This document shows positions 1 through 64,000 of a stretch of DNA of 64,000 nt, one piece after another. This DNA comes from Planctomycetaceae bacterium (lineage in GTDB: Bacteria > Planctomycetota > Planctomycetia > Pirellulales > PALSA-1355), in contig PLYM01000047.1 in the NCBI GenBank assembly GCA_003153375.1, forward strand, positions 1 through 64,000. The letters are read 5' to 3'. A program made the translations under genes and the position numbers. Each line of letters starts with the position of its first letter. Positions within the stretch are counted from its first letter, which is position 1. A model generated the notes under the pieces. The model did not search any database and was not told the origin of the DNA. It saw only the letters and a program-made list of their open reading frames with translations.

Positions 1-432
1 ACTATTCGGGCGCCGTTCACACCTGGTTCCGCCTGAAAATCAAAACGCGTCGTTCGTGAATGCCTGGGCATCCCGAATCAACTCGCTCTCGATTCTCATT
101 AGCGTTAACCCTTTGTTGACTCGCCTTGCGGCCGCCTAACGGCCACAACCGGCTTCGCCCGGTTCAAGCCGAGGAAGCCAAACGTGGATTCCGTTGAACC
201 GTTCGAGGGTTATTTTAACGCCCGCTAAACTCGTCAAGCAAGAAAATTGTAGGTTTGCTTTCATCTTTGTAATCCAACACCCTTTATCGATGCACGAGAT
301 GTTCATCGAGACGCACTATCTGTCATGCGACAAGGTCGGGCGGAAGCCAAGGTAGGGGCGATTCTCTTCCGTCGCCGACGCCTCTGGTCGGCGGTGAACG
401 ACGTGCCTGCTTAGGCAACTCGTGCGTTGCGA
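1..432. other. Intergenic/edge region without a recognisable gene
   Basis: No convincing coding frame is seen in this stretch. It contains two adjacent short inverted repeats: GGCCG/CGGCC at 130-134 and 140-144, and AACCGG/CCGGTT at 147-152 and 159-164. These could form small hairpins. The area around 230-300 is AT-richer than the rest of the window. It lies on the left side of the putative integrated element, but I found no copy of the tRNA-Asn 3' end here, so the far attachment site is not in view. Confidence 0.5.
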
Positions 433-864
433 TCAATCAGCATTTGGAGTTCTGCCGATGCTGCCCGGTTCTGAAATCCGCACTACTTCGCACTCAGGGT
501 AAAGGGACCGTATGCGGAGAAGATCGGCGTCGGTGAATTTGTCGTCGGGCAGTCGAATATCCAATTCAAGCGGCTCGGCTCCAAGAATGGACCATACAAG
601 AGGGATAGCTGGCGGCTTTTTTCGTAGCTCATGTGCCTTGTAGCCTTGTCGTGACATCCTTGCCGCGAACGATCTCATGGCAGCCGTATCCACGTAGCCC
701 GTCGGAGATTCCAACGCTCGGAGAAAATCTCTGGACTCAAGAAGCCGGTCGCGTTCCTGCACTTGATGCACGTTCCATCCCAACCAAATCGCAAACACCG
801 TCACCACCACGAACAGCGTCCGCAACGAGAACTTGAACCAGCGGCGTTTAGGGGCGGTGGTCAT
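433..864 (-). CDS. Hypothetical membrane-anchored protein with planctomycete RRWF/SLRTL leader
   Basis: 143 aa. The N-terminus (residues 7-29) reads RRWFKFSLRTLFVVVTVFAI and continues into WLGW, a basic stretch followed by one membrane helix. This leader recurs in many small planctomycete proteins of unknown role. The rest is a soluble domain of about 110 residues that I do not recognise. The frame stays open upstream to 972, but that extension overlaps the preceding gene, so the ATG at 864, just before the basic leader, is preferred. It is 37 bases downstream of the 902-1351 gene on the same strand, so co-transcription is plausible. No function is claimed. Confidence 0.6.
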   Translation of the reverse strand: MTTAPKRRWFKFSLRTLFVVVTVFAIWLGWNVHQVQERDRLLESRDFLRALESPTGYVDTAAMRSFAARMSRQGYKAHELRKKPPAIPLVWSILGAEPLELDIRLPDDKFTDADLLRIRSLYPECEVVRISEPGSIGRTPNAD

Positions 865-901
865 GGGCAGTGTGGACACAACGCGGTCGGTTGAAATGGC
901 G

Positions 902-1351
902 CTAATTTGATGAATCGCCCGCCGTGAGAAAATAAAGGAAAGTGGCAACGCCTTGTCGCGTTCTTGTGTCAACCGATTCGCCTGCGACTACTTGGCAGGC
1001 ATCAATCGCACTTTGCTGGCCTACCTGCTCTCGCAAGTAGTCGGCAATTTGGTCTGCCGAGGCGTTAATTGTCGGGGCAAGTTCTCGGACAAATTCGTGC
1101 GCTCCGTGAAGCAGAGGCGTTTTCGTCCTATTGAGCACGCTTCCCATCAAATGCTGGTGCTGATAAACGGGAGACTTCATGACGATCGTTGCGGCCTCAA
1201 ACCGCACTGACGCATCGAGCGTAGTAAACCAATCAGTCATGCTATCTCGGAGCGCCGCCCACCCCATGGTGGTCATATCGGTCGCAAGAAACGCATCGAT
1301 GCCGGATTTGAATACTTCCGCAATTACCTCTGGACGTGGACAATCCGCCAT
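902..1351 (-). CDS. Hypothetical protein, translationally overlapped with PEP-CTERM gene
   Basis: 149 aa, no recognised domain, predicted soluble and mainly helical. The ATG at 1351 is preceded by AAGGA at a plausible ribosome-binding distance. It overlaps the last 28 bases of the upstream PEP-CTERM gene in a different frame, which suggests translational coupling. Together with 433-864 it could form a three-gene minus-strand unit. It lies in the accessory zone left of the integrase. Function unknown. Confidence 0.5.
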   Translation of the reverse strand: MADCPRPEVIAEVFKSGIDAFLATDMTTMGWAALRDSMTDWFTTLDASVRFEAATIVMKSPVYQHQHLMGSVLNRTKTPLLHGAHEFVRELAPTINASADQIADYLREQVGQQSAIDACQVVAGESVDTRTRQGVATFLYFLTAGDSSN

Positions 1352-2127
1352 CCTGATTTTGTCCTTGCGAGATTAAGAAAGCCCGCCTTGCGTCTGTTTG
1401 ATTTGGGTGTAACTCGCATCCCGCGTGCGATAGCAGATAAGCCAATGAGGCCGAAGGCCGCTAGCGCGATGCTGCTGGGCTCGGGAACTACCGTAAGGAC
1501 TCCTGACATAGCGTATAGCGGCATGAGCCGGGAAGGACTTCCTCCACCTTCCCCCGCCCAATCAAGGTTAGAGAGTCCGCTGTATCCGAAAAATACTGGA
1601 GATTCTTCGCCGAGTGAGCCCGTTGGGTAGCCGCTATTTCCGCTTGAATCTGTCCCTGTCCAAACGAAAGAGTTGATGGTATTGCCGGATTCATCGATAT
1701 TTATCGGACTAATTATCGAGCCGGACCAGAGACGGGAATTGGTGTTCGCGATGAGCGAATTCTTTAACGTGTAGATTGGAACGCCAATTGGATTTATCGA
1801 AGGGTCGGTTCCGGTATTAGTGAAGGCATTGACGTCAGAAATGATGACTCCTCCGTGATAGTCGACTGCGCTCGCGATCGCCGTCCAGTTTGTATTCAAC
1901 GCCGTTAGGGCCGGATTCAGGTTTGCCGCAGCGGTGACGAATGCGTTGTACTCCGCGATGTTCGAGGACGTAGCGTCTCTTGTCGTGCTGGTTACAAAAG
2001 CAAGTCGGTATTGATCGCCGGGACGAAGGCCGGTCGGAACCGTGACTACCGCAGCAGGAAGGAAAGTTGGGGAGACGAAGAGCGCGGCGACTGCCGCTAG
2101 AAGAAATACAGCGATCGAATTCCGCAT
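1324..2127 (-). CDS. PEP-CTERM sorting-domain exported protein
   Basis: 267 aa. It begins with a Sec signal peptide (MRNSIAVFLLAAVAAL...). A Ser/Thr/Asn/Gly-rich exported domain follows, and near the C-terminus there is VPEPSS followed by a hydrophobic helix and a basic ARGMR segment. This is the PEP-CTERM sorting architecture, in which exosortase-type enzymes process proteins after the PEP motif. The start at 2127 is chosen because GGAGGGAA lies just upstream and the signal peptide begins there. The frame is open to 2190. Oddity: the basic tail runs on for about 25 more residues, where this signal usually ends within a few residues, and enters the next gene. The ligand or role of the exported domain is unknown. 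Confidence 0.75.
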   Translation of the reverse strand: MRNSIAVFLLAAVAALFVSPTFLPAAVVTVPTGLRPGDQYRLAFVTSTTRDATSSNIAEYNAFVTAAANLNPALTALNTNWTAIASAVDYHGGVIISDVNAFTNTGTDPSINPIGVPIYTLKNSLIANTNSRLWSGSIISPINIDESGNTINSFVWTGTDSSGNSGYPTGSLGEESPVFFGYSGLSNLDWAGEGGGSPSRLMPLYAMSGVLTVVPEPSSIALAAFGLIGLSAIARGMRVTPKSNRRKAGFLNLARTKSGWRIVHVQR

Positions 2128-2378
2128 TAGCGTTCCCTCCGCCTGAGATTGAATTCGCTCCATCATGGCCCGGCGCCCCGCACGGGTCAACCGTGGTTGC
2201 CGCCCTTCGCTCGGGGAGTACGGCCGTGGCCACGTTTAACCGATCACCGAGAGCCGGCCGCTATCGCTCCGCCGCAGATCCGGCCGAGTCACGCCGCAAG
2301 AGCCTGGAGCGCTGGCATCGCCGGCAGGCGAGCAAGGGCGCATGACGGAGGGCTCGCGGCATCAAAGTGCCCCGCTGC

Positions 2379-3731
2379 TCAAGTATCCTCGTCCACTCCG
2401 AGCGCTTCACCGACACACTTCGCCAGGAAGGTTTCTATCAAGGGGCGGACGGTTTCATAGCACTCGGGGTCACCAAGGTCAAAGCTGCCAAGTTGGTACG
2501 GCTGGTTGTCGGGCAATGCCTTTAAATGTCCGGTGTAAATCTTGAACGCGACTTCAACTTTGTCACTAGCTGATAGGCTGACGACGAATTGAACTGCCTT
2601 GGAGTTTGCAGAGGCAATCTTATTGGTGAGCGACACTGTCCATGCCACAATGATGCCTTGAAAACCGCCTCCGCCTTGCCCAAAGTTCACTTGCAACTTG
2701 TCTACTCGCTGCTTGATGCGATTAACAGCCTCGCGCACGACTTCGACGAGCCCCGACGCCATCCTTTGGGCCTCTTCCATTCGTGCCGTGCTAGAACTGG
2801 TTTTCGCACGCAGAACGAGGCTGTCTATCTCCAACTGAGAATCAGGGTCGACGGCCTCATCAGCATTCAACAGCGATTCCAGGCGATGAATTAGACGATC
2901 GATCAGTTGCCATCGACGGTTAGGCTCCCATTCAAAGCCGACGTCAAAAATCTGGATTAGCCGCTTGTGCTTCCAAGGTGGGAGATCGTCTCTTGGTATC
3001 GAATACTTCTCGTGCGGTTTTTTGCTGTCGGTATCTCGCAGGCTGCGGGGATACTGCCTCGTGATGGCGTAAAACAGCAACCCGAGGCACTGGCAAATGT
3101 CCGTCACCACATTTCTGGTGTGAATGGGATTTCCGGACGAATGCTCCGGACCGGTCAAGAAGTTATTACCTCTTGCATCTCCCTCTTTCGTTTCGGCCTC
3201 CGGTGGCTGAGACTCCGCATTATAGGCAATCCCAAAGTCGATCAAGACAGGATCGATCGGAGAGTTGTCACGCAAGATCACGTGGCACGGCTTTATATCG
3301 CGGTGCAGCACGCCGCGCGCGTGACAATGGCGAAGGATGTCAAGAACGCCGAGCGTAATGCGGACAGCGTCATTAAAGCTCACGGTGCCCGATTTGGCCG
3401 CTACTTCTAAGTCTGTGCCGACGATTGCTTCAGTGATGATAAATAGTTGGACGCTTCTGTCGCGGTACTGATCCGCATTCGTCTCCACGAGCTTTGCTAC
3501 GCCTGGGTGCTCAAGCACTCGCATCGATTCAACTTCATTGAAAAAGAGCGCTCGGCGATCGTCGTCGCCCTGTCGCCTCAGTTTCTTTGCTACGTAAGCG
3601 TACTGATCTGGCGGGTCCGTCGCACGTCGCACCCGGTAAGCGATTGCTTGCTGGCCATGCTGTAGCGCGTCACCGGTTTCAAACCCTAGGGCGGTCCAAG
3701 GGTAGGTTTTGACCATTCCATTAAACTCCAT
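2379..3731 (-). CDS. Hanks-type Ser/Thr protein kinase with uncharacterised C-terminal domain
   Basis: 450 aa. The kinase domain spans about residues 15-290. Visible elements are the VAKK lysine (49/50), an alpha-C glutamate (E66), HRD at 143-145 with K147, DFG at 165-167 and an aspartate at 211 matching the SDV/DxWxxG region. The glycine loop (HGQQAIAYRV) is degenerate. The catalytic-loop asparagine of HRDxKxxN is replaced by histidine (H150), which would affect metal binding, so activity is uncertain. Residues about 300-450 form a cytosolic domain I do not recognise; no transmembrane segment is seen. It is divergent from the xis-like gene with only 24 bases between them. It may be cargo of the element integrated at tRNA-Asn. 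Substrate unknown. Confidence 0.8.
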   Translation of the reverse strand: MEFNGMVKTYPWTALGFETGDALQHGQQAIAYRVRRATDPPDQYAYVAKKLRRQGDDDRRALFFNEVESMRVLEHPGVAKLVETNADQYRDRSVQLFIITEAIVGTDLEVAAKSGTVSFNDAVRITLGVLDILRHCHARGVLHRDIKPCHVILRDNSPIDPVLIDFGIAYNAESQPPEAETKEGDARGNNFLTGPEHSSGNPIHTRNVVTDICQCLGLLFYAITRQYPRSLRDTDSKKPHEKYSIPRDDLPPWKHKRLIQIFDVGFEWEPNRRWQLIDRLIHRLESLLNADEAVDPDSQLEIDSLVLRAKTSSSTARMEEAQRMASGLVEVVREAVNRIKQRVDKLQVNFGQGGGGFQGIIVAWTVSLTNKIASANSKAVQFVVSLSASDKVEVAFKIYTGHLKALPDNQPYQLGSFDLGDPECYETVRPLIETFLAKCVGEALGVDEDT

Positions 3732-3755
3732 TTTTTAACGAAAGAGCCATTTTCG

Positions 3756-3977
3756 ATGGTTTCCTGTTCAACGACAAGTCCCGAAGTATTGCTTATTGAT
3801 GGCCGTGAAGCGTCGCGGCTGCTGTGCGTGTCGGAAAGCACTCTTGCCCGACTTACCCGAACTGGCGGCTTGCGCTCCGTTCAAATTGGCCGAGCCGTTC
3901 GGTATGACCCCGCCGACCTGCGAGCTTGGATCGAAGCCCGCAAATCGGGCCGAGCTAGACGCTTGGCAGACGGATAA
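3756..3977 (+). CDS. Excisionase-type / MerR-like helix-turn-helix DNA-binding protein
   Basis: 73 aa. It carries a winged helix-turn-helix of the excisionase (HTH_17) type: L-I-D-GREASRLLCVSESTL, then GGLRSVQIGRAVRYDPADLRAWIE. The VRY/DLRAWIE tail is typical of small Xis-like and helix-turn-helix adaptor proteins. It is followed by the XRE gene after 21 bases and then the integrase, so a role as recombination directionality factor or regulator of the element is likely. That role is inferred from family and position only. Confidence 0.75.
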   Translation: MVSCSTTSPEVLLIDGREASRLLCVSESTLARLTRTGGLRSVQIGRAVRYDPADLRAWIEARKSGRARRLADG

Positions 3978-3998
3978 GTAGTTGGTATATTCGGCGGC

Positions 3999-4208
3999 AT
4001 GGAAAAAAAGCCACTTACCGAGACTTTGCGGGATGCATTGAAGAATGCGCCAATGAGTCGATATCAAATCAGCAAGGATACCGGAATTTCGCAAGGCAAT
4101 TTGTCGAATTTCATGCACGGCACTCGCGGGCTTTCGCTAGCGAGTCTTGACGTGTTGTGTGACTATCTCGGTCTTCGTCTCGTCAGCACCAAACGCAAAG
4201 GCAAGTAA
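3999..4208 (+). CDS. XRE-family helix-turn-helix transcriptional regulator
   Basis: 69 aa. A single Cro/C1-type helix-turn-helix covers nearly the entire protein (SRYQISKDTGISQGNLSNFM followed by LSLASLDVLCDYLGL). There is no additional sensing domain, so it is a minimal repressor-like protein. It is separated from the integrase by 5 bases, and the preceding xis-like gene ends 21 bases upstream. This indicates an xis-xre-int unit in which it probably controls integrase expression or acts as an immunity or maintenance repressor. Confidence 0.75.
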   Translation: MEKKPLTETLRDALKNAPMSRYQISKDTGISQGNLSNFMHGTRGLSLASLDVLCDYLGLRLVSTKRKGK

Positions 4209-4213
4209 ACCAA

Positions 4214-5535
<1,322 letters not shown>

Positions 5536-5536
<1 letters not shown>

Positions 5537-5564
5537 TCGTAATTTCTGGTAGCGAAACTGGCAA
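5536..5564 (-). promoter_or_regulatory. Sigma70-like promoter of tRNA-Asn
   Basis: Read on the minus strand there is TTGCCA (5564-5559), a 17-base spacer and TACGAT (5541-5536), ending 14 bases before the mature tRNA 5' end. Spacing and position fit a housekeeping promoter with a short leader. The last base of the integrase stop codon overlaps the -10 box. Confidence 0.65.
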
Positions 5565-5716
5565 GGGTTGGCGACGGGAGGTTTGGTGAAAGGCCGCGAT
5601 TTTGAGGCCTGGGGCCGCGGAAGAATCGTGGCAGTCGGATTAATCGGGCCGAAAAAAGTGCGCGGGCCGACCGCCCTGTAAAAGTCTGGGCCCACCGTCC
5701 CGCTCAGTGACCGGTT

Positions 5717-5746
5717 TTGGACAGCCCGTCAGGCGAGTGCTACTAT
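5717..5746 (+). promoter_or_regulatory. Sigma70-like promoter ahead of glgE leader / small RNA
   Basis: TTGGAC at 5717-5722, an 18-base spacer and TACTAT at 5741-5746. Transcription would begin near 5753, exactly where the first arm (GGCTTTGCC) of the leader structures begins. Confidence 0.55.
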
Positions 5747-5752
5747 TACACA

Positions 5753-5827
5753 GGCTTTGCCGGACGCGTAGGATTGGTTGCCTCGAGGCAAAGCCCCCTC
5801 GGTGCCAGCGGGCAGCGGGGTTTTTTT
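5753..5827 (+). ncRNA. Structured glgE leader with competing stems (candidate attenuator or ~75-nt small RNA)
   Basis: The stretch holds a perfect 9-base inverted repeat, GGCTTTGCC (5753-5761) with GGCAAAGCC (5787-5795), and a 14-base palindrome TTGCCTCGAGGCAA (5778-5791). A terminator hairpin follows whose 5' arm AAAGCCCC (5790-5797) overlaps the 3' arm of the first stem. The two folds are therefore mutually exclusive, as in transcription attenuators and riboswitch expression platforms. glgE begins 58 bases after the T-run. A free-standing small RNA ending at the terminator is the alternative. It resembles no riboswitch class I can name. Confidence 0.45.
5790..5827 (+). terminator. Intrinsic terminator upstream of glgE
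   Basis: AAAGCCCC pairs with GGGGTTTT (one G-T wobble). An inner TGCC/GGCA hairpin sits at 5803-5806 and 5811-5814, and seven consecutive T residues run from 5821. No complete gene on this strand ends just upstream, so it most likely ends the short leader transcript. Confidence 0.6.
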
Positions 5828-5884
5828 GTTGCTCAACTCGGCCGGCCATGCGACAGGATCGGGCCGTTTCACAGGATGTGATGT

Positions 5885-7858
5885 ATGGATTCGCCAGATT
5901 CGCGGGTTGAAGTTTGCCGCCAACGGGTGGCGATCGAAAACATTCAACCCACGGTCGATTGCGGCCGGTTTGCCGTCAAACGGCTCGTCGGAGAGACGGT
6001 GCTGGTCCGGGCCGACGTCTTCGCCGATGGCCACGACGTGGTGCGGGCCGTGCTGTTGACCCGGCCTCCGGGCGCAAGTGATTGGCGCGAAACGCCGATG
6101 ACCGACCTGGGCAACGATGCCTGGCAGGCCGACTTCTCGCTCGCCGAACTTGGCGGCTACGAATTCACGATCGAAGGTTGGGTCGATGCATTTGCGACCT
6201 GGCATCGCGACCTGAAAAAACGCTTGGAAGCCGGTCAGGAAGTGACCGTCGACCTGGCGATCGGAGCGCAGCTCGTCGGCGAAGCTGCCCAGCGAGCCCG
6301 TGGCGCCGACGCTCAAAGCCTGCGACATTGGCAACAAACCCTGGCTAGCGGCTCGGCGGGTTTGGAAACGTATCGCGCTGGTGCGGCGGAGCTGGACGAG
6401 CTGATGGCCCGGAATGCCGATCGACGCCTGGCAACGCGGTGCGAGCCACCCCGGCGGATTACGGCCGATCCCAGCAGGGCCGAATTCAGTTCCTGGTACG
6501 AACTGTTTCCGCGATCGTGTGCCCGCGAAGCGGGGCGGCACGGCACGTTCGACGATTGTCGCGCTTGGCTGCCGCGATTGGCCGAGATGGGTTTTGACGT
6601 GCTCTACATGCCGCCGATCCACCCGATTGGCTTGACGCATCGCAAGGGAAAAAACAATGCCACGGTCGCCGCGCCCGACGACGTCGGCTGCCCCTGGGCG
6701 ATCGGCTCCAGCGAGGGGGGACACAAGAGCATCGACGCGCAGCTCGGCACGTTGGCCGACTTTCGCCGTTTCCGCGACGAGGCTCGGCAGCGCGGAATCG
6801 AACTGGCTCTCGACATTGCCTTTCAGTGCTCGCCGGACCACCCCTATGCCAAGGAGCATCCCGAGTGGTTTCGGCAGCGGCCCGATGGCACGATCCAATA
6901 TGCCGAGAACCCGCCCAAGAAGTATCAGGATATCTATCCCTTCGACTTCGAGGGCGTCGGCGCGAAGGCCCTGTGGCAAGAGCTGACCGACGTGGTGCTC
7001 TATTGGTGCTCGGAAGACATCCGTGTGTTTCGCGTTGATAATCCGCACACCAAGCCGTTTGCCTTTTGGGAATACCTGATCGATCAGGTCAAGACACGGT
7101 ATCCCGAGACGATCTTCCTATCCGAAGCCTTCACGCGTCCGAAGGTGATGTACCGGCTGGCCAAGCTGGGATTCAGTCAGTCGTACACCTACTTCACCTG
7201 GCGAAATACCAAGGCCGAATTGATCGAATACTTCACGGAGTTGACCGGAAGCGGGCTGAGAGATTATTTCCGCCCCAACTTGTGGCCCAACACGCCCGAC
7301 ATTCTGGTTGAGCACCTGCAGACCGGGGGCCGCGCGGCATTTGTCGCCCGGCTGGTGTTGGCGGGCACCCTGTCGGCGAACTACGGCATCTATGGTCCGC
7401 CGTACGAGACGCTGCAAAGCCTGCCCCGCGAGCACGGCAGCGAGGAGTATCTCGATTCGGAGAAGTATCAGTTGCGCAGCTGGGACTTTAGCCAGCCCAG
7501 CGAGCTGCAAGAAGTGATTTCGGCCGTCAATCGGGCCCGGCGCGAGAATCCGGCGCTGCAGTCCGACGCCAGTTTGCAGTTCCATGAGGTCGATAACGAC
7601 CAGTTGCTGTGCTATAGCAAGCGAAGCGCCGATCAGAAGAATCTGATCGTCGTGGTCGTGAATTTGAGCTTTCACAAGGAACAACACGGCTTCGTCACCT
7701 TGCCGCTGGCCGAATGGGGAATCGGTCCTGAGCAGCCCTATCGGGTACACGATTTGCTGAACGATCAGGCGTTCCAATGGCATGGTCCGCGCAATTTCGT
7801 GGAGCTCGACCCACAACGAGTGCCGGCGCACATTTTCCGCGTGTCCCCCTCGGCGTGA
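5885..7858 (+). CDS. glgE: Alpha-1,4-glucan:maltose-1-phosphate maltosyltransferase
   Basis: 657 aa. This GH13 subfamily enzyme transfers maltosyl units from alpha-maltose-1-phosphate to the non-reducing end of alpha-glucan in the cytosol. An N-terminal beta-sandwich region (about 30-130) and a long helical insert precede the (beta/alpha)8 barrel starting near FSSWYELFPRS (about 201). The GlgE-specific stretch FRVDNPHTKPFAFWEYLI contains the nucleophile D385, and FLSEAFTRPKVM gives the acid/base E414. EHPEWF and the NPPKKYQDIYP stretch are also family-like. Length is close to the usual 650-700. The start at 5885 follows a weak AGGA. It heads a plus-strand operon with maltokinase (51-base gap) and treZ. 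Confidence 0.93.
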   Translation: MDSPDSRVEVCRQRVAIENIQPTVDCGRFAVKRLVGETVLVRADVFADGHDVVRAVLLTRPPGASDWRETPMTDLGNDAWQADFSLAELGGYEFTIEGWVDAFATWHRDLKKRLEAGQEVTVDLAIGAQLVGEAAQRARGADAQSLRHWQQTLASGSAGLETYRAGAAELDELMARNADRRLATRCEPPRRITADPSRAEFSSWYELFPRSCAREAGRHGTFDDCRAWLPRLAEMGFDVLYMPPIHPIGLTHRKGKNNATVAAPDDVGCPWAIGSSEGGHKSIDAQLGTLADFRRFRDEARQRGIELALDIAFQCSPDHPYAKEHPEWFRQRPDGTIQYAENPPKKYQDIYPFDFEGVGAKALWQELTDVVLYWCSEDIRVFRVDNPHTKPFAFWEYLIDQVKTRYPETIFLSEAFTRPKVMYRLAKLGFSQSYTYFTWRNTKAELIEYFTELTGSGLRDYFRPNLWPNTPDILVEHLQTGGRAAFVARLVLAGTLSANYGIYGPPYETLQSLPREHGSEEYLDSEKYQLRSWDFSQPSELQEVISAVNRARRENPALQSDASLQFHEVDNDQLLCYSKRSADQKNLIVVVVNLSFHKEQHGFVTLPLAEWGIGPEQPYRVHDLLNDQAFQWHGPRNFVELDPQRVPAHIFRVSPSA

Positions 7859-7909
7859 CTTGCGATGCCGTGCGAGACGACAGCAGTTTGACAATCGACG
7901 GGATAGATC

Positions 7910-9577
7910 ATGGAAGAGATCGCACTCGACGCCGCGTTGCCACGCTTTGATCCCCAGGCCGTCTGGAGCCAGTTGGTCGGTGGCCCCGCAGAGGCCAGCT
8001 TTCTCGCGGCGATCGGTCGCGCGATCGTCTCGCGGCGCTGGTTCGGCGCCAAGACCAGGACCATTCAATCGCTCGAGATCCTCGATGCGTTGCCGCTATC
8101 GATCGTCGCACGACTGATGTTGTTGCAGCTCGAGTTTGCCAACGGCCCGGCCGAGATCTACCAGGTTCCGCTAACGCTGGCGACCGGGGACCGGGCCTCG
8201 TGGCTCTTGTCTGAGCAGATCGCATCGCTCTGGGCGCGAATCCGCGTGGGCGATGGCCCCGATCCGGTCGTTCTTGTCGACGCTCTGAATGACGCGGCGG
8301 TCCAACGGGAACTGCTCTATGCCCTGGAAACCGCGGCTCCCATACAAGGCATCGCCGGCGAGCTCGTAGGCTGGCGAACGTCGCAATTCGTGGCACTACG
8401 CGGAGCGACTGACGTGGATTTGCCGCCGCAGCTGGTGGGCGCCGAGCAAAGCAACAGCTCGATCGTCTATGGCGACCGGCTGATCCTGAAGGTATTCCGT
8501 CGGGTCGAGATGGGCATCAATCCCGACGTCGAGATCTGCACTCGCTTAACCGACCGGGGTTTCGAACGCGTCCCGCCATTGGCCGGGGGCCTGGAGTATT
8601 GCAGCGCGGGCCGCGAGCCTTGGACGCTTGCGATGGCCCAAGGCTTCGTGCCGAATCAGGGTGACGCCTGGCAAAACGCTTTGCGGCGGTTGAAGACGTT
8701 CGTGGAGAGCATGCTCACCGATCCACAAGCCTTGCCGGGCGCGGTTCGGTTACCGGTGGAGGGTCTGTCGACGACGTCCGAGAGTCCGTTGCCGAGCGGA
8801 GTTGCGCGTGCATTTCCGGACTTCGCTGCCGATATCGAGCGGTTGGGCACGCGCACAGCGCAGATGCATCTGGAATTGGCCGCAGGAGGCGAGGATCCGG
8901 CCTTCCAACCCGAGCTTTTTTCAGAGGACGACCGCCGGGCATGGGCCGCGCGAGCTCGCGAGCTAACGCGAGAGACCTTCGAGCTGTTGCGAGAGCAGGG
9001 GCCGCGGCTGGCGGTCGCGGCCCGCAAGGACGCCGCGAATCTATTGCCGCTGGAACCGGTCGTTCACGAGCGCTTCGATCGGCTGGCGGAGTATCCAGCG
9101 GAAGTATTCAAGATTCGTGGCCACGGCGACTATCATTTGGGACAAGTGCTCGTCGCCGGGGATGATTTTTACGTCATCGATTTCGAAGGCGAACCGGCAC
9201 GACCGCTCAGCGAACGACGTCAGAAGCAACTGGCCCTGCGTGACGTGGCGGGCATGATCCGTTCGTTTCATTACGCCGGTTGCTCGACCGCCAACGAGTT
9301 GCTCGTGTCCGCCGTGCCGCACGATGCGCAACTCATTGAGCAGTGGACCGGGGCCTGGTACTTCTGGATGAGTGTCGCCTTTCTATCCGCCTACCGCCGC
9401 GCAGCCCATGGAGCACCGTTCCTGCCTTCGGCCAGCCACGATTTCGAACAGCTTTTCGGTGCCTGTCTGCTCGAGAAAGCCATCTATGAATTGCGCTACG
9501 AGCTCAACAACCGGCCCGACTGGGTCTACCTTCCCCTGCGCGCCCTGCACGAAATTCTCGGTAACCGTAACATCTAA
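7910..9577 (+). CDS. mak: Maltokinase (Pep2/Mak-like, stand-alone)
   Basis: 555 aa. The protein resembles maltokinases, which phosphorylate maltose with ATP to give alpha-maltose-1-phosphate, the GlgE substrate. An N-terminal cap contains RRWFGAKTR (about 42-50), characteristic of this family. The kinase-like core carries NSSIVYGDRLILKVFRR (nucleotide-binding lysine) and the aminoglycoside-phosphotransferase-type catalytic loop RGHGDYHLGQV (about 403-412), followed by VIDFEGEP (metal-binding aspartate). In many bacteria this module is fused to trehalose synthase; here it stands alone between glgE and treZ. The 51- and 29-base spacings support one transcript. Confidence 0.88.
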   Translation: MEEIALDAALPRFDPQAVWSQLVGGPAEASFLAAIGRAIVSRRWFGAKTRTIQSLEILDALPLSIVARLMLLQLEFANGPAEIYQVPLTLATGDRASWLLSEQIASLWARIRVGDGPDPVVLVDALNDAAVQRELLYALETAAPIQGIAGELVGWRTSQFVALRGATDVDLPPQLVGAEQSNSSIVYGDRLILKVFRRVEMGINPDVEICTRLTDRGFERVPPLAGGLEYCSAGREPWTLAMAQGFVPNQGDAWQNALRRLKTFVESMLTDPQALPGAVRLPVEGLSTTSESPLPSGVARAFPDFAADIERLGTRTAQMHLELAAGGEDPAFQPELFSEDDRRAWAARARELTRETFELLREQGPRLAVAARKDAANLLPLEPVVHERFDRLAEYPAEVFKIRGHGDYHLGQVLVAGDDFYVIDFEGEPARPLSERRQKQLALRDVAGMIRSFHYAGCSTANELLVSAVPHDAQLIEQWTGAWYFWMSVAFLSAYRRAAHGAPFLPSASHDFEQLFGACLLEKAIYELRYELNNRPDWVYLPLRALHEILGNRNI

Positions 9578-9606
9578 CCGTCCACCCGCCGCGAACCACG
9601 ACACCG

Positions 9607-11454
9607 ATGTTGCCTGGCGCCATCTTCCAACCTGACGGAACGACACGATTTCGCGTTTGGGCTCCGGCCGTCGAGAGGATCGCGCTGCGCATCCTGGCGC
9701 CTTGCGAAGGTGAATCTCCGGCCGCTCCCCCCTGCCCCGCCCGGTTGGTGCCGCTGGATGACGTTGGCGCTGGATACCATGAGATCGCCGTGCAAGGCGC
9801 CGGCCCCGGGACACGCTATTTTTTTCGACTCGACGATCGAGTCGACCGGCCTGACCCAGCTTCGCGCTTTCAGCCCGTTGGGGTCCACGGCCCATCGCAA
9901 GTGGTGCGGAGCGACTTTGAATGGACCGATGGTGAGTGGCGCGGCGTGGCTCGCCAGGACCTGGTCATTTATGAAGTACACGTCGGCACGTTCACGCCGG
10001 GCGGGACATTCGGCGACATGATTGCACGGCTCGATACGCTGGTTCGCCTGGGCGTGACCGCGATCGAGTTGATGCCGGTGGCGCAGTTTCCTGGCGGTCG
10101 AAACTGGGGTTATGACGGCGTGCACCCCTATGCGCCGCAGAATTCTTACGGCGGGCCCGAGGGTCTTAAGTCGCTGATCGACGCCTGTCATTCCCGGCGA
10201 CTCGCCGTGATCTTGGACGTGGTATACAACCACCTCGGCCCCGAGGGCAACTACCTCGCGGAGTTCGGGCCTTATTTGTCTGACCGCCATCGGACGGCCT
10301 GGGGCGCGGCGATCAACTTCGATGGTCCGGACAGCGACGCGGTGTGCGATTTTTTCATCGGCAACGCGTTGTATTGGATCGATGAGTTTCATGTCGATGG
10401 TTTTCGGCTGGACGCAACCCATGCCATCCATGATCAAACTGCCCAGCCGTTCCTGAGGCGGCTCACCGAGGCCGTGCACCAGCGAAGCGAGCGCCTCGGG
10501 CGACACATACTCGTGGTGGCCGAGAACAATGCCAACGATCCCCGCATCGTGACCGACGCGCGGCAAGGAGGTCTGGGGTTCGACGGTCAGGTGCTCGACG
10601 ACTTTCAACGCTCGCTGCACGCGCTACTGACGCGAGAGCGAGCCGGCTACTATAGCGACTTTGGTACCGTGGCCGATTTCTCCAAGGCCGCCACGGAAGG
10701 CTTCGTGCTGACGGGACAGCATTCAAAGTACCGACGCCGGCTCTGGGGCGCGCCCGGCGCCGACGTGCCCGGCAACCGGTTGATCGCCTACGCGCAGAAC
10801 CACGACACGGTCGGCAATCGGCCGGGCGGCCAGCGTCTCGGTCGTCTGGTCAGTTTCGAGGAGCTCAAGCTGGCGGCGGCCGCCACGATCTTATCACGCT
10901 GTGTTCCGATGCTCCTCATGGGCGAGGAATATGACGAGCCGGCCGGCTTTCACTACTTCATCAGCCACCTCGATGCCGGACTGGTCGACGCGGTTCGTGC
11001 CGTTCGTCTCCGACAGTTCGCGGCGCACGGTTGGCAAGACATGGATCTTGATCCGCAATCGCCCCAGACATTCGAACAATCCCGGCTCGCGCTTTTTGAC
11101 GCTCACACGGGGCATCACGCGGTGCTCTGGCGCTGCTATCAAGAACTGATCCGACTTCGCAAAGCCTTTCCGGTGATTCGAGAACAATCGCAGCCAAAAA
11201 CTGCAACTCTGGCGTGCGGCGACCGAGGGCTGGTCGTCAGGACTTACGAGACCAAGTCCGAGTCGGTCTGCCTCCTGCTGAACTTCGATGGCGGGCCGCA
11301 AACGTACTCACTGCCGAGCCACGTCGATCGTCGCTGGTCGCTGGCGTTCAATTCGGCCAGCACCCGTTGGAGCGGTCCCGACGTCGACGAACCGCTGAGA
11401 TCCGATGCGGTCGTTCTGTCGCCCAAGTCGTGCGCGATGTGCGTGAGCCGGTGA
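9607..11454 (+). CDS. treZ: Malto-oligosyltrehalose trehalohydrolase
   Basis: 615 aa. This GH13 enzyme hydrolyses the glycosidic bond next to the trehalose end of maltooligosyl-trehalose, releasing trehalose. An N-terminal beta-sandwich (GTTRFRVWAPAVERIAL, about 11-27) is followed by the barrel with VYEVHVGTFTPGGTF-like start (I-Y-E-VHVGTFT here), NWGYDGVHPYAPQNSYGGP, DGFRLDATHAI (nucleophile near D269), VVAENN (acid/base near E305) and AQNHDTVGNR (near D400). Length matches TreZ. Its usual partner TreY is not in the window, and co-location with glgE and maltokinase is unusual. It is convergent with pyc. Confidence 0.92.
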   Translation: MLPGAIFQPDGTTRFRVWAPAVERIALRILAPCEGESPAAPPCPARLVPLDDVGAGYHEIAVQGAGPGTRYFFRLDDRVDRPDPASRFQPVGVHGPSQVVRSDFEWTDGEWRGVARQDLVIYEVHVGTFTPGGTFGDMIARLDTLVRLGVTAIELMPVAQFPGGRNWGYDGVHPYAPQNSYGGPEGLKSLIDACHSRRLAVILDVVYNHLGPEGNYLAEFGPYLSDRHRTAWGAAINFDGPDSDAVCDFFIGNALYWIDEFHVDGFRLDATHAIHDQTAQPFLRRLTEAVHQRSERLGRHILVVAENNANDPRIVTDARQGGLGFDGQVLDDFQRSLHALLTRERAGYYSDFGTVADFSKAATEGFVLTGQHSKYRRRLWGAPGADVPGNRLIAYAQNHDTVGNRPGGQRLGRLVSFEELKLAAAATILSRCVPMLLMGEEYDEPAGFHYFISHLDAGLVDAVRAVRLRQFAAHGWQDMDLDPQSPQTFEQSRLALFDAHTGHHAVLWRCYQELIRLRKAFPVIREQSQPKTATLACGDRGLVVRTYETKSESVCLLLNFDGGPQTYSLPSHVDRRWSLAFNSASTRWSGPDVDEPLRSDAVVLSPKSCAMCVSR

Positions 11455-11515
11455 CGGGGGGTTGTCCCTGTCGCCTGCCGGCGATTTCCAGCTCGAAGTG
11501 CGCAGCTGAGCCCGG

Positions 11516-14500
11516 TTATTCGATCTTGAGCAGCAGATCGTTGGCATCGACCTGCGTGCCGGGCTTGACCAAAATCTCGACAACCTTGCCGGGTCGCTCG
11601 GCGTAGAGCGTCGTTTCCATTTTCATGGCCTCGAGCGACAGCAGCTTTTGCCCCGCTGGCACGGTGTCGCCAACCTTGACCGAGACCGTGACCACCAGGC
11701 CGGGCATCGGCGCGCCAACTTGCTTCGGATCGTTGCGATCGGCCTTGGTGCGCTGTTTTTCTTCGGGCTCCAGCGACAGGTCGCGCACGTTGATACTGCG
11801 CGGCTGCCCGTTGAGATCGAAGAACACGGTGCGCCGGCCATCGGGATGCGGATCGCCGACGGTGAGAAACTTGACGATCAGCGTCTTGCCGCGCTCAATC
11901 TCGACGGCGACTTCCTGTCCGGGCTCCTGGCCATAGAAGTAGACGTCGGTCGGCAGAATGCTGACGTCAGCGTACTTGGCCACGTTGGCCGCGAACTCGT
12001 TGAATACCTTGGGATACATCAGGTAGGAGAGCACGTCCTGCATGGTCGGCTCACGACCGAGCGTCTTTTGTACCTCGGCCGAGACTGCCTGGAAGTCGAC
12101 CGGCGGCATCTCGGCGCCTGGGCGGCCGGTCAGCGGCTTTTGGTCGCGCAGGATGCGGTCGCGCACCAGCGGCGGGAAACCACCGGGGGGCTGGCCCATG
12201 CGGCCCGCCATCAAATCGACCACCGATTCGGGGAAGGCTAGTTCGCGGTTGCTGTCGAGCACATCCTGCACCGTCAGGTCGTTGGTGACCAGAAACAGCG
12301 CCATGTCACCGACAGCTTTTGACGAGGGAGTCACCTTGACGATGTCCCCAAACAGCCTGTTCACGTCGGCATACATGCGGCAGATATCGGGCCAACGCGC
12401 CGCCAGACCCAGGGCTTTTGCCTGCTGATAGAGATTCGTGTACTGCCCGCCCGGAATCTCGTTCAGAAACACGTCGGCCGTGCTGGCCATCATGCCGGTC
12501 TCGAAGGGGGCGTACCACTCGCGGACCGCTTCCCAATAGTGGGCCATCGACTGGAGCGAGTCGAAGTTCAACTGGCTGTCGCGGTCGGTGTAGCGCAGGC
12601 TCTCGACGACGGAGTTCAGGTTCGGCTGCGAGGTCAGGCCCGACATCGAAGCGATGGCGCCGTCCGCGATGTCCAGTCCCGCTTCCGATGCTTTGAGAAT
12701 GGCGCCCGCCTGCACCCCGCTGGTATCGTGCGTGTGGAAGTGGATCGGGATGCCGACCTCTTGTTTCAGCGTGCGCACCAGCAGTTCCGCGGCGTAGGGC
12801 TTGCACAAGCCGGCCATGTCCTTGATGCACAGCAGGTGAGCCCCGTGCTTTTCCAACTCCTTGGCCAACTCGACGTAGTACTTCAAGTTGTACTTGGTGC
12901 GCTTCGTGTCCAGGATGTCGCCGGTGTAACAGATCGCGGCCTCGCACAGCGCGCCGCTTTCGATCACCGCCTCCATGGCCACGGTCATATTGGGCACCCA
13001 GTTCAGCGAGTCGAAGACCCGAAACAGGTCCATGCCCGCCTGGGCCGACTCGTGTACGAAGGCCTTGACCACGTTGTCCGGATAATTCGAATAGCCCAAG
13101 GCATTCGACGCCCGAAACAACATCTGGAACAGGATGTTGGGAATCTTCTCGCGCAGGTCCGCCAGCCGCTGCCAAGGACATTCCTTCAGGAACCGCATCG
13201 CGGTGTCAAACGTGGCTCCGCCCCACATCTCGATCGAAAACAACTCGGAACATAGCCGGGCATAGGCCTCGGCGATCGCCAGCATGTCATACGTGCGCAC
13301 GCGGGTCGCCAGCAACGACTGATGAGCGTCGCGGAATGTCGTATCGGTCAGCAGCAGCCGCTTTTCGTTCAGCACCCACTGGCAGAATTTCTTCGGGCCG
13401 AGTTCGAGCAGCTTTTGCCGCGATCCCGGTGGGATGGGCTGCTTATGATCCAGAGCGGGCACCGGAGCCGGCTCGCGACGGATCTTTTCCGGCCGATTCT
13501 TGACCATCGGATGGGCGTTGACGATTACATCCGCCAGATAGGCAAACAGCTTCGTCGCCCGATCCTGTCGCGGCACGAAGTCGAACAGTTCGGGCGTGTC
13601 GTCGATGAACCGTGTCGAGAATCCGCCGGCGACGAACTTCGGATGCGTGACCAGGTTGATCAAGAACGGAATATTGGTCTTCACGCCACGAATGCGGAAC
13701 TCTTGGAGTCCGCGTTCCATCCGCCGCGCCGCATCGATGAACCGCGGCCCCCAGGCCGTCATCTTCACCAGCAGTGAGTCGTAGAACGGTGTGACCATCG
13801 CCCCGGAGAAGGCCGTGCCGGCGTCAAGCCGAAGGCCCATGCCGCCGGCCGAACGATAGTGGGCAATTCGGCCATAGTCAGGCACAAAGCGGTTTTCCGG
13901 ATCCTCGGTCGTCACGCGGCACTGCAACGCGAAGCCGTAGGTGCGCACCGCCGCCTGCGAACCGAGGCCGATCTCCTCGTCCGAAAGCTTGCGCCCCTCG
14001 GCCACCAGGATCTGGCACTTGACGATGTCGATGCCGGTGACGGTTTCGGTCACCGTGTGTTCGACCTGAATGCGCGGATTGACTTCGATGAAGTAATACT
14101 TGCCCGTGTCGGCATCGACCAGGAACTCGACGGTGCCGGCGTTCTCGTACGAAACTTCGTTGCCGATTGCCAAGGCCGACTGGCAGATCTGCTCGCGCAG
14201 CGCCGGGTCGAGGCTCACGGCCGGCGCGATCTCGACGACCTTCTGATAGCGCCGCTGCACCGAACAATCGCGCTCGTACAGATGCACGAGGTTGCCGTGC
14301 TTGTCACCCATCAATTGCACTTCGATGTGCCGTGGGCGTTGAATGTATTTTTCCAGGAAGACGTCGGAGCTGCCAAACGCAGCCTGCGATTCGCGCTGGG
14401 CCTGGGCCACCGCGGCAGCCATGTCCTGCGGCTCGTTGACAACACGCATTCCGCGTCCGCCACCCCCCTTGGCCGCTTTCAGCAGGACCGGATAACCGAG

Positions 14501-14962
14501 TTCGTCCGCCAACTTGCTGGCGACTTCGATCGAACTGATGGGCTCACGGCTGCCCGACAAAATGGGCACTCCGGCTTTGGCCGCCAATTCGCGGGCCTCG
14601 ATCTTGTCGCCCAGCCGCTCCAGAATCTCGGGCGGCGGGCCACAAAAGATCAAACCGGCGTCGCGGCAGGCGCGCGCTAGCGCCGGGTTTTCCGACAAGA
14701 ACCCGTAGCCGGGATGAATGGCATCGGCACCGCAGGTGCGCGCCACGTCGACTGCCGCGTCGACGTCCAAATAGGCTCGAATCGGCTCGCCGGCGCGGCC
14801 AACCTGATAGGCTTCGTCCGCCTTAAACCTATGCAGGGCATAACGATCTTCATGCGAATAGATCGCCACAGTGCGAATGCCCAGCTCGTGCGCCGTGCGG
14901 AACACGCGAATAGCAATCTCGCTACGGTTGGCGACCAGTAGCTTGCGAATGGCGGAAGTCAT
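11516..14962 (-). CDS. pyc: Pyruvate carboxylase
   Basis: 1148 aa, a full-length single-chain enzyme. It carboxylates pyruvate to oxaloacetate with ATP, bicarbonate and biotin (anaplerosis). Domains in order are biotin carboxylase (residues 1-450, with KAAKGGGGRGMR ATP-grasp loop and FIEVNPRIQVEHTVTE), carboxyltransferase (about 530-820, starting LLLTDTTFRDAHQSL, with the HFHTHDTSG motif), the PYC-specific region, and a C-terminal biotinyl domain with EAMKMET, in which K1114 would be biotinylated. The start at 14962 (MTSAIRKLLVANRSEIAIR) is the family-typical N-terminus. It is monocistronic, convergent with treZ and divergent from the M28 peptidase. Confidence 0.97.
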   Translation of the reverse strand: MTSAIRKLLVANRSEIAIRVFRTAHELGIRTVAIYSHEDRYALHRFKADEAYQVGRAGEPIRAYLDVDAAVDVARTCGADAIHPGYGFLSENPALARACRDAGLIFCGPPPEILERLGDKIEARELAAKAGVPILSGSREPISSIEVASKLADELGYPVLLKAAKGGGGRGMRVVNEPQDMAAAVAQAQRESQAAFGSSDVFLEKYIQRPRHIEVQLMGDKHGNLVHLYERDCSVQRRYQKVVEIAPAVSLDPALREQICQSALAIGNEVSYENAGTVEFLVDADTGKYYFIEVNPRIQVEHTVTETVTGIDIVKCQILVAEGRKLSDEEIGLGSQAAVRTYGFALQCRVTTEDPENRFVPDYGRIAHYRSAGGMGLRLDAGTAFSGAMVTPFYDSLLVKMTAWGPRFIDAARRMERGLQEFRIRGVKTNIPFLINLVTHPKFVAGGFSTRFIDDTPELFDFVPRQDRATKLFAYLADVIVNAHPMVKNRPEKIRREPAPVPALDHKQPIPPGSRQKLLELGPKKFCQWVLNEKRLLLTDTTFRDAHQSLLATRVRTYDMLAIAEAYARLCSELFSIEMWGGATFDTAMRFLKECPWQRLADLREKIPNILFQMLFRASNALGYSNYPDNVVKAFVHESAQAGMDLFRVFDSLNWVPNMTVAMEAVIESGALCEAAICYTGDILDTKRTKYNLKYYVELAKELEKHGAHLLCIKDMAGLCKPYAAELLVRTLKQEVGIPIHFHTHDTSGVQAGAILKASEAGLDIADGAIASMSGLTSQPNLNSVVESLRYTDRDSQLNFDSLQSMAHYWEAVREWYAPFETGMMASTADVFLNEIPGGQYTNLYQQAKALGLAARWPDICRMYADVNRLFGDIVKVTPSSKAVGDMALFLVTNDLTVQDVLDSNRELAFPESVVDLMAGRMGQPPGGFPPLVRDRILRDQKPLTGRPGAEMPPVDFQAVSAEVQKTLGREPTMQDVLSYLMYPKVFNEFAANVAKYADVSILPTDVYFYGQEPGQEVAVEIERGKTLIVKFLTVGDPHPDGRRTVFFDLNGQPRSINVRDLSLEPEEKQRTKADRNDPKQVGAPMPGLVVTVSVKVGDTVPAGQKLLSLEAMKMETTLYAERPGKVVEILVKPGTQVDANDLLLKIE

Positions 14963-15101
14963 AAAGCGGTTGGGGCCTCCCGGTTGAGCATGCCAGGTGA
15001 ATTCGGACTCGGCTAAAAATGTAGCAGCGCCCGGCGGTAATCGACTAGGGGGAGGAACAAGACTTCGCTGTCTTCGCGGCCGTCGTGGGGTATAGTAGTC
15101 C

Positions 15102-15117
15102 TGCGATAACTATCGCA
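15102..15117. repeat. 16-base palindrome in the pyc/M28 divergent promoter region
   Basis: TGCGATA-AC-TATCGCA forms a perfect 7-base inverted repeat with a 2-base centre. It sits between the divergent pyc and peptidase genes, a few bases after a TATAGT hexamer at 15091-15096. The position suits an operator, but the protein is unknown. Confidence 0.35.
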
Positions 15118-15240
15118 TTATCCAACAGTTGCCGTGCGAAACACTAGCCCTGAGGGCAGGAGGTCCCGCGGCCGCGAATTTCGGCCGTTTCCAGCAGCCT
15201 CCGACAAGTCATCCCCCACACCCCGCCCAGTTGCTCCACG

Positions 15241-16812
15241 ATGCCCTACCCGCAAACTTATCGAATCGTTTTCTTTTTCCTTATCGCCTCCGCCGTTGCC
15301 GCCGTTTCCTTTGCGGCCGAGACCGACACGCGGAACGCCGCCGTGATGACGATCACCACGGAAAAGGCCAAGGAGCACGTCGGCGTGTTGGCCGACGACA
15401 CCTTCGAGGGCCGGGCCGCCGGCAGTCGAGGCAATCGGGCCGCGGGCATCTATATCATCGAGCGGTTGAAGCGGTTCGGAGTTGCCGGCGGTGGGGCCAA
15501 GGGAGGCTACTACCAGAGTTTTGCCACCTACAACAATATCTTGGGCCAGGTCGAAGGCAGCGACCCGGAGTTGAAGAAGCAGACCGTGGTAATCGGCGCC
15601 CATTACGACCACGTCGGCTACGGCAGCCCGAACAATAGCTACGGCCCGTTAGGCCGCATCCACAATGGCGCCGACGACAACGCCAGCGGCGTCGCCGGCT
15701 TGCTGGCGGTGGCCGAAGCGCTGAACCAGTTGCCCACCAAGCCACGGCGGTCCATCTTGTTTGCATTTTGGGACGGCGAAGAAGGAGGGCTGATCGGATC
15801 GAAGCATTGGGTCGAGCATCCGACGATTCCGCTGAGCCAGATTCCGATCGTGGTCAATGCCGACATGATTGGCCGGCTGCGCAACAACAACTTGCTGGTC
15901 TACGGAACGCGCACGTGTCGCGACCTGCGGTGGCTGGTCAGCCAGCAAAACGATGTTTCGAACCTGGTGCTCGACTTCAATTGGGACATCAAGTCTGACA
16001 GCGACCAGTATTCGTTTTGCACGCGCGACATTCCCTATTTGATGATGCACACCGGCCAGCATGGCGACTATCACCGGCCCAGCGACGACGCCGACAAGAT
16101 CAACAACGACGGTCTCAGGCGGATCACGCAGCTCACCTTTAAGGTGTTGGTCGCGCTGTGTGACGCCCCGCGGCTCGACGGCTTTCGCCACCAGGCGCGA
16201 CGAGAGTCGCACATCGACCAGAATGCCCTCGCGCAGCCGCTTGCCCCGTTGCCAGGTCGCTTGGGATTGGCGTGGGACGAAAAGGCGGCCGCCCAAGGCG
16301 CGATCATCGTGGCATCGGTCACCCCGGACCGAGCGGCGGCTAAGGGCGGATTGCGATCCGGCGACCGTCTGTTGAAATTCGCAGGCCGCGAAGTCGGCAA
16401 CGCGCGAGAGTTTCGGGCCAGTGTATTGGCCGCCCAGAGTCCGACGTCCGTCGTGATTCAGCGGCCGGGTGAGAACGCGCCGCGCGAGCTGTCTTTGGTG
16501 CTGCCGGGCCAGCCGGTAAGGCTTGGCGTCAGTTGGCGCGCCGACGACGCCGAGCCGGGCGCCATGATCGTGAACCGCGTGATCCCGGGTTCTCCGGCGG
16601 ACCTGGCCGGTATTCGGCTCAACGACCGCATCCACCGCGTCGGCGACAAGCAGTTCGCCACCACGCAGGAATTCCAGCAAGCCGTGGCCGAGGTCGACGG
16701 CGCACTGGTTCTGGAAGTTGAATCCGAGGGCCGGGTCAAAACGATCGAGGTTCCGCAGCTTGAAACGGCTGCAGCCGATCAGCCGTCAGAAACAAGTCGC
16801 AAGGCTGAATAG
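15241..16812 (+). CDS. Secreted M28-family metallopeptidase with two C-terminal PDZ domains
   Basis: 523 aa. A signal peptide spans residues 1-26. A PA-domain insertion is essentially absent. The M28 zinc aminopeptidase core shows the five ligands expected for a co-catalytic dizinc site: H121 (GAHYDH), D145 (GADDNASG), E180/E181 (WDGEEGG), D208 (NADMIG) and H278 (GDYHRPSD). Two PDZ domains follow at about 325-410 and 415-505, each with a PDZ-type pattern (PDRAAAKGGLRSGDRLLKF; PGSPADLAGIRLNDRIHRV). It likely degrades peptides outside the cytoplasmic membrane. No Shine-Dalgarno is obvious; the start is chosen because the signal peptide begins there. Confidence 0.9.
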   Translation: MPYPQTYRIVFFFLIASAVAAVSFAAETDTRNAAVMTITTEKAKEHVGVLADDTFEGRAAGSRGNRAAGIYIIERLKRFGVAGGGAKGGYYQSFATYNNILGQVEGSDPELKKQTVVIGAHYDHVGYGSPNNSYGPLGRIHNGADDNASGVAGLLAVAEALNQLPTKPRRSILFAFWDGEEGGLIGSKHWVEHPTIPLSQIPIVVNADMIGRLRNNNLLVYGTRTCRDLRWLVSQQNDVSNLVLDFNWDIKSDSDQYSFCTRDIPYLMMHTGQHGDYHRPSDDADKINNDGLRRITQLTFKVLVALCDAPRLDGFRHQARRESHIDQNALAQPLAPLPGRLGLAWDEKAAAQGAIIVASVTPDRAAAKGGLRSGDRLLKFAGREVGNAREFRASVLAAQSPTSVVIQRPGENAPRELSLVLPGQPVRLGVSWRADDAEPGAMIVNRVIPGSPADLAGIRLNDRIHRVGDKQFATTQEFQQAVAEVDGALVLEVESEGRVKTIEVPQLETAAADQPSETSRKAE

Positions 16813-16821
16813 TTCCCGGCG

Positions 16822-17556
16822 TTACTCGATTGGGGGTGTCTTTTTACCGCCATTGCCACCACCGGCCGCGGGTTTGCCCTGCTTGGTGGGCTTGTTGATT
16901 TCCACCAGTTCGAGGTCGAAGACCAGCGTGGTGTTGGGACCGATCGCAGGCGGCGAACCCTGTTCGCCATAGGCCAGGTCCGGCGGAATGAAAAGCTGCC
17001 AACGCGAGCCGGTCTCCATCAATTGCAGAGCTTCTTCCCAGCCGGGAATGACCTGATTGACCGGCGTCACGAACGGCTTGTCCGGCGGGCTGGCCTCGAA
17101 CTCCACGCCGTTGACGAAACTGGCACGGTAGTTGACGCTCACGACGTCGTCGGCTTTCGGCTTGTTGCCCTTGCCAGTCTTGAGCACCTTATACTGCAAG
17201 CCGCTGGGCGTGGTCTTTACTCCGGCGCGTTTCTTGTTGTCGACCAGAAACTTCTTGGAATCGGCGGCCTGCTTGGCGGCCATCTCCTTCTCAAACGCCT
17301 GCATCGCCTCCATCGCTTGCTCCTCGGTAAGCTGCAACTTGGCGCCGTTGGCCGAGTCGCGCAAACCTTGAATCAGCAAATCCAGATCGATGTCGACCCC
17401 CTGCCGTTTGAGGTTTCCGCCCATGGTCATGCCGAAGCTATAGCTGGCCCGCTCGCGAACGCTTTTCAACTCGCCGCGACGCCCACCCTTGTCCTGAGCC
17501 TGCACCTGGGTAGCGAAGAGTACGACGGCAGCGACGAGGATCAAACGGACTTTCAT
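16822..17556 (-). CDS. Secreted FKBP-type peptidyl-prolyl cis-trans isomerase (Mip/FkpA-like)
   Basis: 244 aa. The signal peptide is MKVRLILVAAVVLFATQVQAQ. A helical FKBP_N dimerisation domain (about 25-120, ERASYSFGMTMG...) is followed by the FKBP_C catalytic domain (about 125-225) with TPSGLQYKVLKTG, VSVNYRASFVNG, VIPGWEEALQLM and IPPDLAYGEQGSPPAIGPN. It catalyses proline isomerisation during folding of exported proteins. The C-terminus is a Gly/Lys tail. The start at 17556 is set by the signal peptide; the longer open frame overlaps the DUF1501 gene. It is convergent with the M28 peptidase (9 bases between stops). Confidence 0.92.
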   Translation of the reverse strand: MKVRLILVAAVVLFATQVQAQDKGGRRGELKSVRERASYSFGMTMGGNLKRQGVDIDLDLLIQGLRDSANGAKLQLTEEQAMEAMQAFEKEMAAKQAADSKKFLVDNKKRAGVKTTPSGLQYKVLKTGKGNKPKADDVVSVNYRASFVNGVEFEASPPDKPFVTPVNQVIPGWEEALQLMETGSRWQLFIPPDLAYGEQGSPPAIGPNTTLVFDLELVEINKPTKQGKPAAGGGNGGKKTPPIE

Positions 17557-17606
17557 GGAGGTGTTTTCCTGGAACGAATAAGGTGCTCGACGAAAGATGC
17601 CCCGCC

Positions 17607-17643
17607 GGCCCAATGGGCCCAAACAGCGAACAGCCGCATAATA
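17607..17643 (-). promoter_or_regulatory. Candidate promoter/operator of the FKBP gene
   Basis: On the minus strand there is a TATTAT hexamer (17643-17638) within a short CCGC/GCGG repeat and a weak -35. About 20 bases downstream lies a perfect palindrome GGCCCA-A-TGGGCC at 17607-17619. The -35 is poor, so this is tentative. Confidence 0.3.
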
Positions 17644-17744
17644 GCGGAATGGTCCCAGGGCATCTAGCGAAGAACTGATGCGCGTAGCTGGGTAATTGGC
17701 GAAGCAGAGCGCAGGTCGGTAGTGTGCGTGATGTGCGGTGCTCG

Positions 17745-19217
17745 CTAGACAAGCAGCTCGTGACGCACGCGCGGTTCGTCGGTGGGGCCGATCAGGCGTT
17801 GATTCAAACCTTGGTATTTGAAGCCGAGCTGATGGGGATCGAGTCCCAACAGGTGCAAGATCGTGGCCTGGAGATCGAAGACGGGAACTTTGTCTCTGAC
17901 GATGTGATAGCCCAATTCGTCGGTCTCGCCGAAGACCATTCCCGGTTTGATGCCGCCGCCAGCCATCCAGATCGTGAAACAGTGCTGATGATGGTCGCGA
18001 CCCAGGAACTTGGACCCGGCACGCTCTTCGTTCATGGGCGTGCGACCGAATTCGCCGCCCCAAACGACCAACGTTTCGTCCAGCAGTCCGCGAGCCTTAA
18101 GGTCCCTGACCAGGGCCGCCACGGGCTGATCGACTTCCTTGCACTTCTTTGGCAAGGCGGTGACGATGTCGTCGCCGGCGCCGGTGCCGTGAATGTCCCA
18201 GCCCCAATCGAACAATTGTACATAGCGGACGCCCCGTTCGACCAGCCGACGCGCTTGCAAGCAGTTGTTGGCGAACGATCCGCCGCCGGGCTGGGCTCCA
18301 TAGGCTTCGATCACATGCTTGGGCTCTTGTGAGATGTCCATCACGCTGGGCACCGAGATCTGCATCCGATAAGCCAGTTCATATTGGGCGATCCGCGTCA
18401 GGGTCTCGGGATCGCCGAACTGCTGGAGTTCGAACTCGTTGAGGCTCCGCAACGCGTCGAGGCTGCGCCGCCGCACGTCGCGTGACATGCCCTTGGGATC
18501 GGAGACATACAGAATCGGCTCGCCTTCGCCGCGGCACTGCACGCCTTGAAATACCGACGGCAGAAAGCCGCTGCCCCACACGCTTTTGCCGCCGCTGGGA
18601 TCGGTGCCGCCGCTCAACAGGACGACAAAACCGGGAAGATCCTGGCTCTCGGAGCCCAGCCCATAAGTGACCCACGAGCCGATCGAAGCTCCGCCGGCCC
18701 GTGCCGAGCCGGTGTGCAGAAACAGCTCGGCCGGGGCATGGTTGAACTGGTCGGTGTGCATCGACTTGATGATCGTCATCTCGTCGGCGATGCCGGCCAT
18801 GTGCGGCAACAGTTCCGAAATCCAGGCGCCACTGGGGCCATACTGCTTGAATTTATACGGCGTGCCTAGCAGCTTGGGATGCCCCTTGATGAATGCGAAC
18901 TTCTGATTGGCCAGTAATTCGTCGGGGCACGGCTGCGAGTTGTGCTCGACGAGTTTGGGTTTCCAATCGAACAATTCTTGCTGCGGCGGCGAGCCCGACA
19001 TGTGCAGGTAGATGACCGACTTGGCGCGCGGCGCGAACCGTGGCGGCCGTGGGGTTAGGGGAGCGCCTTCGTCGATTCCGCCGCTCGTGCTCTCGGCCCG
19101 GCCTTCGCGCTCGAGCAGCGCGGCGAGCGCCATCGCGCCCACGCCGACCTGGCACTTCTGAAAGAAATGCCGGCGAGTCAAGGTCCGGACCTGTTCGAGA
19201 TGAAAGTTTCCTGCCAT
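17745..19217 (-). CDS. DUF1501 Tat-exported sulfatase-like protein
   Basis: 490 aa. A Tat leader near the N-terminus (LTRRHFFQKCQVGVGAMALAAL) is followed by an alkaline-phosphatase/sulfatase-like fold of the DUF1501 family (SVIYLHMSGSPPQQELFDWKP; DETLVVWGGEFGRTP; HHQHCFTIWMAGGGIKPG). DUF1501 genes are strongly amplified in planctomycetes and are nearly always next to a PSD1 cytochrome c gene, as here, where the stop of that gene is 13 bases upstream. The biochemical role of the pair is not established; involvement in polysaccharide or sulfated-glycan degradation in the periplasm is commonly supposed. Confidence 0.92.
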   Translation of the reverse strand: MAGNFHLEQVRTLTRRHFFQKCQVGVGAMALAALLEREGRAESTSGGIDEGAPLTPRPPRFAPRAKSVIYLHMSGSPPQQELFDWKPKLVEHNSQPCPDELLANQKFAFIKGHPKLLGTPYKFKQYGPSGAWISELLPHMAGIADEMTIIKSMHTDQFNHAPAELFLHTGSARAGGASIGSWVTYGLGSESQDLPGFVVLLSGGTDPSGGKSVWGSGFLPSVFQGVQCRGEGEPILYVSDPKGMSRDVRRRSLDALRSLNEFELQQFGDPETLTRIAQYELAYRMQISVPSVMDISQEPKHVIEAYGAQPGGGSFANNCLQARRLVERGVRYVQLFDWGWDIHGTGAGDDIVTALPKKCKEVDQPVAALVRDLKARGLLDETLVVWGGEFGRTPMNEERAGSKFLGRDHHQHCFTIWMAGGGIKPGMVFGETDELGYHIVRDKVPVFDLQATILHLLGLDPHQLGFKYQGLNQRLIGPTDEPRVRHELLV

Positions 19218-19230
19218 GCGTTCTCACTCG

Positions 19231-22200
19231 CTATCGTTTGCTGAGCACTCCGTCGAGGTTCAACACCACGTTGGCCACCACGGTCCAAGCGGCCAGTTCG
19301 CTGACATCATAGCCGGCGGGCAGCGGCCCCAGCGGCATGGTGGCCATTTGCTCGGCAGCTTTTGCATGGCCGCGATAATGCTCCAACTCGCTGCGATAGA
19401 GCGCCGTCAATTGGTTGACTTGCGCCTCTTGCGGCGGGCGTGCCAATGCCAGCCGCAGCACGAAGGCGCTGCGATCTTCGACGGTCGCGCCTCCCTCGGC
19501 CACGATTCGTCGCGCCAACCCCTGTGCGGCTTCGACATAGACCGGGTCGTTGAGCGTGACGAAGGCTTGCAGCGGCGTGTTGGTCGAAATGCGCCGCAGC
19601 GTGCAGATCTCGCGGCTCGGTGCGTCGAACGCGGCCATCGAGGGATAGGGCACGGTGCGGCGCCAATAGGTATAGAGTGCGCGCCGATAACGATCCTCGC
19701 CGTTGCTCGTGGCCCAGGTGCGCTGGCCGTTGAACGCCGCTCGCCACAACCCGTCGGGTTGCGGCGGATAGACCGACGCGCCACCCAGCTTGCGACTCAG
19801 TAGCCCGCTGATCGCCAACGCCTGATCGCGCACCATCTCGGCTTCCAGGCGAAAGCGCGGGCCGTGGGCCAGCAGCCGGTTGTTCGGATCTTTTTGCAGG
19901 GCCTCGGCCGAGGGCGTCGAGGACTGGCGATAAGTGGCCGAGCAGACGATCTGTCGCAAGATGTCTTTGATGTCCCAGCCATTGTCGAAAAATTCGACAG
20001 CCAGCCAATCGAGCAGCGCCGGATGCGTGGGCGGCAGACCTTGCGTGCCAAAATCCTCCTCGGTTGCCACGATGCCGACGCCGAACAGTTGGGCCCACAA
20101 GCGATTGACCGTGACACGCGCCGTGAGCGGGTTGTTCCGGTCGAGCAGCCAGTTTGCCAGCCCCAGTCGATTCGCTTGCATTTCCTGGGCCAGCGGATGA
20201 AAGGCTGTCGGCAGGGCCGACTCGACCGCATCGCCGGGAGCGCGGAAGTTGCCTTTGACCATGGTGTGCGTCACGCGGCGCTTTTCGGCAGGCAACTCCC
20301 GCATGATGGGGATGGCGGCGATGCCTTTTTCGATCGCGGCGATTTCGGCTTGCAGCTTGGCAACCTGCGCGTGCAAAGCCGCCGCCGTGGCAGACTGCGA
20401 CCAATAGTATCGCGCCACTTCGTTGCGTTGCTCGGCCGAGCGTTGTTCGGGCGTGATGGCCAGGATCGCCTCAATAGCGCCCGGCAACGCCGCGGGTGGT
20501 GGTGAGGCCGTGGTCGCCGCCAACCGGAAGCGGCCCAGCGTGTGCTGCCCGCCGTGTGTTTGGACGAGCGTGAGCGTCAGCGCCGTCGGACCGGCGAAGA
20601 CGGGCAGCGGCTTGATGGAAAAAATAGCCTGGTGCGCTTGGCCTGTCTGCGGGCTGATGGCCCAGCCGGAGGCGGCCGTGGCGTCGGCATCGATCGCGTT
20701 GGCAACGGGCCAACCCGTTTGCGAAAAATCGGCCGTGGCGCCGGTCAGCTCGATTTGGGTCGGTTGTAGCAGGTCGATGGTCAGGCTGGGTTTTGGCACT
20801 TCGGCGATCATGCGCCGCCAAACGACCCGACGGCTTTCGTCGAGTAGCGAGAGTACGAAGCCTTGCAGTCGCGACTCCAAGCCGCCGTCCGTGCGGTTCC
20901 ACACCGCCACGCGGTCGAGCGAAGCCGTGCGGCCCAGGTCGACCTCCCACCAGGGATTCGATTCCTCGGCCGTGTGCGTCACCGATTTCTGGTGAAAGTC
21001 GCCGCCGGTTTGATTGTCGATGGCCAAGTCCGCGGTCCCGCCAGGATAGACGCTCGACTGCGTGGCCTTGCCACCAATCGCGATGTTCTCACTGCCTTGA
21101 AACACCTGCACTTCGGCGAGCGAGATGATCTTTTTATCGCCGGGGAGTTCAATCCGCACGAAGCGGCCCGCCGGCGGCGTGGGACCCTGCGGCGCGACGT
21201 CGACGCGCAAATCGTTGAGCACGAAATTCCCGCCCGCTCGGCCAGGGCCTCGTGCCGGCAAGCTGTCGTCCGGCAGGGCTTCGAGACGCAACGCCGTGAT
21301 ACCTTCCAGCTCAGTTGTGTACTCCAACTTGTATGTTGCACATTCCGGCGAGGCACCGCTAGCGCGGACGGACCGATCTTCGAGCGCTTCCAATTGCGTG
21401 CCATCGGTCGCCTGAGTCGACCGCGGTTCGAGGACGGTCCAGGCTCGCCGCTGCGCGCTGACAGCCTGCTCCCATTTTGCAACCTCAGCGTCGAGATTCG
21501 GCGCCGGTGTGCCAAGTTGGTTTTGTAAGGCGGCGATCCGTGCTTGCCGCTCGGCAATCTGCTGCAGTTCTCCTTGCGTGGGCGAAGCCACTCGGGGCTC
21601 TTCGTCGCCGCGATCGGCGTCCTCGGTTTGATCGAAGATGGCATAGGCCTGATAGTATTCGCGCTGGGTGATCGGGTCGAATTTATGGCTGTGGCACTTG
21701 GCACAACCCATCGTCAAACCCATCCAGACCTGCATCGTCGTTTCAATGCGGTCTTTCACCGCCGCGACGCGAAACTCCTCGTCGTCGGTGCCGCCTTCGT
21801 CGTTGGCCATCGTATTGCGGTGGAATGCCGTGGCCAGAATCTGGTCGGCGCTCGGCCGCGGCAACAGGTCGCCGGCGAGTTGCTCGATCGTGAACCGGTC
21901 GAACGGCAGGTTGCGATTGAAGGCCTCGATCACCCAGTCGCGATAGCGCCAGATCGTACGCAGCGGATCGGAGCCATAGCCTTTCGAGTCGGCATAGCGG
22001 GCCAGGTCGAGCCACACCCGGGCCCAGCGCTCGCCATAGGCGGGGTCGGCCAGGGCCCGTTCGATCATCCGTTCATAAGCCCCTGGCGCGGCATCGTTGA
22101 CGAAGGCCTCGACCTGAGCCATTGAGGGCGGCAGGCCGATCAGGTCGAGATACACCCGCCGCGCTAGGGTGTGGCGATCGGCTTCGGGCGCGGGCGTCAG

Positions 22201-22761
22201 GCCGGCTCGTTCGATTTGCTCGAGCACGAAATAGTCGAGCGGGTGGCGTGGCCAATCCCGATGTTCGACTGCGGGAATCTTACCCTTTGTGGGCTTGTGC
22301 CAGGCCCAATGATTGGGCCGATCGGTCGGCAAGTCGGCGTCCGTCGGCCAGGCGGCCCCCTCGCGAACCCAACGCGTGAGCAACTCGATCTCGGCCGCGG
22401 TCAGCGGCTGCCCCTCGTCGGCCGGCGGCATCTTCAGCTCGGCATCACTGCCGTTGATCGCCTGGATGAGCCGACTGTTGGTTGGGTCCGCCGGCACGAT
22501 AGCCTTGCGGCCCGAGTCGCCGCCAGCAAATGCCGCCGCCCGGGCGTTCAATCGCAAACCACCTTCTTGGCGTTTTGTGCCGTGACACTCGCAGCAGTGC
22601 TGCGCTAGGACTGGCTGCACGTCGCGCACGAAGTCGAGCGGCGCCGATTTGACTTCCGGTTCGGCCCTGGCAGTTCGGCTGCAAGACAATGCCGTGGCGA
22701 CGATCGCGATCGTGGCGAGCAGCGCGGGTGGTAGGCGAAACGTGGCCAGGCGTGTTGGCAT
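19231..22761 (-). CDS. PSD1 / planctomycete cytochrome C (DUF1549-DUF1553) giant exported protein
   Basis: 1176 aa. A signal peptide (about 1-33) is followed by a planctomycete-type cytochrome c domain with [18 protein letters not shown], a CxxCH heme site formed as CCECH. DUF1549 follows ([16 protein letters not shown]... to [20 protein letters not shown], with a second CAKCH heme site). A central coiled and discoidin-like (F5/8 type C) stretch has [12 protein letters not shown] and [22 protein letters not shown], and DUF1553 is at the end ([62 protein letters not shown]). The discoidin module suggests carbohydrate binding. The start at 22761 is taken at the signal peptide. It precedes the DUF1501 gene in a two-gene unit. 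Confidence 0.93.
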
Positions 22762-22866
22762 GTGCGTGAAACAACTAAGCCAAGGTGGGCCCAAGGCAGG
22801 CGACTTCACGCTGCCATAGCCCGATCGAAATCGAGCCCTATTATAGTCGCCGGCCAGACCTCCGTG

Positions 22867-23556
22867 CTACTTCCCGAGCGGCTTGAGCTTGATGTTCTTG
22901 TACCAGCAATTGCCGCCATGGTCTTGCAGGCCGATGTAGCCCTGGCGGGGATGCTCCTTGTAGACCACGTCGAACTTGTGATCGGTGCCATCGGGCCGCT
23001 TGTTTTTCGCGGTCCATTGGTCGAGATCCATCTTCGTCACGGCGACGCCGTTGAGCTCGATGGAAATCAGGTTCTTGTCGCACACGATCACCATGTGGTT
23101 CCACTCGCCCACCGGCTTCATGGCGTTCTTCAGTGGCTTGACCAGGTCATAGATCGCGCCGGTGTCGTGAAAGTCGGCCGTGGTTGTGTCGTCGATCGCC
23201 ACCTCCAGACCGTTATAGCCCACGTCCTTGCCCGGGCGCGGCGTCAGCGGAAAGGTGCGAATGAAAACGCCGCTGTTGCATTGTTTGCTGATCTTGAAGT
23301 CGAGCGCCAGGATGAAGTCGCCCCAAGCCTTGTTGGGCATGAGCATGTAGCCGCCGCACTTGTGCGGATTGATTGCGTGGTCCTCGACCGGCCGCTGGCT
23401 TGGCTTTTGGCTGCTCGTCATCCAACCATCGAGTGAGTTGCCATCGAACAGCAATAGCCAGCCGTCCTGCTTCTCCTGGTCGGTCAACGTATTGTCGTCC
23501 GCACGGAGCGGCGAAACGCAGAACAGCAGTAGCAAAGCTAGCCAGGATAACCTCAT
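22867..23556 (-). CDS. DUF1080 (3-keto-disaccharide hydrolase-like) secreted protein
   Basis: 229 aa. A signal peptide (MRLSWLALLLLFCVSPLRA) precedes a DUF1080 concanavalin-like domain: GWLLLFDGNSLDGWM, DFILALDFKISKQCNSGVFIRT, WNHMVIVCDKNLISIELNGV and RQGYIGLQDHGGNCWYKNIKLKPL. Family members bind or hydrolyse oligosaccharides, and some were shown to act on 3-keto-glycosides. The start at 23556 has GGAGCGACG just upstream. It is transcribed on the same strand as the PSD1/DUF1501 pair but 105 bases ahead of it, which makes a glycan-related cluster plausible. Confidence 0.9.
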   Translation of the reverse strand: MRLSWLALLLLFCVSPLRADDNTLTDQEKQDGWLLLFDGNSLDGWMTSSQKPSQRPVEDHAINPHKCGGYMLMPNKAWGDFILALDFKISKQCNSGVFIRTFPLTPRPGKDVGYNGLEVAIDDTTTADFHDTGAIYDLVKPLKNAMKPVGEWNHMVIVCDKNLISIELNGVAVTKMDLDQWTAKNKRPDGTDHKFDVVYKEHPRQGYIGLQDHGGNCWYKNIKLKPLGK

Positions 23557-23963
23557 GCGACGTCGCTCCAACTTATTTTAGACCCTGCAAAAAACGGGCT
23601 CGACACTTCGTACCGCCCGCGCTTGTGCCTCACTTTATCCTCGGCGTGAGCGCAACGCAAAGTACCAGTCCCCGGCTGGCAACTTGTCGCGAGTGAGCCG
23701 CGGTCCGCGAGAATTGGTGGGTTGGGCGATAATATGGGCGACTTTTTGTTTGCCTTCGATTCGCATTTGGCTAAAATATCACGGAAAACCCCACCGGTCT
23801 GGCATGCTACGGCTCGCCGTCCTAAGATTGGGACACGATTGCGGACGCCGGTCCGAAGCCGTCTGGCTGGACACGCCCCATTGAACGGCGAATCAACCCG
23901 CTGTTTTCAGAATTGTCACCCGTATTCGAACTTGCCCCAGGTTTCACAGGAGGAGTTTCCGTG
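23557..23963. other. Divergent intergenic region between DUF1080 and thioredoxin-like genes
   Basis: About 400 bases without a credible gene. It carries the plus-strand promoter at 23750-23777 and, for the minus strand, a TAAAAT hexamer at 23580-23575 with no clear -35. The roughly 180-base untranslated leader of the thioredoxin-like gene lies at its right side. No strong hairpin was recognised in that leader. Confidence 0.4.
23750..23777 (+). promoter_or_regulatory. Sigma70-like promoter for the CxxC thioredoxin-like gene
   Basis: TTGCCT at 23750-23755, a 16-base spacer and TAAAAT at 23772-23777 in an AT-rich patch that stands out from its surroundings. The start would be near 23784, leaving a leader of about 180 bases before the ATG at 23964. 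Confidence 0.5.
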
Positions 23964-24536
23964 ATGAAAGCTTTGATCACCCTGAGTTTGACTGCCTTGT
24001 TGCTATTGAGCGTGAGCACCTTGAACGCGGCCGAACTGAAGAGCGGCCTGCAGCCGGGCGATTTGGTTCCGGCCTTTGATGTCGAGAAGTGCGGCGGCGC
24101 GGTCAACGACGGCAAGGAAGTCGGCGCGAACTTTTGCTATCGTTGCATGTTGGGCAACAAGCCGGTCGTGATGGTCTTCGCCCGCAAGGCCGACCCGCAG
24201 TTGGCTTCGTTGGTCAAGGAATTGGACAAGCAGGTCACGAAGAACGCCGACCAGAAGCTGTCGTCGTTCGTCAATCTGATTGGCAAGGACCAGGCCGGCC
24301 TAAAGGCCCAGGCCAAGGAGTTTGCCGCCAAGAACCAGGTTGAAAACGTGGCCTTGGTGGTTCCTCAGGACAATGAAAACGGCCCCGCCGAGTTCAATAT
24401 CAGCCCGGAAGCCGAAGTGACCGTGACGATCTATCGCAATGGCAAGGTCGTGGCCAGCCACGCCGTTGGCGCCGGCGAGCTCGATGCGGCTGAAATCAAG
24501 CACATCATTGCCGACACCGGCAAGATCTTGAAGTAA
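23964..24536 (+). CDS. Secreted thioredoxin-fold CxxC protein
   Basis: 190 aa. The signal peptide is MKALITLSLTALLLLSVSTL followed by NAA. The mature part has PGDLVPAFDVEKCGG and ANFCYRCMLGNKPVVMVFAR, with C58 and C61 in a CxxC arrangement near the start of the thioredoxin-like beta strand, then a region resembling peroxiredoxin/TlpA-like folds and a C-terminal beta hairpin (VTVTIYRNGKVVASHAV). An additional cysteine, C43, lies nearby. A role as periplasmic thiol-redox or metal-binding protein is likely; the exact partner is unknown. CAGGAGGAG lies ideally upstream of the start. It is monocistronic, with a strong terminator after the gene. Confidence 0.75.
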   Translation: MKALITLSLTALLLLSVSTLNAAELKSGLQPGDLVPAFDVEKCGGAVNDGKEVGANFCYRCMLGNKPVVMVFARKADPQLASLVKELDKQVTKNADQKLSSFVNLIGKDQAGLKAQAKEFAAKNQVENVALVVPQDNENGPAEFNISPEAEVTVTIYRNGKVVASHAVGAGELDAAEIKHIIADTGKILK

Positions 24537-24562
24537 CGCGAATCAATCGCGTGCGGAATCCA

Positions 24563-24602
24563 GGGACGCGGCCTCGCTGCCGGGGCCGCGTCCCATCTTT
24601 TG
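24563..24602 (+). terminator. Strong intrinsic terminator after the thioredoxin-like gene
   Basis: GGGACGCGGCC at 24563-24573 pairs perfectly over 11 bases with GGCCGCGTCCC at 24584-24594. The loop is 10 bases and a TCTTTT tract follows. Confidence 0.8.
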
Positions 24603-24725
24603 CGCTGGTGATCAAAGGCAGCGTGATGCGGCGTGCAGCCGGGCTTTACTCGAATCCGGGGTTGGACTATTTTTTGGGCCGATGGCCGGCCCAAGTGCGA
24701 CGTTCTTTGGGGTGAATGAGTTTTC

Positions 24726-26519
24726 ATGGCGGTGCTTCTGCAACTTGTCGATGCCCATAAGAGCTATGGGCATCAAGCCCTGCTCGATGGCGCTGAGGTG
24801 ACGATCACCGACGCCCACAAAGTCGGATTTGTCGGCCGCAATGGCGCGGGCAAGTCGACCCTCTGCCGGGTGCTGCTGGGCGATGAAGAGCTGGACAAAG
24901 GCGAAGTGGTCCGCCATCCCAAGCTGCGGCTGGGCTACCTGCGGCAGCACGACCCGTTCGCGCCCGGCGAAACTGTGCTCGAATTCCTGATGCGTGACAG
25001 CGGCCAGCCCGATTGGCGGTGCGGCGAAGTGGCCGGCCGTTTCGAGCTCAAGGGACCGCTGCTGGATGGCCCGATTCAGAAGCTGTCGGGTGGCTGGCAG
25101 ACGCGCGTCAAGCTGGCGGCGCTGTTGCTGCACGATCCTAACTTGCTGCTGCTCGACGAGCCGACGAACTTTCTCGACTTGCGCACGCAGATTCTGCTCG
25201 AGCACTTCCTGCGCGAGTTCCGGCAGGCATGTTTGATCGTTTCGCACGACCGTGCGTTTCTAGGCGCCACGTGCACCCAGACGCTTGAGCTCTCGCGCGG
25301 CAAGCTGACGATGTTTGCCGGTCCGATCGATGCCTTTTTGATCAACCAGGCCGAGCGTCGCGATCACGATCAGCGCGTCAACGCGGCGGTCGAGGCCAAA
25401 CGCAAGCAGTTGGAAACATTCATCGACAAGAACCGGGCTCGCGCCAGCACCGCTTCACGGGCCCGCTCCAAAGGCCGGCAGCTCGAGCGATTGCAAAGCG
25501 TCGAAGTGGCAGGTGAAGAGCCCACGGTGAGAATGCGAGCGCCGCAAGTCGAGGCGCGCAAGGGCCCGGCCCTGCGATGCTCGGAGCTGGCGATCGGCTA
25601 TCCGGAACACGAAGTGGCCAGCGACATTCAGGTGGAGATCGAACACGGCAGCCGCGTGGCGATCGTGGGCGACAATGGTCAAGGCAAAACGACGTTCCTG
25701 CGCACGGTCGTCTCCTCGCTGGAGCCGTTGGCCGGGCAAATCCGCTGGGGTTATGGTTGCGATATTGGCGTCTACGCGCAACACGTCTATACCAGCCTGA
25801 CGGAAAACCGCACCGTGCTGGAACAGCTGGAATACGTCGCGGCGCCGGGAACGAAGTCGCAGGTGTTGCTCGATCTGGCCGGCAGCTTCTTGTTTCGCGG
25901 CGAGCACGTGCAAAAACCGATCAAAGTGCTCAGCGGTGGCGAGCGAGCCCGTTTGTGCCTGGCCGGCCTGCTGCTCAGCCAGCACAACATCCTGGTACTC
26001 GACGAGCCGGGCAACCACTTGGACGTCGACACCGTCGAGTCCCTGGCGGAGGCTCTGATCGACTATCAGGGCACCGTGATCTTCACGAGCCACGACCGGC
26101 ATTTCATGAAGCGCGTGGCCACGTCCGTGGTCGAAGTACGCGCCGGTCGGGTGGTCAATTATCGCGGTGACTACGACTCCTACCTGTATTATGTCAACAA
26201 GGAAATCGACGACGGCGAGCGTGAACTGGGAGCGAAGACTGCGCCAGCCGGCCCCACCAAAGGTGCCGCGCCGCGCGTCGATCGCAAGGAGCGGGGCCAA
26301 AAGCAACGCGAGACGCGCAAGGAGCTCGCGGCCCTGGAACGCAACATCGCAAAGCTCGACGAGCGTCGTCGCGAGTTGAGCGCGCAACTGCTCAAGTCAA
26401 CGGACCCGGCCGAGGCGTTACGGTTGCACACCGAGATCACGGCGATTGCCAGCGAGCTGAAGCCGATCGAAGAGCGCTGGTGCGAGCTTCAAGAGCTCGC
26501 CGAGGCCGAAGAAGTCTAG
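24726..26519 (+). CDS. ABC-F family ATPase (Uup/EttA-like, ribosome-associated)
   Basis: 597 aa, soluble, no membrane segments. Two ABC domains are present. The first has Walker A GRNGAGKST (about 38-46), signature LSGGWQTRV and Walker B LLLLDEPTNFLD. The second has Walker A GDNGQGKTT, signature LSGGERARL and Walker B ILVLDEPGNHLD, where G replaces the usual T of EPTNHLD. The linker between domains is rich in Arg/Lys (KNRARASTASRARSKGRQ), and a C-terminal coiled coil (about 515-595) is Uup-like. ABC-F proteins act on ribosomes or on branched nucleic acids, not as transporters. The stop overlaps that of the convergent GT41 gene by 4 bases. Confidence 0.9.
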   Translation: MAVLLQLVDAHKSYGHQALLDGAEVTITDAHKVGFVGRNGAGKSTLCRVLLGDEELDKGEVVRHPKLRLGYLRQHDPFAPGETVLEFLMRDSGQPDWRCGEVAGRFELKGPLLDGPIQKLSGGWQTRVKLAALLLHDPNLLLLDEPTNFLDLRTQILLEHFLREFRQACLIVSHDRAFLGATCTQTLELSRGKLTMFAGPIDAFLINQAERRDHDQRVNAAVEAKRKQLETFIDKNRARASTASRARSKGRQLERLQSVEVAGEEPTVRMRAPQVEARKGPALRCSELAIGYPEHEVASDIQVEIEHGSRVAIVGDNGQGKTTFLRTVVSSLEPLAGQIRWGYGCDIGVYAQHVYTSLTENRTVLEQLEYVAAPGTKSQVLLDLAGSFLFRGEHVQKPIKVLSGGERARLCLAGLLLSQHNILVLDEPGNHLDVDTVESLAEALIDYQGTVIFTSHDRHFMKRVATSVVEVRAGRVVNYRGDYDSYLYYVNKEIDDGERELGAKTAPAGPTKGAAPRVDRKERGQKQRETRKELAALERNIAKLDERRRELSAQLLKSTDPAEALRLHTEITAIASELKPIEERWCELQELAEAEEV

Positions 26520-29002
26520 GGCACCTCTCGGCTCGCGCACCAAGTGACCCACATGCGTCGATATTCGGCCTCAAGATTGCGCGTGAAGCCCGCGAAGTCC
26601 ATTAGGGGCGAAGCGGTCATCCGCTCACGCAAGCCGGCGCGCAGGCCAGTCAATCGCTCGCGATCGCCGGCCAGTCGAGCCGCGATCTCGATGTACTCTT
26701 CCGGCGCATGGGCAATCAAGTCCTCGAGTCCCAACGTCACCAGTCCGCTGCCGCCGAATCGCGAGGCATAGGTCGTGCCCGACAGCGTGACGACCGGCAC
26801 GCCTTGCCACAGGCAGTCACAGGTGGTCGTGTGTCCGTTGAACGGAAAAGGATCCAAGGCGATGTCGACCCGATCGATGAGCCGCAAGTATTCGTGGTGC
26901 GGCAAGCGGTTGACCAGTTCCAGTCGCGCGGCCGGTACACCGTGGCCCGCGAGCGTAGCAATCAGATAGTCGCGCACCGAGTCGGTCATATCCGCCCGCA
27001 CCAGCAGTCTGGAGTCGGGCACGCGCCGCAAAAGCGCGGCCCAGGTGTTCAGCACCACGGGAGTGATCTTGTTGAAGTTGTTGATCGAGGCGAACGTAAC
27101 ATGACCATTCGTCGTCGCCGGAAGCGAACCGACCGGCGGCGCATCGCTCACGGGTTGATAACAGAAGAAAGTCCGGGGCAGTCGCACCAACCGTTCGGTG
27201 TGGAATGCGTCCGTCATCCCACGAGGATCGGCATAGTCGTCGGTCAGCCGATAGTCCATCGCCAGCATGCCGGTCGTATTCTGATAACCGATGTACGTCA
27301 CCTGAATGGGGGCCGGCTTGTGAGCGAATGCAAGCAGCCGCACGCCACTGCCCATGTGGCCGGTGAGATCGACGAGGATGTCGATCCGGTCGCTTCGCAC
27401 GAGCTTGCTGAGTTCCTCATCGCTCTGTCCGAGCACGTCTCGCCAATGATCCGCGTAGCCTCGCAATCGGGCGGTCACCGAGTCCGGTCGGGCGACGTCC
27501 GAGTAGCAAAAGACCTCGAATTGCCCTCGGTCGTGCTCGCGCAAAATCGGCTCGACGAAAAAGTTGACGGCCTGGGCCCTGAAATTGGGAGAAACGTAGC
27601 CGACGCGCAGACGCCGGTCAGCGGCGCGGTCGTTGGCGTGCGGCGCGGCCGAGCCCAGCAGCGGATCGGCATGCCGCCGGGCCCAAGCGCGGTGCTCGGC
27701 AAACAGAGACGCGGCGTCATAACTCGGCAGGTAATTCAGCAAGTAGAGCAAACTGCCATGAAACTCGGCGTTGGCCGGCTCGAGCTCGATTGCCTGACGA
27801 TAATGCTCGAGCGCCTCGGTGGATCGGCCCATGTAGTGCAACGACGCGCCGAGGTTAAGACGTGCTTGGGCATACGTTGGCCGAATGTCTAGCGCTCTAC
27901 GGTAACTGTCGATCGCCTCATCGTGCCTTCCCAAGTCATTCCAGGTAACTCCGAGATTATTATGCGCCTCGGCAAAATCAGGAGCGAGGCGAACCGCGTG
28001 TTGAAAGCTCTCCAGCGCGCGGCTGAGATTGCCAGCGCTTCGCAGACAACTCGCCAGGGCCAGGTGTGCGTGCGGATTCCGAGAGTCCCGATGCGAGACT
28101 TCCTCGAAACAAATCAAGGCTTCGTCCATGTGTCCCTGCTGTTGCAACAAACAGGCCAGGTTGTGTCGCGCGACGAGCAAGGTCGAGTCGAGACGCGTCG
28201 CCGAGCGGTAAACTGCAATCGCATCGTCCACGCGGCCCATCATTTCATAGAGCACGCCCAGGTTTTCGTGTGCTAGGGCGCAGTCGGGTTGAATCTCGAC
28301 GATTCTCCGATAGTGCAATAGCGACTGGTCGTAATGACCTTGAACTTTGTGGATCATTGCCAGCCCGTTGTGGGCGTCGATATGGTTCGGCGCCAGGGCC
28401 AATGTTGCTTGGAAGCTGGCGATCGATTCAGCGAGCTTCCCCTGGAAATAGAGGCAATCGGCCAGATTGAGGTGCGCCTCGGGAGAACGTTGTTCGAGGC
28501 GCAACACCTGGCGAAAACAGGCTTCGGATTCCTCGCGTTCACCGAGCAATTGCAGGCACTTGCCCAACTGCGTGCGCGCCGCGAGGTCGTCGGGGTTCGT
28601 TTGTATGGCCGCGCGCAATGCCTTGACTGCTTCGGCATGTCGGTTCTGCGCGGCCAGCACGATTCCCAGCAGGAGGTGCACGGCCGCAAGATCGGGCTGA
28701 ATCGCGAGCGCTTCGCGATAGCAGGCTTCGGCCTGGTTTGCCCGGCCCAAGTAGCGCAGCGCTTCGCCGAGATGGACGTGACAAACCGCTTGCGAGCGGT
28801 CCTGTGCGATGGCCCGTCGAAACAAATCGGCCGCTTCGGCAAAGCCACCGGTCTGCAGTCGCAAGGTGCCCAATTGGTGCAGTGCCTGCGAATGCGAGGG
28901 ATCGAGGGTTAGTATCTGCCGATAGGCCCGCTCGGCCTGATCCCAACGGCCGGCCTGCTGGTGCTGCAGGCCGATTGCCAACGTTTCCGCGATGGAACCC
29001 AT
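26516..29002 (-). CDS. TPR-repeat O-GlcNAc transferase (SPINDLY/GT41-like), copy 1
   Basis: 828 aa. About a dozen tetratricopeptide repeats (residues 1-410, e.g. AEAHNNLGVTWNDLGRHDEA) are followed by a GT41 catalytic domain (about 460-815). Catalytic-domain marks are RLRVGYVSPNFRAQAVNFF, VDLTGHMG, QVTYIGYQNTTGMLAMDYRLTDD, INNFNKITPVVLNTWA (with the UDP-binding lysine), FNGHTTTCDCLWQGVPVVTLSG and YASRFGGSGLVTLG. Such enzymes glycosylate Ser/Thr of proteins using a nucleotide sugar; the bacterial substrates are mostly unknown. No signal peptide or membrane helix is seen, so it is cytosolic. It is the last gene of the methyltransferase-GT41 operon, 39 bases after copy 2. Confidence 0.9.
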   Translation of the reverse strand: MGSIAETLAIGLQHQQAGRWDQAERAYRQILTLDPSHSQALHQLGTLRLQTGGFAEAADLFRRAIAQDRSQAVCHVHLGEALRYLGRANQAEACYREALAIQPDLAAVHLLLGIVLAAQNRHAEAVKALRAAIQTNPDDLAARTQLGKCLQLLGEREESEACFRQVLRLEQRSPEAHLNLADCLYFQGKLAESIASFQATLALAPNHIDAHNGLAMIHKVQGHYDQSLLHYRRIVEIQPDCALAHENLGVLYEMMGRVDDAIAVYRSATRLDSTLLVARHNLACLLQQQGHMDEALICFEEVSHRDSRNPHAHLALASCLRSAGNLSRALESFQHAVRLAPDFAEAHNNLGVTWNDLGRHDEAIDSYRRALDIRPTYAQARLNLGASLHYMGRSTEALEHYRQAIELEPANAEFHGSLLYLLNYLPSYDAASLFAEHRAWARRHADPLLGSAAPHANDRAADRRLRVGYVSPNFRAQAVNFFVEPILREHDRGQFEVFCYSDVARPDSVTARLRGYADHWRDVLGQSDEELSKLVRSDRIDILVDLTGHMGSGVRLLAFAHKPAPIQVTYIGYQNTTGMLAMDYRLTDDYADPRGMTDAFHTERLVRLPRTFFCYQPVSDAPPVGSLPATTNGHVTFASINNFNKITPVVLNTWAALLRRVPDSRLLVRADMTDSVRDYLIATLAGHGVPAARLELVNRLPHHEYLRLIDRVDIALDPFPFNGHTTTCDCLWQGVPVVTLSGTTYASRFGGSGLVTLGLEDLIAHAPEEYIEIAARLAGDRERLTGLRAGLRERMTASPLMDFAGFTRNLEAEYRRMWVTWCASREVP

Positions 29003-29041
29003 GAGAATGTTTACTCAGCGAATCGTCAATCGCCCCGCCGC

Positions 29042-31525
29042 TTACTGACCACGCTTCGCGCACCAGTCGATCCACATCCGGCGGTATACAGTTTCGAGAT
29101 TGCGGGTGAAGCCGACGAAATCGAGCAGCGGCGAGGCGGCCATTTGCGGCCGCAATTCAGCCCGCAATTGTGCCAACCGCTCGAGATCGGCGGCCATCGC
29201 GGCGGCGATTTGCACATATTCCGCCGCCGTCCGTGCAATCCACGCGTCGAGCCCCAGCGTGACAAGTCCGCTGCCACCGAATCGCGAGGCATAGCTGTCG
29301 CCCGACAACGTGACCATTGGCACGCCTTGCCACAGACAATCGCAGGTAGTCGTGTGCCCGTTGAAGGGAAACGGGTCGAGAGCGATGTCCAGCCGGTCGA
29401 TCAATTCGAGGTATCCGAGCCGCGGCAGGCGATTGACCAGCTCCAGCCGTTCGCTGTCGACGCCGTGGTTGGCAAAGGACCGCTCGAGATACACTCGCAG
29501 GGAGTCGGTCATGTCGGCACGCACCACCAAACGCGAATGGGGCACTCGGACCAGCAGCTTGGCCCAGGTCGTCAACACGGCCGGCGAGATCTTGTTGAAA
29601 TTGTTCACGGAACCAAAGGTGACGTAGCCCAGCGCCGAGGCCGGCAATCGAGTCACGGCCGGCGCATCGCTTGACGGCAAGTAGCAAAAGAAGCTGCGCG
29701 GCAGCCGCACGAGTTGCTCGGTGTACAGCGCGTCGGTCGTGCCCGGCGGGTCGCAGTAGTCGTCCGTCAGCCGATAGTCCATGGCCAACATGCCGGTGGT
29801 GTTCTGGTAGCCGATGTAGGTGACTTGCACGGGCGCCGGCTTGCGGGCGAAGGCCAACATGCGACTGCCGCCGCCGATGTGACCGTTGAGGTCGATCAGG
29901 ATATCGATCTGGTCGCGCCGCACGAGATCGCTCATTTGTTGATCGCTGAGCCAGGCTGTTTCGCGCCATTGGTCGGCATAACCTTGCAGGCGACGGGTCG
30001 TGGCATCGGCCTGCCGAACGTCGGAGTAGCAAAAGACCTCAAACTGCGCGTGGTCGTGTGATGCCAGGATGGGCTCGCTGAAGAAGTTGACCGCGTGGTC
30101 CTTGAAATTGGGCGTGACATAGCCAATTCGCAGCCGTCGCGTGGGCGTCCGCTCGTTCGTGTGCGGAGCACTGGCGGCGAACAACGGATCGGCATGTCGC
30201 CGAGCCCAAGTTCGATGTTCAACGGCGATCGATGCGGGATCCTCAGCCGGATGATAGTTCAAAAGATAGAGCAGGTTGCTGTGGAAGCCGCTATTGGAGG
30301 GTTCCAACTCGACTGAGCGTCGACCATGGACAACGGCTTCATCCAGCCGGCCGAGATATTGGAGCGATCCGCTCAGATTGCTCTCGGCGGCAGCATAGCG
30401 GGGATCGAGGGAGATGGCGCGCTCGAGGCACTCGATTCCTTCATCGCGCAGTCCCTGATCGCCCCAGGCAACGCCCATGTTGTTGTAGGCCTCGGCATAG
30501 TTGGGGTCGATGTGGACCGCGGCCTGAAAACTCGCGATCGCCGCATCGAAGCGGGCTTGCATCTGCAAGACGCTGCCCCGAGCCATGTGCAGTGACGGAT
30601 TGCGCGGATCGATTCGCAGCGCTTCGTCAAAGCATGCCAGCGCCTCGGTGAGTTGTCCTTGTTGTTGCAGCAACGTGCCCAGGTTATGTCGAGCGATGAC
30701 GATTTGGGGATCGATTCGTAGCGCCGCGCGATAGCTGGCAATCGCGTCCTCGAATTGCCCGAGCGCCAGGTAGGCTCCTCCAAGATTCGTATGGGCCGCG
30801 GCGCAGTCGGGTCTGACGCGGAGTGCGGCCAGGTAGTGGGCTACCGCGGCCTCAGACTTTCCCTGACCGTTGAGGATTGTGCCCAAATTGTTGTGCGCGT
30901 CGACATAATCGCGATCGCGCCGCAGGGCCTCCTGATAGCTCGTCGCCGCTTCGTCCAGTTTCTGCTGGGCGTGCAGCGCGTCGCCCAAGTTGAAATGAGC
31001 GACCGCTGATTCCGGCTCCGCGCGGAGGACGCGGCGAAAGCAGGTCTCGGCCTCGGCCAGCTTGCCTTGCTTGTGCAGGGCATGCCCCAATTGCGTGCGG
31101 GCCTCGTTGTCTTCTGGTTTTAGCTTGAGCGCCGTTCGCAACGAGTCGATCGCCCCGGCCAAATCTCCCTGGGCCCGAAAGGCGACACCCAGCATCCGCT
31201 GCACGTGTGCCATGTCGGGCTGCAGTTTGACCGCGGCCTGATAACAGGCAATCGCCTGGGTCAGATTGCCAAGACTCGCGTAAGCCACGCCCTGATTGGC
31301 GTGGTAGGCCGCTTGCATCCGGTCGGCGCGGATCGCCTGGGCAAAACATTCGACGGCCACCTGATAATTGCCGCCCTGCATGACGAGAATGCCCAGTTGG
31401 TGCAGCGTCGGCGCATGATCGGGCTCGGCATGCAGAATCTGCCGATAAATGTGTTCGGCTTCGGCCCATTGACCGGCCTGATGATGGCGCGTGCCACGGG
31501 CCAATGCTTCGTCGATCGTTACCAT
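29042..31525 (-). CDS. TPR-repeat O-GlcNAc transferase (SPINDLY/GT41-like), copy 2
   Basis: 827 aa, nearly the same length and domain plan as copy 1: about 12 TPR units followed by GT41. Marks include RLRIGYVTPNFKDHAVNFFS, DLNGHIGGG, QVTYIGYQNTTGMLAMDY, VNNFNKISPAVLTTWA, FNGHTTTCDCLWQGVPMVTL and GDSYASRFGGSGLVTLGLD. The frame is open to 31738, but that extension overlaps copy 3, so the ATG at 31525 (MVTIDEALARGTRHHQAGQW) is preferred; it aligns with the start of copy 1. Co-transcription is supported by the 34-base gap to copy 3. A tandem paralogue, so a different acceptor specificity through different TPR surfaces is plausible. Confidence 0.9.
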   Translation of the reverse strand: MVTIDEALARGTRHHQAGQWAEAEHIYRQILHAEPDHAPTLHQLGILVMQGGNYQVAVECFAQAIRADRMQAAYHANQGVAYASLGNLTQAIACYQAAVKLQPDMAHVQRMLGVAFRAQGDLAGAIDSLRTALKLKPEDNEARTQLGHALHKQGKLAEAETCFRRVLRAEPESAVAHFNLGDALHAQQKLDEAATSYQEALRRDRDYVDAHNNLGTILNGQGKSEAAVAHYLAALRVRPDCAAAHTNLGGAYLALGQFEDAIASYRAALRIDPQIVIARHNLGTLLQQQGQLTEALACFDEALRIDPRNPSLHMARGSVLQMQARFDAAIASFQAAVHIDPNYAEAYNNMGVAWGDQGLRDEGIECLERAISLDPRYAAAESNLSGSLQYLGRLDEAVVHGRRSVELEPSNSGFHSNLLYLLNYHPAEDPASIAVEHRTWARRHADPLFAASAPHTNERTPTRRLRIGYVTPNFKDHAVNFFSEPILASHDHAQFEVFCYSDVRQADATTRRLQGYADQWRETAWLSDQQMSDLVRRDQIDILIDLNGHIGGGSRMLAFARKPAPVQVTYIGYQNTTGMLAMDYRLTDDYCDPPGTTDALYTEQLVRLPRSFFCYLPSSDAPAVTRLPASALGYVTFGSVNNFNKISPAVLTTWAKLLVRVPHSRLVVRADMTDSLRVYLERSFANHGVDSERLELVNRLPRLGYLELIDRLDIALDPFPFNGHTTTCDCLWQGVPMVTLSGDSYASRFGGSGLVTLGLDAWIARTAAEYVQIAAAMAADLERLAQLRAELRPQMAASPLLDFVGFTRNLETVYRRMWIDWCAKRGQ

Positions 31526-31559
31526 GCCAGACTGATCCCGGCAGTCGAATGGGCCATTT

Positions 31560-33365
31560 TCAAGCTTCCGTCCCTCGTGTCGGTTCCAGGCACCAGTCAG
31601 TCCACATCCGTCGGTAGGCGGCTTCGAGCTTACGCGTGAAGCCAACGGCATCGAGCAGAATCGAGGCCCGCATTCTCTCGCGCAATTCGCCACGCAACCG
31701 CGCGAGCCGGTCGAGATCGGCCGCCAGGTGCCGGGCAATATCCAGATAACCCTCGCGCGTGTCGGCGATCAAGTCTTGCAGATCCAAATTCACGAGCGCG
31801 CTGCTGCCGAAACGCGAGGCGTAGGTCTGGCCGGCCAGCGAGACAACCGGCACGCCCTGCCAGAGGCAATCGCAGGTGGTCGTGTGGCCATTGAAGGGAA
31901 AGGGGTCCAAAGCAATATCAACGCGATTGATCAGCTTGAGGTACTCGGCTCGCGAACGACGCCCGGCCACCTCGATGCGGTCGGTGCTGACGCCCTGCCG
32001 CTCGAAGATCGAACGGATCTGATCGCGCACTTCCTGCGCTACACGCGCCTGCAGAATCAGCCGTGAACGCGGGACAGCGGCCAGAATTTGCGCCCAAGTG
32101 GTCAACACCTGCGGTGTGACCTTGAGATAGTTATTCAGCGACCCGAACGTGATCAGGCGGTTCGTCATCGCCGGCAGCGCGGTAACGGGCGGAGCGTCGG
32201 CCGAAGGCAGATAGGTGAAAAACGAACCGGGAATTCGCACCAGCCGCTCGGTGTGCAGTCGGTCGGTCGACCCGGGAGGATCCGACCAATCGTCCGTCAA
32301 GCGATAGTCCATGGCCAACATGCCAGTCGTGTTTTGATAGCCGATATAGGTCACCTGCACGGGGGCCGGTTTGCGGGCGAACACAAACAGCCGATGTTCG
32401 CTCAGGTGCCCTGTCAGGTCGACAAGGATGTCGATCCGGTCGTGGCGCACCAACTCGCTGGTCTGCTGGTCGCTCAACCCGGCGATCTCGCGCCAGTGGT
32501 CGGCATGTCCTTGCAGTCGCCGCGTCGTGGCGTCGCCTTCCGAGATCAGTGCGGAATTGTAGCAGAAGACTTCGACGGCCCGATGGTCGTGGGCGGCCAG
32601 AATCGGCTCCGTGAAGAAATTAACCGCGTGGGCCCGGAAATGAGGCGACACGTAGCCGACGCGTAGCCGGCGATCGGGCGTGCGATCGTTGAGATGCGTC
32701 GCAGCGCTTCGCGTGAGCGGATCGGCGTACTGGCGGGCCCAGTTGCGATGCTCCGTCGAAATGCTCTCGGGGTCGCACCCCGGATGAAAGTTCAGGGCGT
32801 AGAGCAGCAGGCTGGCGCATACGGCATGCTGGCCATCGAGTCGGATCGCGGCGCGAAATTGTTCGATGGCGGCATCGAGTTGACCTTGTCGCATCAGGCC
32901 GACGCCGTAGTTCGCGACGATGTCGGGATCGTGCGGAGCCAACTCCGACGCGCGGCGAAACTCGAATAAGGTCTCTTCGGTCCAGCCCGCCAGATTCAAG
33001 GTGTCGGCCAAGTTACAATGAGCCGCCGCGTAGTTTGGATCGAGTTCCACGGCGCGGCGAAAGGCCTGGATGGCCGCCGCGGATTGGCCCTCGGAGCGCA
33101 GGACACTGCCCAGGTGATTATGCGACTCTGCCAGATTGGGCTGCACGGCCAGTGCCACCAGGTGGCAGGCCTTGGCTTCGGCGAACCGCCGCTGGTCCCA
33201 CAGCAAGGTGCCGAGCTCATTGTGGGCTGCCACGAAGTCGGGCCGCAGGCGCACGACTTCGCGATAAGCCGCTTCGGCCTCGACCAAGGCGCCTTGCCCG
33301 CGGAGGGCGCGCGCCCGCTGATGCTCAGTCATGGCAAGATCGACAATTTCGGGCTCAACGGTCAT
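31560..33365 (-). CDS. TPR-repeat O-GlcNAc transferase (SPINDLY/GT41-like), copy 3, short TPR arm
   Basis: 601 aa. The GT41 domain is like copies 1 and 2 (RLRVGYVSPHFRAHAVNFFT; VDLTGHLSEHR; QVTYIGYQNTTGMLAMDY; LNNYLKVTPQVLTTWA; FNGHTTTCDCLWQGVPVVSL; YASRFGSSALVNLD), but the N-terminal arm holds only about five TPR units. GSSAL replaces the GGSGL of the other copies. The ATG at 33365 is selected because the longer frame overlaps the methyltransferase gene; it sits 40 bases after that stop. The reduced TPR arm suggests a smaller or different set of protein targets. Confidence 0.88.
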   Translation of the reverse strand: MTVEPEIVDLAMTEHQRARALRGQGALVEAEAAYREVVRLRPDFVAAHNELGTLLWDQRRFAEAKACHLVALAVQPNLAESHNHLGSVLRSEGQSAAAIQAFRRAVELDPNYAAAHCNLADTLNLAGWTEETLFEFRRASELAPHDPDIVANYGVGLMRQGQLDAAIEQFRAAIRLDGQHAVCASLLLYALNFHPGCDPESISTEHRNWARQYADPLTRSAATHLNDRTPDRRLRVGYVSPHFRAHAVNFFTEPILAAHDHRAVEVFCYNSALISEGDATTRRLQGHADHWREIAGLSDQQTSELVRHDRIDILVDLTGHLSEHRLFVFARKPAPVQVTYIGYQNTTGMLAMDYRLTDDWSDPPGSTDRLHTERLVRIPGSFFTYLPSADAPPVTALPAMTNRLITFGSLNNYLKVTPQVLTTWAQILAAVPRSRLILQARVAQEVRDQIRSIFERQGVSTDRIEVAGRRSRAEYLKLINRVDIALDPFPFNGHTTTCDCLWQGVPVVSLAGQTYASRFGSSALVNLDLQDLIADTREGYLDIARHLAADLDRLARLRGELRERMRASILLDAVGFTRKLEAAYRRMWTDWCLEPTRGTEA

Positions 33366-33405
33366 GAATTGGATCCGCCCAGCGGCGTCGAAGCTGTTAT
33401 CGCGG

Positions 33406-34167
33406 TCACTCGGGACGGGATCCGTCGATGCGGCCGACGCGCGCATTCAAGGGCCAGGTTACGGTCTGCACCGTTTCCAGTGCTCCCCAGGCCGCTGTCA
33501 GTTCAGCGCGAACCAGGTCGAGCGGGTCGAAGCCGCGGACTTCGTTGAAGCGCGCGACGCTCGACCATGTTCCAAGATAGCCGATCAAGTCGACCAGGTT
33601 CCAGCGGGCGGTCATCTCGATCCGGGGCGGTTGAATTTCGCCGAATGGAAAAGCGATCGTGTCGTAGCGCTGCTCGACTTGCCGGCGTTCCGGCGGCCAG
33701 TGTTCGCCTAGTATTTCAGCATACAACCGCCAGACGACCCGGTCGACGCTGGCCGAAACCGTGGCCAACCCATAACTCCACACAGCCAGCACGCCGCCCG
33801 GCCGGCAGACTCGCCGGACCTGGGCATAGAAACGGTCGCGATCGAACCAGTGCAGCGCCTGGGCCACCGTCACCAGGTCCACCGACGCGGTGGCCAGTGG
33901 ACAATCCTCGGCCGACGACACCAGGTAGCGAACTCGCGAACAGGCCTGGGCGTGAGCAATCTGTGAGGTGCTGGCGTCGGTGGCGATCACCTCGTCGAAG
34001 AACTCCGCCAATCCTGCCGCCGCCTGACCATTGCCCGTTCCGCAGTCCCACGCCAGTCCCCGCCGCTCAGTCAGGCCGGAGAGGAACTCGAACCACGCAT
34101 GCGGATAGCGGGGCCGAAATTGTGTGTACTGGTCTGCCTGTTTTGAGAAGTGATCTTTGAACGGCAC
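33406..34167 (-). CDS. Class I SAM-dependent methyltransferase (GTG start)
   Basis: 253 aa. The Rossmann-type methyltransferase_11 core shows motif I LAWDCGTGNGQAAAGLAEFF, motif II VIATDAS, motif III/IV VDLVTVAQALHWFD and a following VRRVCRPGGVLAVWSYG. The N-terminal DHFSKQADQYTQFRPRYP pattern is typical for one subfamily of small-molecule methyltransferases, and the GTG at 34167 is only three residues before it. The frame is open to 34275, but a perfect TATAAT at 34206-34201 lies downstream of that, ruling out the longer start if it is the promoter. First gene of the GT41 operon. Substrate unknown. Confidence 0.82.
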   Translation of the reverse strand: MPFKDHFSKQADQYTQFRPRYPHAWFEFLSGLTERRGLAWDCGTGNGQAAAGLAEFFDEVIATDASTSQIAHAQACSRVRYLVSSAEDCPLATASVDLVTVAQALHWFDRDRFYAQVRRVCRPGGVLAVWSYGLATVSASVDRVVWRLYAEILGEHWPPERRQVEQRYDTIAFPFGEIQPPRIEMTARWNLVDLIGYLGTWSSVARFNEVRGFDPLDLVRAELTAAWGALETVQTVTWPLNARVGRIDGSRPE

Positions 34168-34200
34168 GGCAATGGCCCTAGCGGTTGTGTTACTCAATCG

Positions 34201-34206
34201 ATTATA
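34201..34206 (-). promoter_or_regulatory. Consensus -10 box (TATAAT) for the methyltransferase-GT41 operon
   Basis: A perfect TATAAT is read on the minus strand, 33 bases ahead of the GTG start at 34167. The -35 region is GC-rich and poor, so the assignment rests on the -10 match and position. Confidence 0.55.
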
Positions 34207-34269
34207 CCGCACCGCCCGAATTGGGGTCGCGGGTCTGGCCGGCCGCTGGTTTCGTCGAGCGTTTTGTTT

Positions 34270-34297
34270 TTGCATTGATTCTTAACCCGTCTATAAC
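34270..34297 (+). promoter_or_regulatory. Sigma70-like promoter for the phosphodiesterase gene
   Basis: TTGCAT at 34270-34275, a 16-base spacer and TATAAC at 34292-34297. The inferred start near 34304 precedes the AGGAG (34350-34354) and the ATG at 34360. It is divergent from the methyltransferase promoter, about 65 bases apart. Confidence 0.5.
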
Positions 34298-34359
34298 AAT
34301 CCGGTCACGATGACCTGCTAAGCTAGGCGGGTTTGACGTGCTACCTCCAGGAGCTGCAA

Positions 34360-35757
34360 ATGATGTTTCTTGCCAATGCAATGATGCGGAGGATGTTTCG
34401 CGTCGCGGTCACCGTCCTGATCGGATTGCCGGCGGCGCGCTCGGCGACGGCGGCAGATACCCAGCGCACGGTTGTGATGGTCAGTGTCGACGGCCTGGCT
34501 GCATTTTATCGAGACGATCCGCAGGCCGAGATGCCGACGATTCGTGCGCTGGCCGATGCGGGCGCTTGGGGACGAATGAAAGCGTCGACTCCGACCGTGA
34601 CCTGGCCCAACCACACGACGCTCGTCACGGGCGTCAAGCCGGCCCGGCATGGCGTCGTGGGCAACGACTATTATGACCGCGATCAGCGGCGTCGCGTCGC
34701 ACTCATCTTGGATCCGGAGTTCGACAAGGAACAAATCATCAAAGTGCCCACGGTCTATGACGTCGCCAAGTCCAAGGGACTGACTACGGCCGCCGTGCGC
34801 TGGCCGGCTTCGCGAAACGCCAAATCCTTGGACTGGCAGATGCCCGAGGTGGGGTCGAACGAGTTGCTGCACAAATACACCACGACGGCGATCATCAAAG
34901 AGTGCCAGGCTGCGGGCGTGTGGGCGGATGGCGAGCCGACCAGCTCGGGAGGCCGTGACCTGTACATCGTCTCGGACGAAACGGCCACGCGGGTGTTCAA
35001 GCACATTCTCCACTCCCATCGTCCCAACCTGGCGCTGCTGCACGTGATTCATGTCGATCACACGGAGCACGTGAGCGGCCCACGATCGCCCGAGGCTTAT
35101 GCGGCGATTCGAGCGGCCGACGAGCAGGTGCGAGAAATCTGGGAACTGCTGAAGCGCGACTTCGCCGGCCAGGCGACGCTGGTCATCGTTTCGGACCACG
35201 GCTTTTCGCCCATCGAGCACACGATTCTGCCGAACGTGACGCTGCGCGACGCGGGCTTGGTCGAAGTGCAAGACAAGAACGTGACGGGCGGAGCCGTGCA
35301 CGTGGTCGTGCAAGGCGGCTCGGCCCTGGTCTATGTGCTCGACAGGCCCCGCCGAGCCGAAATCGTGGAGACAATCAAGCGGAAGTTCACCGGCTCGACG
35401 GGCATCGGCAAGGTGGTCGGGCCTGGACAGTTGCACGACCACGGAGTGGCCGAGCCGACTGACGATCCGCATGCACCGGACATGATTCTATTCGCCTCCG
35501 AGGGCTATGCCTTCGCCGAAACGGCCACTGGCACGGCAGCCATGATCGATGAATCCAAGCGGCGCGGAACTCATGGGCATGACGAGAACCTGCCGAACCT
35601 GCACGCCACGTTCGTCGCCTGGGGAGCCGGAATCAAGCCAGGAACTCAGTTGGGTCTGTTCGACAACACGGACGTCGCCCCCACGATTGCGGCGCTGTTG
35701 GGACTGTCGATGGGCGAGACGGATGGCAAGCCCCTGGCGGCTGCCCTAGAGAAGTAG
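34360..35757 (+). CDS. Secreted type I phosphodiesterase / nucleotide pyrophosphatase (alkaline-phosphatase superfamily)
   Basis: 465 aa. A signal peptide (about residues 1-32) ends in ARSATAA. The ENPP-like catalytic fold shows VVMVSVDGL (metal-binding D), STPTVTWPNHTTLVTG (nucleophile Thr in the TVTWPNH context), HVIHVDHTEH (metal ligands) and TLVIVSDHGF with a downstream GTHGH (remaining metal ligands). It hydrolyses phosphodiester or pyrophosphate bonds of an extracytoplasmic substrate. The ATG at 34360, preceded by AGGAG, is preferred over an upstream TTG. The stop overlaps the end of the convergent FixH-like gene by 12 bases. Confidence 0.9.
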   Translation: MMFLANAMMRRMFRVAVTVLIGLPAARSATAADTQRTVVMVSVDGLAAFYRDDPQAEMPTIRALADAGAWGRMKASTPTVTWPNHTTLVTGVKPARHGVVGNDYYDRDQRRRVALILDPEFDKEQIIKVPTVYDVAKSKGLTTAAVRWPASRNAKSLDWQMPEVGSNELLHKYTTTAIIKECQAAGVWADGEPTSSGGRDLYIVSDETATRVFKHILHSHRPNLALLHVIHVDHTEHVSGPRSPEAYAAIRAADEQVREIWELLKRDFAGQATLVIVSDHGFSPIEHTILPNVTLRDAGLVEVQDKNVTGGAVHVVVQGGSALVYVLDRPRRAEIVETIKRKFTGSTGIGKVVGPGQLHDHGVAEPTDDPHAPDMILFASEGYAFAETATGTAAMIDESKRRGTHGHDENLPNLHATFVAWGAGIKPGTQLGLFDNTDVAPTIAALLGLSMGETDGKPLAAALEK

Positions 35758-36276
35758 AGTCAGTCGACGGCGCCAAACCAGGTAGCGGTGCGTGCCGAAC
35801 AGCACGACCACGCCCAGTGGCCAGCCGAACCACGGCCATTCCGTCAGCCAAGGAGGCAAGGGCCCGGCGGCCTGCACGGCGAAGCGAACCGTCCCCTGCC
35901 CTTGCGGACCATCGCAGGCCACCGCGACGTCCCAGGTGCCCTCGGCGGAGATCTTCAACAGCGCGGCACGCAGCAGTTTATTCGTGGCGGCATCGACCGT
36001 GGCCCTGCCTTGGATCGATGTGCCTGAAGGATGGGCCGACGTGAGCGTCACGACCACTTCCGCGTCATTCACGCTCCGCCCCGTCTGGACGTCTTGGACG
36101 AGCACGCTGACATCAATCGGTCCGGCACGTAGCGGGTTGGGCGCGGTGAAGACAGAAACCTGATAGCCGCCCAACCTCTCGATGCAGCACAGAGTACCGC
36201 CATCGCCGCACGCACGCGTGCTCAGCATGCCCAACAGCAGGGTCGATAGAATCAAGATCGGGCAGCATGACCACAT
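35746..36276 (-). CDS. FixH/YtkA-like membrane protein of the respiratory operon
   Basis: 176 aa. An N-terminal signal or anchor helix is followed by an extracytoplasmic beta-sandwich domain (VSVFTAPNPLRAGPIDVSVLVQD; VVVTLTSAH; WDVAVACDGPQGQGTVRFAVQ) and a C-terminal transmembrane helix (WFGWPLGVVVLFGTHRYLVW). This topology and the beta-domain resemble FixH/CcoH and YtkA-like proteins, which are linked to copper handling or stability of heme-copper oxidases. It contains CGDGG and CC near the N-terminus. It is the last gene of the cox/bc operon, 27 bases after the CtaG-ferredoxin fusion. Functional assignment is by topology and context. Confidence 0.6.
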   Translation of the reverse strand: MWSCCPILILSTLLLGMLSTRACGDGGTLCCIERLGGYQVSVFTAPNPLRAGPIDVSVLVQDVQTGRSVNDAEVVVTLTSAHPSGTSIQGRATVDAATNKLLRAALLKISAEGTWDVAVACDGPQGQGTVRFAVQAAGPLPPWLTEWPWFGWPLGVVVLFGTHRYLVWRRRLTLLL

Positions 36277-36303
36277 AGTAAATCTTCTGGCGGAGAAACC
36301 CTG

Positions 36304-38631
36304 TTATCCCGAGACCGGCAACGTGCCGCGCATCTCCATCGGCTGGAGCACGATCCAGACTCCGACGACGAACAGCAACACGATCATCACGGCCCAGGGC
36401 GCGACTGCCTTGAGTGCTTGCGAAGCTCGCGGGGCCTGCGTCTCGGCGATGCGCAATGCCGTGTACAGGGAGAGCAGCAAGCCAAAATCGAGCATCAGAA
36501 TCTCGATACGCGGCACCCAATCGGCGACCGGCTGGCAACAGGAACGTTGCCATTCGGCATCGCCCCAGCCTTGCCAGCCCAGATCGGTGGCAAAACGCTG
36601 CCAGGCAGGCACAACGGTGTCGTAGCTCGTCAGCAGATGGAAGCTGTAGTGAGCGAGCCACATGCCGAAACCGATCGGAACCAGCGCGAACGAAAAGCGG
36701 GTCGCCGTCGTCAACCAGCTCTCGTTCGACCGGTTGCCCAAGCGGCTCACCGCCGTCGCGATCACGACAAGCATCAACGGCAGGACGACCAGCGCCAACA
36801 GATAGCCGGCCGTTGTCATCAACACGCGCGGCGCATCGCCCAACCGCGCACGCCACGCGTCTTGCCAGGCGACGACCGGAGCGACCATGCCGGCGGCATT
36901 GGCGAACGCACCGAATACGAGCACCAACACCAGTGCCGCCAGGTCGGGCCGTCGGCTGAAGCGTCCCAGGCCTGAGCGCATGGGGTCGGTCCACAGGGTC
37001 TGGCCTGGCGCCACCGTCAAGACGCCGACGTTTTCGTGGGGACACGCCCGGGCGCAATCGAGACAAAACGTGCAATCAAGATTCCCCCGCTTGCGCGGCT
37101 GAAAGAGATGCGTTTGGCAGCCCGCAATGGCGTCGCTGCCGCGAATGCACTCCTGGGTCGTACACGACGAACAGACGGCCGGTTCGCGGACCTTTACTTC
37201 CAACGGCGAAACGAGTGATTGCACGAAGTTAAACTGGCCGATTGGGCAGACATACTTGCAGAACGAGCCGCCTTGGAAGAAGCCATCAACGACGAACGCC
37301 GTGGCGAAATACGTCAGGGTAATCACGGCCGTCAGCCAAGGACTGTTCCACAAAGCCCAGGCTTCGTAGCTCCAAAGGAACAGTGCAACCAGCGCGGTTG
37401 CCAGCCATTTGCTGCGCAGCCAGCGGGGCCACGCCCGGCCGCGCGGCAGCCATCGCGCGGCCAAGGCGCGCGGCAGCGTGAATGGACAAGCGAAGCAAAA
37501 AAAGTTGCCGCCGGCCAACAGCCCCACGATCAGCAGGCCGCGCCAGTGAATCCACGGCACGACACCAGCCAGGTTCATGGGAGCGGTTTGTGGCCCGCGC
37601 AGTCCGTCAACAATGATCGCGATGGCGACCAGCGCCAGGACCGTCTGTGCGAGGCGCCGCGAGAATCGCCAGCGGAGAAAATCGCCCAGCCAAGGGACTT
37701 CCAGCAAGTCAAACCCCTGTGGTGCGGGGCGCCCCTGACCGAGGATTGCCAATTGGGCCGATGCGGTCGCGAGTCGGCGTTGACGGGCCTCGGCAGCGGG
37801 CTGGTGTCGCACTCTCTTCGAGCCGCCCAGAAGTCCGACGCCAATAGTGAACAGCGGCACGAGGAACATCAGCGACCCGGGAATCCACATCATCAGCCCG
37901 GCGGCCGACTGATCTTCGAGCGCCGACAGGCTGCTAATGCGTGGCACGCTGGCATAGTGGGGATAGAGCACGGTGCTCGAAAAAGTCAGCCAGGCCGAGA
38001 GCACGGTGTTTTGTATGTCGGCTAGGAGCAGGTAAGGCACCAGTAGCCACCGCGACCAGTGGGGCCGGCTCGGATAGGGCCGGACCACGGGATACCAAAA
38101 CAGTAGCGCACTGGCTGTGAAGCACAGGTGCTCGGCGATGTGCCAGGCGTCGCGGCTCAGCGCCAGTTCATAAGCGCGCGGCACGTGCCACAGCCAGGTC
38201 GTGCCCACATACAACGGCCACGCCACGAGTGGATGCGTCAATCGCGCGAAGATCCGCCGCAATCCCGGCGAGCGCAAGAGCGGCGCTACCCAATAAGTGC
38301 GTATTGGCTTGGGCAGTCCGCGCACCATCGGGAACAGCGGCCAGGCGGCCCACAGCAACGGCGGGGCGACCATCATCAACAGCAAGTGTTGCAGCATGTG
38401 AACTTGCAGCAACAGCGGAGCGAACGGCTCGAGCGGCGATGCCAGGGCTAGGAAGATCGCCGCCAGTCCGCCGGCAAACGCGGCCAATCGCCCAGCATTC
38501 CACCGCGCGGGGTCTCGGTGGTGAAGTTCGAGCCAACCGCGCAGATAAACTCCGCCGCTCAGCAGCAACGTTGCCGTCAGCCAAGGATCGGTGGGCCAGG
38601 AGCGGAGAAAAGCATCCATGGTGGAGTTCAT
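36304..38631 (-). CDS. CtaG (caa3 assembly) - CcoG/NapH-like polyferredoxin fusion protein
   Basis: 775 aa. Residues 1-270 form a multi-helix caa3_CtaG domain: HMLQHLLLMMVAPPLL, WLWHVPRAYELAL, WHIAEHLCFTASALLFWYPV and ADIQNTVLSAWLTFSS. Residues about 325-640 form a membrane-bound ferredoxin of the CcoG/NapH/NosR class, with FFCFACP (C379, C382), FCKYVCP (C458, C462), a Cys group at C487/C490/C495/C505 and CTFCLDCARACP (C520, C523, C526, C530). Four more helices end the protein. CtaG supplies copper to caa3 oxidase CuB, and CcoG-type proteins reduce Cu(II); combining the two in one chain suggests a coupled copper reductase/insertion factor. The adjacent FixH-like gene fits that idea. Confidence 0.85.
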   Translation of the reverse strand: MNSTMDAFLRSWPTDPWLTATLLLSGGVYLRGWLELHHRDPARWNAGRLAAFAGGLAAIFLALASPLEPFAPLLLQVHMLQHLLLMMVAPPLLWAAWPLFPMVRGLPKPIRTYWVAPLLRSPGLRRIFARLTHPLVAWPLYVGTTWLWHVPRAYELALSRDAWHIAEHLCFTASALLFWYPVVRPYPSRPHWSRWLLVPYLLLADIQNTVLSAWLTFSSTVLYPHYASVPRISSLSALEDQSAAGLMMWIPGSLMFLVPLFTIGVGLLGGSKRVRHQPAAEARQRRLATASAQLAILGQGRPAPQGFDLLEVPWLGDFLRWRFSRRLAQTVLALVAIAIIVDGLRGPQTAPMNLAGVVPWIHWRGLLIVGLLAGGNFFCFACPFTLPRALAARWLPRGRAWPRWLRSKWLATALVALFLWSYEAWALWNSPWLTAVITLTYFATAFVVDGFFQGGSFCKYVCPIGQFNFVQSLVSPLEVKVREPAVCSSCTTQECIRGSDAIAGCQTHLFQPRKRGNLDCTFCLDCARACPHENVGVLTVAPGQTLWTDPMRSGLGRFSRRPDLAALVLVLVFGAFANAAGMVAPVVAWQDAWRARLGDAPRVLMTTAGYLLALVVLPLMLVVIATAVSRLGNRSNESWLTTATRFSFALVPIGFGMWLAHYSFHLLTSYDTVVPAWQRFATDLGWQGWGDAEWQRSCCQPVADWVPRIEILMLDFGLLLSLYTALRIAETQAPRASQALKAVAPWAVMIVLLFVVGVWIVLQPMEMRGTLPVSG

Positions 38632-38647
38632 GGCGATTTCTCGGGCT

Positions 38648-40123
38648 TCATGGTCGGGTCGTCGGTGAGCTCGACCAGACCTTGGCAGGCGGTTGACCCG
38701 ACGGTCGGAGGCTGACGAGGAAGTCGGCCAGCACCGTCATTTCGGCTGGACTCATCTGCTTGCCATAGGCGGGCATGTTGCCGCCGCCGGGCGTGCCATT
38801 GCTGACCTGATCGATCAACTGATCGCGCGTGAGCCTGGTGCCGACCGTGGTCAGGTCGGGGCCGCGGCGTCCGCCGACTCCTTCGAGTGCGTGGCAGTTG
38901 CGGCAGTTCTTGTATTGAAACACGAGCGAGCCTTGCAGTTCGAGCGGCGAGCTGCGCTCAACCACGTCGGTGGGGATCGCGGCGCTGGTCCAGGCCCTCA
39001 TTTCCGGCGACCAAGGGGCCGTCACGCCCAGATACGTCAGCGCGCCGAGGGTCGTATAGATCACGATCACCGCTAGCACCGCCACCGGCCGGCGGCTCGG
39101 CGCACGGTGACCCCGATTGCTCACCACCGGCACGAGAAACAAAATGCCAATCACGACCACGGGGAACACGAGCATGATGAACGTCTCGGCCGCCGGCGGG
39201 CTAAGTGCCAGCAGCGCGAACAGCCACAGGAAGGGCCACTCGGGACGCGGATTGGCACCGCCCAGGGTCGGATCAGGTGGGCCCGTGGGACCCTTGGGGC
39301 CAACCACGGCCGCGATCGCGACGACCACGATCACCGCCGCGGCAGAAAAAAACAGGTCCCGCAACATCGCGTCGCCCAGAAACGGCACGCCCTGGCGCAG
39401 TTCTTCGTGATACTCGGCTTCATACGTCGCCGGATCGACGGGCCGATCGGCAGCCGGCGGGGCGCTGATGCCACAACGGAGCACCAACCACAGGTGCAGC
39501 ACCAGGAAGGTCAGCAGTGCGCCGGGAATCACGAAGACGTGCAAGGCGAAGAAACGGCTGAGCGCGGCGGCGCCAATGATCTCGCTCCCCAAAAGAGCGT
39601 GTACGACCCAAGGCCCGATCACGGGCACGCGCCCCGCCATCGAGCCGGCGACCGCCAACCCCCAATAGGCGTCGGGATCCCAGCGCAGGATTTGCCCAGA
39701 GAAGAACATGCCCAGCGTGCACAGCAACAGCACGACCCCGACCATCCAAGTCAGCTCGCGCGGATATTTGTAAGCCCCGTGCAGAAAGACTTGCGTCATG
39801 TGGGCCAGCAGCATCACGACCATGCCCGAGCCGGCGTAATAGTGCAATGCGCGCAGAAACCAGCCGAATGGATGCTCGTAATCGAGATAGACCAGACTCT
39901 CGTAAGCCTCATTGGCCGCGGGGACGTAGACGAGCGACAGCCCGATGCCGGTGAGGATTTGAATCAGCAGGAACGTCAACGAGGCACTGCCGAAGACATA
40001 CCACCAACCCATCGGGCCATCGGCGGCGCGCGGAATCGGATGTCGCAACATCGGCAACAGCGTCTCGCTGTAGCCGACGCGGACGTCGATCCAATTTCCC
40101 AATTCGCGCAGCAAGTGGTTCAT
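38648..40123 (-). CDS. Cytochrome b/b6-type subunit fused to a C-terminal cytochrome c domain
   Basis: 491 aa. A multi-helix cytochrome b: one heme pair is H94 and H108, the other H195 and H210. The second spacing of 15 residues is the b6-type value (14 in bc1). The quinol-site motif is PEWP (294-297) instead of the more usual PEWY. A periplasmic monoheme cytochrome c domain ends the protein (CRNCH near residue 421, followed by GRRGPDLTTVGTRL and NMPAYG, with methionine as likely axial ligand). It oxidises quinol and passes electrons to the Rieske centre and cytochrome. The ATG at 40123 is preferred over a TTG at 40144. Confidence 0.9.
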   Translation of the reverse strand: MNHLLRELGNWIDVRVGYSETLLPMLRHPIPRAADGPMGWWYVFGSASLTFLLIQILTGIGLSLVYVPAANEAYESLVYLDYEHPFGWFLRALHYYAGSGMVVMLLAHMTQVFLHGAYKYPRELTWMVGVVLLLCTLGMFFSGQILRWDPDAYWGLAVAGSMAGRVPVIGPWVVHALLGSEIIGAAALSRFFALHVFVIPGALLTFLVLHLWLVLRCGISAPPAADRPVDPATYEAEYHEELRQGVPFLGDAMLRDLFFSAAAVIVVVAIAAVVGPKGPTGPPDPTLGGANPRPEWPFLWLFALLALSPPAAETFIMLVFPVVVIGILFLVPVVSNRGHRAPSRRPVAVLAVIVIYTTLGALTYLGVTAPWSPEMRAWTSAAIPTDVVERSSPLELQGSLVFQYKNCRNCHALEGVGGRRGPDLTTVGTRLTRDQLIDQVSNGTPGGGNMPAYGKQMSPAEMTVLADFLVSLRPSGQPPAKVWSSSPTTRP

Positions 40124-40156
40124 GAAATGTCTGGTGCTTGGCAAAGCAGCCGGGTC

Positions 40157-40705
40157 TCAGGTGGTTTGATCAAGGGTGTCGTGTAAGGTTGGATAGTGCG
40201 GTGCTTGGACTTCGAGGTTCCCGTCGACGACGCGCCACTCGCAATGGAACAATCCTCGCGGCGGCGGCCCCGAAGCCCGTTGGCCGTTGGCGTAATAGAC
40301 CCCGCCGTGACAAGGGCACATGAACAGTCCCGATTGCGGAAACCACGAGACCGGGCAGCCCAAGTGGGCGCAATTGACGGCGAACACCAGAAAGCGATCG
40401 ACAGCTCCTTCGCCCGGACCTTCGCGGCGGACGAACACCCCGGTGTGAGCGGTCACGCCATCCCACGGCTGCCGCAGCGGGTTGTCAAACGCGACCGTGC
40501 GTGTTTCGCCGAACGGAAATTCGGCGACCTTGCCAAGCGCGACCCAATGCACCGATTGCTTGCGCTGCTGGAACAAATAGCCGACGAACGGCACCGATAC
40601 CAGCGCGGCAGCGACGGCGCCCGCGGCCGAAGTAAGCCAGCGAAAGAAAACGCGCCGCGGCGGATGCGGCTGCTCGGTTGGAGGTTGAATGATCTCGTGA
40701 TCCAT
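40157..40705 (-). CDS. Rieske 2Fe-2S protein of the bc complex
   Basis: 182 aa. An N-terminal twin-arginine-like RR plus membrane anchor (RRVFFRWLTSAAGAVAAALV) is followed by the Rieske domain. Cluster ligands are C112/H114 (in NCAHLGC) and C130... in CPCHGG (C130, H133); C117 and C132 would form the stabilising disulfide. It accepts electrons from quinol at cytochrome b and donates to a cytochrome c. The ATG at 40705 is chosen by the family-like length; the longer frame overlaps the preceding cytochrome gene. Gaps on both sides are 19 and 33 bases. Confidence 0.93.
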   Translation of the reverse strand: MDHEIIQPPTEQPHPPRRVFFRWLTSAAGAVAAALVSVPFVGYLFQQRKQSVHWVALGKVAEFPFGETRTVAFDNPLRQPWDGVTAHTGVFVRREGPGEGAVDRFLVFAVNCAHLGCPVSWFPQSGLFMCPCHGGVYYANGQRASGPPPRGLFHCEWRVVDGNLEVQAPHYPTLHDTLDQTT

Positions 40706-40724
40706 CGATCGTGCTCGGGCCAGG

Positions 40725-41489
40725 TTATGGAACGTTGGACGTATGTGGATTGGCGAGTTGGCCCTGCTCGTCGCGCCAGTGGGCCAACAGCGCGACCAGG
40801 TCGTCAATCTGCGGTGAAGTCAGAGTCGAAAAGTCGTCGGGCCGGCCATCCTTGCCCGCGAAGCTGGGCATGCCCAAGTCGGAGCGGCCCGTGATAATGA
40901 TCCGCCGCAGAGCCTGGTTGCTGATCAGGGCCAGGAATGCCGGCTCGTGAATCGCGTTGTTCGCGTCCGAGCCCTCTCCTCCCCTGCCGTTCTCGCCGTG
41001 GCAGCCCGCACAAGCCACGGCGAACAGCGTGGCGCCGCGCTCTCGATCGCCGGGCTGACGCGTGGAGTCATCCCCGTCAGCTGGCAGGTAGGATGGCAAG
41101 GGTTCGTCGAGCTTTTCGTCCGATTTCCAATGCGATTTGAGTCCCTGAGCGAGAGCGGTCACTTGGGCGTCTGAGAGTTCGCCGCCGGCTTCGATGCCGA
41201 AAGCCGGCATGGGCGTGCCGCGACGTCCGCGGCGGATCACGCGCTCGAGCTCGGCATCAGGCACAATGGCAAGAAACAGCGGGTCATTCAATGGTGGCGC
41301 GGGCCCCTGTTGTCCGTCGGCCCCGTGGCAGCCGACACAGTGCTGCCGATAGAGGGGCACGAAACTGGTGAGTTCTTCGGCAGCGCGCTGCCGCGTGCCT
41401 GGGTCCGGCTTGCCCGGCCAGTCGCAGCCGACGGCCAGCAGTGCCCCGAGCGCTAGGACGAACCCGTTGAGTGTGTGCCGAGAGGCCAT
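40725..41489 (-). CDS. Diheme cytochrome c lipoprotein
   Basis: 254 aa. A lipoprotein-type signal ends in LAVGC (C22). Two cytochrome c domains follow: CVGCH at 51-55 with a later MPAFG ligand, and CAGCH at 160-164 with GMPSFAG as sixth-ligand region. It is a membrane-tethered electron carrier that probably connects the bc subunits with the CuA/heme of CoxB. The ATG at 41489 begins the signal; the longer open frame overlaps the neighbouring membrane-protein gene and is not credible. Confidence 0.9.
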   Translation of the reverse strand: MASRHTLNGFVLALGALLAVGCDWPGKPDPGTRQRAAEELTSFVPLYRQHCVGCHGADGQQGPAPPLNDPLFLAIVPDAELERVIRRGRRGTPMPAFGIEAGGELSDAQVTALAQGLKSHWKSDEKLDEPLPSYLPADGDDSTRQPGDRERGATLFAVACAGCHGENGRGGEGSDANNAIHEPAFLALISNQALRRIIITGRSDLGMPSFAGKDGRPDDFSTLTSPQIDDLVALLAHWRDEQGQLANPHTSNVP

Positions 41490-41503
41490 AAGTCGTCGCC
41501 GAG

Positions 41504-42787
41504 TTAATCCGTCAGGAATTCCCTGGTCCGATCCGGACCGTGTCCGGCCGGGGGGATATGAATCTCTTCGGAGCGCACCACCACCAGGGCGGCTACGAGG
41601 CCGAAGATAAACTGCGAGGCGATGAATGCCGGCCAATCGACGCGCTGTTGCAGCACCGGATTTACCACGCCCATCAACCCAAAGCTGGCTGCCGTCCACA
41701 GCATGGGCATCAGCAATCCACCCCAAGACACCGCTGCTGGGAGGGCCGGCAGCCGAGGCACGATGGCAAACGCCAGCCCGAAACTGAGGGACAGGACAGC
41801 ATGCGCCGCGAGTGCCGCCAGGAACCATTCGGATTGAAACTGCTCCAGGTCGGCCACCGAAGGCTCGGCCGCGTGCCGCATGGCCATCGCGGCCAACAGA
41901 TTGATCGGATACCAAATGCCGTGATGCGTCAGCCAACCCCAAAGCGCCGCGGGTATCGGCATCAGCAACCCGCCGGCGGCGCCACCCAAAAGCCCGGCCA
42001 ACATGGGATTAAGCTTTTCGAATTGCATGAAGACGATCGCCGCGACCACGCCGAAGACAAACTGCGACACGACGAACCACGGCCAATCGATTTGCCCACG
42101 AACCGTCGGATTGACGATTCCCAGGGCCACGAAACTAACCGCGGTCCACAGCAATGGCATCGACAGCGCGCCCCAGGCCAGCGGCTTGGCGATTTGGGGC
42201 AGCATCGGCATGAGCACGCCATAAATCAATCCGAACGCGAGCGAAACGATGATGTGAATCGAAATCGAGACGCCCAGCAGGGTCGGTTGATACTGCTCCA
42301 AGTCGGCGATTGTCAGGTCCTCGACGCCAGGCAACGCCAGGCCGGCCAGCAAATTGACCGGATACCAGATTCCGTGGCCACTCAACTGGCCATAGGCGAG
42401 CGCCGGCAGCGGCATGACCAATCCACCGACAAGGCCCCCTTTGATGCCGGCCGAAATCGGATGCACGCGCTCGGGCAACCGCAGGCGATGGCCCGGCATG
42501 CCCGACCGCAAATGTTCGACGCCGCCGGGTAGTGCCGCCACCGGACCCGGGCGACGCTCGAACGCCACCAACGGTTCGTTTAGATGACCACGGCCCGGCC
42601 GGAGCTGGCCGATCCAAATGCCAAGACCCACGGTGAACAAGATGCCGCCGATCACGCTCAGCGCCAGCGAGGTGGCCACGCCGGCTGCCACGAGCGCGAT
42701 AGCCAGCGCCAACACCAGCGGCGCGGCGGTGGGCTCGGGCATCTCAATTGACCGCGGTTCCGACGGAGAAGTTGTTTCAGGGGTCAT
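41504..42787 (-). CDS. Internally duplicated polytopic membrane protein of the cox operon (unknown family)
   Basis: 427 aa. After a variable N-terminus with two helices (about 12-55), two homologous units of about 150 residues are visible, at about 118-270 and 271-415. Parallel segments are GGLVMPLPALAYG/GGLLMPIPAALWG, GHGIWYPVNLLAG/HHGIWYPINLLAA, IADLEQYQ/VADLEQFQ, SLAFGLIYGVLMPMLP/SLSFGLAFAIVPRLP, GIVNPTVRGQIDWPWFVVSQ/GVVNPVLQQRVDWPAFIASQ. Its start overlaps the coxC stop in an ATGA arrangement, so it is translationally coupled to the oxidase. No function is known to me; it may be a structural or assembly subunit of the supercomplex. The ATG at 42787 is used. Confidence 0.8.
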   Translation of the reverse strand: MTPETTSPSEPRSIEMPEPTAAPLVLALAIALVAAGVATSLALSVIGGILFTVGLGIWIGQLRPGRGHLNEPLVAFERRPGPVAALPGGVEHLRSGMPGHRLRLPERVHPISAGIKGGLVGGLVMPLPALAYGQLSGHGIWYPVNLLAGLALPGVEDLTIADLEQYQPTLLGVSISIHIIVSLAFGLIYGVLMPMLPQIAKPLAWGALSMPLLWTAVSFVALGIVNPTVRGQIDWPWFVVSQFVFGVVAAIVFMQFEKLNPMLAGLLGGAAGGLLMPIPAALWGWLTHHGIWYPINLLAAMAMRHAAEPSVADLEQFQSEWFLAALAAHAVLSLSFGLAFAIVPRLPALPAAVSWGGLLMPMLWTAASFGLMGVVNPVLQQRVDWPAFIASQFIFGLVAALVVVRSEEIHIPPAGHGPDRTREFLTD

Positions 42788-43404
42788 AGGCCACCACCCC
42801 GGCCGCCAACATAAACGACCAAAAAGACCACGATCCACACGACATCCACAAAATGCCAATACCAGGCCACCAGTTGAGCGCTGATGCAGTTGTCCCTGGT
42901 CACATTGCGGCTGAGCGCCAGCCCGAGCACCACCGTCATGGCAATGACTCCGCCGGTGACGTGCAAACCGTGGAAGCCGACCAGGGTGTAATAGGTCGTG
43001 CCGAACAAGTTGCGGCCAATCGTCAGCTGATGATCGACGATCAACTCCCGCCACTCGACGGCCGTGCCGACCAGAAAAGCGATGCCCAGCGCGATCGTGC
43101 CCGCCCAGAGAAAACTGAACAGCCGTTGTCGCCCATGCTCGATTGCCAACTGGGCCCCGTGAATGAGGACGCTACTCGACACCAGGCAAATCGTCGTGCC
43201 GATGACGAGCGGCAGCGACAGGGCTTCGGCGGGCGTGGGGCCAACGGTGTCCTGTCCCAAGAACGTGACGTAGGTGACGATCAGCGTGCTAAAGAAGGCC
43301 ACCTCCGACACAAGAAAGGCCACCATGCCCCATTGCGCAGCGCAGAGACCCTGCTCGGCCACAAGCGGCGGCGGCGATGGGAATGTGTGGGTTGCTGTAG
43401 TCAT
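42784..43404 (-). CDS. coxC: Cytochrome c oxidase subunit III
   Basis: 206 aa, five-helix short form typical of caa3/SoxM-type bacterial oxidases. Marks are GMVAFLVSEVAFFSTLIVTYV, SSSVLIHGAQLAIEHG, FLVGTAVEWRELIVDH, FYTLVGFHGLHVTGG-like (YYTLVGFHGLHVTGG here) and AWYWHFVDVVWIVVFLVVYV. Two in-frame ATGs lie at 43413 and 43404; the second has AGGA at a better distance. It is 49 bases after coxA and 4 bases overlap with the following membrane-protein gene. Confidence 0.95.
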   Translation of the reverse strand: MTTATHTFPSPPPLVAEQGLCAAQWGMVAFLVSEVAFFSTLIVTYVTFLGQDTVGPTPAEALSLPLVIGTTICLVSSSVLIHGAQLAIEHGRQRLFSFLWAGTIALGIAFLVGTAVEWRELIVDHQLTIGRNLFGTTYYTLVGFHGLHVTGGVIAMTVVLGLALSRNVTRDNCISAQLVAWYWHFVDVVWIVVFLVVYVGGRGGGL

Positions 43405-43453
43405 GAATGACATCCTGGCGGCGCTTTCAGGGCGACGCTTTCAAGGCTCCGAT

Positions 43454-45124
43454 CTACTCGTATTGCCAATCGGGATCTTCGGGATGTTTGGCGTCCCACA
43501 GGGGTCGTCGGCTGTGTACGACCGGCAATTCCTCGAAGTTGTAGCTTGGCGGCGGCGAGGTGGTGGTCCACTCCAGCGTCCAGGCGTCCCACGGGTCGTC
43601 GCCCGCCGGCGTGCCGTTTCGCCACGATGCGACGAGGTTGTAGACGAAGATCGCATAGCTAGGCGTTTGAATGAGTGCACCGAGCGTGGTGAGTTGATTC
43701 CAAAGTGCCCAGCCACGGTCGGGATCATAGGTATAGATGCGCCGCGGCATGCCCAGCATGCCCGAGACGTGCATCGGGCCAAAGGTCAGGATGAACCCGA
43801 TGTAGAGCAGCCAGAACTGCCAACGCGCCAGCCTTTCAGACAGCATCCGTCCGGTCATCTTGGGATACCAGTAGTAGATGCCGGCGAAGGTGCCGAACAA
43901 CGTGCCGCCGATCAGCACCCAATGAAAATGGCCGACGACGAAGTAGCTGTCGGACAATTGAAAATCGAGCGGCACCGAGGCCAGCATGATGCCGGTCAAG
44001 CCGCCAATCACGAACATCGACAAGAATCCGCAAGCAAACAGCATCGGCGACGCGAAGCGAATTCGCCCCCCGAACATCGTGGCCAGCCAGTTGAAGAACT
44101 TGATGCCGGTCGGAATCGAGACCAGCAAGCTGGCCGCGGCGAAAACCAAATCGAGCGTGCGGCTCATGCCGACGCAGAACATGTGATGAGCCCACACGCC
44201 CATGCTGATGAACACGATGGCCACGGTCGCGGCCGCCATGAATTCGTAGCCGAACAACACCTTGCGCGAAAAGACGGGGATCACCTCCGAGATCATGCCG
44301 AAGACCGGCAGGATCAGGATGTAGACCTCGGGATGACCAAAGAACCAGAACAGGTGCTGCCAGAGATAAGCCGAGCCGCCATTTTGCACGTCGAAGAAGT
44401 GCGCGCCCAACTGGCGATCGAACAAGATCATGACCAGCGCCGCAGTGAGCGGCGGCAGCGCGAACAGCATTTGCACGGCCGTCCAAAGCATCGTCCACAC
44501 GAAGAACGGCAGCTTGCGCATCGTCATGCCTGGGGCGCGCATCGCCAGTATCGTGGCCACGAAATTGACCGCCGCCGCGATGGTGCCGATGCCGCTGATC
44601 AACAAGCCCAACGCCCAAAAGTCCGTTGCCGGCCCACGAGCAAAGGTTTGTTCGGTCAGCGGCGCATAGGCAAACCAGCCGATCGCCGGCGCGCCGCCCG
44701 TGGCAAAACTGAAATAAACGAGCAAGCCGCCAAACAGCGTGATCCAAAATCCAAACGCGTTGAGCCGCGGAAATGCCATGTCGCGGGCACCGATCATCAG
44801 CGGCACGAGATAGTTGCCCAAGCCGATCAAGATGGGCATGCCAACGAAGAAGATCATCGTCGTGCCGTGCATGGTGAAGAGCTGGTTGAACGTGTTCGGC
44901 GCCAGCACCTCGGCGCGTGGAAAGAACAGCTGCCAGCGCATCAGCAGGGCCTCGATGCCGCCGATCACGAGAAACACCAAACTCATCAGAATATAGAGAA
45001 TGCCGATCTGCTTGTGGTCGACCGACGTCGTCCAGGTGTGCAGCATCGCCGTCAGGCCGAAGCGTCGCCCCGAGCCATCGTGGGTGGCGTTTTCGAACGG
45101 ATGTGCTGGGGGGGCCAAAGACAT
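43454..45124 (-). CDS. coxA: Cytochrome c oxidase subunit I (A-type heme-copper oxidase)
   Basis: 556 aa, 12 or more helices. Low-spin heme ligands are H86 and H401. CuB and high-spin ligands are H264 with Y268 of the His-Tyr crosslink (FFGHPEVYIL), H313/H314 (WAHHMF) and H399 (GHFHWVL). The K-channel lysine lies in PTGIKFFNW, and the HPE motif glutamate is present, so it is an A-family proton-pumping enzyme reducing O2. The ATG at 45124 (MSLAPPAHPFENATHDG) gives a normal N-terminus; the open frame further upstream overlaps coxB. It follows coxB by 14 bases. Confidence 0.97.
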   Translation of the reverse strand: MSLAPPAHPFENATHDGSGRRFGLTAMLHTWTTSVDHKQIGILYILMSLVFLVIGGIEALLMRWQLFFPRAEVLAPNTFNQLFTMHGTTMIFFVGMPILIGLGNYLVPLMIGARDMAFPRLNAFGFWITLFGGLLVYFSFATGGAPAIGWFAYAPLTEQTFARGPATDFWALGLLISGIGTIAAAVNFVATILAMRAPGMTMRKLPFFVWTMLWTAVQMLFALPPLTAALVMILFDRQLGAHFFDVQNGGSAYLWQHLFWFFGHPEVYILILPVFGMISEVIPVFSRKVLFGYEFMAAATVAIVFISMGVWAHHMFCVGMSRTLDLVFAAASLLVSIPTGIKFFNWLATMFGGRIRFASPMLFACGFLSMFVIGGLTGIMLASVPLDFQLSDSYFVVGHFHWVLIGGTLFGTFAGIYYWYPKMTGRMLSERLARWQFWLLYIGFILTFGPMHVSGMLGMPRRIYTYDPDRGWALWNQLTTLGALIQTPSYAIFVYNLVASWRNGTPAGDDPWDAWTLEWTTTSPPPSYNFEELPVVHSRRPLWDAKHPEDPDWQYE

Positions 45125-45138
45125 CGACAGCCTTCGTG

Positions 45139-46161
45139 CTAGCGCAAGGTCAGGAGATAGTTCACGATCGCCTCGAGGCGTGTCTCGGAAAGATCGAACG
45201 CGGGCATCAGGCAGCCCGGCTTCGTTGTCTGGGGATTGTGTATCCAGTCGGTCAGATTCTCTGGCGAATTCGGTATCTCGCCCGAGGCCAGTGTCTGGCG
45301 GCTCATCAGGTGGGTCAGGTCGGGACCAAAGGTGCCCTCGGCTGGTGTGCCGCGGATGCGATGGCAATTGACGCACGACTCGGCCATAAAGGCCTCGCGC
45401 CCAGTCTGAACCGCCACATTTTCAGCCGCGGGGGCTGATTCATTCGCCAACCAGCGTTCGAACTCGGCGGGCGGCTCGACGATCACGCGCAACAGCATGT
45501 TGGCATGTTGATCGCCACAGTATTCGGCGCATTGTCCGAGAAACAATCCCGGCAACTCGGTCTCGAGCATCAAATAGTTCGTGCGGCCGGGCAGCAGATC
45601 CATCTTGCCGTTGAGTCGTGGAACCCAGAAACTGTGGCAGACGTCGGCCGATTCCAAAGTCAAATGCACGCGGCGCGGCTGTCCCGTCTCGCTGACGGGC
45701 ATGTGCAACTCGTTGGCCGTGGTGAAGTTCAAGGGACGGCCGTCGTAGGTTTCGTAGCGATATTCCCACCACCACTGATGTCCGATGACCTTCACGAACA
45801 GCGCGTGATCGTCGAGTTGGGGCGCCGGCTGAGCGGCCTTGGCCTGCCACAACGTGCGCGTAATGGCCAGAATCAGAAAAAATACGATCAAGGTTGGCGC
45901 CGTGGTCCAGGCAATTTCAACCGGCTGGCTGCCATAGACTTGCGCCGGTTCGGCCGTGACTTCGGCCCGCGCGCGAAAGCGCCAGATGTTGTACAGCAGG
46001 ATGCCTTCGACCAGCACCAGAATCAACGCGAAGATGGCTCCGGTCAGAATGGCCAAGTCCTGAATCGATTGCGCCGCGGGCGAGGCCGGCGCGAAGATCG
46101 ACAGGTTTTGCGTGGCCGTCTCGCTGGCTGCGAGCAACGTCCCAGGATGAATGGCTTCCAC
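45139..46161 (-). CDS. coxB: Cytochrome c oxidase subunit II with fused cytochrome c domain
   Basis: 340 aa. Two transmembrane helices (about 38-60 and 88-104) are followed by the CuA cupredoxin domain with ligands H176, C211, C215, H219 and M222 (QCAEYCGDQHANM) and GHQWWWEYRYE. A cytochrome c domain with CVNCH at 263-267 and CLMPAF near the end makes it a caa3-type subunit that accepts electrons directly from the bc complex. It is the first gene of the nine-gene unit. A TATACT hexamer (46212-46207) lies about 46 bases upstream. Confidence 0.96.
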   Translation of the reverse strand: MEAIHPGTLLAASETATQNLSIFAPASPAAQSIQDLAILTGAIFALILVLVEGILLYNIWRFRARAEVTAEPAQVYGSQPVEIAWTTAPTLIVFFLILAITRTLWQAKAAQPAPQLDDHALFVKVIGHQWWWEYRYETYDGRPLNFTTANELHMPVSETGQPRRVHLTLESADVCHSFWVPRLNGKMDLLPGRTNYLMLETELPGLFLGQCAEYCGDQHANMLLRVIVEPPAEFERWLANESAPAAENVAVQTGREAFMAESCVNCHRIRGTPAEGTFGPDLTHLMSRQTLASGEIPNSPENLTDWIHNPQTTKPGCLMPAFDLSETRLEAIVNYLLTLR

Positions 46162-46206
46162 TCGATCGACTCCATTCAGATCTTCGCCGCCGCCGCTTGT
46201 CGCGAC

Positions 46207-46212
46207 AGTATA
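46207..46212 (-). promoter_or_regulatory. Candidate -10 box for the coxBAC-bc operon
   Basis: TATACT read on the minus strand, 46 bases ahead of coxB. The matching -35 is weak. Confidence 0.35.
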
Positions 46213-46280
46213 TCAAAACCGGCCAGCTTTGCGATGAGGGGGCGGCGATTCGAGTCCGCGGTCGACAATCTCGGAACTCT

Positions 46281-46310
46281 CTGACAGGCTCAACGGGAAT
46301 TCGCTAGAAT
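46281..46310 (+). promoter_or_regulatory. Sigma70-like promoter for the SDR gene
   Basis: CTGACA at 46281-46286, an 18-base spacer and TAGAAT at 46305-46310. The SDR ATG at 46389 is preceded by AAGGAG. Confidence 0.55.
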
Positions 46311-46388
46311 CCCCGGTCAGGATCATGATGGAAGTGAAACCGCCGGCCGCGCAGTGAGTCTGTTCAACCATCGTCAAGGAGTGATGCC

Positions 46389-47240
46389 ATGAGCCTGAAG
46401 GGAAAAGTCGCCGTCGTCACGGGCGGCAACAGCGGGATCGGCATGGCGATCGTGATCGAGTTGGCTCGGCAAGGCGCGAGCGTCGTGGTCGACTACGTCG
46501 CCCATCCCGAGGCGACCGATGAGCTCGTCAAGAAATTGACCGCACTCGGCGAGCAGGCCGTGGGGGTCGAGGCCGACGTGAGCAAGGTGGCCGACCTCGA
46601 GCGACTGATCCAGACGGCTGTATCCCAATGGGGACGCGTCGATATCATGGTCAACAACGCCGGCGTCGAGACGCGCACCTCGGTGCTCGACACGACCGAA
46701 GCCGAGTACGACAAGGTGTTGGAAATCAATCTGAAGAGCGCATTCTTCGGCACCCAGTTAGCCGCTCGCCAGATGATCAAACAGGGTGGCGGCGGTCGAA
46801 TCATTAACATCACTTCGGTACACGAAGATTGGCCCATGCCCGGCAATACGGCTTATTGCCTGTCCAAAGGCGGCATGCGGATGTTGACACGCACGGCCGG
46901 GGTCGAATTGGCACCGCACAATATCCTCGTGGTCGGCGTGGGGCCTGGCGCCGTCGCGACCCCGATCAATCTGGCCACGATGCAGAACGCCGAGTTGATG
47001 AAGAAGCTGGACGCCGCGATTCCACTGGGGCGCCTGGCGCGGCCCGAGGAGATCGCCAGCGTGGTGGGCTTTCTGGCCAGTGACGCCGCCAGTTACCTGA
47101 CCGCGACCACGATCTTCGCCGATGCGGTATCATGCCGAGCAGCCCGGGCTTATAGGGAGCAGTCCGCGGGCTACTTGGCCATATCACGAACACCCGCCAA
47201 GGCGCCCTCGACGATCGTGTCGCCCAGCTTTTCGCCGTAG
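46389..47240 (+). pseudogene. Glucose-1-dehydrogenase-like SDR with a C-terminal frameshift
   Basis: SDR-family NAD(P)-dependent oxidoreductase, 283 codons as it stands. TGGNSGIG (cofactor loop), NNAGVE and the catalytic ITSV...YCLSK are intact. After TIFAD the frame turns into unrelated residues (AVSCRAARAYREQ...) and overlaps the end of the ceramidase-like gene. Reading with one extra base around 47124 restores DGGIMPSSPGL followed by TAG at 47153-47155, the ending expected for this family (cofactor-near C-terminus GGI/GGM...S.GL). So either a single-base deletion occurred or the sequence has an error. The core active site is complete and the protein may still function. Confidence 0.85.
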
Positions 47241-48496
47241 AAGCTGACGCTCGATTCGTAGCCGCCGCGGCGGTACTCTTCAGGCGGAAGAATGTAGCTG
47301 GTCCACACGTCGGCCAAACCGCCGATGACCGGATGCTTGGCGCCCGTGATGCGGCCGGCCTCGGCCTTGATTTTCAATCCCAGGGCGGCCGCCATTTCGC
47401 CTGGAATGCCGACGATCAGCAGCTCGCCCAGTCGCAGCGCGATGCTGTCGGTTTGACTGGGGACCATCCGCGGCAGCATCTCCTGAAACAGCTTTTCGCT
47501 CAGCCCATATTCGGCCCCACCGGTCTTCATGAAATCCGGGTGCAAGACGCGCTCGGGCAGCGCGATGGTTTGCCGATGGTAGGCGAAGGCAACTTGCGGT
47601 GCGGTGGTCGTCTGTTGCCATTGCTTCCAGGCGACGATGCCCAGGTCACGGCCATAGCGCTCGGCGCGTTCCCAGCGACTGGGGCCAGCGTCGCCCCGGC
47701 CGGCAGGCGCTTGATCGCCTTCGGCCCCGTTGTAGTAGAGGGCCGTGACTTGCTCGCCAACGAGCGATTCGATCGTGCGCTGCAAATGACCCGGCCAGTC
47801 GCCGGAAAAAAGCATGTCCTCACCCGACATGAACGTGGGATGGGCCGTGAAGTTGACCAGCACCGCCATCGGCTTGCCCTGGGCCGTGTCGATTCGCGTG
47901 ACGGTCAGCTCCTTGTCGGTCACCGGGCCATTGCGGCGATTGCGGTTCCAGCCTTCGATCGCGGCGCTCGACGTGCCGATCGAAACCGGAACGAGGTGAG
48001 CCTCCGCTTCCCGTACGACGCGGAACAGTCGTTCCATGACGAACTCATAGACCCGCGCGTCGTAGATGCCCAACTGGGGAACCTGCAAGGTGTTGGCCGG
48101 GTTGATGGCATTCATTTCGATACTGGTGTGCGAATGGCTGGGCAGGAGCATGATCTGCCCGCTGCTCCAGCCGCTGCCTGCCAGACGTTGGACCAGGGCC
48201 GGCTTGACCGGGGGCGGAAAGCCGACGATGTCGACCGTGACCAGCGCAAACTTGCTTGTGCCATCCTGCAGCACGAGCGCCTTGGCAAAGATGCGGTCGT
48301 GCACGCCCTCGGCCGGCCGATTCATGCGCTCGCCATAGCCGCCCAAGGGGGCCTTTAAATCGAGCGGGGGCGTCAGATCGACCCGCGCCACGCCGGCCTT
48401 CACTTCGGCCCCAGTTGCGGTTCGTTGCCAAGTCCCGCCCGCCAGAATCAGGGTGCAGGCTCCAACGAGTACAAGAGTTCTGATCGGCTTCCACAT
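47171..48496 (-). CDS. Secreted neutral/alkaline ceramidase-like protein (N-terminal domain only)
   Basis: 441 aa. A signal peptide (about 1-30) is followed by the neutral ceramidase N-terminal catalytic domain: AGVARVDLTPPLDLKAPLGGYGER, IMLLPSHSHTS (zinc-ligand histidines), LVNFTAHPTFM, FSGDWPGHLQRTIE and YYNGAEGDQAP. Classic ceramidases reach about 650-700 residues with a C-terminal Ig-like domain that is absent here, as is usual for planctomycete members. True substrates are unknown; amide-bond hydrolysis of a lipid or sugar derivative is inferred. It is divergent from an amidohydrolase gene. Confidence 0.85.
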   Translation of the reverse strand: MWKPIRTLVLVGACTLILAGGTWQRTATGAEVKAGVARVDLTPPLDLKAPLGGYGERMNRPAEGVHDRIFAKALVLQDGTSKFALVTVDIVGFPPPVKPALVQRLAGSGWSSGQIMLLPSHSHTSIEMNAINPANTLQVPQLGIYDARVYEFVMERLFRVVREAEAHLVPVSIGTSSAAIEGWNRNRRNGPVTDKELTVTRIDTAQGKPMAVLVNFTAHPTFMSGEDMLFSGDWPGHLQRTIESLVGEQVTALYYNGAEGDQAPAGRGDAGPSRWERAERYGRDLGIVAWKQWQQTTTAPQVAFAYHRQTIALPERVLHPDFMKTGGAEYGLSEKLFQEMLPRMVPSQTDSIALRLGELLIVGIPGEMAAALGLKIKAEAGRITGAKHPVIGGLADVWTSYILPPEEYRRGGYESSVSFYGEKLGDTIVEGALAGVRDMAK

Positions 48497-48600
48497 GGCA
48501 CAGGGTTCCTTTTCGCTTGATCGTTGGCTGATCTAGGCCCATGATGCTGACTTTGGGAATCGAATTCCAGCGAATTTGCCGGTTCGGGAGAAAGAAAATT

Positions 48601-49647
48601 GTGAACCAACCACGTTCATTCGCCGCGGATCGCCCAGCGAGAAGGGCCGACCGCCGAGAGTTTCTGCTCACGGCCGGCGGGCGAGCCGCTGCATTCGCGT
48701 CCCTTCCGGCTGCCCTCGCCGCGGCCGAGTCGGCGAAGGCGGCCGTTGCCGCCGAGCGGCCCATCATCGACGCCCACATGCACGTCTGGGCCAGCGATCT
48801 GCAACGCTATCCGTTTGCCCATCCCTATGCGAAGCCCTACGGCGGGATGCCGCATCCCGGCACGGTCGAAATGTTGATCGAAGACATGGACCGGCACGGT
48901 TGCACGCATTGCGTGCTCGTGCAAACGATCTGTCACGGGTGGGACAACACCTACCTGGCCGATAGCGTAAAGCGATTTCCGACTCGGTTCAAAGGCCACG
49001 GCCTGATCGATCCAACCGACGCCGGGGTCGCGGACAAATTGGAATACTGGACCAAGGAGCATGGGCTGCACGGCATGCGCTTCAGCCCACTCTATTATCA
49101 AAATGGCGCCAACGGCGGCGACGGCTGGCTGACGGCCGAGGCGACGCATCGCCTGTGGCGCAAGGCGGAAGAACTGGGCTCGGTGTTCAACTTCTATATC
49201 GGCCCGCAACAGTTGCCCAAGCTGGCCACGATGGTCGAGGCTCACCCGCGGGTGCAAGTCATCGTCGATCATCTGTCGCAAATCGATCTGGGGTCCGCCG
49301 ATCCCGAACCCGATTTTCGTCAGTTGCTGGCCATGGCCCGCTATCCCAATGTGTGGGTCAAGGTTTCGGAACTGAGCTCCGTCTCGAAGTCCAAGCAGTA
49401 TCCGTTTCGCGACGCGTATCCCTATGTCGAGCGCGTGCTCCAGGCTTTTGGCCCCGACCGGTTGTTGTTTGGCACGGGCTATCCAGGCACGGCGCGGGCA
49501 GCGTATCACCGTCCGACGCTCGACGCCGAAATCGCCTTGATCGACAAGGAAATGACGTTTCTGACACCGGCGGACCGGGACAAGATTTTGGGCCAAAACG
49601 CGGCGCGGCTGTGGCACTTTCAGGTCGACGGGGAAAAGAAGAGCTAG
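48601..49647 (+). CDS. Tat-exported amidohydrolase family protein (Amidohydro_2)
   Basis: 348 aa from GTG 48601, preceded by GGGAGAAAG. The Tat signal is RRADRREFLLTAGG. The TIM-barrel amidohydrolase begins with IIDAHMHVWA (metal-binding HxH) and continues with HGMRFSPLYY, VIVDHLSQID and DRLLFGTGYPG. Members include lactonases and decarboxylases that act on small carboxylates; the substrate is unknown. A longer frame to ATG 48541 lacks a ribosome-binding site of comparable quality. It forms a plus-strand set with DUF1501, a thioesterase and a second amidohydrolase. Confidence 0.85.
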   Translation: MNQPRSFAADRPARRADRREFLLTAGGRAAAFASLPAALAAAESAKAAVAAERPIIDAHMHVWASDLQRYPFAHPYAKPYGGMPHPGTVEMLIEDMDRHGCTHCVLVQTICHGWDNTYLADSVKRFPTRFKGHGLIDPTDAGVADKLEYWTKEHGLHGMRFSPLYYQNGANGGDGWLTAEATHRLWRKAEELGSVFNFYIGPQQLPKLATMVEAHPRVQVIVDHLSQIDLGSADPEPDFRQLLAMARYPNVWVKVSELSSVSKSKQYPFRDAYPYVERVLQAFGPDRLLFGTGYPGTARAAYHRPTLDAEIALIDKEMTFLTPADRDKILGQNAARLWHFQVDGEKKS

Positions 49648-49757
49648 CGGGCCGGGGCGCAATTCGGATGAGGGCGTCATCGTGGCGGCGATTCCCTGGT
49701 ACACTGATCAACGAGTCGACCCCGAGAGTTGACCCCCGCTGATCGAGGGGCGGTTTC

Positions 49758-51260
49758 ATGTTGCGGCTGCTCGGTTCCTATAAACGCTTGTGCGACGGGG
49801 TGACTCGGCGCGACTTCTTGCAGGCCGGCGGGCTGGGGTTGTTGGGACTCGGAACGCAACCGTCCGTAGCTCAATTGCCGACCACGCAGGCCGCCGGGAC
49901 GAAGCACACCAGTTCCTTTGGGAAAGCCAAGCGGTGCGTGCTGCTCTATCTGTATGGAGCGGCCAGCCAACTGGAAACGTTCGATCCCAAGCCCGATGCG
50001 CCGCAGCAAGTGCGCGGCGAGTTGGGGGCGATTGCCACTCGCGTGCCCGGGGTGCAGATTGGCGAGCTGTTGCCGCAAACGGCCGGCATCATCGATCGGG
50101 CCACGATCGTGCGCTCGATGACCCATCCGTATCCGTTGCACGCCTCGGCATTCACGCTGACTTCGATTCCGACGATCGACGTGCCATTGCAGATGGCCCC
50201 GCGCGATCCGCGGCACTGGCCGTTCATCGGCTCGGTGGTCGACTATCTGGCTGATCAACGCGGCGATGCGCCACCGGCGATCGCGCGCAATATCGCCCTG
50301 CCCTGGCGGCTGAGCTCGCGACGCCCCTATGCGGCCGGTGACAACGCCGGGCCTTACGGAGCATGGCTCGGCCGGGCCTACGACCCGTTGTGTACCGATT
50401 TTCACGGCCAGGGGACGCGCGTCTCGACCTACACGTTCGGGAGCCAGACGATTCGCTGCAAAGACCCCTACGGACCGCTGGAGCCCGATTGCCGTTTTGG
50501 CCTGGCCGCCGACGCGCAACTGCCCGACGGCGTGACGCTCGACCGGCTCAACCGCCGCCGCTCGCTGCTCGAGCAATTTGACGACGCGCGGCGCCAGTTG
50601 GATGCCAGTACGGCCACGCGGTCGTTCAACGACTTTCGCCGGCAAGCGTTTTCGTATTTGACCAACAGCAAGCTCGGCGATGCGCTGGATGTGGCCCGCG
50701 AGCCACGGGGTCTGCGCGAGCGATATGGCATGACTTTGTTTGGCCAGGCGACACTCGTGGCGCGGCGACTGCTCGAAGCCGGCACGGCGTTCGTCACCGT
50801 GCTGTGGGATGAGTTCGAGCTGGTCAACAGTGCTTGGGATACGCACTACTACCACTACGAGTTGATGCGCGAGCAACTTTGCCCGGGGCTCGATCGGGCG
50901 CTGTCGACGCTGGTGCTCGATCTCGAAACGCGGGGTATGCTCGACGACACCTTGATTGTCTGCACGACCGAGCACGGCCGCACTCCCAAACTCGAAAACG
51001 TGCCAGGCGGCGGACGTGGTCACTGGGCTCAAGCCTATTCGACGCTGTTGGTTGGCGGCGGTGTCGCGCGCGGAAAAGTGGTGGGCCGCACCGACCGCAT
51101 TGGCGGCGCAGTGCAGGACACGCCGATCTCGCCCAAGGACATTCTGGCCACGATGTATTATCTGCTGGGCATCGATCCCGAAACGCCGATCCAAGATCGC
51201 CAGGGCCGGCCGATCGCCGTGGCGGGCGAGGGCAAAGTGCGGCACGAACTGCTGGCGTGA
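49758..51260 (+). CDS. DUF1501 Tat-exported protein, second copy
   Basis: 500 aa. The Tat leader is VTRRDFLQAGGLGLLGLG. Sulfatase-like DUF1501 fold marks are CVLLYLYGAASQLETFDPKP, MTHPYPLHASAFTLT, DDTLIVCTTEHGRTP and GRGHWAQAYSTLLVGGG. It is distinct from the copy at 17745-19217 and has no PSD1 gene next to it. It stands 110 bases after the first amidohydrolase gene. An unusually long 586-codon frame on the opposite strand is considered a shadow. Confidence 0.9.
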   Translation: MLRLLGSYKRLCDGVTRRDFLQAGGLGLLGLGTQPSVAQLPTTQAAGTKHTSSFGKAKRCVLLYLYGAASQLETFDPKPDAPQQVRGELGAIATRVPGVQIGELLPQTAGIIDRATIVRSMTHPYPLHASAFTLTSIPTIDVPLQMAPRDPRHWPFIGSVVDYLADQRGDAPPAIARNIALPWRLSSRRPYAAGDNAGPYGAWLGRAYDPLCTDFHGQGTRVSTYTFGSQTIRCKDPYGPLEPDCRFGLAADAQLPDGVTLDRLNRRRSLLEQFDDARRQLDASTATRSFNDFRRQAFSYLTNSKLGDALDVAREPRGLRERYGMTLFGQATLVARRLLEAGTAFVTVLWDEFELVNSAWDTHYYHYELMREQLCPGLDRALSTLVLDLETRGMLDDTLIVCTTEHGRTPKLENVPGGGRGHWAQAYSTLLVGGGVARGKVVGRTDRIGGAVQDTPISPKDILATMYYLLGIDPETPIQDRQGRPIAVAGEGKVRHELLA

Positions 51261-51315
51261 GCCGCGCCGCGAAGCTAGACTCGGGCTTTTACCGACACGC
51301 TTTGCGGGACCCACT

Positions 51316-51720
51316 GTGAATCCGACCGACAACATCCGCGCTGGCTTAAAGGGCATCGAAACCACCGTCGTCACCCGAGAGATTACGGTCGCGCATTTCC
51401 ATCCCGAGATGCCTGAGGTGTACGGTACCCCGTTCATGATTTATCTCATGGAAGTGGCCGCCAGCAACGCCATCCAGTTGCTGCTGCCCGAGGGATGGGT
51501 GTCGGTGGGCACGCAGGTGAACGTGAAGCACCTGGCCGCCACGCCCGTGGGCCGCACGGTCACGGCAACCGCCAAGGTGATGGCGGTCAACGATCGCACA
51601 ATCACGTTCGCGGTCGAGGCCCACGACGGAGTCGAGCGGATCGGCTCGGGCACCCATGCGCGGGCCGCCGTCGAACTGGCGCGGTTCGAGCGCCATCTCG
51701 ACACCAAGCGCCAATTGTAA
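51316..51720 (+). CDS. Hotdog-fold thioesterase (FlK-like)
   Basis: 134 aa. A small single hotdog domain shows VAHFHPEMPEVYGTPFMIYLMEVAASNA, VGTQVNVKHLAATPVGRTV and VEAHDGVERIGSGTHARAAV, as in acyl-CoA thioesterases of the FlK family, which hydrolyse small acyl-CoA esters. The GTG at 51316 is selected because the longer frame overlaps the DUF1501 gene and the domain starts here. It is 55 bases after DUF1501 and 35 bases ahead of the next amidohydrolase gene. Confidence 0.85.
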   Translation: MNPTDNIRAGLKGIETTVVTREITVAHFHPEMPEVYGTPFMIYLMEVAASNAIQLLLPEGWVSVGTQVNVKHLAATPVGRTVTATAKVMAVNDRTITFAVEAHDGVERIGSGTHARAAVELARFERHLDTKRQL

Positions 51721-51755
51721 CGCACAAACCTGACCGGCCTGCCGGGAGCACAGCC

Positions 51756-52766
51756 ATGTCGATCCATCCTGACGCCATCTCTCGCCGCGACTCATCGAAT
51801 CTTCCGCGGCGCGACTTCCTCAAGTATTCGTTGGCGGGAGCGGCACTGGGTGCCGAAGCGCTCGCCGCAGCGATGGCCAGGGCCGAGCAACCAGCAGCCA
51901 ACGCGGAACAACCGATGTTCAAGGTCGTCGATAGTCACCAGCACTTGTGGGATCTGAAGAAGTTTCACTTGCCCTGGACGGCCAAGTCGCCGTCGTTGGC
52001 TCGCAACTTTGGCATGGACGATTACTTGCAGGCCACGGCCGGTATTCCCATCGTCAAGAGCGTCTATCTCGAGGTCGACGTCGAACCGAGTGAGCAGCAG
52101 GCCGAGGCCGATCACGTTAGCGAGCTGTGTCGCCGGAGCACGGGGCCGCTCAAGGCCGCGGTGATTTCGGGGCGGCCCGCGGCCGACGCGTTTCGCAGCT
52201 ACATCACGCCTTACAAGGGACATCCTTACGTCCGCGGCTTGCGGCAGGTGTTGCACGGAGATTCGACGCCCCCGGGCTACTGCCTGCAAAAGCCGTTCGT
52301 GACCGGCGTGCAATACCTGGGCGATCTGGGGCTGAGCTTTGACCTCTGCATGCGTGCGGCCGAACTAACCGATGCGGCAAAACTGGTCGACGCCTGCCCC
52401 GGCACGTTGTTCATTCTCGACCACTGCGGCAATGCCGACGTGAAAGCGAAAGACCAAACTGCCTGGCGTCGCGACATCGGTGGTGTCGCCCAGCGAAAAA
52501 ACGTGGTGGTCAAAGTCTCGGGCATCATCGCCTCGGCTACGCCCGGCCAGTGGACGGTGGATGACCTGGCGCCGATCGTCAACCATACGCTCGACGTGTT
52601 TGGGCCCGACCGCGTGCTGTTCGGCGGCGACTGGCCGGTTTGCACGCTGGGCGCGACGTACAAACAGTGGTACGACGCGCTGCGGCAGATCGTGGCCAAT
52701 CGACCCGCCAGCGAGCAGCAACGGCTCTTTCACGACAATGCCGTGCGCTACTATCGCTTGAGTTGA
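51756..52766 (+). CDS. Tat-exported amidohydrolase (L-fuconolactonase-like)
   Basis: 336 aa. The Tat leader is LPRRDFLKYSLAGAALGAEAL. The TIM-barrel domain starts at VVDSHQHLWDL (HxH metal site) and continues with YLQATAGIPIVKSVYLEVD, LFILDHCGNADV, VVVKVSGI and DRVLFGGDWPVCTL. This pattern fits the L-fuconolactone/L-rhamnono-lactone hydrolase subgroup of Amidohydro_2. The ATG at 51756 is preceded by GGGAGCA. It closes the plus-strand group that began with the first amidohydrolase. Confidence 0.88.
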   Translation: MSIHPDAISRRDSSNLPRRDFLKYSLAGAALGAEALAAAMARAEQPAANAEQPMFKVVDSHQHLWDLKKFHLPWTAKSPSLARNFGMDDYLQATAGIPIVKSVYLEVDVEPSEQQAEADHVSELCRRSTGPLKAAVISGRPAADAFRSYITPYKGHPYVRGLRQVLHGDSTPPGYCLQKPFVTGVQYLGDLGLSFDLCMRAAELTDAAKLVDACPGTLFILDHCGNADVKAKDQTAWRRDIGGVAQRKNVVVKVSGIIASATPGQWTVDDLAPIVNHTLDVFGPDRVLFGGDWPVCTLGATYKQWYDALRQIVANRPASEQQRLFHDNAVRYYRLS

Positions 52767-52802
52767 GCGCCGCGGTCGGCGGCCCGCTTCAACACCAAGG
52801 CA

Positions 52803-53885
52803 TCAGGCAAGTTGTTGGATCCGGGCGGCTTCTTCGCGCAGGCTCTGGGGGCCGCCGAGCAATTGCCGGTTGGCGCCGATGCGCTTGAACCACAGGTGTA
52901 ATCCCAACTCGTCGGTAAAGCCGATGCCGCCGTGTACTTCGGTGGCCGTGCGAGCGACGAAGGTTCCGACCTCGGAAATGTGGGCCTTGGTGTGGCAGGT
53001 GGTCAACTGAGCTTCCGCGGGAATGGACTCAAACGCATAGGCCGCATACCACATCATGGCCCGACAGGGCTCGAGTTCGGCCGCCATCTCGGCGCACATG
53101 TGTTTGACGGCTTGAAACGACCCAATCGCACGGCCGAATTGCACGCGTTGTTTCGAGTATTCCACGGCTCGGTTGAGCATGGTCTGCGCCGCCCCCAGCG
53201 TATCGGCCGCCAACATGATTCTTCCCGCGTCGAGAACTCGCGAGCACACTTCACGATCGCTACTCAGCGGCAGCAACTCGGCCGGGGCGCCGTTGAAGAT
53301 CAACTCGCCGAAGCGTCGCGTCTTGTCGATCGTGCTGAGCTGCGTGCGCTCGAGGCCCGGCGCCGCGGCATCGACGAGATACAACGCCCGATTGTGGTCG
53401 GCAACCAGGTAAACGTCGGCATTGAAGTCGAGGGCGAACAACGCCTTGCCGTGCAGTTTCGAACCGTCCCAGCGGACCGCGTCGTCGTGGCGCGCTTCCG
53501 CTGCTTCGGACACTGCCGCTCCGGCGAGCACGCGGCCCGCGGCCAACGGCTCGAGCCAGCGTGATTGCTGTTCCTTTGAGCCGGCCCAAGCAATCGCCAG
53601 CGGCACCATCACAGCCGAGGCCACGAAGGCCGCCGGCGCGACGCGCGAGCCCAGGATTTCGGACACCAGTGCCGCGTCGAGAACGCTCAGGCCGATGCCG
53701 CCGTGCTCTTCGCAGATGAGCATGCCCGGAATGCCCAGGTCGCACAGGCCATCCCAGACGTCCTGCGCCCGCGGTTCGTTGTCATCCGCGTATCGCCGCA
53801 CGCGTTCGAGCGGCGCGTGGCGGTCGAGATAGCGCGCGACGCTGTCCTGCAAGAGCGTCTGTTCCTTGGAGAGACCAAATTCCAT
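52803..53885 (-). CDS. Acyl-CoA dehydrogenase family protein (partner subunit)
   Basis: 360 aa. The acyl-CoA dehydrogenase N-, middle and C-terminal domains are present (MLICEEHGGIGLSVLDAALV; YSKQRVQFGRAIGSFQAVKHM; TEVHGGIGFTDELGLHLWFKR). The middle domain is reduced and weakly conserved. It follows a second dehydrogenase gene by 12 bases in the same direction. Paired genes of this kind often make alpha2beta2 heterotetramers in which one chain lacks part of the FAD site. Such pairs act on sterol side chains or branched acyl-CoA. Whether this chain keeps catalytic activity is uncertain. Confidence 0.87.
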   Translation of the reverse strand: MEFGLSKEQTLLQDSVARYLDRHAPLERVRRYADDNEPRAQDVWDGLCDLGIPGMLICEEHGGIGLSVLDAALVSEILGSRVAPAAFVASAVMVPLAIAWAGSKEQQSRWLEPLAAGRVLAGAAVSEAAEARHDDAVRWDGSKLHGKALFALDFNADVYLVADHNRALYLVDAAAPGLERTQLSTIDKTRRFGELIFNGAPAELLPLSSDREVCSRVLDAGRIMLAADTLGAAQTMLNRAVEYSKQRVQFGRAIGSFQAVKHMCAEMAAELEPCRAMMWYAAYAFESIPAEAQLTTCHTKAHISEVGTFVARTATEVHGGIGFTDELGLHLWFKRIGANRQLLGGPQSLREEAARIQQLA

Positions 53886-53897
53886 CTGCCGCCTTTC

Positions 53898-55082
53898 CTA
53901 AGTCTTGAGCTTGGGCTCGCGCGGCATGCCCAAGCCGCGCTCGCTGATAATGTTTTTTTGAATCTGGGCCGTGCCACCGCCGATAATTAGCCCCAGGTAG
54001 AGCATGTACATGAACTGCCAGGACCCGCCGGCGCGCAGGTGAGGCCCATCGCCATAAAGGATGCCCAGTTCGCCCAGCGCGTCGATCGCCAGCCCTTCGA
54101 GTTCGTGTCGCAGCTCGGTGCCTTGAAGTTTGACGATCATCGCGGCCAGCGAGGCGTCCTTGTGGTTGAGCTTGGCGCTGAGCAGGCGCAAGTCGTTGAA
54201 CCGCATGGCCATCACGGCGCCTTGGATCTTCATCAGCCGATCGCGAAAGACCGGATTGTCGAGCACGCGAACGCCGTCGACGGTCTCGCGTTTCATCAGG
54301 TCCACCAGCGCGTTGAATCGCAACAGCGTGGCATCCGGATCGCCCAGGTTGTCACGCTCGTGCAACAGCACGGCATTCGCAACTTCCCAGCCTTGTCCGC
54401 GCCGGCCCACGATCTGGTCCTGTGGCAGCCGCACGTTGGTGAAGAACACTTCGTTGAAGTGCGAGTCGCCGGTCATGGTGCCCAAAGGCCGCACGCGAAT
54501 GCCCTCGGTGCGCATGGAAAACAGCAGGAAGCTCAGGCCCTGGTGCTTCGGCGCGTCGGGCTCGGATCGCACCAGGCAAAACATCCAGTCGGCCGATTCG
54601 GCGGTGCTGGTCCAAATCTTTTGGCCATTGACGACCCACTCGTTGCCGTCGAGCACCGCGCTAGTGGTCAGGCTGGCCAGGTCGCTGCCCGCGTTCGGTT
54701 CCGAATAGCCCTCGCACCAGGTGATCTCGCCCCGCAGCGTCGGCGGAATGAACCGCTGCTTCTGCTCCTCGGTGCCCATGTCGAGCAGCATGGGCACCAG
54801 GTAGGCGATCCCCTGCCCTCCCATGCCCGGCGAAACCTGGGCCCGCGCGAATTCCTCGGCGATGATTCGCGTCTTGAGGATGTCGGGCTCGGCACCGAAA
54901 CCGCCGTATTGCTTGGGGATCGAACGGGCCGCGTAGCCATTGTCGATCAGCAGCTTTTGCCAGACGGGCGTCTTCTCGCGATCAAACCGCAGGTCCTGGG
55001 GCGCCAAATGCCGATGCGCCTCAATGAACGCGCGCGTCTGCTGGCGAAACGCTTCGTACTGGCTGCCATACGACAGATCCAT
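53898..55082 (-). CDS. Acyl-CoA dehydrogenase
   Basis: 394 aa, complete. Marks are SIPKQYGGFGAEPDILKTRIIAEE, WCEGYSEPNAGSDLASL, VVNGQKIWTSTAESADWMFCLVR and GGGTAQIQKNIISERGLG. It oxidises an acyl-CoA at the alpha-beta bond and passes electrons through FAD to ETF. It is the first of two dehydrogenase genes and the second starts 12 bases downstream. The E..RD and G-TAQIQ-NII motifs are typical of the FadE26/28-type catalytic partner in heterotetrameric enzymes. Confidence 0.92.
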   Translation of the reverse strand: MDLSYGSQYEAFRQQTRAFIEAHRHLAPQDLRFDREKTPVWQKLLIDNGYAARSIPKQYGGFGAEPDILKTRIIAEEFARAQVSPGMGGQGIAYLVPMLLDMGTEEQKQRFIPPTLRGEITWCEGYSEPNAGSDLASLTTSAVLDGNEWVVNGQKIWTSTAESADWMFCLVRSEPDAPKHQGLSFLLFSMRTEGIRVRPLGTMTGDSHFNEVFFTNVRLPQDQIVGRRGQGWEVANAVLLHERDNLGDPDATLLRFNALVDLMKRETVDGVRVLDNPVFRDRLMKIQGAVMAMRFNDLRLLSAKLNHKDASLAAMIVKLQGTELRHELEGLAIDALGELGILYGDGPHLRAGGSWQFMYMLYLGLIIGGGTAQIQKNIISERGLGMPREPKLKT

Positions 55083-55193
55083 GAGATTTCTCTTAAGCCA
55101 ACAAAGACGCGAGCCGGTCGCGCGAAAATGCCGTCAGCGCACGATTGTCGACGAAGTGCGGCGGCTTTGCAAATCTCGATCGCGACGCTCGCG

Positions 55194-56720
55194 CTAGGGC
55201 GATGGCTTCTCGGGCGCGATTGAATAGAGATGATTCACGCCGCGCAGCAGCAGGTGATCGCCGGCCACGGCCACCGACGACCAGAAGGAGTCGTCGAGCT
55301 TGTTGGTGGCCAGCAGCTTGAACTCCGCACCGGCAGCCAGAACGAAGGTTTGCCCGGTTTCGTCGAGACAGAATATCTGGCCATCGTAAGCCCAGGGCGA
55401 GGATGTAAAACCCTTGGCGCCCTCAATTCGCTGGCGGTAGTGTTGTTGGCCGGTCTTGGCGTCATAGCAGCCCACGATGCCGCCGCGTTGATCGAGAACG
55501 TACAGGCAATCGCGGTAGACCAAGGGCGACGCCATCGGCGGACCGGCCTTGGGCACGCTCCAAGCGATATTGGTGTTCGAAGTCTCACCTTTGCCGAGGA
55601 CGGCTTTTCCCTCCGCGCCGGCCTGCACGGCCACTAAGGGACCCGCGCCCGCGAAGCCGCCGCCAACTCCGACATAGAGCAATTCGTCGGTGCCCACGGG
55701 CGTGGCGGAGCAGCGGCCGCGCAGTTCGGCCAACTCCCACAGCAAGTGGCCGTCGGCCGGGTCATAAGCCCGCATCGTGCCGCCCCCCGCGACGAGCTCA
55801 GTGCGCAGCTTGTTTTTCCAGATGATCGGCGTCGACCAGTTGGACTTTTCGTCTCGATCGACGCGCCACAGTTCCTGGCCGGTGTGTTTGTCGAGCGCCA
55901 GCAGGTACGACTTTTTTTCGTTGTCGCATTGGACGAAGACGCGGTTGCCTTCGATCACCGGCGAGCTGCCCGTTCCCCAGCCCATCATCATTGGCTGGCT
56001 GTCGAGCTCCTTGGACCACAGCAGCTTGCCGTCGATGTCATAGCAATACAGCCCGGTCATGCCGAAGTAGGCGATCACCACCTGGCCGTCGGTGGCTGGC
56101 GTCTCCGAGGCGTAGGTATTCGTGCGATGGATGCCGATCGACGGTTTGCCCTCTTGGGCTGTTTGTTCCCACAACACTTTGCCTGTGGTGGCGTCGAGGC
56201 AGAGCACCAGGCGGCGATACACCTGATCAGGGGCCGCCGCGCTGCGCCCCCCGCCGCCACGACCATTCCGCCCGCGCTGCCCACCCTCGGGGCGCTCGGC
56301 ACGATCACGTTCGCCGCGTTCGCCTTCGGGCCGTTCCGGGGCAGCCGCTTCGCCCTCGCCCTCGGGCTTGTCTGGCTGAGCGTCAGGCGGCGTCTGGCGA
56401 TTCGCTCCGCCGCGGCGACCGCCACCTCCGAAACCGCCTCCTCCGCCGCCGCCCTGACCGATGGTCGGCTTCGACTGATTCTCGGTGACGGCCGTGGTCA
56501 CGAAAATGCGGTTGTTCCAGACGACGGGCTGCGACCAGGCGAAGCCCGGCAGCGTGACTTGCCAGGCGATGTTTTCAGCGGGCGCCCAACGTGTCGGTAG
56601 CAGCGGTGCGGATGGCACCCCGTTATTGTTTGGGCCGCGAAACTGTGTCCAGTTCTCCGCGGTCGCGGACTGCACGGCGATGACCGAAAGGACGCAGAAC
56701 AACGAGACGTGGATGCGCAT
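55194..56720 (-). CDS. Secreted PQQ-type beta-propeller protein with Gly/Arg/Glu-rich insert
   Basis: 508 aa. The signal peptide is MRIHVSLFCVLSVIAVQSATA. Propeller (PQQ-like/BamB-like) repeats include WTQFRGPNNNGVPSAPLLPTRWAP, YRRLVLCLDATTGKVLWEQTA, YLLALDKHTGQELWRVDRDEKSNW and YCYDIDGKLLWSKELD. No dehydrogenase catalytic residues are visible. Between residues about 85 and 165 a low-complexity segment rich in Gly, Arg, Glu and Pro interrupts the first blades. It is likely extracytoplasmic; such proteins are very common in planctomycetes and their roles are unclear. Confidence 0.88.
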   Translation of the reverse strand: MRIHVSLFCVLSVIAVQSATAENWTQFRGPNNNGVPSAPLLPTRWAPAENIAWQVTLPGFAWSQPVVWNNRIFVTTAVTENQSKPTIGQGGGGGGGFGGGGRRGGANRQTPPDAQPDKPEGEGEAAAPERPEGERGERDRAERPEGGQRGRNGRGGGGRSAAAPDQVYRRLVLCLDATTGKVLWEQTAQEGKPSIGIHRTNTYASETPATDGQVVIAYFGMTGLYCYDIDGKLLWSKELDSQPMMMGWGTGSSPVIEGNRVFVQCDNEKKSYLLALDKHTGQELWRVDRDEKSNWSTPIIWKNKLRTELVAGGGTMRAYDPADGHLLWELAELRGRCSATPVGTDELLYVGVGGGFAGAGPLVAVQAGAEGKAVLGKGETSNTNIAWSVPKAGPPMASPLVYRDCLYVLDQRGGIVGCYDAKTGQQHYRQRIEGAKGFTSSPWAYDGQIFCLDETGQTFVLAAGAEFKLLATNKLDDSFWSSVAVAGDHLLLRGVNHLYSIAPEKPSP

Positions 56721-56954
56721 GAAATGGTGCCTCGGGGAATCGATTCGAACTCTGATTCAACCCCAAATCCTGGCTCAAGTTCCGCGGGAACCAGGAGTCA
56801 CGGGCGGGTAGCTTCGACCAGGCGTGGCCCGACCGCGAGAAAAATCGACCGGCGCCCTGGCATCTTCGATACGCTTGCGATTCAATCAACGGCGTCATTA
56901 GAGAGAGTGCTGGCAGTCGGTGCAATCTCGGTTTTCGATCAGAGAGGGGTATTG

Positions 56955-57092
56955 ATGTTCTGGCATCGCCGACGAAAAAGCGGTTGGCCCTTGGTGGGGC
57001 TGACGATCTGGGGACTTGCCGTGTCGTCTGTCGCGCTGGCCGTTCGGCCGGCCGAGGTCGTAGGCGAGTTGGACAAGGCGGCGAAGCCGTAA
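56955..57092 (+). CDS. Possible small single-helix protein (45 aa)
   Basis: 45 aa, starting MFWHRRRKSGWPLVGLTIWG and followed by LAVSSVALAV, so a basic N-terminus plus one hydrophobic helix. AGAGGGG precedes the ATG at a usable distance. It ends 16 bases before the acyl-CoA synthetase start and could be its small upstream partner. Very short, no homologue recognised, and could be spurious. Confidence 0.35.
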   Translation: MFWHRRRKSGWPLVGLTIWGLAVSSVALAVRPAEVVGELDKAAKP

Positions 57093-57108
57093 AATCTCAG
57101 CAGGAGCG

Positions 57109-58650
57109 ATGGGCATGATGTTTGGCCAGGTGTTGCGCATGACGCGCCAGCGGAACCCAGGGAAAACGGCGCTGATTGTTGGTGGAAAACAATGGACCTA
57201 CGCCGAATTGGACGATCTGACCGACCGTGTGGCGGGGGCACTCTTTGCCTCAGGCGTCCGGGCCGACGACCGCGTGGCCCTGTTCATGCCGAATTGCCCC
57301 GAGTTGATCTTTTCCTACCTGGCGTGTTTCAAACTCGGCGCGATTGCGGTGCCGCTGAACCATCGTTATCGCCAGATGGAGGCCGAGTATGCGCTGGCGC
57401 ACTCGGGCTCGACGACGCTCGTGGTCCACGCCGATAAGCTGGCCGACGCCCAGGGATTGCCGTTCGCGCGGCTGGGAATCGCGAGGCTCTTTCTGATTGG
57501 CGAGCAGCCCAAGCCCAACAGTGGATTCCGGCCCTTCGCGACGTTGCTCAACGGCGACGTCTCGGCACTGCCGGCGCCGACATTCGATGACTGGCAATTG
57601 GCCACGATCATGTACACTTCGGGCACGACCGCCAAACCGAAGGGCGTGGTCCACTCGCACGAGACCCTGTGGAACTGCGTGCAGATTCAGACCCGAGCCA
57701 TGGACTACACGGCCGACGATGTGCAGTTGATCTCGACTTCCGCTTGTCATTGTGCCGCGACTTATGGTCAGATCTTCCCCAACATCTTCGCGGGCGGAAC
57801 GGCCGTGAAGGTCGACGCGCCGACGCCGGCCGAAGTGGTCGACGCGATCGTCACGCATCGCGTCACTCGCTGCCAAATGTTGCCCGCGACGCTGCAGGAT
57901 TTGGTCGAGTATATCGAGCAGCACCCGACCGATTTATCGAGCTTGCGAAGTTTCTTCGCCGGTGGCGACGTCGTGCCGCTCGATACGCACACGCGGTTCC
58001 GCGCCGCCGCCGGTATCGACGTGGCCGAGGTCTGCGGCATGACCGAGGCCATTACTTTTTGCGTCAATCCGCCGTTCGGCGAAAAGCGGCTGGGATCGAT
58101 TGGCAAGCCTCTGTCGGGGGTCCTCGTGCGCATTGCTGACAAGGCGGGGCGCGAGCTGCCGATCGACAGCCCCGGGGAGATTCAGATCAAGAGCCCGTCG
58201 AACATGGTCGGCTATTGGAACGACACGCTGCAAACCGCGGCCACGATTCGCCATGGCTGGCTCGGCAGCGGCGACATCGGCCGCCAGGATGCCGACGGTT
58301 ACTTCTGGTTTATCGGCCGCAAGAAGGAGATCATCATCCGCGGCGGGTCGAATATCTCGCCACTCGAGGTCGAAGAAGTCGTCGACCAACATCCGGCCGT
58401 CCACACCAGCGGCGTGGTCGGCATGCCCGACGCGCGGCTGGGACAGGTCGTGATTGCCTATGTGGCCATGCGCCCCGACGTGACCGCTCCGACGGAAGAC
58501 GAACTGCGAGCGTTCGTGGCTGAGCGAATTTCGGCTTATAAGGTGCCCGAGCGGTTTATTGTGCTGCCGAATCTGCCGCTCAATGCCTCGAACAAGATCG
58601 ACCGCAAACAATTGCACGCCCGGGTGCTGACCGACGCGCGGGCACGCTGA
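57109..58650 (+). CDS. AMP-dependent acyl-CoA synthetase
   Basis: 513 aa. This ANL-superfamily ligase activates a carboxylate to acyl-AMP and then acyl-CoA. Marks are MYTSGTTAKPKGVVHSH (P-loop), VCGMTEAITF, WLGSGDIGRQDADGYFWFIGRKKEII and LPLNASNKIDRKQLH (C-terminal lysine). Length is standard. Either the ATG at 57109 or one a few codons later (57115) may be used; AGGAG fits both. The C-terminal codons and stop are within a 20-base tandem duplication. Substrate is not evident. It may feed the acyl-CoA dehydrogenases encoded nearby on the other strand. Confidence 0.92.
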   Translation: MGMMFGQVLRMTRQRNPGKTALIVGGKQWTYAELDDLTDRVAGALFASGVRADDRVALFMPNCPELIFSYLACFKLGAIAVPLNHRYRQMEAEYALAHSGSTTLVVHADKLADAQGLPFARLGIARLFLIGEQPKPNSGFRPFATLLNGDVSALPAPTFDDWQLATIMYTSGTTAKPKGVVHSHETLWNCVQIQTRAMDYTADDVQLISTSACHCAATYGQIFPNIFAGGTAVKVDAPTPAEVVDAIVTHRVTRCQMLPATLQDLVEYIEQHPTDLSSLRSFFAGGDVVPLDTHTRFRAAAGIDVAEVCGMTEAITFCVNPPFGEKRLGSIGKPLSGVLVRIADKAGRELPIDSPGEIQIKSPSNMVGYWNDTLQTAATIRHGWLGSGDIGRQDADGYFWFIGRKKEIIIRGGSNISPLEVEEVVDQHPAVHTSGVVGMPDARLGQVVIAYVAMRPDVTAPTEDELRAFVAERISAYKVPERFIVLPNLPLNASNKIDRKQLHARVLTDARAR

Positions 58651-58672
58651 CCGACGCGCGGGCACGCTGACG
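58627..58672 (+). repeat. 20-base tandem duplication at the end of the acyl-CoA synthetase gene
   Basis: The unit CTGACCGACGCGCGGGCACG occurs at 58627-58646 and again at 58647-58666, followed by CTGACG. The stop TGA (58648-58650) sits in the second unit, so the extra copy falls outside the protein. Confidence 0.9.
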
Positions 58673-58825
58673 GCGCCCAGGGCCGTGTCTTGGCCGCGTG
58701 GTCTGGATTCGCCGAGCGCCGCGTGCTATCAAGATCATGTGGGGGCAGCATTCGCGGCTGGGCCGACGGACGTCTCGATGTCGTTCGACGCAACTCGGCA
58801 AACTTGGTTCCATCAGGACTCTGTC

Positions 58826-60337
58826 ATGCAACTTTCCCGCCGTCATTTCTTGCGGACCTCAGGTTCGATCGGCACGGTGGTGTTGGGACTGCGCGAGGCG
58901 CGGGCCTGGTTCAATGAGCCCGGCGAAGGAACCACGACGCCAGTCAAAAGCCCGTTCTTGGCGGGCAACTTCGCGCCGGTACACGAGGAAGTGACGGCCG
59001 ACCACTTGGAAATCCTCGGCAAGCTGCCGGCGGAACTGCGCGGCATGTTCGTGCGCAATGGACCGAACCCGCAGTTCACGCCGACTGGAAACTATCACTG
59101 GTTCGACGGCGACGGCATGCTGCACGGCGTGCGGCTCGAGGATGGCCAGGCCAGCTATCGCAACCGTTACGTGCGCACGGCCGGCTGGCAGGAAGAACGC
59201 GAAGCCGGCAAGGCGCTGTATGGTGGACTGACCGACCCGGTGGACGTCAAGCGACTGTTTCAGGGCAAGCCGCTGTTCAAGAATGCCGCCAACACGGCGC
59301 TCGTGTGGCACGACGGTCGGCTGCTCGCGCTCTGGGAAGGCGGACCGCCGACCGAGATTCGCGTGCCCGAGCTTGAGACCGTGGGGCTGCACACCTATGG
59401 CGGCAAATTGCGCCATGCATTTACCGCGCATCCCAAGGTCGATCCGGTGACCGGAGAGATGCTGTTCTTCGGCTACTCGGCCATGTCGCCGCTGGTTCAC
59501 TACAGCGTCGTAAATCCGTCGGGTGAGTTGGTGCGAACCACGCCGATCAAGATGCGCCGGCCTGTGATGATGCACGACTTTGCCGTCACCGAGCGGTATT
59601 CGATTTTCATGGACCTGCCGGCCGAGTTTCATGTCGGACCCGGCAACGAAGGCCAGCCGATGTTGCAATTTGAGCGCGACCACGGTTCGCGGTTCGGCAT
59701 CGTGCCGCGGCACGGCGCCGCGGGCGACGTGCGTTGGTTCGAGTCGCCGGCCTGTTTCGTGTTTCACACGGTCAATGCCTATGAAGATGGCGACGACGTG
59801 GTGCTGTTAGCGTGCCGCACGCCGGATTATCCGGACATGTTGCAACTTCAGGGTGCCCGGCCGCCCGCGGGCAGCAATCCCTTGGCTGGAGGAACGTCGG
59901 CCCTCTACCGTTGGCGTTTCAATTTGAAGTCTGGCCAAACGCGCGAGGAAGCGCTCGACGATACGCCCAGCGAATTACCGCGCGTCGACGACCGGAGATT
60001 GGGCCGGCAAACACGGTTTGCCTATGCCATGGACGTTCGGATGGGGCGGATGATCAAATATGACTTGCTACGTGGCACCACCGCGTTCCACGACTATGGA
60101 GCCGGCCGCTCGGGCGGCGAGCCGGTGTTCGTGCCGCGTTCCCCCGATGCCGGAGAGGAAGACGGTTGGCTGATCACCTATGTGTTCGACGCGGCCGAAG
60201 GACGCAGTGAAATGGTCGTGGTATCGGCGGCCGAGTTTTCCAGCCCGCCGGTGGCGCGGGTCAAGATTCCGGCCCGCATTCCTTACGGCTTTCACGGCAC
60301 CTGGATCGCTGCCGATAAGCTTGCGCAGCAGGCGTAA
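58826..60337 (+). CDS. Tat-exported carotenoid oxygenase / RPE65-family dioxygenase
   Basis: 503 aa. A Tat signal (SRRHFLRTSGSIGTVVLGL) is followed by a seven-bladed propeller of the carotenoid cleavage dioxygenase family. The four iron-ligating histidines can be assigned as H202 (TAHPKVD), H250 (MMHDFAVT), H314 (FHTVNAYED) and H490 (YGFHGTW). Early FVRNGPNPQFTPTGNYHWFDGDGM is family-typical. It would cleave a carotenoid or stilbene double bond with O2, here outside the cytosol, which is unusual for this family. The ATG at 58826 begins the Tat signal. Confidence 0.9.
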   Translation: MQLSRRHFLRTSGSIGTVVLGLREARAWFNEPGEGTTTPVKSPFLAGNFAPVHEEVTADHLEILGKLPAELRGMFVRNGPNPQFTPTGNYHWFDGDGMLHGVRLEDGQASYRNRYVRTAGWQEEREAGKALYGGLTDPVDVKRLFQGKPLFKNAANTALVWHDGRLLALWEGGPPTEIRVPELETVGLHTYGGKLRHAFTAHPKVDPVTGEMLFFGYSAMSPLVHYSVVNPSGELVRTTPIKMRRPVMMHDFAVTERYSIFMDLPAEFHVGPGNEGQPMLQFERDHGSRFGIVPRHGAAGDVRWFESPACFVFHTVNAYEDGDDVVLLACRTPDYPDMLQLQGARPPAGSNPLAGGTSALYRWRFNLKSGQTREEALDDTPSELPRVDDRRLGRQTRFAYAMDVRMGRMIKYDLLRGTTAFHDYGAGRSGGEPVFVPRSPDAGEEDGWLITYVFDAAEGRSEMVVVSAAEFSSPPVARVKIPARIPYGFHGTWIAADKLAQQA

Positions 60338-60342
60338 GTGCG

Positions 60343-62223
60343 TCACACCACGCTCCGCAACTCGGCCGCAATTCGACGAAACACGTCCAGCCAATCGCCG
60401 GGCGTGGTTTGGCGAAAGAGTCGCATTGACGGATACCAGCGAGTCTCCTCTCCATCGAGTAGCCATCGCCAATCGGGCGTGAAGGCCAAGGGCATCCACA
60501 CCTTCACGCCGAGCGCCCCCGCTAGGTGGGCGGCCGAAGAATCGCAGGCGATGATCAAGTCGAAGTTGCGCATGATGGCCGCCGTATGACAAAAGTCGCC
60601 TAAGCGGTCGCCCAGGTCGACAATCGAAGCCGGACCGTCGGCCAACTGCTCACGTCCGGCGCCGGCTTGCAAACTATAGAGCCGTACGCCCGGCACCTCG
60701 GCCAGCGGCGCAAAATGAGCTAGCGGAATCGACCGGCGATTGTCGGCCGGATGTTCGGGATTGCCTTGCCAGGCGATACCGACTTTAAAGAGCGGTTCGG
60801 ATGCGAGTTCCTTTCGCCACGCTGCCAGCGACAGTGCATCGGGTGCCAGATACGACTCCGTGGCCGGAATGATCGCAGCGGACGTGCGAAAGATGCGCGG
60901 CAGGTTGAGCAGGTGGGCGTAAAAGTTACACGGAGGCAAGGGATCGCCCTTCACGACTACTTCGTCGACGCCCGGGCAACTGGCCACGAGGCGCACCAGC
61001 GCCGGCTGCACCTCGGCCACCACCTTCGCGCCGCGCTGCTTTACCAGGGCCGCATAGCGAATGAAATGCAGAACGTCTCCCAATCCTTGCTCACAGCGCA
61101 AGAGGATCGTGCGGCCCTCCAGGGCTTCGCCATTCCAGCGCGGCACCGGCAGCATCGGCTCGTGCTGGCCATGACGCCGCCAACGCCACTCATAGGCGGC
61201 CCAGCCTTCGTCGTACTGGCCGTCGAGCAACAAGGTGAGCCCCAGGTTGTAATGCGCGTCGGCAAAGCCGGGTTCGAGCTCGATGGCTCGCCGGCAGCAG
61301 GCGATGCCCTCCGCGAGCCGGTGTTGATCGGTCAGCACCAGCCCCAGATTGTTGTGGGCCGCGGCGAGCGCGGGGTTCAGCTCAATCGCCCGACGGCAGC
61401 ATGCTTCCGCGGCATCGAACCGCAGCTGATCACGGAGAACGCCGGCGAGGTTGTTGTGCGCTTCGGCCGCGGTGGGATCGAGTTCGATCGCCCGCTGGTA
61501 GCAGCGAGCCGCTTCGTCCAGTTTTCCTCCTCGGGCCAGCACTCCGCCAAGGTTGTTATGCGCCGTGGAGCGATCGGGCGCGAGCTCCACGGCGTGCAGG
61601 CAGCAAGTGAGCGCTTCGTCGAGCTTGCCTTGTTTTTCGAGCAGCGGTCCCAGGTTCAGATAGGCGTCGACGAAATCGGGTGCCAGGCGGCAGGCTTGTC
61701 GATAGCAAGCCAGCGCGTCGTCGATGCGGCCTTGCTTTTCACGAATACTTCCCAGGTTGTAACTCGCCGCGGCAAAATCTGGCTTGAGCTCCAACGCCCG
61801 CAAGCAGCAAACGGCCGCTTCATCGAGCTTGCCCTGTCGCTCGAGCAGCGCGCCCAGGTTGCCATGGGCTGCGGCAAAGTCTGGCTGCAACTCGACGATT
61901 TTCCGGTAACAATCGGTGGCCGCGGCCAGCTGCCCCGTCGCGGCTAACTCGCCGGACCGGTGATGGTGCTGCATGACAATCGTTTGCCGAAGCTGCGCCG
62001 CGATCTCGGGCGATTCGGGCTGTAGTCTCGCGGCGTGTTGCAACGTGGCGACGGCTTCATCGAGCTGGCCCAATGCTTGGCATGCGATGCCCAACAAATA
62101 GGCCGCCTCGGTCTGTCCCGAATCGATCGCCAGAATCTGCCGATAGAAGCCAGCGGCTTGTTCCACATGGCCTTGGCGATGCAGCTCCTTGGCCTGGGCC
62201 AGCGTTTCGGGAATTGCCAACAC
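60343..62223 (-). CDS. TPR-repeat protein with GT9-like glycosyltransferase domain (GTG start)
   Basis: 626 aa. TPR units occupy residues 1-340, followed by a C-terminal glycosyltransferase-9-like fold (about 375-620) with RTILLRCEQGLGDVLHFIRY, VVAEVQPALVRLVASCPGVDEVV, VGIAWQGNPEHPADNRRSIPL and ACDSSAAHLAGALGVKVWMPL. Several TPR units carry adjacent cysteines in the same helix position (VCCLRALEL, TCCLHAVEL, ACCRRAIEL, ACCRRAIEL). No signal is seen, so it is cytosolic. It resembles TPR-glycosyltransferase proteins used in glycan or protein glycosylation; donor and acceptor are unknown. The stop is 5 bases from that of the convergent carotenoid oxygenase. Confidence 0.85.
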   Translation of the reverse strand: MLAIPETLAQAKELHRQGHVEQAAGFYRQILAIDSGQTEAAYLLGIACQALGQLDEAVATLQHAARLQPESPEIAAQLRQTIVMQHHHRSGELAATGQLAAATDCYRKIVELQPDFAAAHGNLGALLERQGKLDEAAVCCLRALELKPDFAAASYNLGSIREKQGRIDDALACYRQACRLAPDFVDAYLNLGPLLEKQGKLDEALTCCLHAVELAPDRSTAHNNLGGVLARGGKLDEAARCYQRAIELDPTAAEAHNNLAGVLRDQLRFDAAEACCRRAIELNPALAAAHNNLGLVLTDQHRLAEGIACCRRAIELEPGFADAHYNLGLTLLLDGQYDEGWAAYEWRWRRHGQHEPMLPVPRWNGEALEGRTILLRCEQGLGDVLHFIRYAALVKQRGAKVVAEVQPALVRLVASCPGVDEVVVKGDPLPPCNFYAHLLNLPRIFRTSAAIIPATESYLAPDALSLAAWRKELASEPLFKVGIAWQGNPEHPADNRRSIPLAHFAPLAEVPGVRLYSLQAGAGREQLADGPASIVDLGDRLGDFCHTAAIMRNFDLIIACDSSAAHLAGALGVKVWMPLAFTPDWRWLLDGEETRWYPSMRLFRQTTPGDWLDVFRRIAAELRSVV

Positions 62224-62263
62224 GTCACTCTACCTGTGCGATGAATCGGCCGGCGCTTGTTGA

Positions 62264-62707
62264 TCAACCGAGTTGTCTAGCCAACCGACGCCAACGAGCC
62301 TGGCGATAGCGAAAGACGGCATGCGTGACAAGCCACGCCGGCAAACTGAGCCAGCCGGCATCCAACTCGACCTCATCAGTATACACACAGGTGTCGGCCG
62401 ACAGCGGCCTGACGATCAAGCCATGGTTCCAGACCCGCAGCAACCCGCCCGATTCGTTCGTATGGATTTCTCGCTTCTTGGGATCGACCGCGATCACCTT
62501 GAGTTCGTGACGCCAACCCGGCAAGACATGTGCGAGCCAAAGTCGCCCGCGGTGGACCTGGCCGGGCTGGAATCGGACGGGAGGTGGATCCTCGAGTTCG
62601 AAGGCGAGCACGCCGCGCGTAACGTAGAGAAACGTGTTCCACTCCTGGAGGAGTTCCCAGGCGCGATCGGCTGACAGCGGCAATTGAACGCTACGGCGAA
62701 CGAGCAC
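62264..62707 (-). CDS. SRPBCC-fold protein
   Basis: 147 aa. A START/Bet v 1-like fold is suggested by VRRSVQLPLSADRAWELLQEW, GRLWLAHVLPGWRHELKVIAVD, EIHTNESGGLLRVWNHGLIV and YTDEVELDAGW. These proteins bind lipids or polyketides, or act as ligand cyclases. The GTG at 62707, one base after the dehalogenase-like stop, is taken as the start (translational coupling); a longer frame would overlap that gene. It forms a two-gene unit with the hydrolase. Confidence 0.8.
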   Translation of the reverse strand: MLVRRSVQLPLSADRAWELLQEWNTFLYVTRGVLAFELEDPPPVRFQPGQVHRGRLWLAHVLPGWRHELKVIAVDPKKREIHTNESGGLLRVWNHGLIVRPLSADTCVYTDEVELDAGWLSLPAWLVTHAVFRYRQARWRRLARQLG

Positions 62708-62708
62708 G

Positions 62709-63641
62709 TTAATCCCGGTATGACGGCAGCCAGTTGACGATTTTCTTGGCAATCTCCTCGCCGGCGTCTTCTTGCAGGAAGTGACCGGCGCCGGTAATGA
62801 TTTCGTGCGGTTGGCCCGCGGCGCCTGGCAGCAGGTTTTGGAAAGGTTTGTAACCGCCGGCCGTGACGGGATCCTGGTCGCTGAACAGGGTCAGCACCGG
62901 TCCTTGCCACTGCGTGAGCTTTTGCCAACCGCGGCGATTGATCTCTGACGCTGGGTTGTCGGGCGAGATGGGCACCAGGTTCGGAAAAGCACGGGCTCCC
63001 TGCTTGTAGGCGTCGCTGGGGAAGGGGGCGTTGTAAGCCGCGATGGTCGCACTCGATATCTCGGTCTGGCAACCCCCTTTGACGATGCCGCCCACGTGAA
63101 AGTTTTCCACGGTTCGGGCATATTCCAGCCATCGCAGAAAGCCCTCAGTCGGCTTGTGATCGCCAGTCGGCAGGCCGGTGTTGGCGACAATCAGCCGAGC
63201 GAAACGTTCAGGTTGATCGATCAGCACGCGAATTCCGATCAGCCCGCCCCAGTCCTGGCCGAAGAGCGTGACGTCTCGCAGATCGAGTGCCCGCACGAGG
63301 CCGTTGATGACATCGACATGAAATTGATAGGAATAGGCCTCGCGGCTGGCCAGTTTGTCGGAGCGACCGAAGCCGATCAGGTCGGGAGCAACGCAACGAT
63401 ACCCCGCCGCCGTGAGCACGGGAATCATCTTGCGATAGAGATAACACCAGGTTGGCTCACCGTGCATTAGCAGCAGCGGCGGTGCCGAGCGCGGACCCTC
63501 ATCCAGATAATGCACGCGCAGCCCGTCGACTTCGACGTAATGGGGCTGGAAGGAAAAATCGGCCAGACCGGCAAAGCACGCGTCAGGCGTTCGCAAAACT
63601 CCCGGGCGGACCGGGTTGATCGGGTCGGCAGCGTTGCTCAT
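62709..63641 (-). CDS. Haloalkane dehalogenase-like alpha/beta hydrolase
   Basis: 310 aa. Marks are [21 protein letters not shown] (oxyanion region), [14 protein letters not shown] with aspartate as nucleophile (GQDWGG rather than GxSxG), [10 protein letters not shown] and a late [15 protein letters not shown] catalytic histidine. The aspartate nucleophile and HGEPTW motif fit the haloalkane dehalogenase/DhmA group, which hydrolyses carbon-halogen bonds. True substrates in planctomycetes are unknown. It is followed directly by an SRPBCC gene. Confidence 0.9.
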
Positions 63642-63859
63642 GGCGATGGCTCTTTCTTGTGACGGCTTTCAGTTTCTTGGCCCAGCGACGTGTAAGCACG
63701 CACCTGGCGCGCTGGCAGCAAATAGTTGCGATCGAGGGAGAACACGGTACGATCAGACGGGTCGTTGACAGGCGATTCATGATTTGCCGATTACGGGCCA
63801 ACGACGACGTTGTTTTTACACCTCGGCCCCGAGCGCCGCAATCCAGTCAGGGCAAGCCG

Positions 63860-64000
63860 ATGTCGGACGAATTTCAGGGTCGAACAGCACTCGTAACCGG
63901 CGGATCACGCGGCATCGGACGAGCGATCGCGCTAAGGCTGGCATTCGAAGGGGCGAACGTGGCCATCAGTTATGCCTCGCGCCGCGACGATGCCGAGCGA
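63860..64000 (+). CDS. SDR-family oxidoreductase, N-terminal part (cut by window end)
   Basis: 47 codons are visible. The frame starts [20 protein letters not shown] and continues [19 protein letters not shown], with the Rossmann cofactor loop TGGSRGIG of a 3-oxoacyl-ACP-reductase (FabG)-like SDR. TTGACA at 63766-63771 is a possible -35 upstream, although the -10 is poor. The remainder lies outside the window. Confidence 0.85.

Follow-up and report, generated by a model that had tools for sequence, protein, structure and literature searches.

In the leaders controlled by BglG, SacY and LicT, a hairpin with GGATTG...GGCAAA-CC flanks stands right before a terminator, ahead of a sugar operon. 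The general mechanism is that the CAT domain stabilizes an antiterminator stem and the terminator is shortened (PMC3369936, PMC1489936). At S. mutans bglP, a short terminated RNA was observed (PMC1489936). In the ANTAR-dependent attenuators (NasR, EutV), a stem-loop is likewise followed by a terminator, and P1/P2 loops with A1 and G4 are described (PMC3369936). Riboswitches and leaders described in Rfam share with the present locus a position upstream of a metabolic operon. The loops of ANTAR attenuators are hexaloops; in the fold of the leader analysed here, 25 nt lie between the arms of the 5′ stem (with a 10-nt hairpin loop), the terminator loop has 4 nt, and loops of the P1/P2 kind with A1 and G4 were not seen. 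With the intrinsic terminators of 5′ leaders, i.e. premature termination, the present leader shares a GC-rich stem and seven U, codirectional with the gene, between a promoter-like site and the start codon. It differs from them in that no alternative antiterminator fold was found and in its occurrence in one genome only.

The leader lies upstream of glgE on a contig of a Pirellulales-like genome (G000), which was grouped in one family with the relatives G001 to G003. The window, i.e. the whole stretch of DNA analysed, is 64 kb long. A sequence-only reading had proposed an attenuator/riboswitch or small RNA with mutually exclusive stems. The layout it described, a promoter followed by an early terminator, does exist, and is most naturally read as giving a premature stop or a short RNA; a switch is supported neither by the fold nor by the relatives. 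The leader is tentatively interpreted here, at somewhat under an even chance, as a lineage-specific, unconditional and promoter-proximal intrinsic terminator that would throttle glgE and yield a short RNA. Among the papers listed by literature searches, none was seen to describe this leader, judging by titles and the starts of abstracts.

The glgE locus

The genes around the leader were as follows.

4214 to 5536, + strand: integrase gene upstream of glgE
5448 to 5521, − strand: tRNA-Asn(GTT), divergent neighbour upstream of glgE (ARAGORN, Rfam)
5885 to 7858, + strand: glgE, alpha-1,4-glucan:maltose-1-phosphate maltosyltransferase, 657 aa (PF11896, PF21702; solved GlgE structures, E about 4e-175)
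7910 to 9577, + strand: gene of a maltokinase-like protein, next in the apparent operon (TIGR02457 above cut-off; PF18085)
9607 to 11454, + strand: treZ, malto-oligosyltrehalose trehalohydrolase (TIGR02402 above cut-off)

The glgE, maltokinase-like and treZ genes are adjacent on the + strand (5885–11454) and form an apparent operon; TreS was absent among the six window proteins scanned. Inspection of the open reading frame found no in-frame ATG, GTG or TTG upstream of the glgE ATG at 5885, and the terminator described below therefore lies outside the coding region. Its T-run starts 64 bases ahead of the start codon, and 57 bases separate the end of the run (5827) from the ATG (58 in the sequence-only reading).

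The tyrosine-recombinase/integrase frame runs into the 3′ end of the tRNA-Asn gene, an arrangement like the edge of an integrated island. A second copy of the 24-base tRNA-Asn end was not found within the 64-kb window.

Promoter-like site and terminator

The following features were placed in the leader, all on the + strand.

5717 to 5746, + strand: promoter-like site (−35/−10 consensus, 9/12 matches plus TG before the −10)
5753 to 5795, + strand: 5′ stem-loop, GGCTTTGCC (5753–5761) pairing with GGCAAAGCC (5787–5795) (folding, pair probability 0.99–1.00)
5771 to 5795, + strand: RAT-like string GGATTG-N11-GCAAAGCC (exact match to a pattern written after the site had been seen)
5778 to 5791, + strand: palindrome TTGCCTCGAGGCAA, 14 bases, a weaker alternative hairpin (-5.4 kcal/mol)
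5797 to 5827, + strand: intrinsic terminator, stem 5797–5820 and T-run of seven T 5821–5827 (folding and T-run scan)

The arms, the palindrome and the terminator with its seven T had all been pointed out in the sequence-only reading and were found where it had placed them. The promoter TTGGAC-18-TACTAT that it proposed is also present to the letter. The −35 can be read as TTGGAC (5717–5722, 18-base spacer) or as TGGACA (5718–5723, 17-base spacer), the −10 is TACTAT (5741–5746) and the extended −10 is TGCTACTAT (5738–5746). However, chance alone should give 3.4 matches of the 9/12 type in 12 kb, and seven were found. The recurrence of the −10 in the family speaks for the site: an extended −10 (TGNTANNNT; TGYTAC in the family members) lies at -147 in the window, at -130 in G002 and at -159 in G001. 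Such an element was present 130–159 bases before the glgE start in 3/3 family members with glgE versus 3/34 of the other regions. The promoter therefore looks inherited, which would place the terminator inside the glgE leader. By eye, no good −35 was seen beside the extended −10 of G001. From the position of the −10, transcription is predicted to start at about 5752–5754, and the 5′ stem-loop begins within about 2 nt of this predicted start.

The terminator has a GC-rich stem directly followed by the U-run, and its core has an energy of -15.3 to -16.3 kcal/mol. On both strands of the 64 kb, it is the sole run of at least seven T that adjoins a stem of -15 kcal/mol or below, and 50 dinucleotide shuffles of the window gave three such sites in all. 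A sample of 332 kb of G000 (the window together with 268 kb taken from 20 contigs) held 10 sites with at least six T and an abutting stem of -12 kcal/mol or below, some of them inside open reading frames. Among these 10, only the leader terminator is followed within 150 bases by the start of a codirectional open reading frame of at least 100 aa. The terminator is more than a chance occurrence. The 9-bp inverted repeat alone is unremarkable in the window, where 30 such repeats within 40 bases were counted (overlaps counted apart; shuffles mean 20, range 8–35). The fold of 5747–5827 was moderately better than that of shuffled sequences (z -2.36; 5/200 equally good), and the fold of 5747–5900, with 73 more bases, was no better than shuffles (z +0.50).

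Folding of the leader

The stems had been described as mutually exclusive. This was rejected after constrained and unconstrained folding: the predicted transcript has a minimum-energy fold (-36.1 kcal/mol) in which the 9-bp stem stands next to the core of the terminator. The nine 5′-stem pairs had probabilities of 0.99–1.00, and the nine terminator pairs had probabilities of 0.77–1.00. When the RNA was folded stepwise, the 5′ stem was complete by 5796, weak alternatives appeared at 5808–5811 and both stems stood from 5820 on. Forbidding the terminator stem left a best fold of -13.2 kcal/mol, a cost of 22.9 kcal/mol, so no competing intrinsic antiterminator fold is near. When the 5′ arm was blocked, the palindrome hairpin formed and the terminator still stood (-23.3 kcal/mol).

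The second arm of the 9-bp stem does overlap the 5′ arm of the terminator, as had been noticed, but the overlap is with an optional A-U extension (AAAGCCCC/GGGGTTTT) and leaves the core free. The two stems compete solely at this extension, with which the terminator is 1.4 kcal/mol more stable than the core by itself (-17.7 versus -16.3 kcal/mol). Similarly, the palindrome is a third alternative in the sense that it competes with the 9-bp stem, but it is far weaker (-5.4 versus -15.2 kcal/mol). The antiterminator/terminator exclusion of an attenuator or riboswitch was thus absent from the predicted folds. Overlapping inverted repeats beside a terminator do not by themselves make a switch, and here the overlap touches the optional extension only.

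Under the preferred interpretation, a terminator acting unconditionally, RNA polymerase would start at about 5752–5754 and the RNA would carry the 9-bp stem-loop right at its 5′ end. The polymerase would then meet the terminator (5797–5827) and mostly stop, and the product would be an RNA of ~75 nt with two stem-loops. The read-through fraction alone would transcribe glgE, the maltokinase gene and treZ, so that glgE would be throttled at a fixed ratio; the 5′ stem would neither block the terminator nor be needed by it. A stem at the extreme 5′ end protects short RNAs, and the 5′ stem may stabilize this one. Transcription, termination and the effect on glgE are all inferred here from the DNA.

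Occurrence among relatives

Matches to glgE were found in 40 of the 196 genomes of the order, a patchy distribution. Upstream DNA was cut for 37 of them, and G166, G190 and G010 were dropped from the upstream set as their glgE match was partial. A strong terminator (at least six T and a strong stem) near the glgE start was present in one of the 37 regions, that of the window, and in 0/36 others. Counted from the match start, weak T5 candidates lay at -217 (-10.3 kcal/mol), -151 (-9.5 kcal/mol) and -122 (-10.5 kcal/mol) in three other regions. A single occurrence among the 37 regions is not the conserved structure upstream of the same gene that an attenuator would show, and one sequence gives no covariation count. 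The restriction of the leader to a single genome is also a point against the unconditional terminator.

The divergent tRNA-Asn upstream of glgE is kept in G001 (whole) and in G002 (partial, cut by the contig end). Both arms of the hairpins and the T-run are missing upstream of glgE in these two genomes, the two family members with glgE. In G003, of the same genus, a contig begins within treZ, its first base falling at residue 203. No close tRNA-Asn was found there among the matches listed (the best match of more than 60 aligned bases was 79% identical), and the two tRNA places looked at were tRNA-Met and tRNA-Lys. Most likely, the tRNA-Asn–glgE locus is missing from the G003 assembly, and the lack of a glgE match in G003 is therefore no evidence of loss. 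The sequence-only reading had named lack of conservation of both arms in relatives as one of two observations that would count against it. Neither arm occurs in the two informative family members, so that half of the case against it is in place, with the caveats that there are only these two relatives to go by and that the G003 assembly most likely lacks the locus.

Alternative explanations

A stand-alone gene for a trans-acting small RNA of ~75 nt, merely preceding a glgE that is transcribed by read-through or from its own weak promoter, is unlikely. A promoter-like site and a terminator, as such a gene would have, are present in the sequence, and the predicted fold is a compact two-hairpin RNA. 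A terminator of the same form, CCCC...GGGGTTTTTT, closes the rRNA operon after 5S in G001 and G002 and follows tRNA-Met in G002. Written as CCCC-N10-22-GGGGTTTTTT, this form was found at five places in G000, four in G001, three in G002 and one in G003, and the reversed control pattern 0, 0, 1 and 1 times, respectively. In a Rfam scan of the 12 other places, 3/12 directly followed a stable RNA gene, namely the 5S rRNA (G001, G002) and tRNA-Met (G002) just mentioned. The form therefore serves stable RNA genes of this family, which fits weakly with a discrete short RNA at the leader. Against such a gene, the four other G000 sites of this form follow no known RNA gene and the promoter seems to be common to glgE leaders that lack the RNA.

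No homologue of the RNA was found either. Searches of G000 for paralogues of the leader by DNA, pattern or covariance model gave none, as did searches of the family for homologues by DNA or covariance model. Across 395 further genomes of the order, the covariance model gave 28 other weak hits at E 0.05, versus about 20 expected by chance. Among 14 fetched hits, five were read as alignments and 11 with their flanks; they resemble unrelated terminators or coding DNA. A DNA search of 396 other genomes of the class gave only pieces of 20–35 bases, and viral contigs held no exact match to a 25-base piece of the leader.

Other sites were recorded during these searches. A candidate short RNA is marked by a CCCC...GGGGTTTTTT terminator at L183:1420-1535 (+), about 75 bases past a −10-like site (TACACT); no long codirectional open reading frame lies between the two. 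A 6S RNA candidate at L187 (G000:C274:21572-21772, minus strand) scored 40 bits, short of the 46.4 that Rfam sets as its cut-off. One of the covariance-model hits, in a genome outside the family (f8), has a very similar terminator (L130:1501-1547, +) between divergent genes identified by eye as acetolactate-synthase-like and DAHP-synthase-like; the terminator, upstream of the DAHP-synthase-like gene, is without the 5′ stem.

A regulated attenuator, in which an unknown protein or metabolite would stabilize the RAT-like hairpin (5771–5795) or another fold and weaken the terminator as the sugar supply changes, is clearly unlikely. It is still weighed because an unconditional stop before an operon would be wasteful. 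The layout is like that of BglG/LicT leaders: GGATTG...GGCAAAGCC stands directly before a terminator with an extended stem, ahead of a sugar operon, and a short terminated RNA is predicted as at bglP. In full, the string reads GGATTG-GTTGCCTCGAG-GCAAAGCC. Its letters resemble the RAT consensus, the pattern that it matches having been written from the site, and the site is 4 bases shorter than the usual 29-base form. However, the profile of the CAT RNA-binding domain (CAT_RBD, PF03123) found no protein in any of the 196 genomes of the order, G000 included, and was positive in 4/14 well-known genomes used as control. Unlike in the described leaders, there is no overlap between the RAT-like hairpin and the core of the terminator, which stays intact with the 5′ arm blocked, and the leader is not conserved. 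Membership of the BglG/LicT RAT class, attractive by sequence, was rejected since PF03123 is absent from the 196 genomes. It is very improbable that an RNA-binding protein with no relation to the CAT domain antiterminates the glgE operon at the RAT-like hairpin (5771–5795). If true, antitermination in response to sugar would have evolved here independently, as a new system, in an order without a CAT-domain antiterminator in the sampled genomes.

Other forms of control were rejected. Rfam 15 gave no match at gathering scores and a relaxed search gave one adjacent match at chance level (E 0.99); a described riboswitch family was ruled out by the absence of a match. No leader open reading frame with ATG was found between 5752 and 5827, where only TTG and GTG frames occur and run through the terminator. 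A translation-controlled attenuator with a leader peptide was rejected in the absence of a suitable frame before the terminator. Control by a metabolite, a protein or a translation event, as suggested by the sequence-only reading, found no exclusive fold, Rfam match, PF03123 protein in the order sample or leader frame to support it.

The terminator might instead insulate glgE from transcripts of the integrase gene, with a fortuitous promoter match. The integrase gene reads toward glgE across the tRNA-Asn gene and ends 285 bases before the T-run, and at the corresponding place the two family members have no terminator. But the best promoter candidate precedes the terminator, which would thus also stop the gene it protects, and the extended −10 recurs in relatives. 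This explanation is quite improbable.

Repression of glgE by CsrA through GGA motifs in the leader, with the short RNA competing for CsrA, is a long shot: eight homologues exceed the Pfam cut-off in G000 and, among the motifs at 5762, 5771, 5856 and 5874, one is part of a hairpin that covers the ribosome site (TCACAGGATGTGA), but four GGA are not above shuffles (mean 2.5; 96/500 reach 4), ANGGA is absent from the leader, and GGA hairpins at the start site occur in 4/37 glgE genes, including the window, versus 2/58 control open reading frames and in 0 of the other family members. CsrA homologues over the Pfam cut-off are unusually many in the family, with 9 in G003, 14 in G001 and 12 in G002 besides the eight of G000 (loci L196-L203).

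Significance

The leader, taken as a lineage-specific terminator with a 5′ stem-loop, is ordinary but probably real. Literature searches turned up little on RNA regulation in planctomycetes. If real, the leader would be a simple example of an alpha-glucan (GlgE pathway) gene limited by premature termination.

Follow-up and report, generated by a model that had tools for sequence, protein, structure and literature searches.

A CtaG domain fused to a NapH/YccM-like polyferredoxin module in a protein linked to caa3-type oxidases

The role of the Caa3_CtaG family is still unsettled: in Bacillus subtilis active caa3 oxidase requires CtaG, and a role at CuB has been suggested (PMC9145763). Oxidase assembly has been suggested to call for a dedicated cupric reductase (PMC9145763, PMC13344008), of which CcoG, which is absent from Firmicutes, is the known example (PMC13344008, PMC7558416). 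CcoG reduces Cu(II) (PMC7558416) and probably belongs to the same superfamily as the redox half of the protein described here, as do NapH relatives, which exchange electrons with quinols and other partners (PMC8238504). The need for a local copper reductase in the assembly of aa3/caa3 oxidases has been put forward, but no protein was at hand for testing the idea (PMC13344008, PMC9145763). Here we describe a gene that offers one. It lies on a 64,000-nucleotide stretch of DNA from a Planctomycetaceae bacterium (contig PLYM01000047.1), referred to below as the window, and its product carries a CtaG domain and a redox module in a single chain.

Sequence, spread and predicted structure of the fusion

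A preliminary description of the window held that CtaG and a polyferredoxin were joined in one 775-residue chain, which is borne out by the single frame and by matches to PF09678 and TIGR02163 (Table 1). The coordinates and the cysteine numbers 520, 523, 526 and 530 that it gave were also correct, with the minus strand left unstated. In a Pfam search of the window protein, Caa3_CtaG (PF09678) covers residues 28–263 with 190.5 bits against a cut-off of 27.7 and is the sole match at E 0.001, the redox half having none, while the Bacillus-type CtaG equivalog model (TIGR02737) stays below its cut-off with 45.8 bits against 279. The NCBIfam model for NapH/MauN (TIGR02163) aligns with residues 371–534 at E 3e-7 and 30 bits, against a cut-off of 213, and by sequence the redox half is a NapH/MauN homologue outside that subfamily. 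Over ten members the top Pfam match is Fer4_5 (PF12801), with a best E of 1e-4 and nine of the ten matching at E up to 1. Because the redox half lies under the Pfam and NCBIfam cut-offs, family models name the CtaG half alone, and the link between CtaG and a redox module is easily overlooked. The twelve cysteines of the redox half occur in the order C379xxC382P, C458xxxC462P, C487xxC490x4C495x9C505 and C520xxC523xxC526xxxC530P.

Table 1. Features of the fusion protein and of the operon that contains it
Feature	Position in window	Strand	Evidence
caa3-type oxidase subunit II, fused to a cytochrome c	45139..46161	minus	TIGR02866 over cut-off; PF00034
CoxA/CtaD, subunit I of the oxidase; probably starts further in	43454..45376	minus	TIGR02891, 720 bits, over cut-off
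Oxidase subunit III (CoxC)	42784..43413	minus	PF00510
Membrane protein conserved in operon, true start probably further in	41504..43054	minus	Open frame, conserved neighbour
Di-haem cytochrome c, true start probably further in	40725..41942	minus	Open frame, PF13442 in two stretches
Rieske iron-sulfur protein	40157..40807	minus	PF00355
Cytochrome b with a fused cytochrome c part, 16 nt upstream of the CtaG fusion gene	38648..40144	minus	PF00033, PF13442
CtaG-polyferredoxin fusion protein	36304..38631	minus	775 aa, ATG to stop, one frame, no internal stops
Caa3_CtaG domain, residues 1–268, seven helices	37828..38631	minus	PF09678 E 4e-56, alignment, AlphaFold2 model
Linker, predicted cytoplasmic, residues 270–307, positively charged, low model confidence	37711..37824	minus	
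NapH/YccM-like core, residues 308–545: four helices, C379xxC382P, C458xxxC462P, cytoplasmic cluster region	36997..37710	minus	TIGR02163, hhalign, model
Two predicted [4Fe-4S] clusters: C487, C490, C495, C505 and C520, C523, C526, C530	37042..37173	minus	Cys spacing
Five-helix C-terminal region, residues 546–775	36307..36996	minus	No Pfam or PDB relative in searches
HxxxH (His661, His665), candidate metal site near periplasmic helix end	36637..36651	minus	Invariance; placement from predicted topology
PMEMRG motif, residues 764–769, candidate periplasmic Cu ligands	36325..36342	minus	Conservation
Secreted or anchored YtkA-like protein of 176 aa, 27 nt after fusion; the operon ends with its gene	35746..36276	minus	PF13115 below cut-off

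In a sample of 39 genomes of the same order, ten assemblies besides the window's own carry the fusion in one stop-free frame at 48–64% identity, one of them with a longer linker, and in one further genome it is split across two contigs. Scanning genome contigs with the redox half gave at least 460 relatives. Among the best 80 of these, 61 share a single frame with CtaG, 16 are unfused and contig ends truncate the other three, so that with the window included 62 of the 81 compared sequences are fusions. The fused relatives among the matches listed come from Planctomycetota, Verrucomicrobiota and Acidobacteriota with 45–64% identity, and two are on finished chromosomes (Lacipirellula limnantheis, L022, and Pan216, L031). 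Within a sample of the phylum the fusion was found in 11 of 342 genomes. The check across genomes that the preliminary description had proposed finds the same fusion in three phyla, together with a caa3-type oxidase in every fusion genome tested. An apparent triple fusion with YtkA at locus L087 was left out, since its junction spans unread bases (X). In G001, a 95% complete genome from the window's own genus, the fusion is missing and so is CtaG in any form; either the fusion is patchy even within this genus or it was lost to assembly gaps in G001.

To describe conservation we aligned 65 fusions. All 12 cysteines of the redox module are invariant (65/65), as are His78, His82, His149, His164 and His168 of the CtaG domain and His661, His665, Pro764, Met765 and Arg768 of the tail, while Asp240 and Met767 are each kept in 64 of the 65. 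All 65 have C379xxC382P where CcoG/FixG has the first of two CxxxCP motifs; the second is present as C458xxxC462P. The pair Cys698/699 is invariant in the first ten sequences and lost in about a third of the 65, and was ruled out as a copper site on that ground.

An AlphaFold2 model made with a 65-row alignment (mean pLDDT 90.3, pTM 0.75) has, in order, the seven CtaG helices, a low-confidence stretch at about 270–303, the NapH-like core with four helices, the region of the clusters and five further helices. From hydropathy and charge, the linker and clusters are predicted to be cytoplasmic, and the CtaG histidines, His661/His665 and PMEMRG to be on the outer face. Sequence and fold searches of the PDB with the whole protein and with the redox half gave no significant match, a relative of the five-helix region was found in neither Pfam nor the PDB, and a comparison of CtaG with the C-terminal helices gave no sign of a distant relationship.

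The redox half and its unfused relatives

The redox half had initially been called CcoG/NapH-type. In an hhalign profile comparison, with one or two template sequences for each family, it matches YccM at 97.4%, NapH at 96.5% and CcoG at 85%, while the CcoG/FixG model (TIGR02745) has no match at E 0.001 for the window protein or in genome G000. The NapH part of the name can be kept, as NapH/YccM-like, on the evidence of TIGR02163 and hhalign. The CcoG part cannot, and membership of CcoG is ruled out by the failure of TIGR02745, by the CxxCP motif and by the missing Ig-like domain. Judged from its sequence, the redox half appears to be a separate branch of the NapH/YccM/CcoG superfamily, distinguished by CxxCP, by the loose motif of its first cluster and by five tail helices that end in PMxMRG.

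A tree built from 81 redox halves separates the 16 unfused sequences from all others at a branch that has support 100, and a single change of state suffices. Being unrooted, the tree fits fusion and fission alike. These 16, from the best 80 of at least 460 relatives, belong to Chloroflexota, Gemmatimonadota, Bacteroidota, Rhodothermota and two Acidobacteriaceae. Their genes adjoin YtkA-like proteins and, in one Chloroflexota contig, the copper chaperone PCuAC (PF04314, E 3e-35); in three other Chloroflexota contigs the unfused gene is near coxA and coxB, and one unfused gene is about 4 kb from a separate CtaG. Others are found with FG-GAP/ASPIC proteins in gene sets from which cox genes are absent, and for this reason the redox module alone is not oxidase-specific.

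At five loci (L098, L100, L112, L113 and L114) the unfused redox half is near a small, very His-rich membrane protein (LAHWGEHLAQ, WHHIEHALL, CxCxWH), and most of these loci also carry large FG-GAP/ASPIC (CRTAC1-like) TPR proteins, forming a conserved gene set; L097 is similar, but the His-rich gene was not seen there. A deeper branch of relatives, with 29–31% identity, has an apparent YHS metal domain in front of the redox half. Three relatives of about 30% identity with such an N-terminal YHS-like domain (L106:4699-6609, L110:4777-6735 and L111:4238-6298) appear to sit among NapG-like ferredoxins, and another deeper-branch locus, L107, has a likely Sco-like gene at 7632-8717.

Operon context and proposed function

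The gene is part of an operon in which all genes are on the minus strand, in the order coxB-c, coxA, coxC, membrane protein, di-haem cytochrome c, Rieske protein, cytochrome b/c, fusion and YtkA-like gene. Neighbourhoods were counted at the 40 of 61 fused loci (among the best 80 of at least 460 relatives) that have more than 7.5 kb upstream. At these, coxA is on the same strand in 35 and cytochrome b/c in 36, and all nine genes are in order in 29. The fusion stands quite alone at four loci (L028, L034, L039 and L054), whose genomes have CoxA over the cut-off and carry the same operon elsewhere, from coxB to cytochrome b/c in three and from coxA to Rieske in the fourth. All 11 fusion genomes of the phylum sample have CoxA over the cut-off. 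The link between the fusion and a caa3-type oxidase is firm because of the operon order, the presence of CoxA in all 11 genomes and the operon found elsewhere in the four; the association proposed in the preliminary description therefore holds, in that every fusion genome tested has such an oxidase and the fusion is usually near the end of its operon.

The conserved membrane protein of the operon had no match in Pfam and NCBIfam searches. In the window it looks internally doubled, with a repeat around 'GHGIWYPVNLLAG', and its counterparts in most other genera are about 285 residues long. At locus L117 a CoxA-CoxC fusion occupies one frame (5572-7794), and the corresponding genome, G285, has a stand-alone CtaG, CcoG and cbb3. 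Elsewhere in the window are three tandem genes for long TPR proteins (26516-29002, 29042-31738 and 31560-33446, minus strand), which share a C-terminal part apparently resembling SPINDLY-type O-GlcNAc transferases, and a further TPR protein is encoded at 60343-62223.

The last gene of the operon had been described as FixH-like, a label that has to be withdrawn: its product has no match to FixH (PF05751) at E 0.001, and is YtkA-like by PF13115 (E 4e-4, 21.5 bits against a cut-off of 25.9). It appears to begin with a signal-like stretch, which is followed by a YtkA-type domain and, at the C-terminus, a helix. No column of His, Met or Cys reaches 40% conservation among 57 sequences, which makes the partner unlikely to be a CtaK-like copper chaperone; it may do the same job as the Ig-like domain of CcoG.

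CcoG itself, scored as TIGR02745 over the cut-off, is found in 77 of the 342 genomes of the phylum sample and in none of the fusion genomes tested (0/12 in the order, 0/11 in the phylum sample and 0/13 tested through the loci, the last including Acidobacteriota and Verrucomicrobiota). These counts overlap, two genomes being shared between the order and phylum samples and G000 with the loci set, and amount to up to 33 genomes. The Fisher p for CcoG absence against the fusion is 0.13 in the phylum sample and 0.011 pooled, for related genomes and uncorrected for kinship. CcoG goes with the cbb3 oxidase (ccoN), and ccoN is also below the cut-off in all 11 fusion genomes. Since the genomes are related and CcoG follows cbb3, its absence is a weak argument, and we dropped it as proof of replacement. 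It is compatible with the fusion being the sole reductase of this kind in these genomes.

We give an about even chance to the reading, the likeliest of those considered, that the fusion is a one-chain assembly factor of the caa3-type oxidase, in which the NapH/YccM-like half reduces copper and the CtaG half inserts it. Electrons would enter the two cytoplasmic [4Fe-4S] clusters that the cysteine spacing predicts in the NapH/YccM-like half, and would be led from there to the outer membrane face. Copper would be kept as Cu(I) at a site made up of His661, His665 and the PMxM motif at the end of the chain. The CtaG half tethered to this module, whose invariant histidines are predicted to face outward as well, would then hand the copper to the oxidase (CuB or CuA), and the YtkA-like protein may hold the complex at the outer face. 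We infer that Cu(II) is what the fusion reduces. The reading as a whole is supported by the conservation of the fusion and of its Cys and CtaG His residues in three phyla, by the operon and the co-occurrence with CoxA, by the lack of CcoG in the fusion genomes tested, and by the neighbours of the unfused relatives, which are YtkA-like proteins, once PCuAC and three times coxA/coxB. It is weakened because the redox half is not CcoG, NapH relatives serve quinols and other partners, some unfused relatives lie in gene sets that lack oxidase genes, the YtkA-like partner has no conserved metal ligands, and the lack of CcoG may merely follow from that of cbb3.

Somewhat short of an even chance is the wider proposal that these proteins, with their 16 helices, make up a family without an earlier name in which an iron-sulfur Cu(II) reductase is coupled directly to CtaG and a single molecule both reduces copper and inserts it. 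If this is true, caa3 oxidases in lineages that lack CcoG would have the fusion as their dedicated copper reductase, and CtaG would handle Cu(I) on the outer side of the membrane. The occurrence of the fusion in three phyla points to CtaG working with an iron-sulfur electron donor. It also suggests that oxidase assembly involves a reduction step, with copper as the most likely substrate.

The evidence from the operon and from co-occurrence would also fit an assembly factor of the same oxidase whose electrons go not to Cu(II) but keep the CuA cysteines, a Sco-type chaperone or haem-binding cysteines reduced. CuA needs reduced cysteines, which TlpA-type proteins provide for in other bacteria (PMC9145763), and the pair Cys698/699 would be in an outward loop in about two thirds of the fusions. 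We consider thiol reduction unlikely, as the pair is not conserved whereas the His and Met candidates are, and the literature ties CtaG to copper centres. It is improbable that the fusion is instead a working part of the bc-caa3 chain, with the NapH-like half feeding in electrons from quinol or a cytoplasmic donor and CtaG as the anchor. YccM and NapH are the nearest characterised relatives by profile, NapH-like proteins serve as electron-transfer modules (PMC8238504) and the gene is tightly linked with those for cytochrome b/c and Rieske; however, quinol oxidation is already supplied by the bc genes, CtaG is an assembly factor where tested, and the position of the gene away from the operon in four genomes fits a helper more than a subunit. 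That the frame is two genes joined by sequencing error, or a chance pair of neighbouring domains, is practically inconceivable, as stop-free homologues with 45–64% identity in many independent assemblies, including finished chromosomes, rule out such an artefact, and the model is confident with seven plus nine helices.

Comparison with known systems

The window protein resembles Caa3_CtaG proteins (PF09678) such as B. subtilis CtaG in its seven-helix domain, its conserved His and Asp residues and its linkage to a caa3 operon. The difference lies in the CtaG part being the N-terminal third of a 775-residue chain and scoring below the Bacillus equivalog model. NapH/MauN and YccM have the nearest profiles to the redox core, but lack CtaG and the PMxM tail and act in other pathways, and compared with them the C-x2-C-x4-C-x9-C spacing of the first cluster is odd. 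With CcoG/RdxA/FixG the window protein probably shares the superfamily, the form of a membrane protein with two [4Fe-4S] clusters (predicted here) and a connection to oxidase assembly (PMC7558416). It differs from CcoG in failing TIGR02745, in having CxxCP for the first CxxxCP, in not being tied to cbb3, and in having five helices in place of the Ig-like periplasmic C-terminal domain, with a YtkA-type protein encoded next door. That partner is distantly similar to CtaK (YtkA) of B. subtilis, which acts in oxidase copper assembly and has conserved His and Met, whereas the window partner has none conserved. CrpH (PepSY_TM) of Bordetella is another reductase-type membrane protein that supports haem-copper oxidases, and it overlaps with ccoG (PMC13038864); it belongs to a haem-based family unrelated in sequence to the fusion.

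We found no description of the fusion in the literature searched, from which subscription papers were mostly missing, and this is no proof of priority. The nearest parallel in architecture is CtiP of Corynebacterium glutamicum, which also combines CtaG with a second copper-related membrane module, has 16 predicted helices and serves the bc-aa3 supercomplex (PMC9145763). In CtiP the partner is a CopD-like domain that precedes CtaG, while in the window protein it is a putative iron-sulfur redox module that follows it. Both modules are of known kinds, and what appears to be new is their joining and the close link with a bc-caa3 operon.
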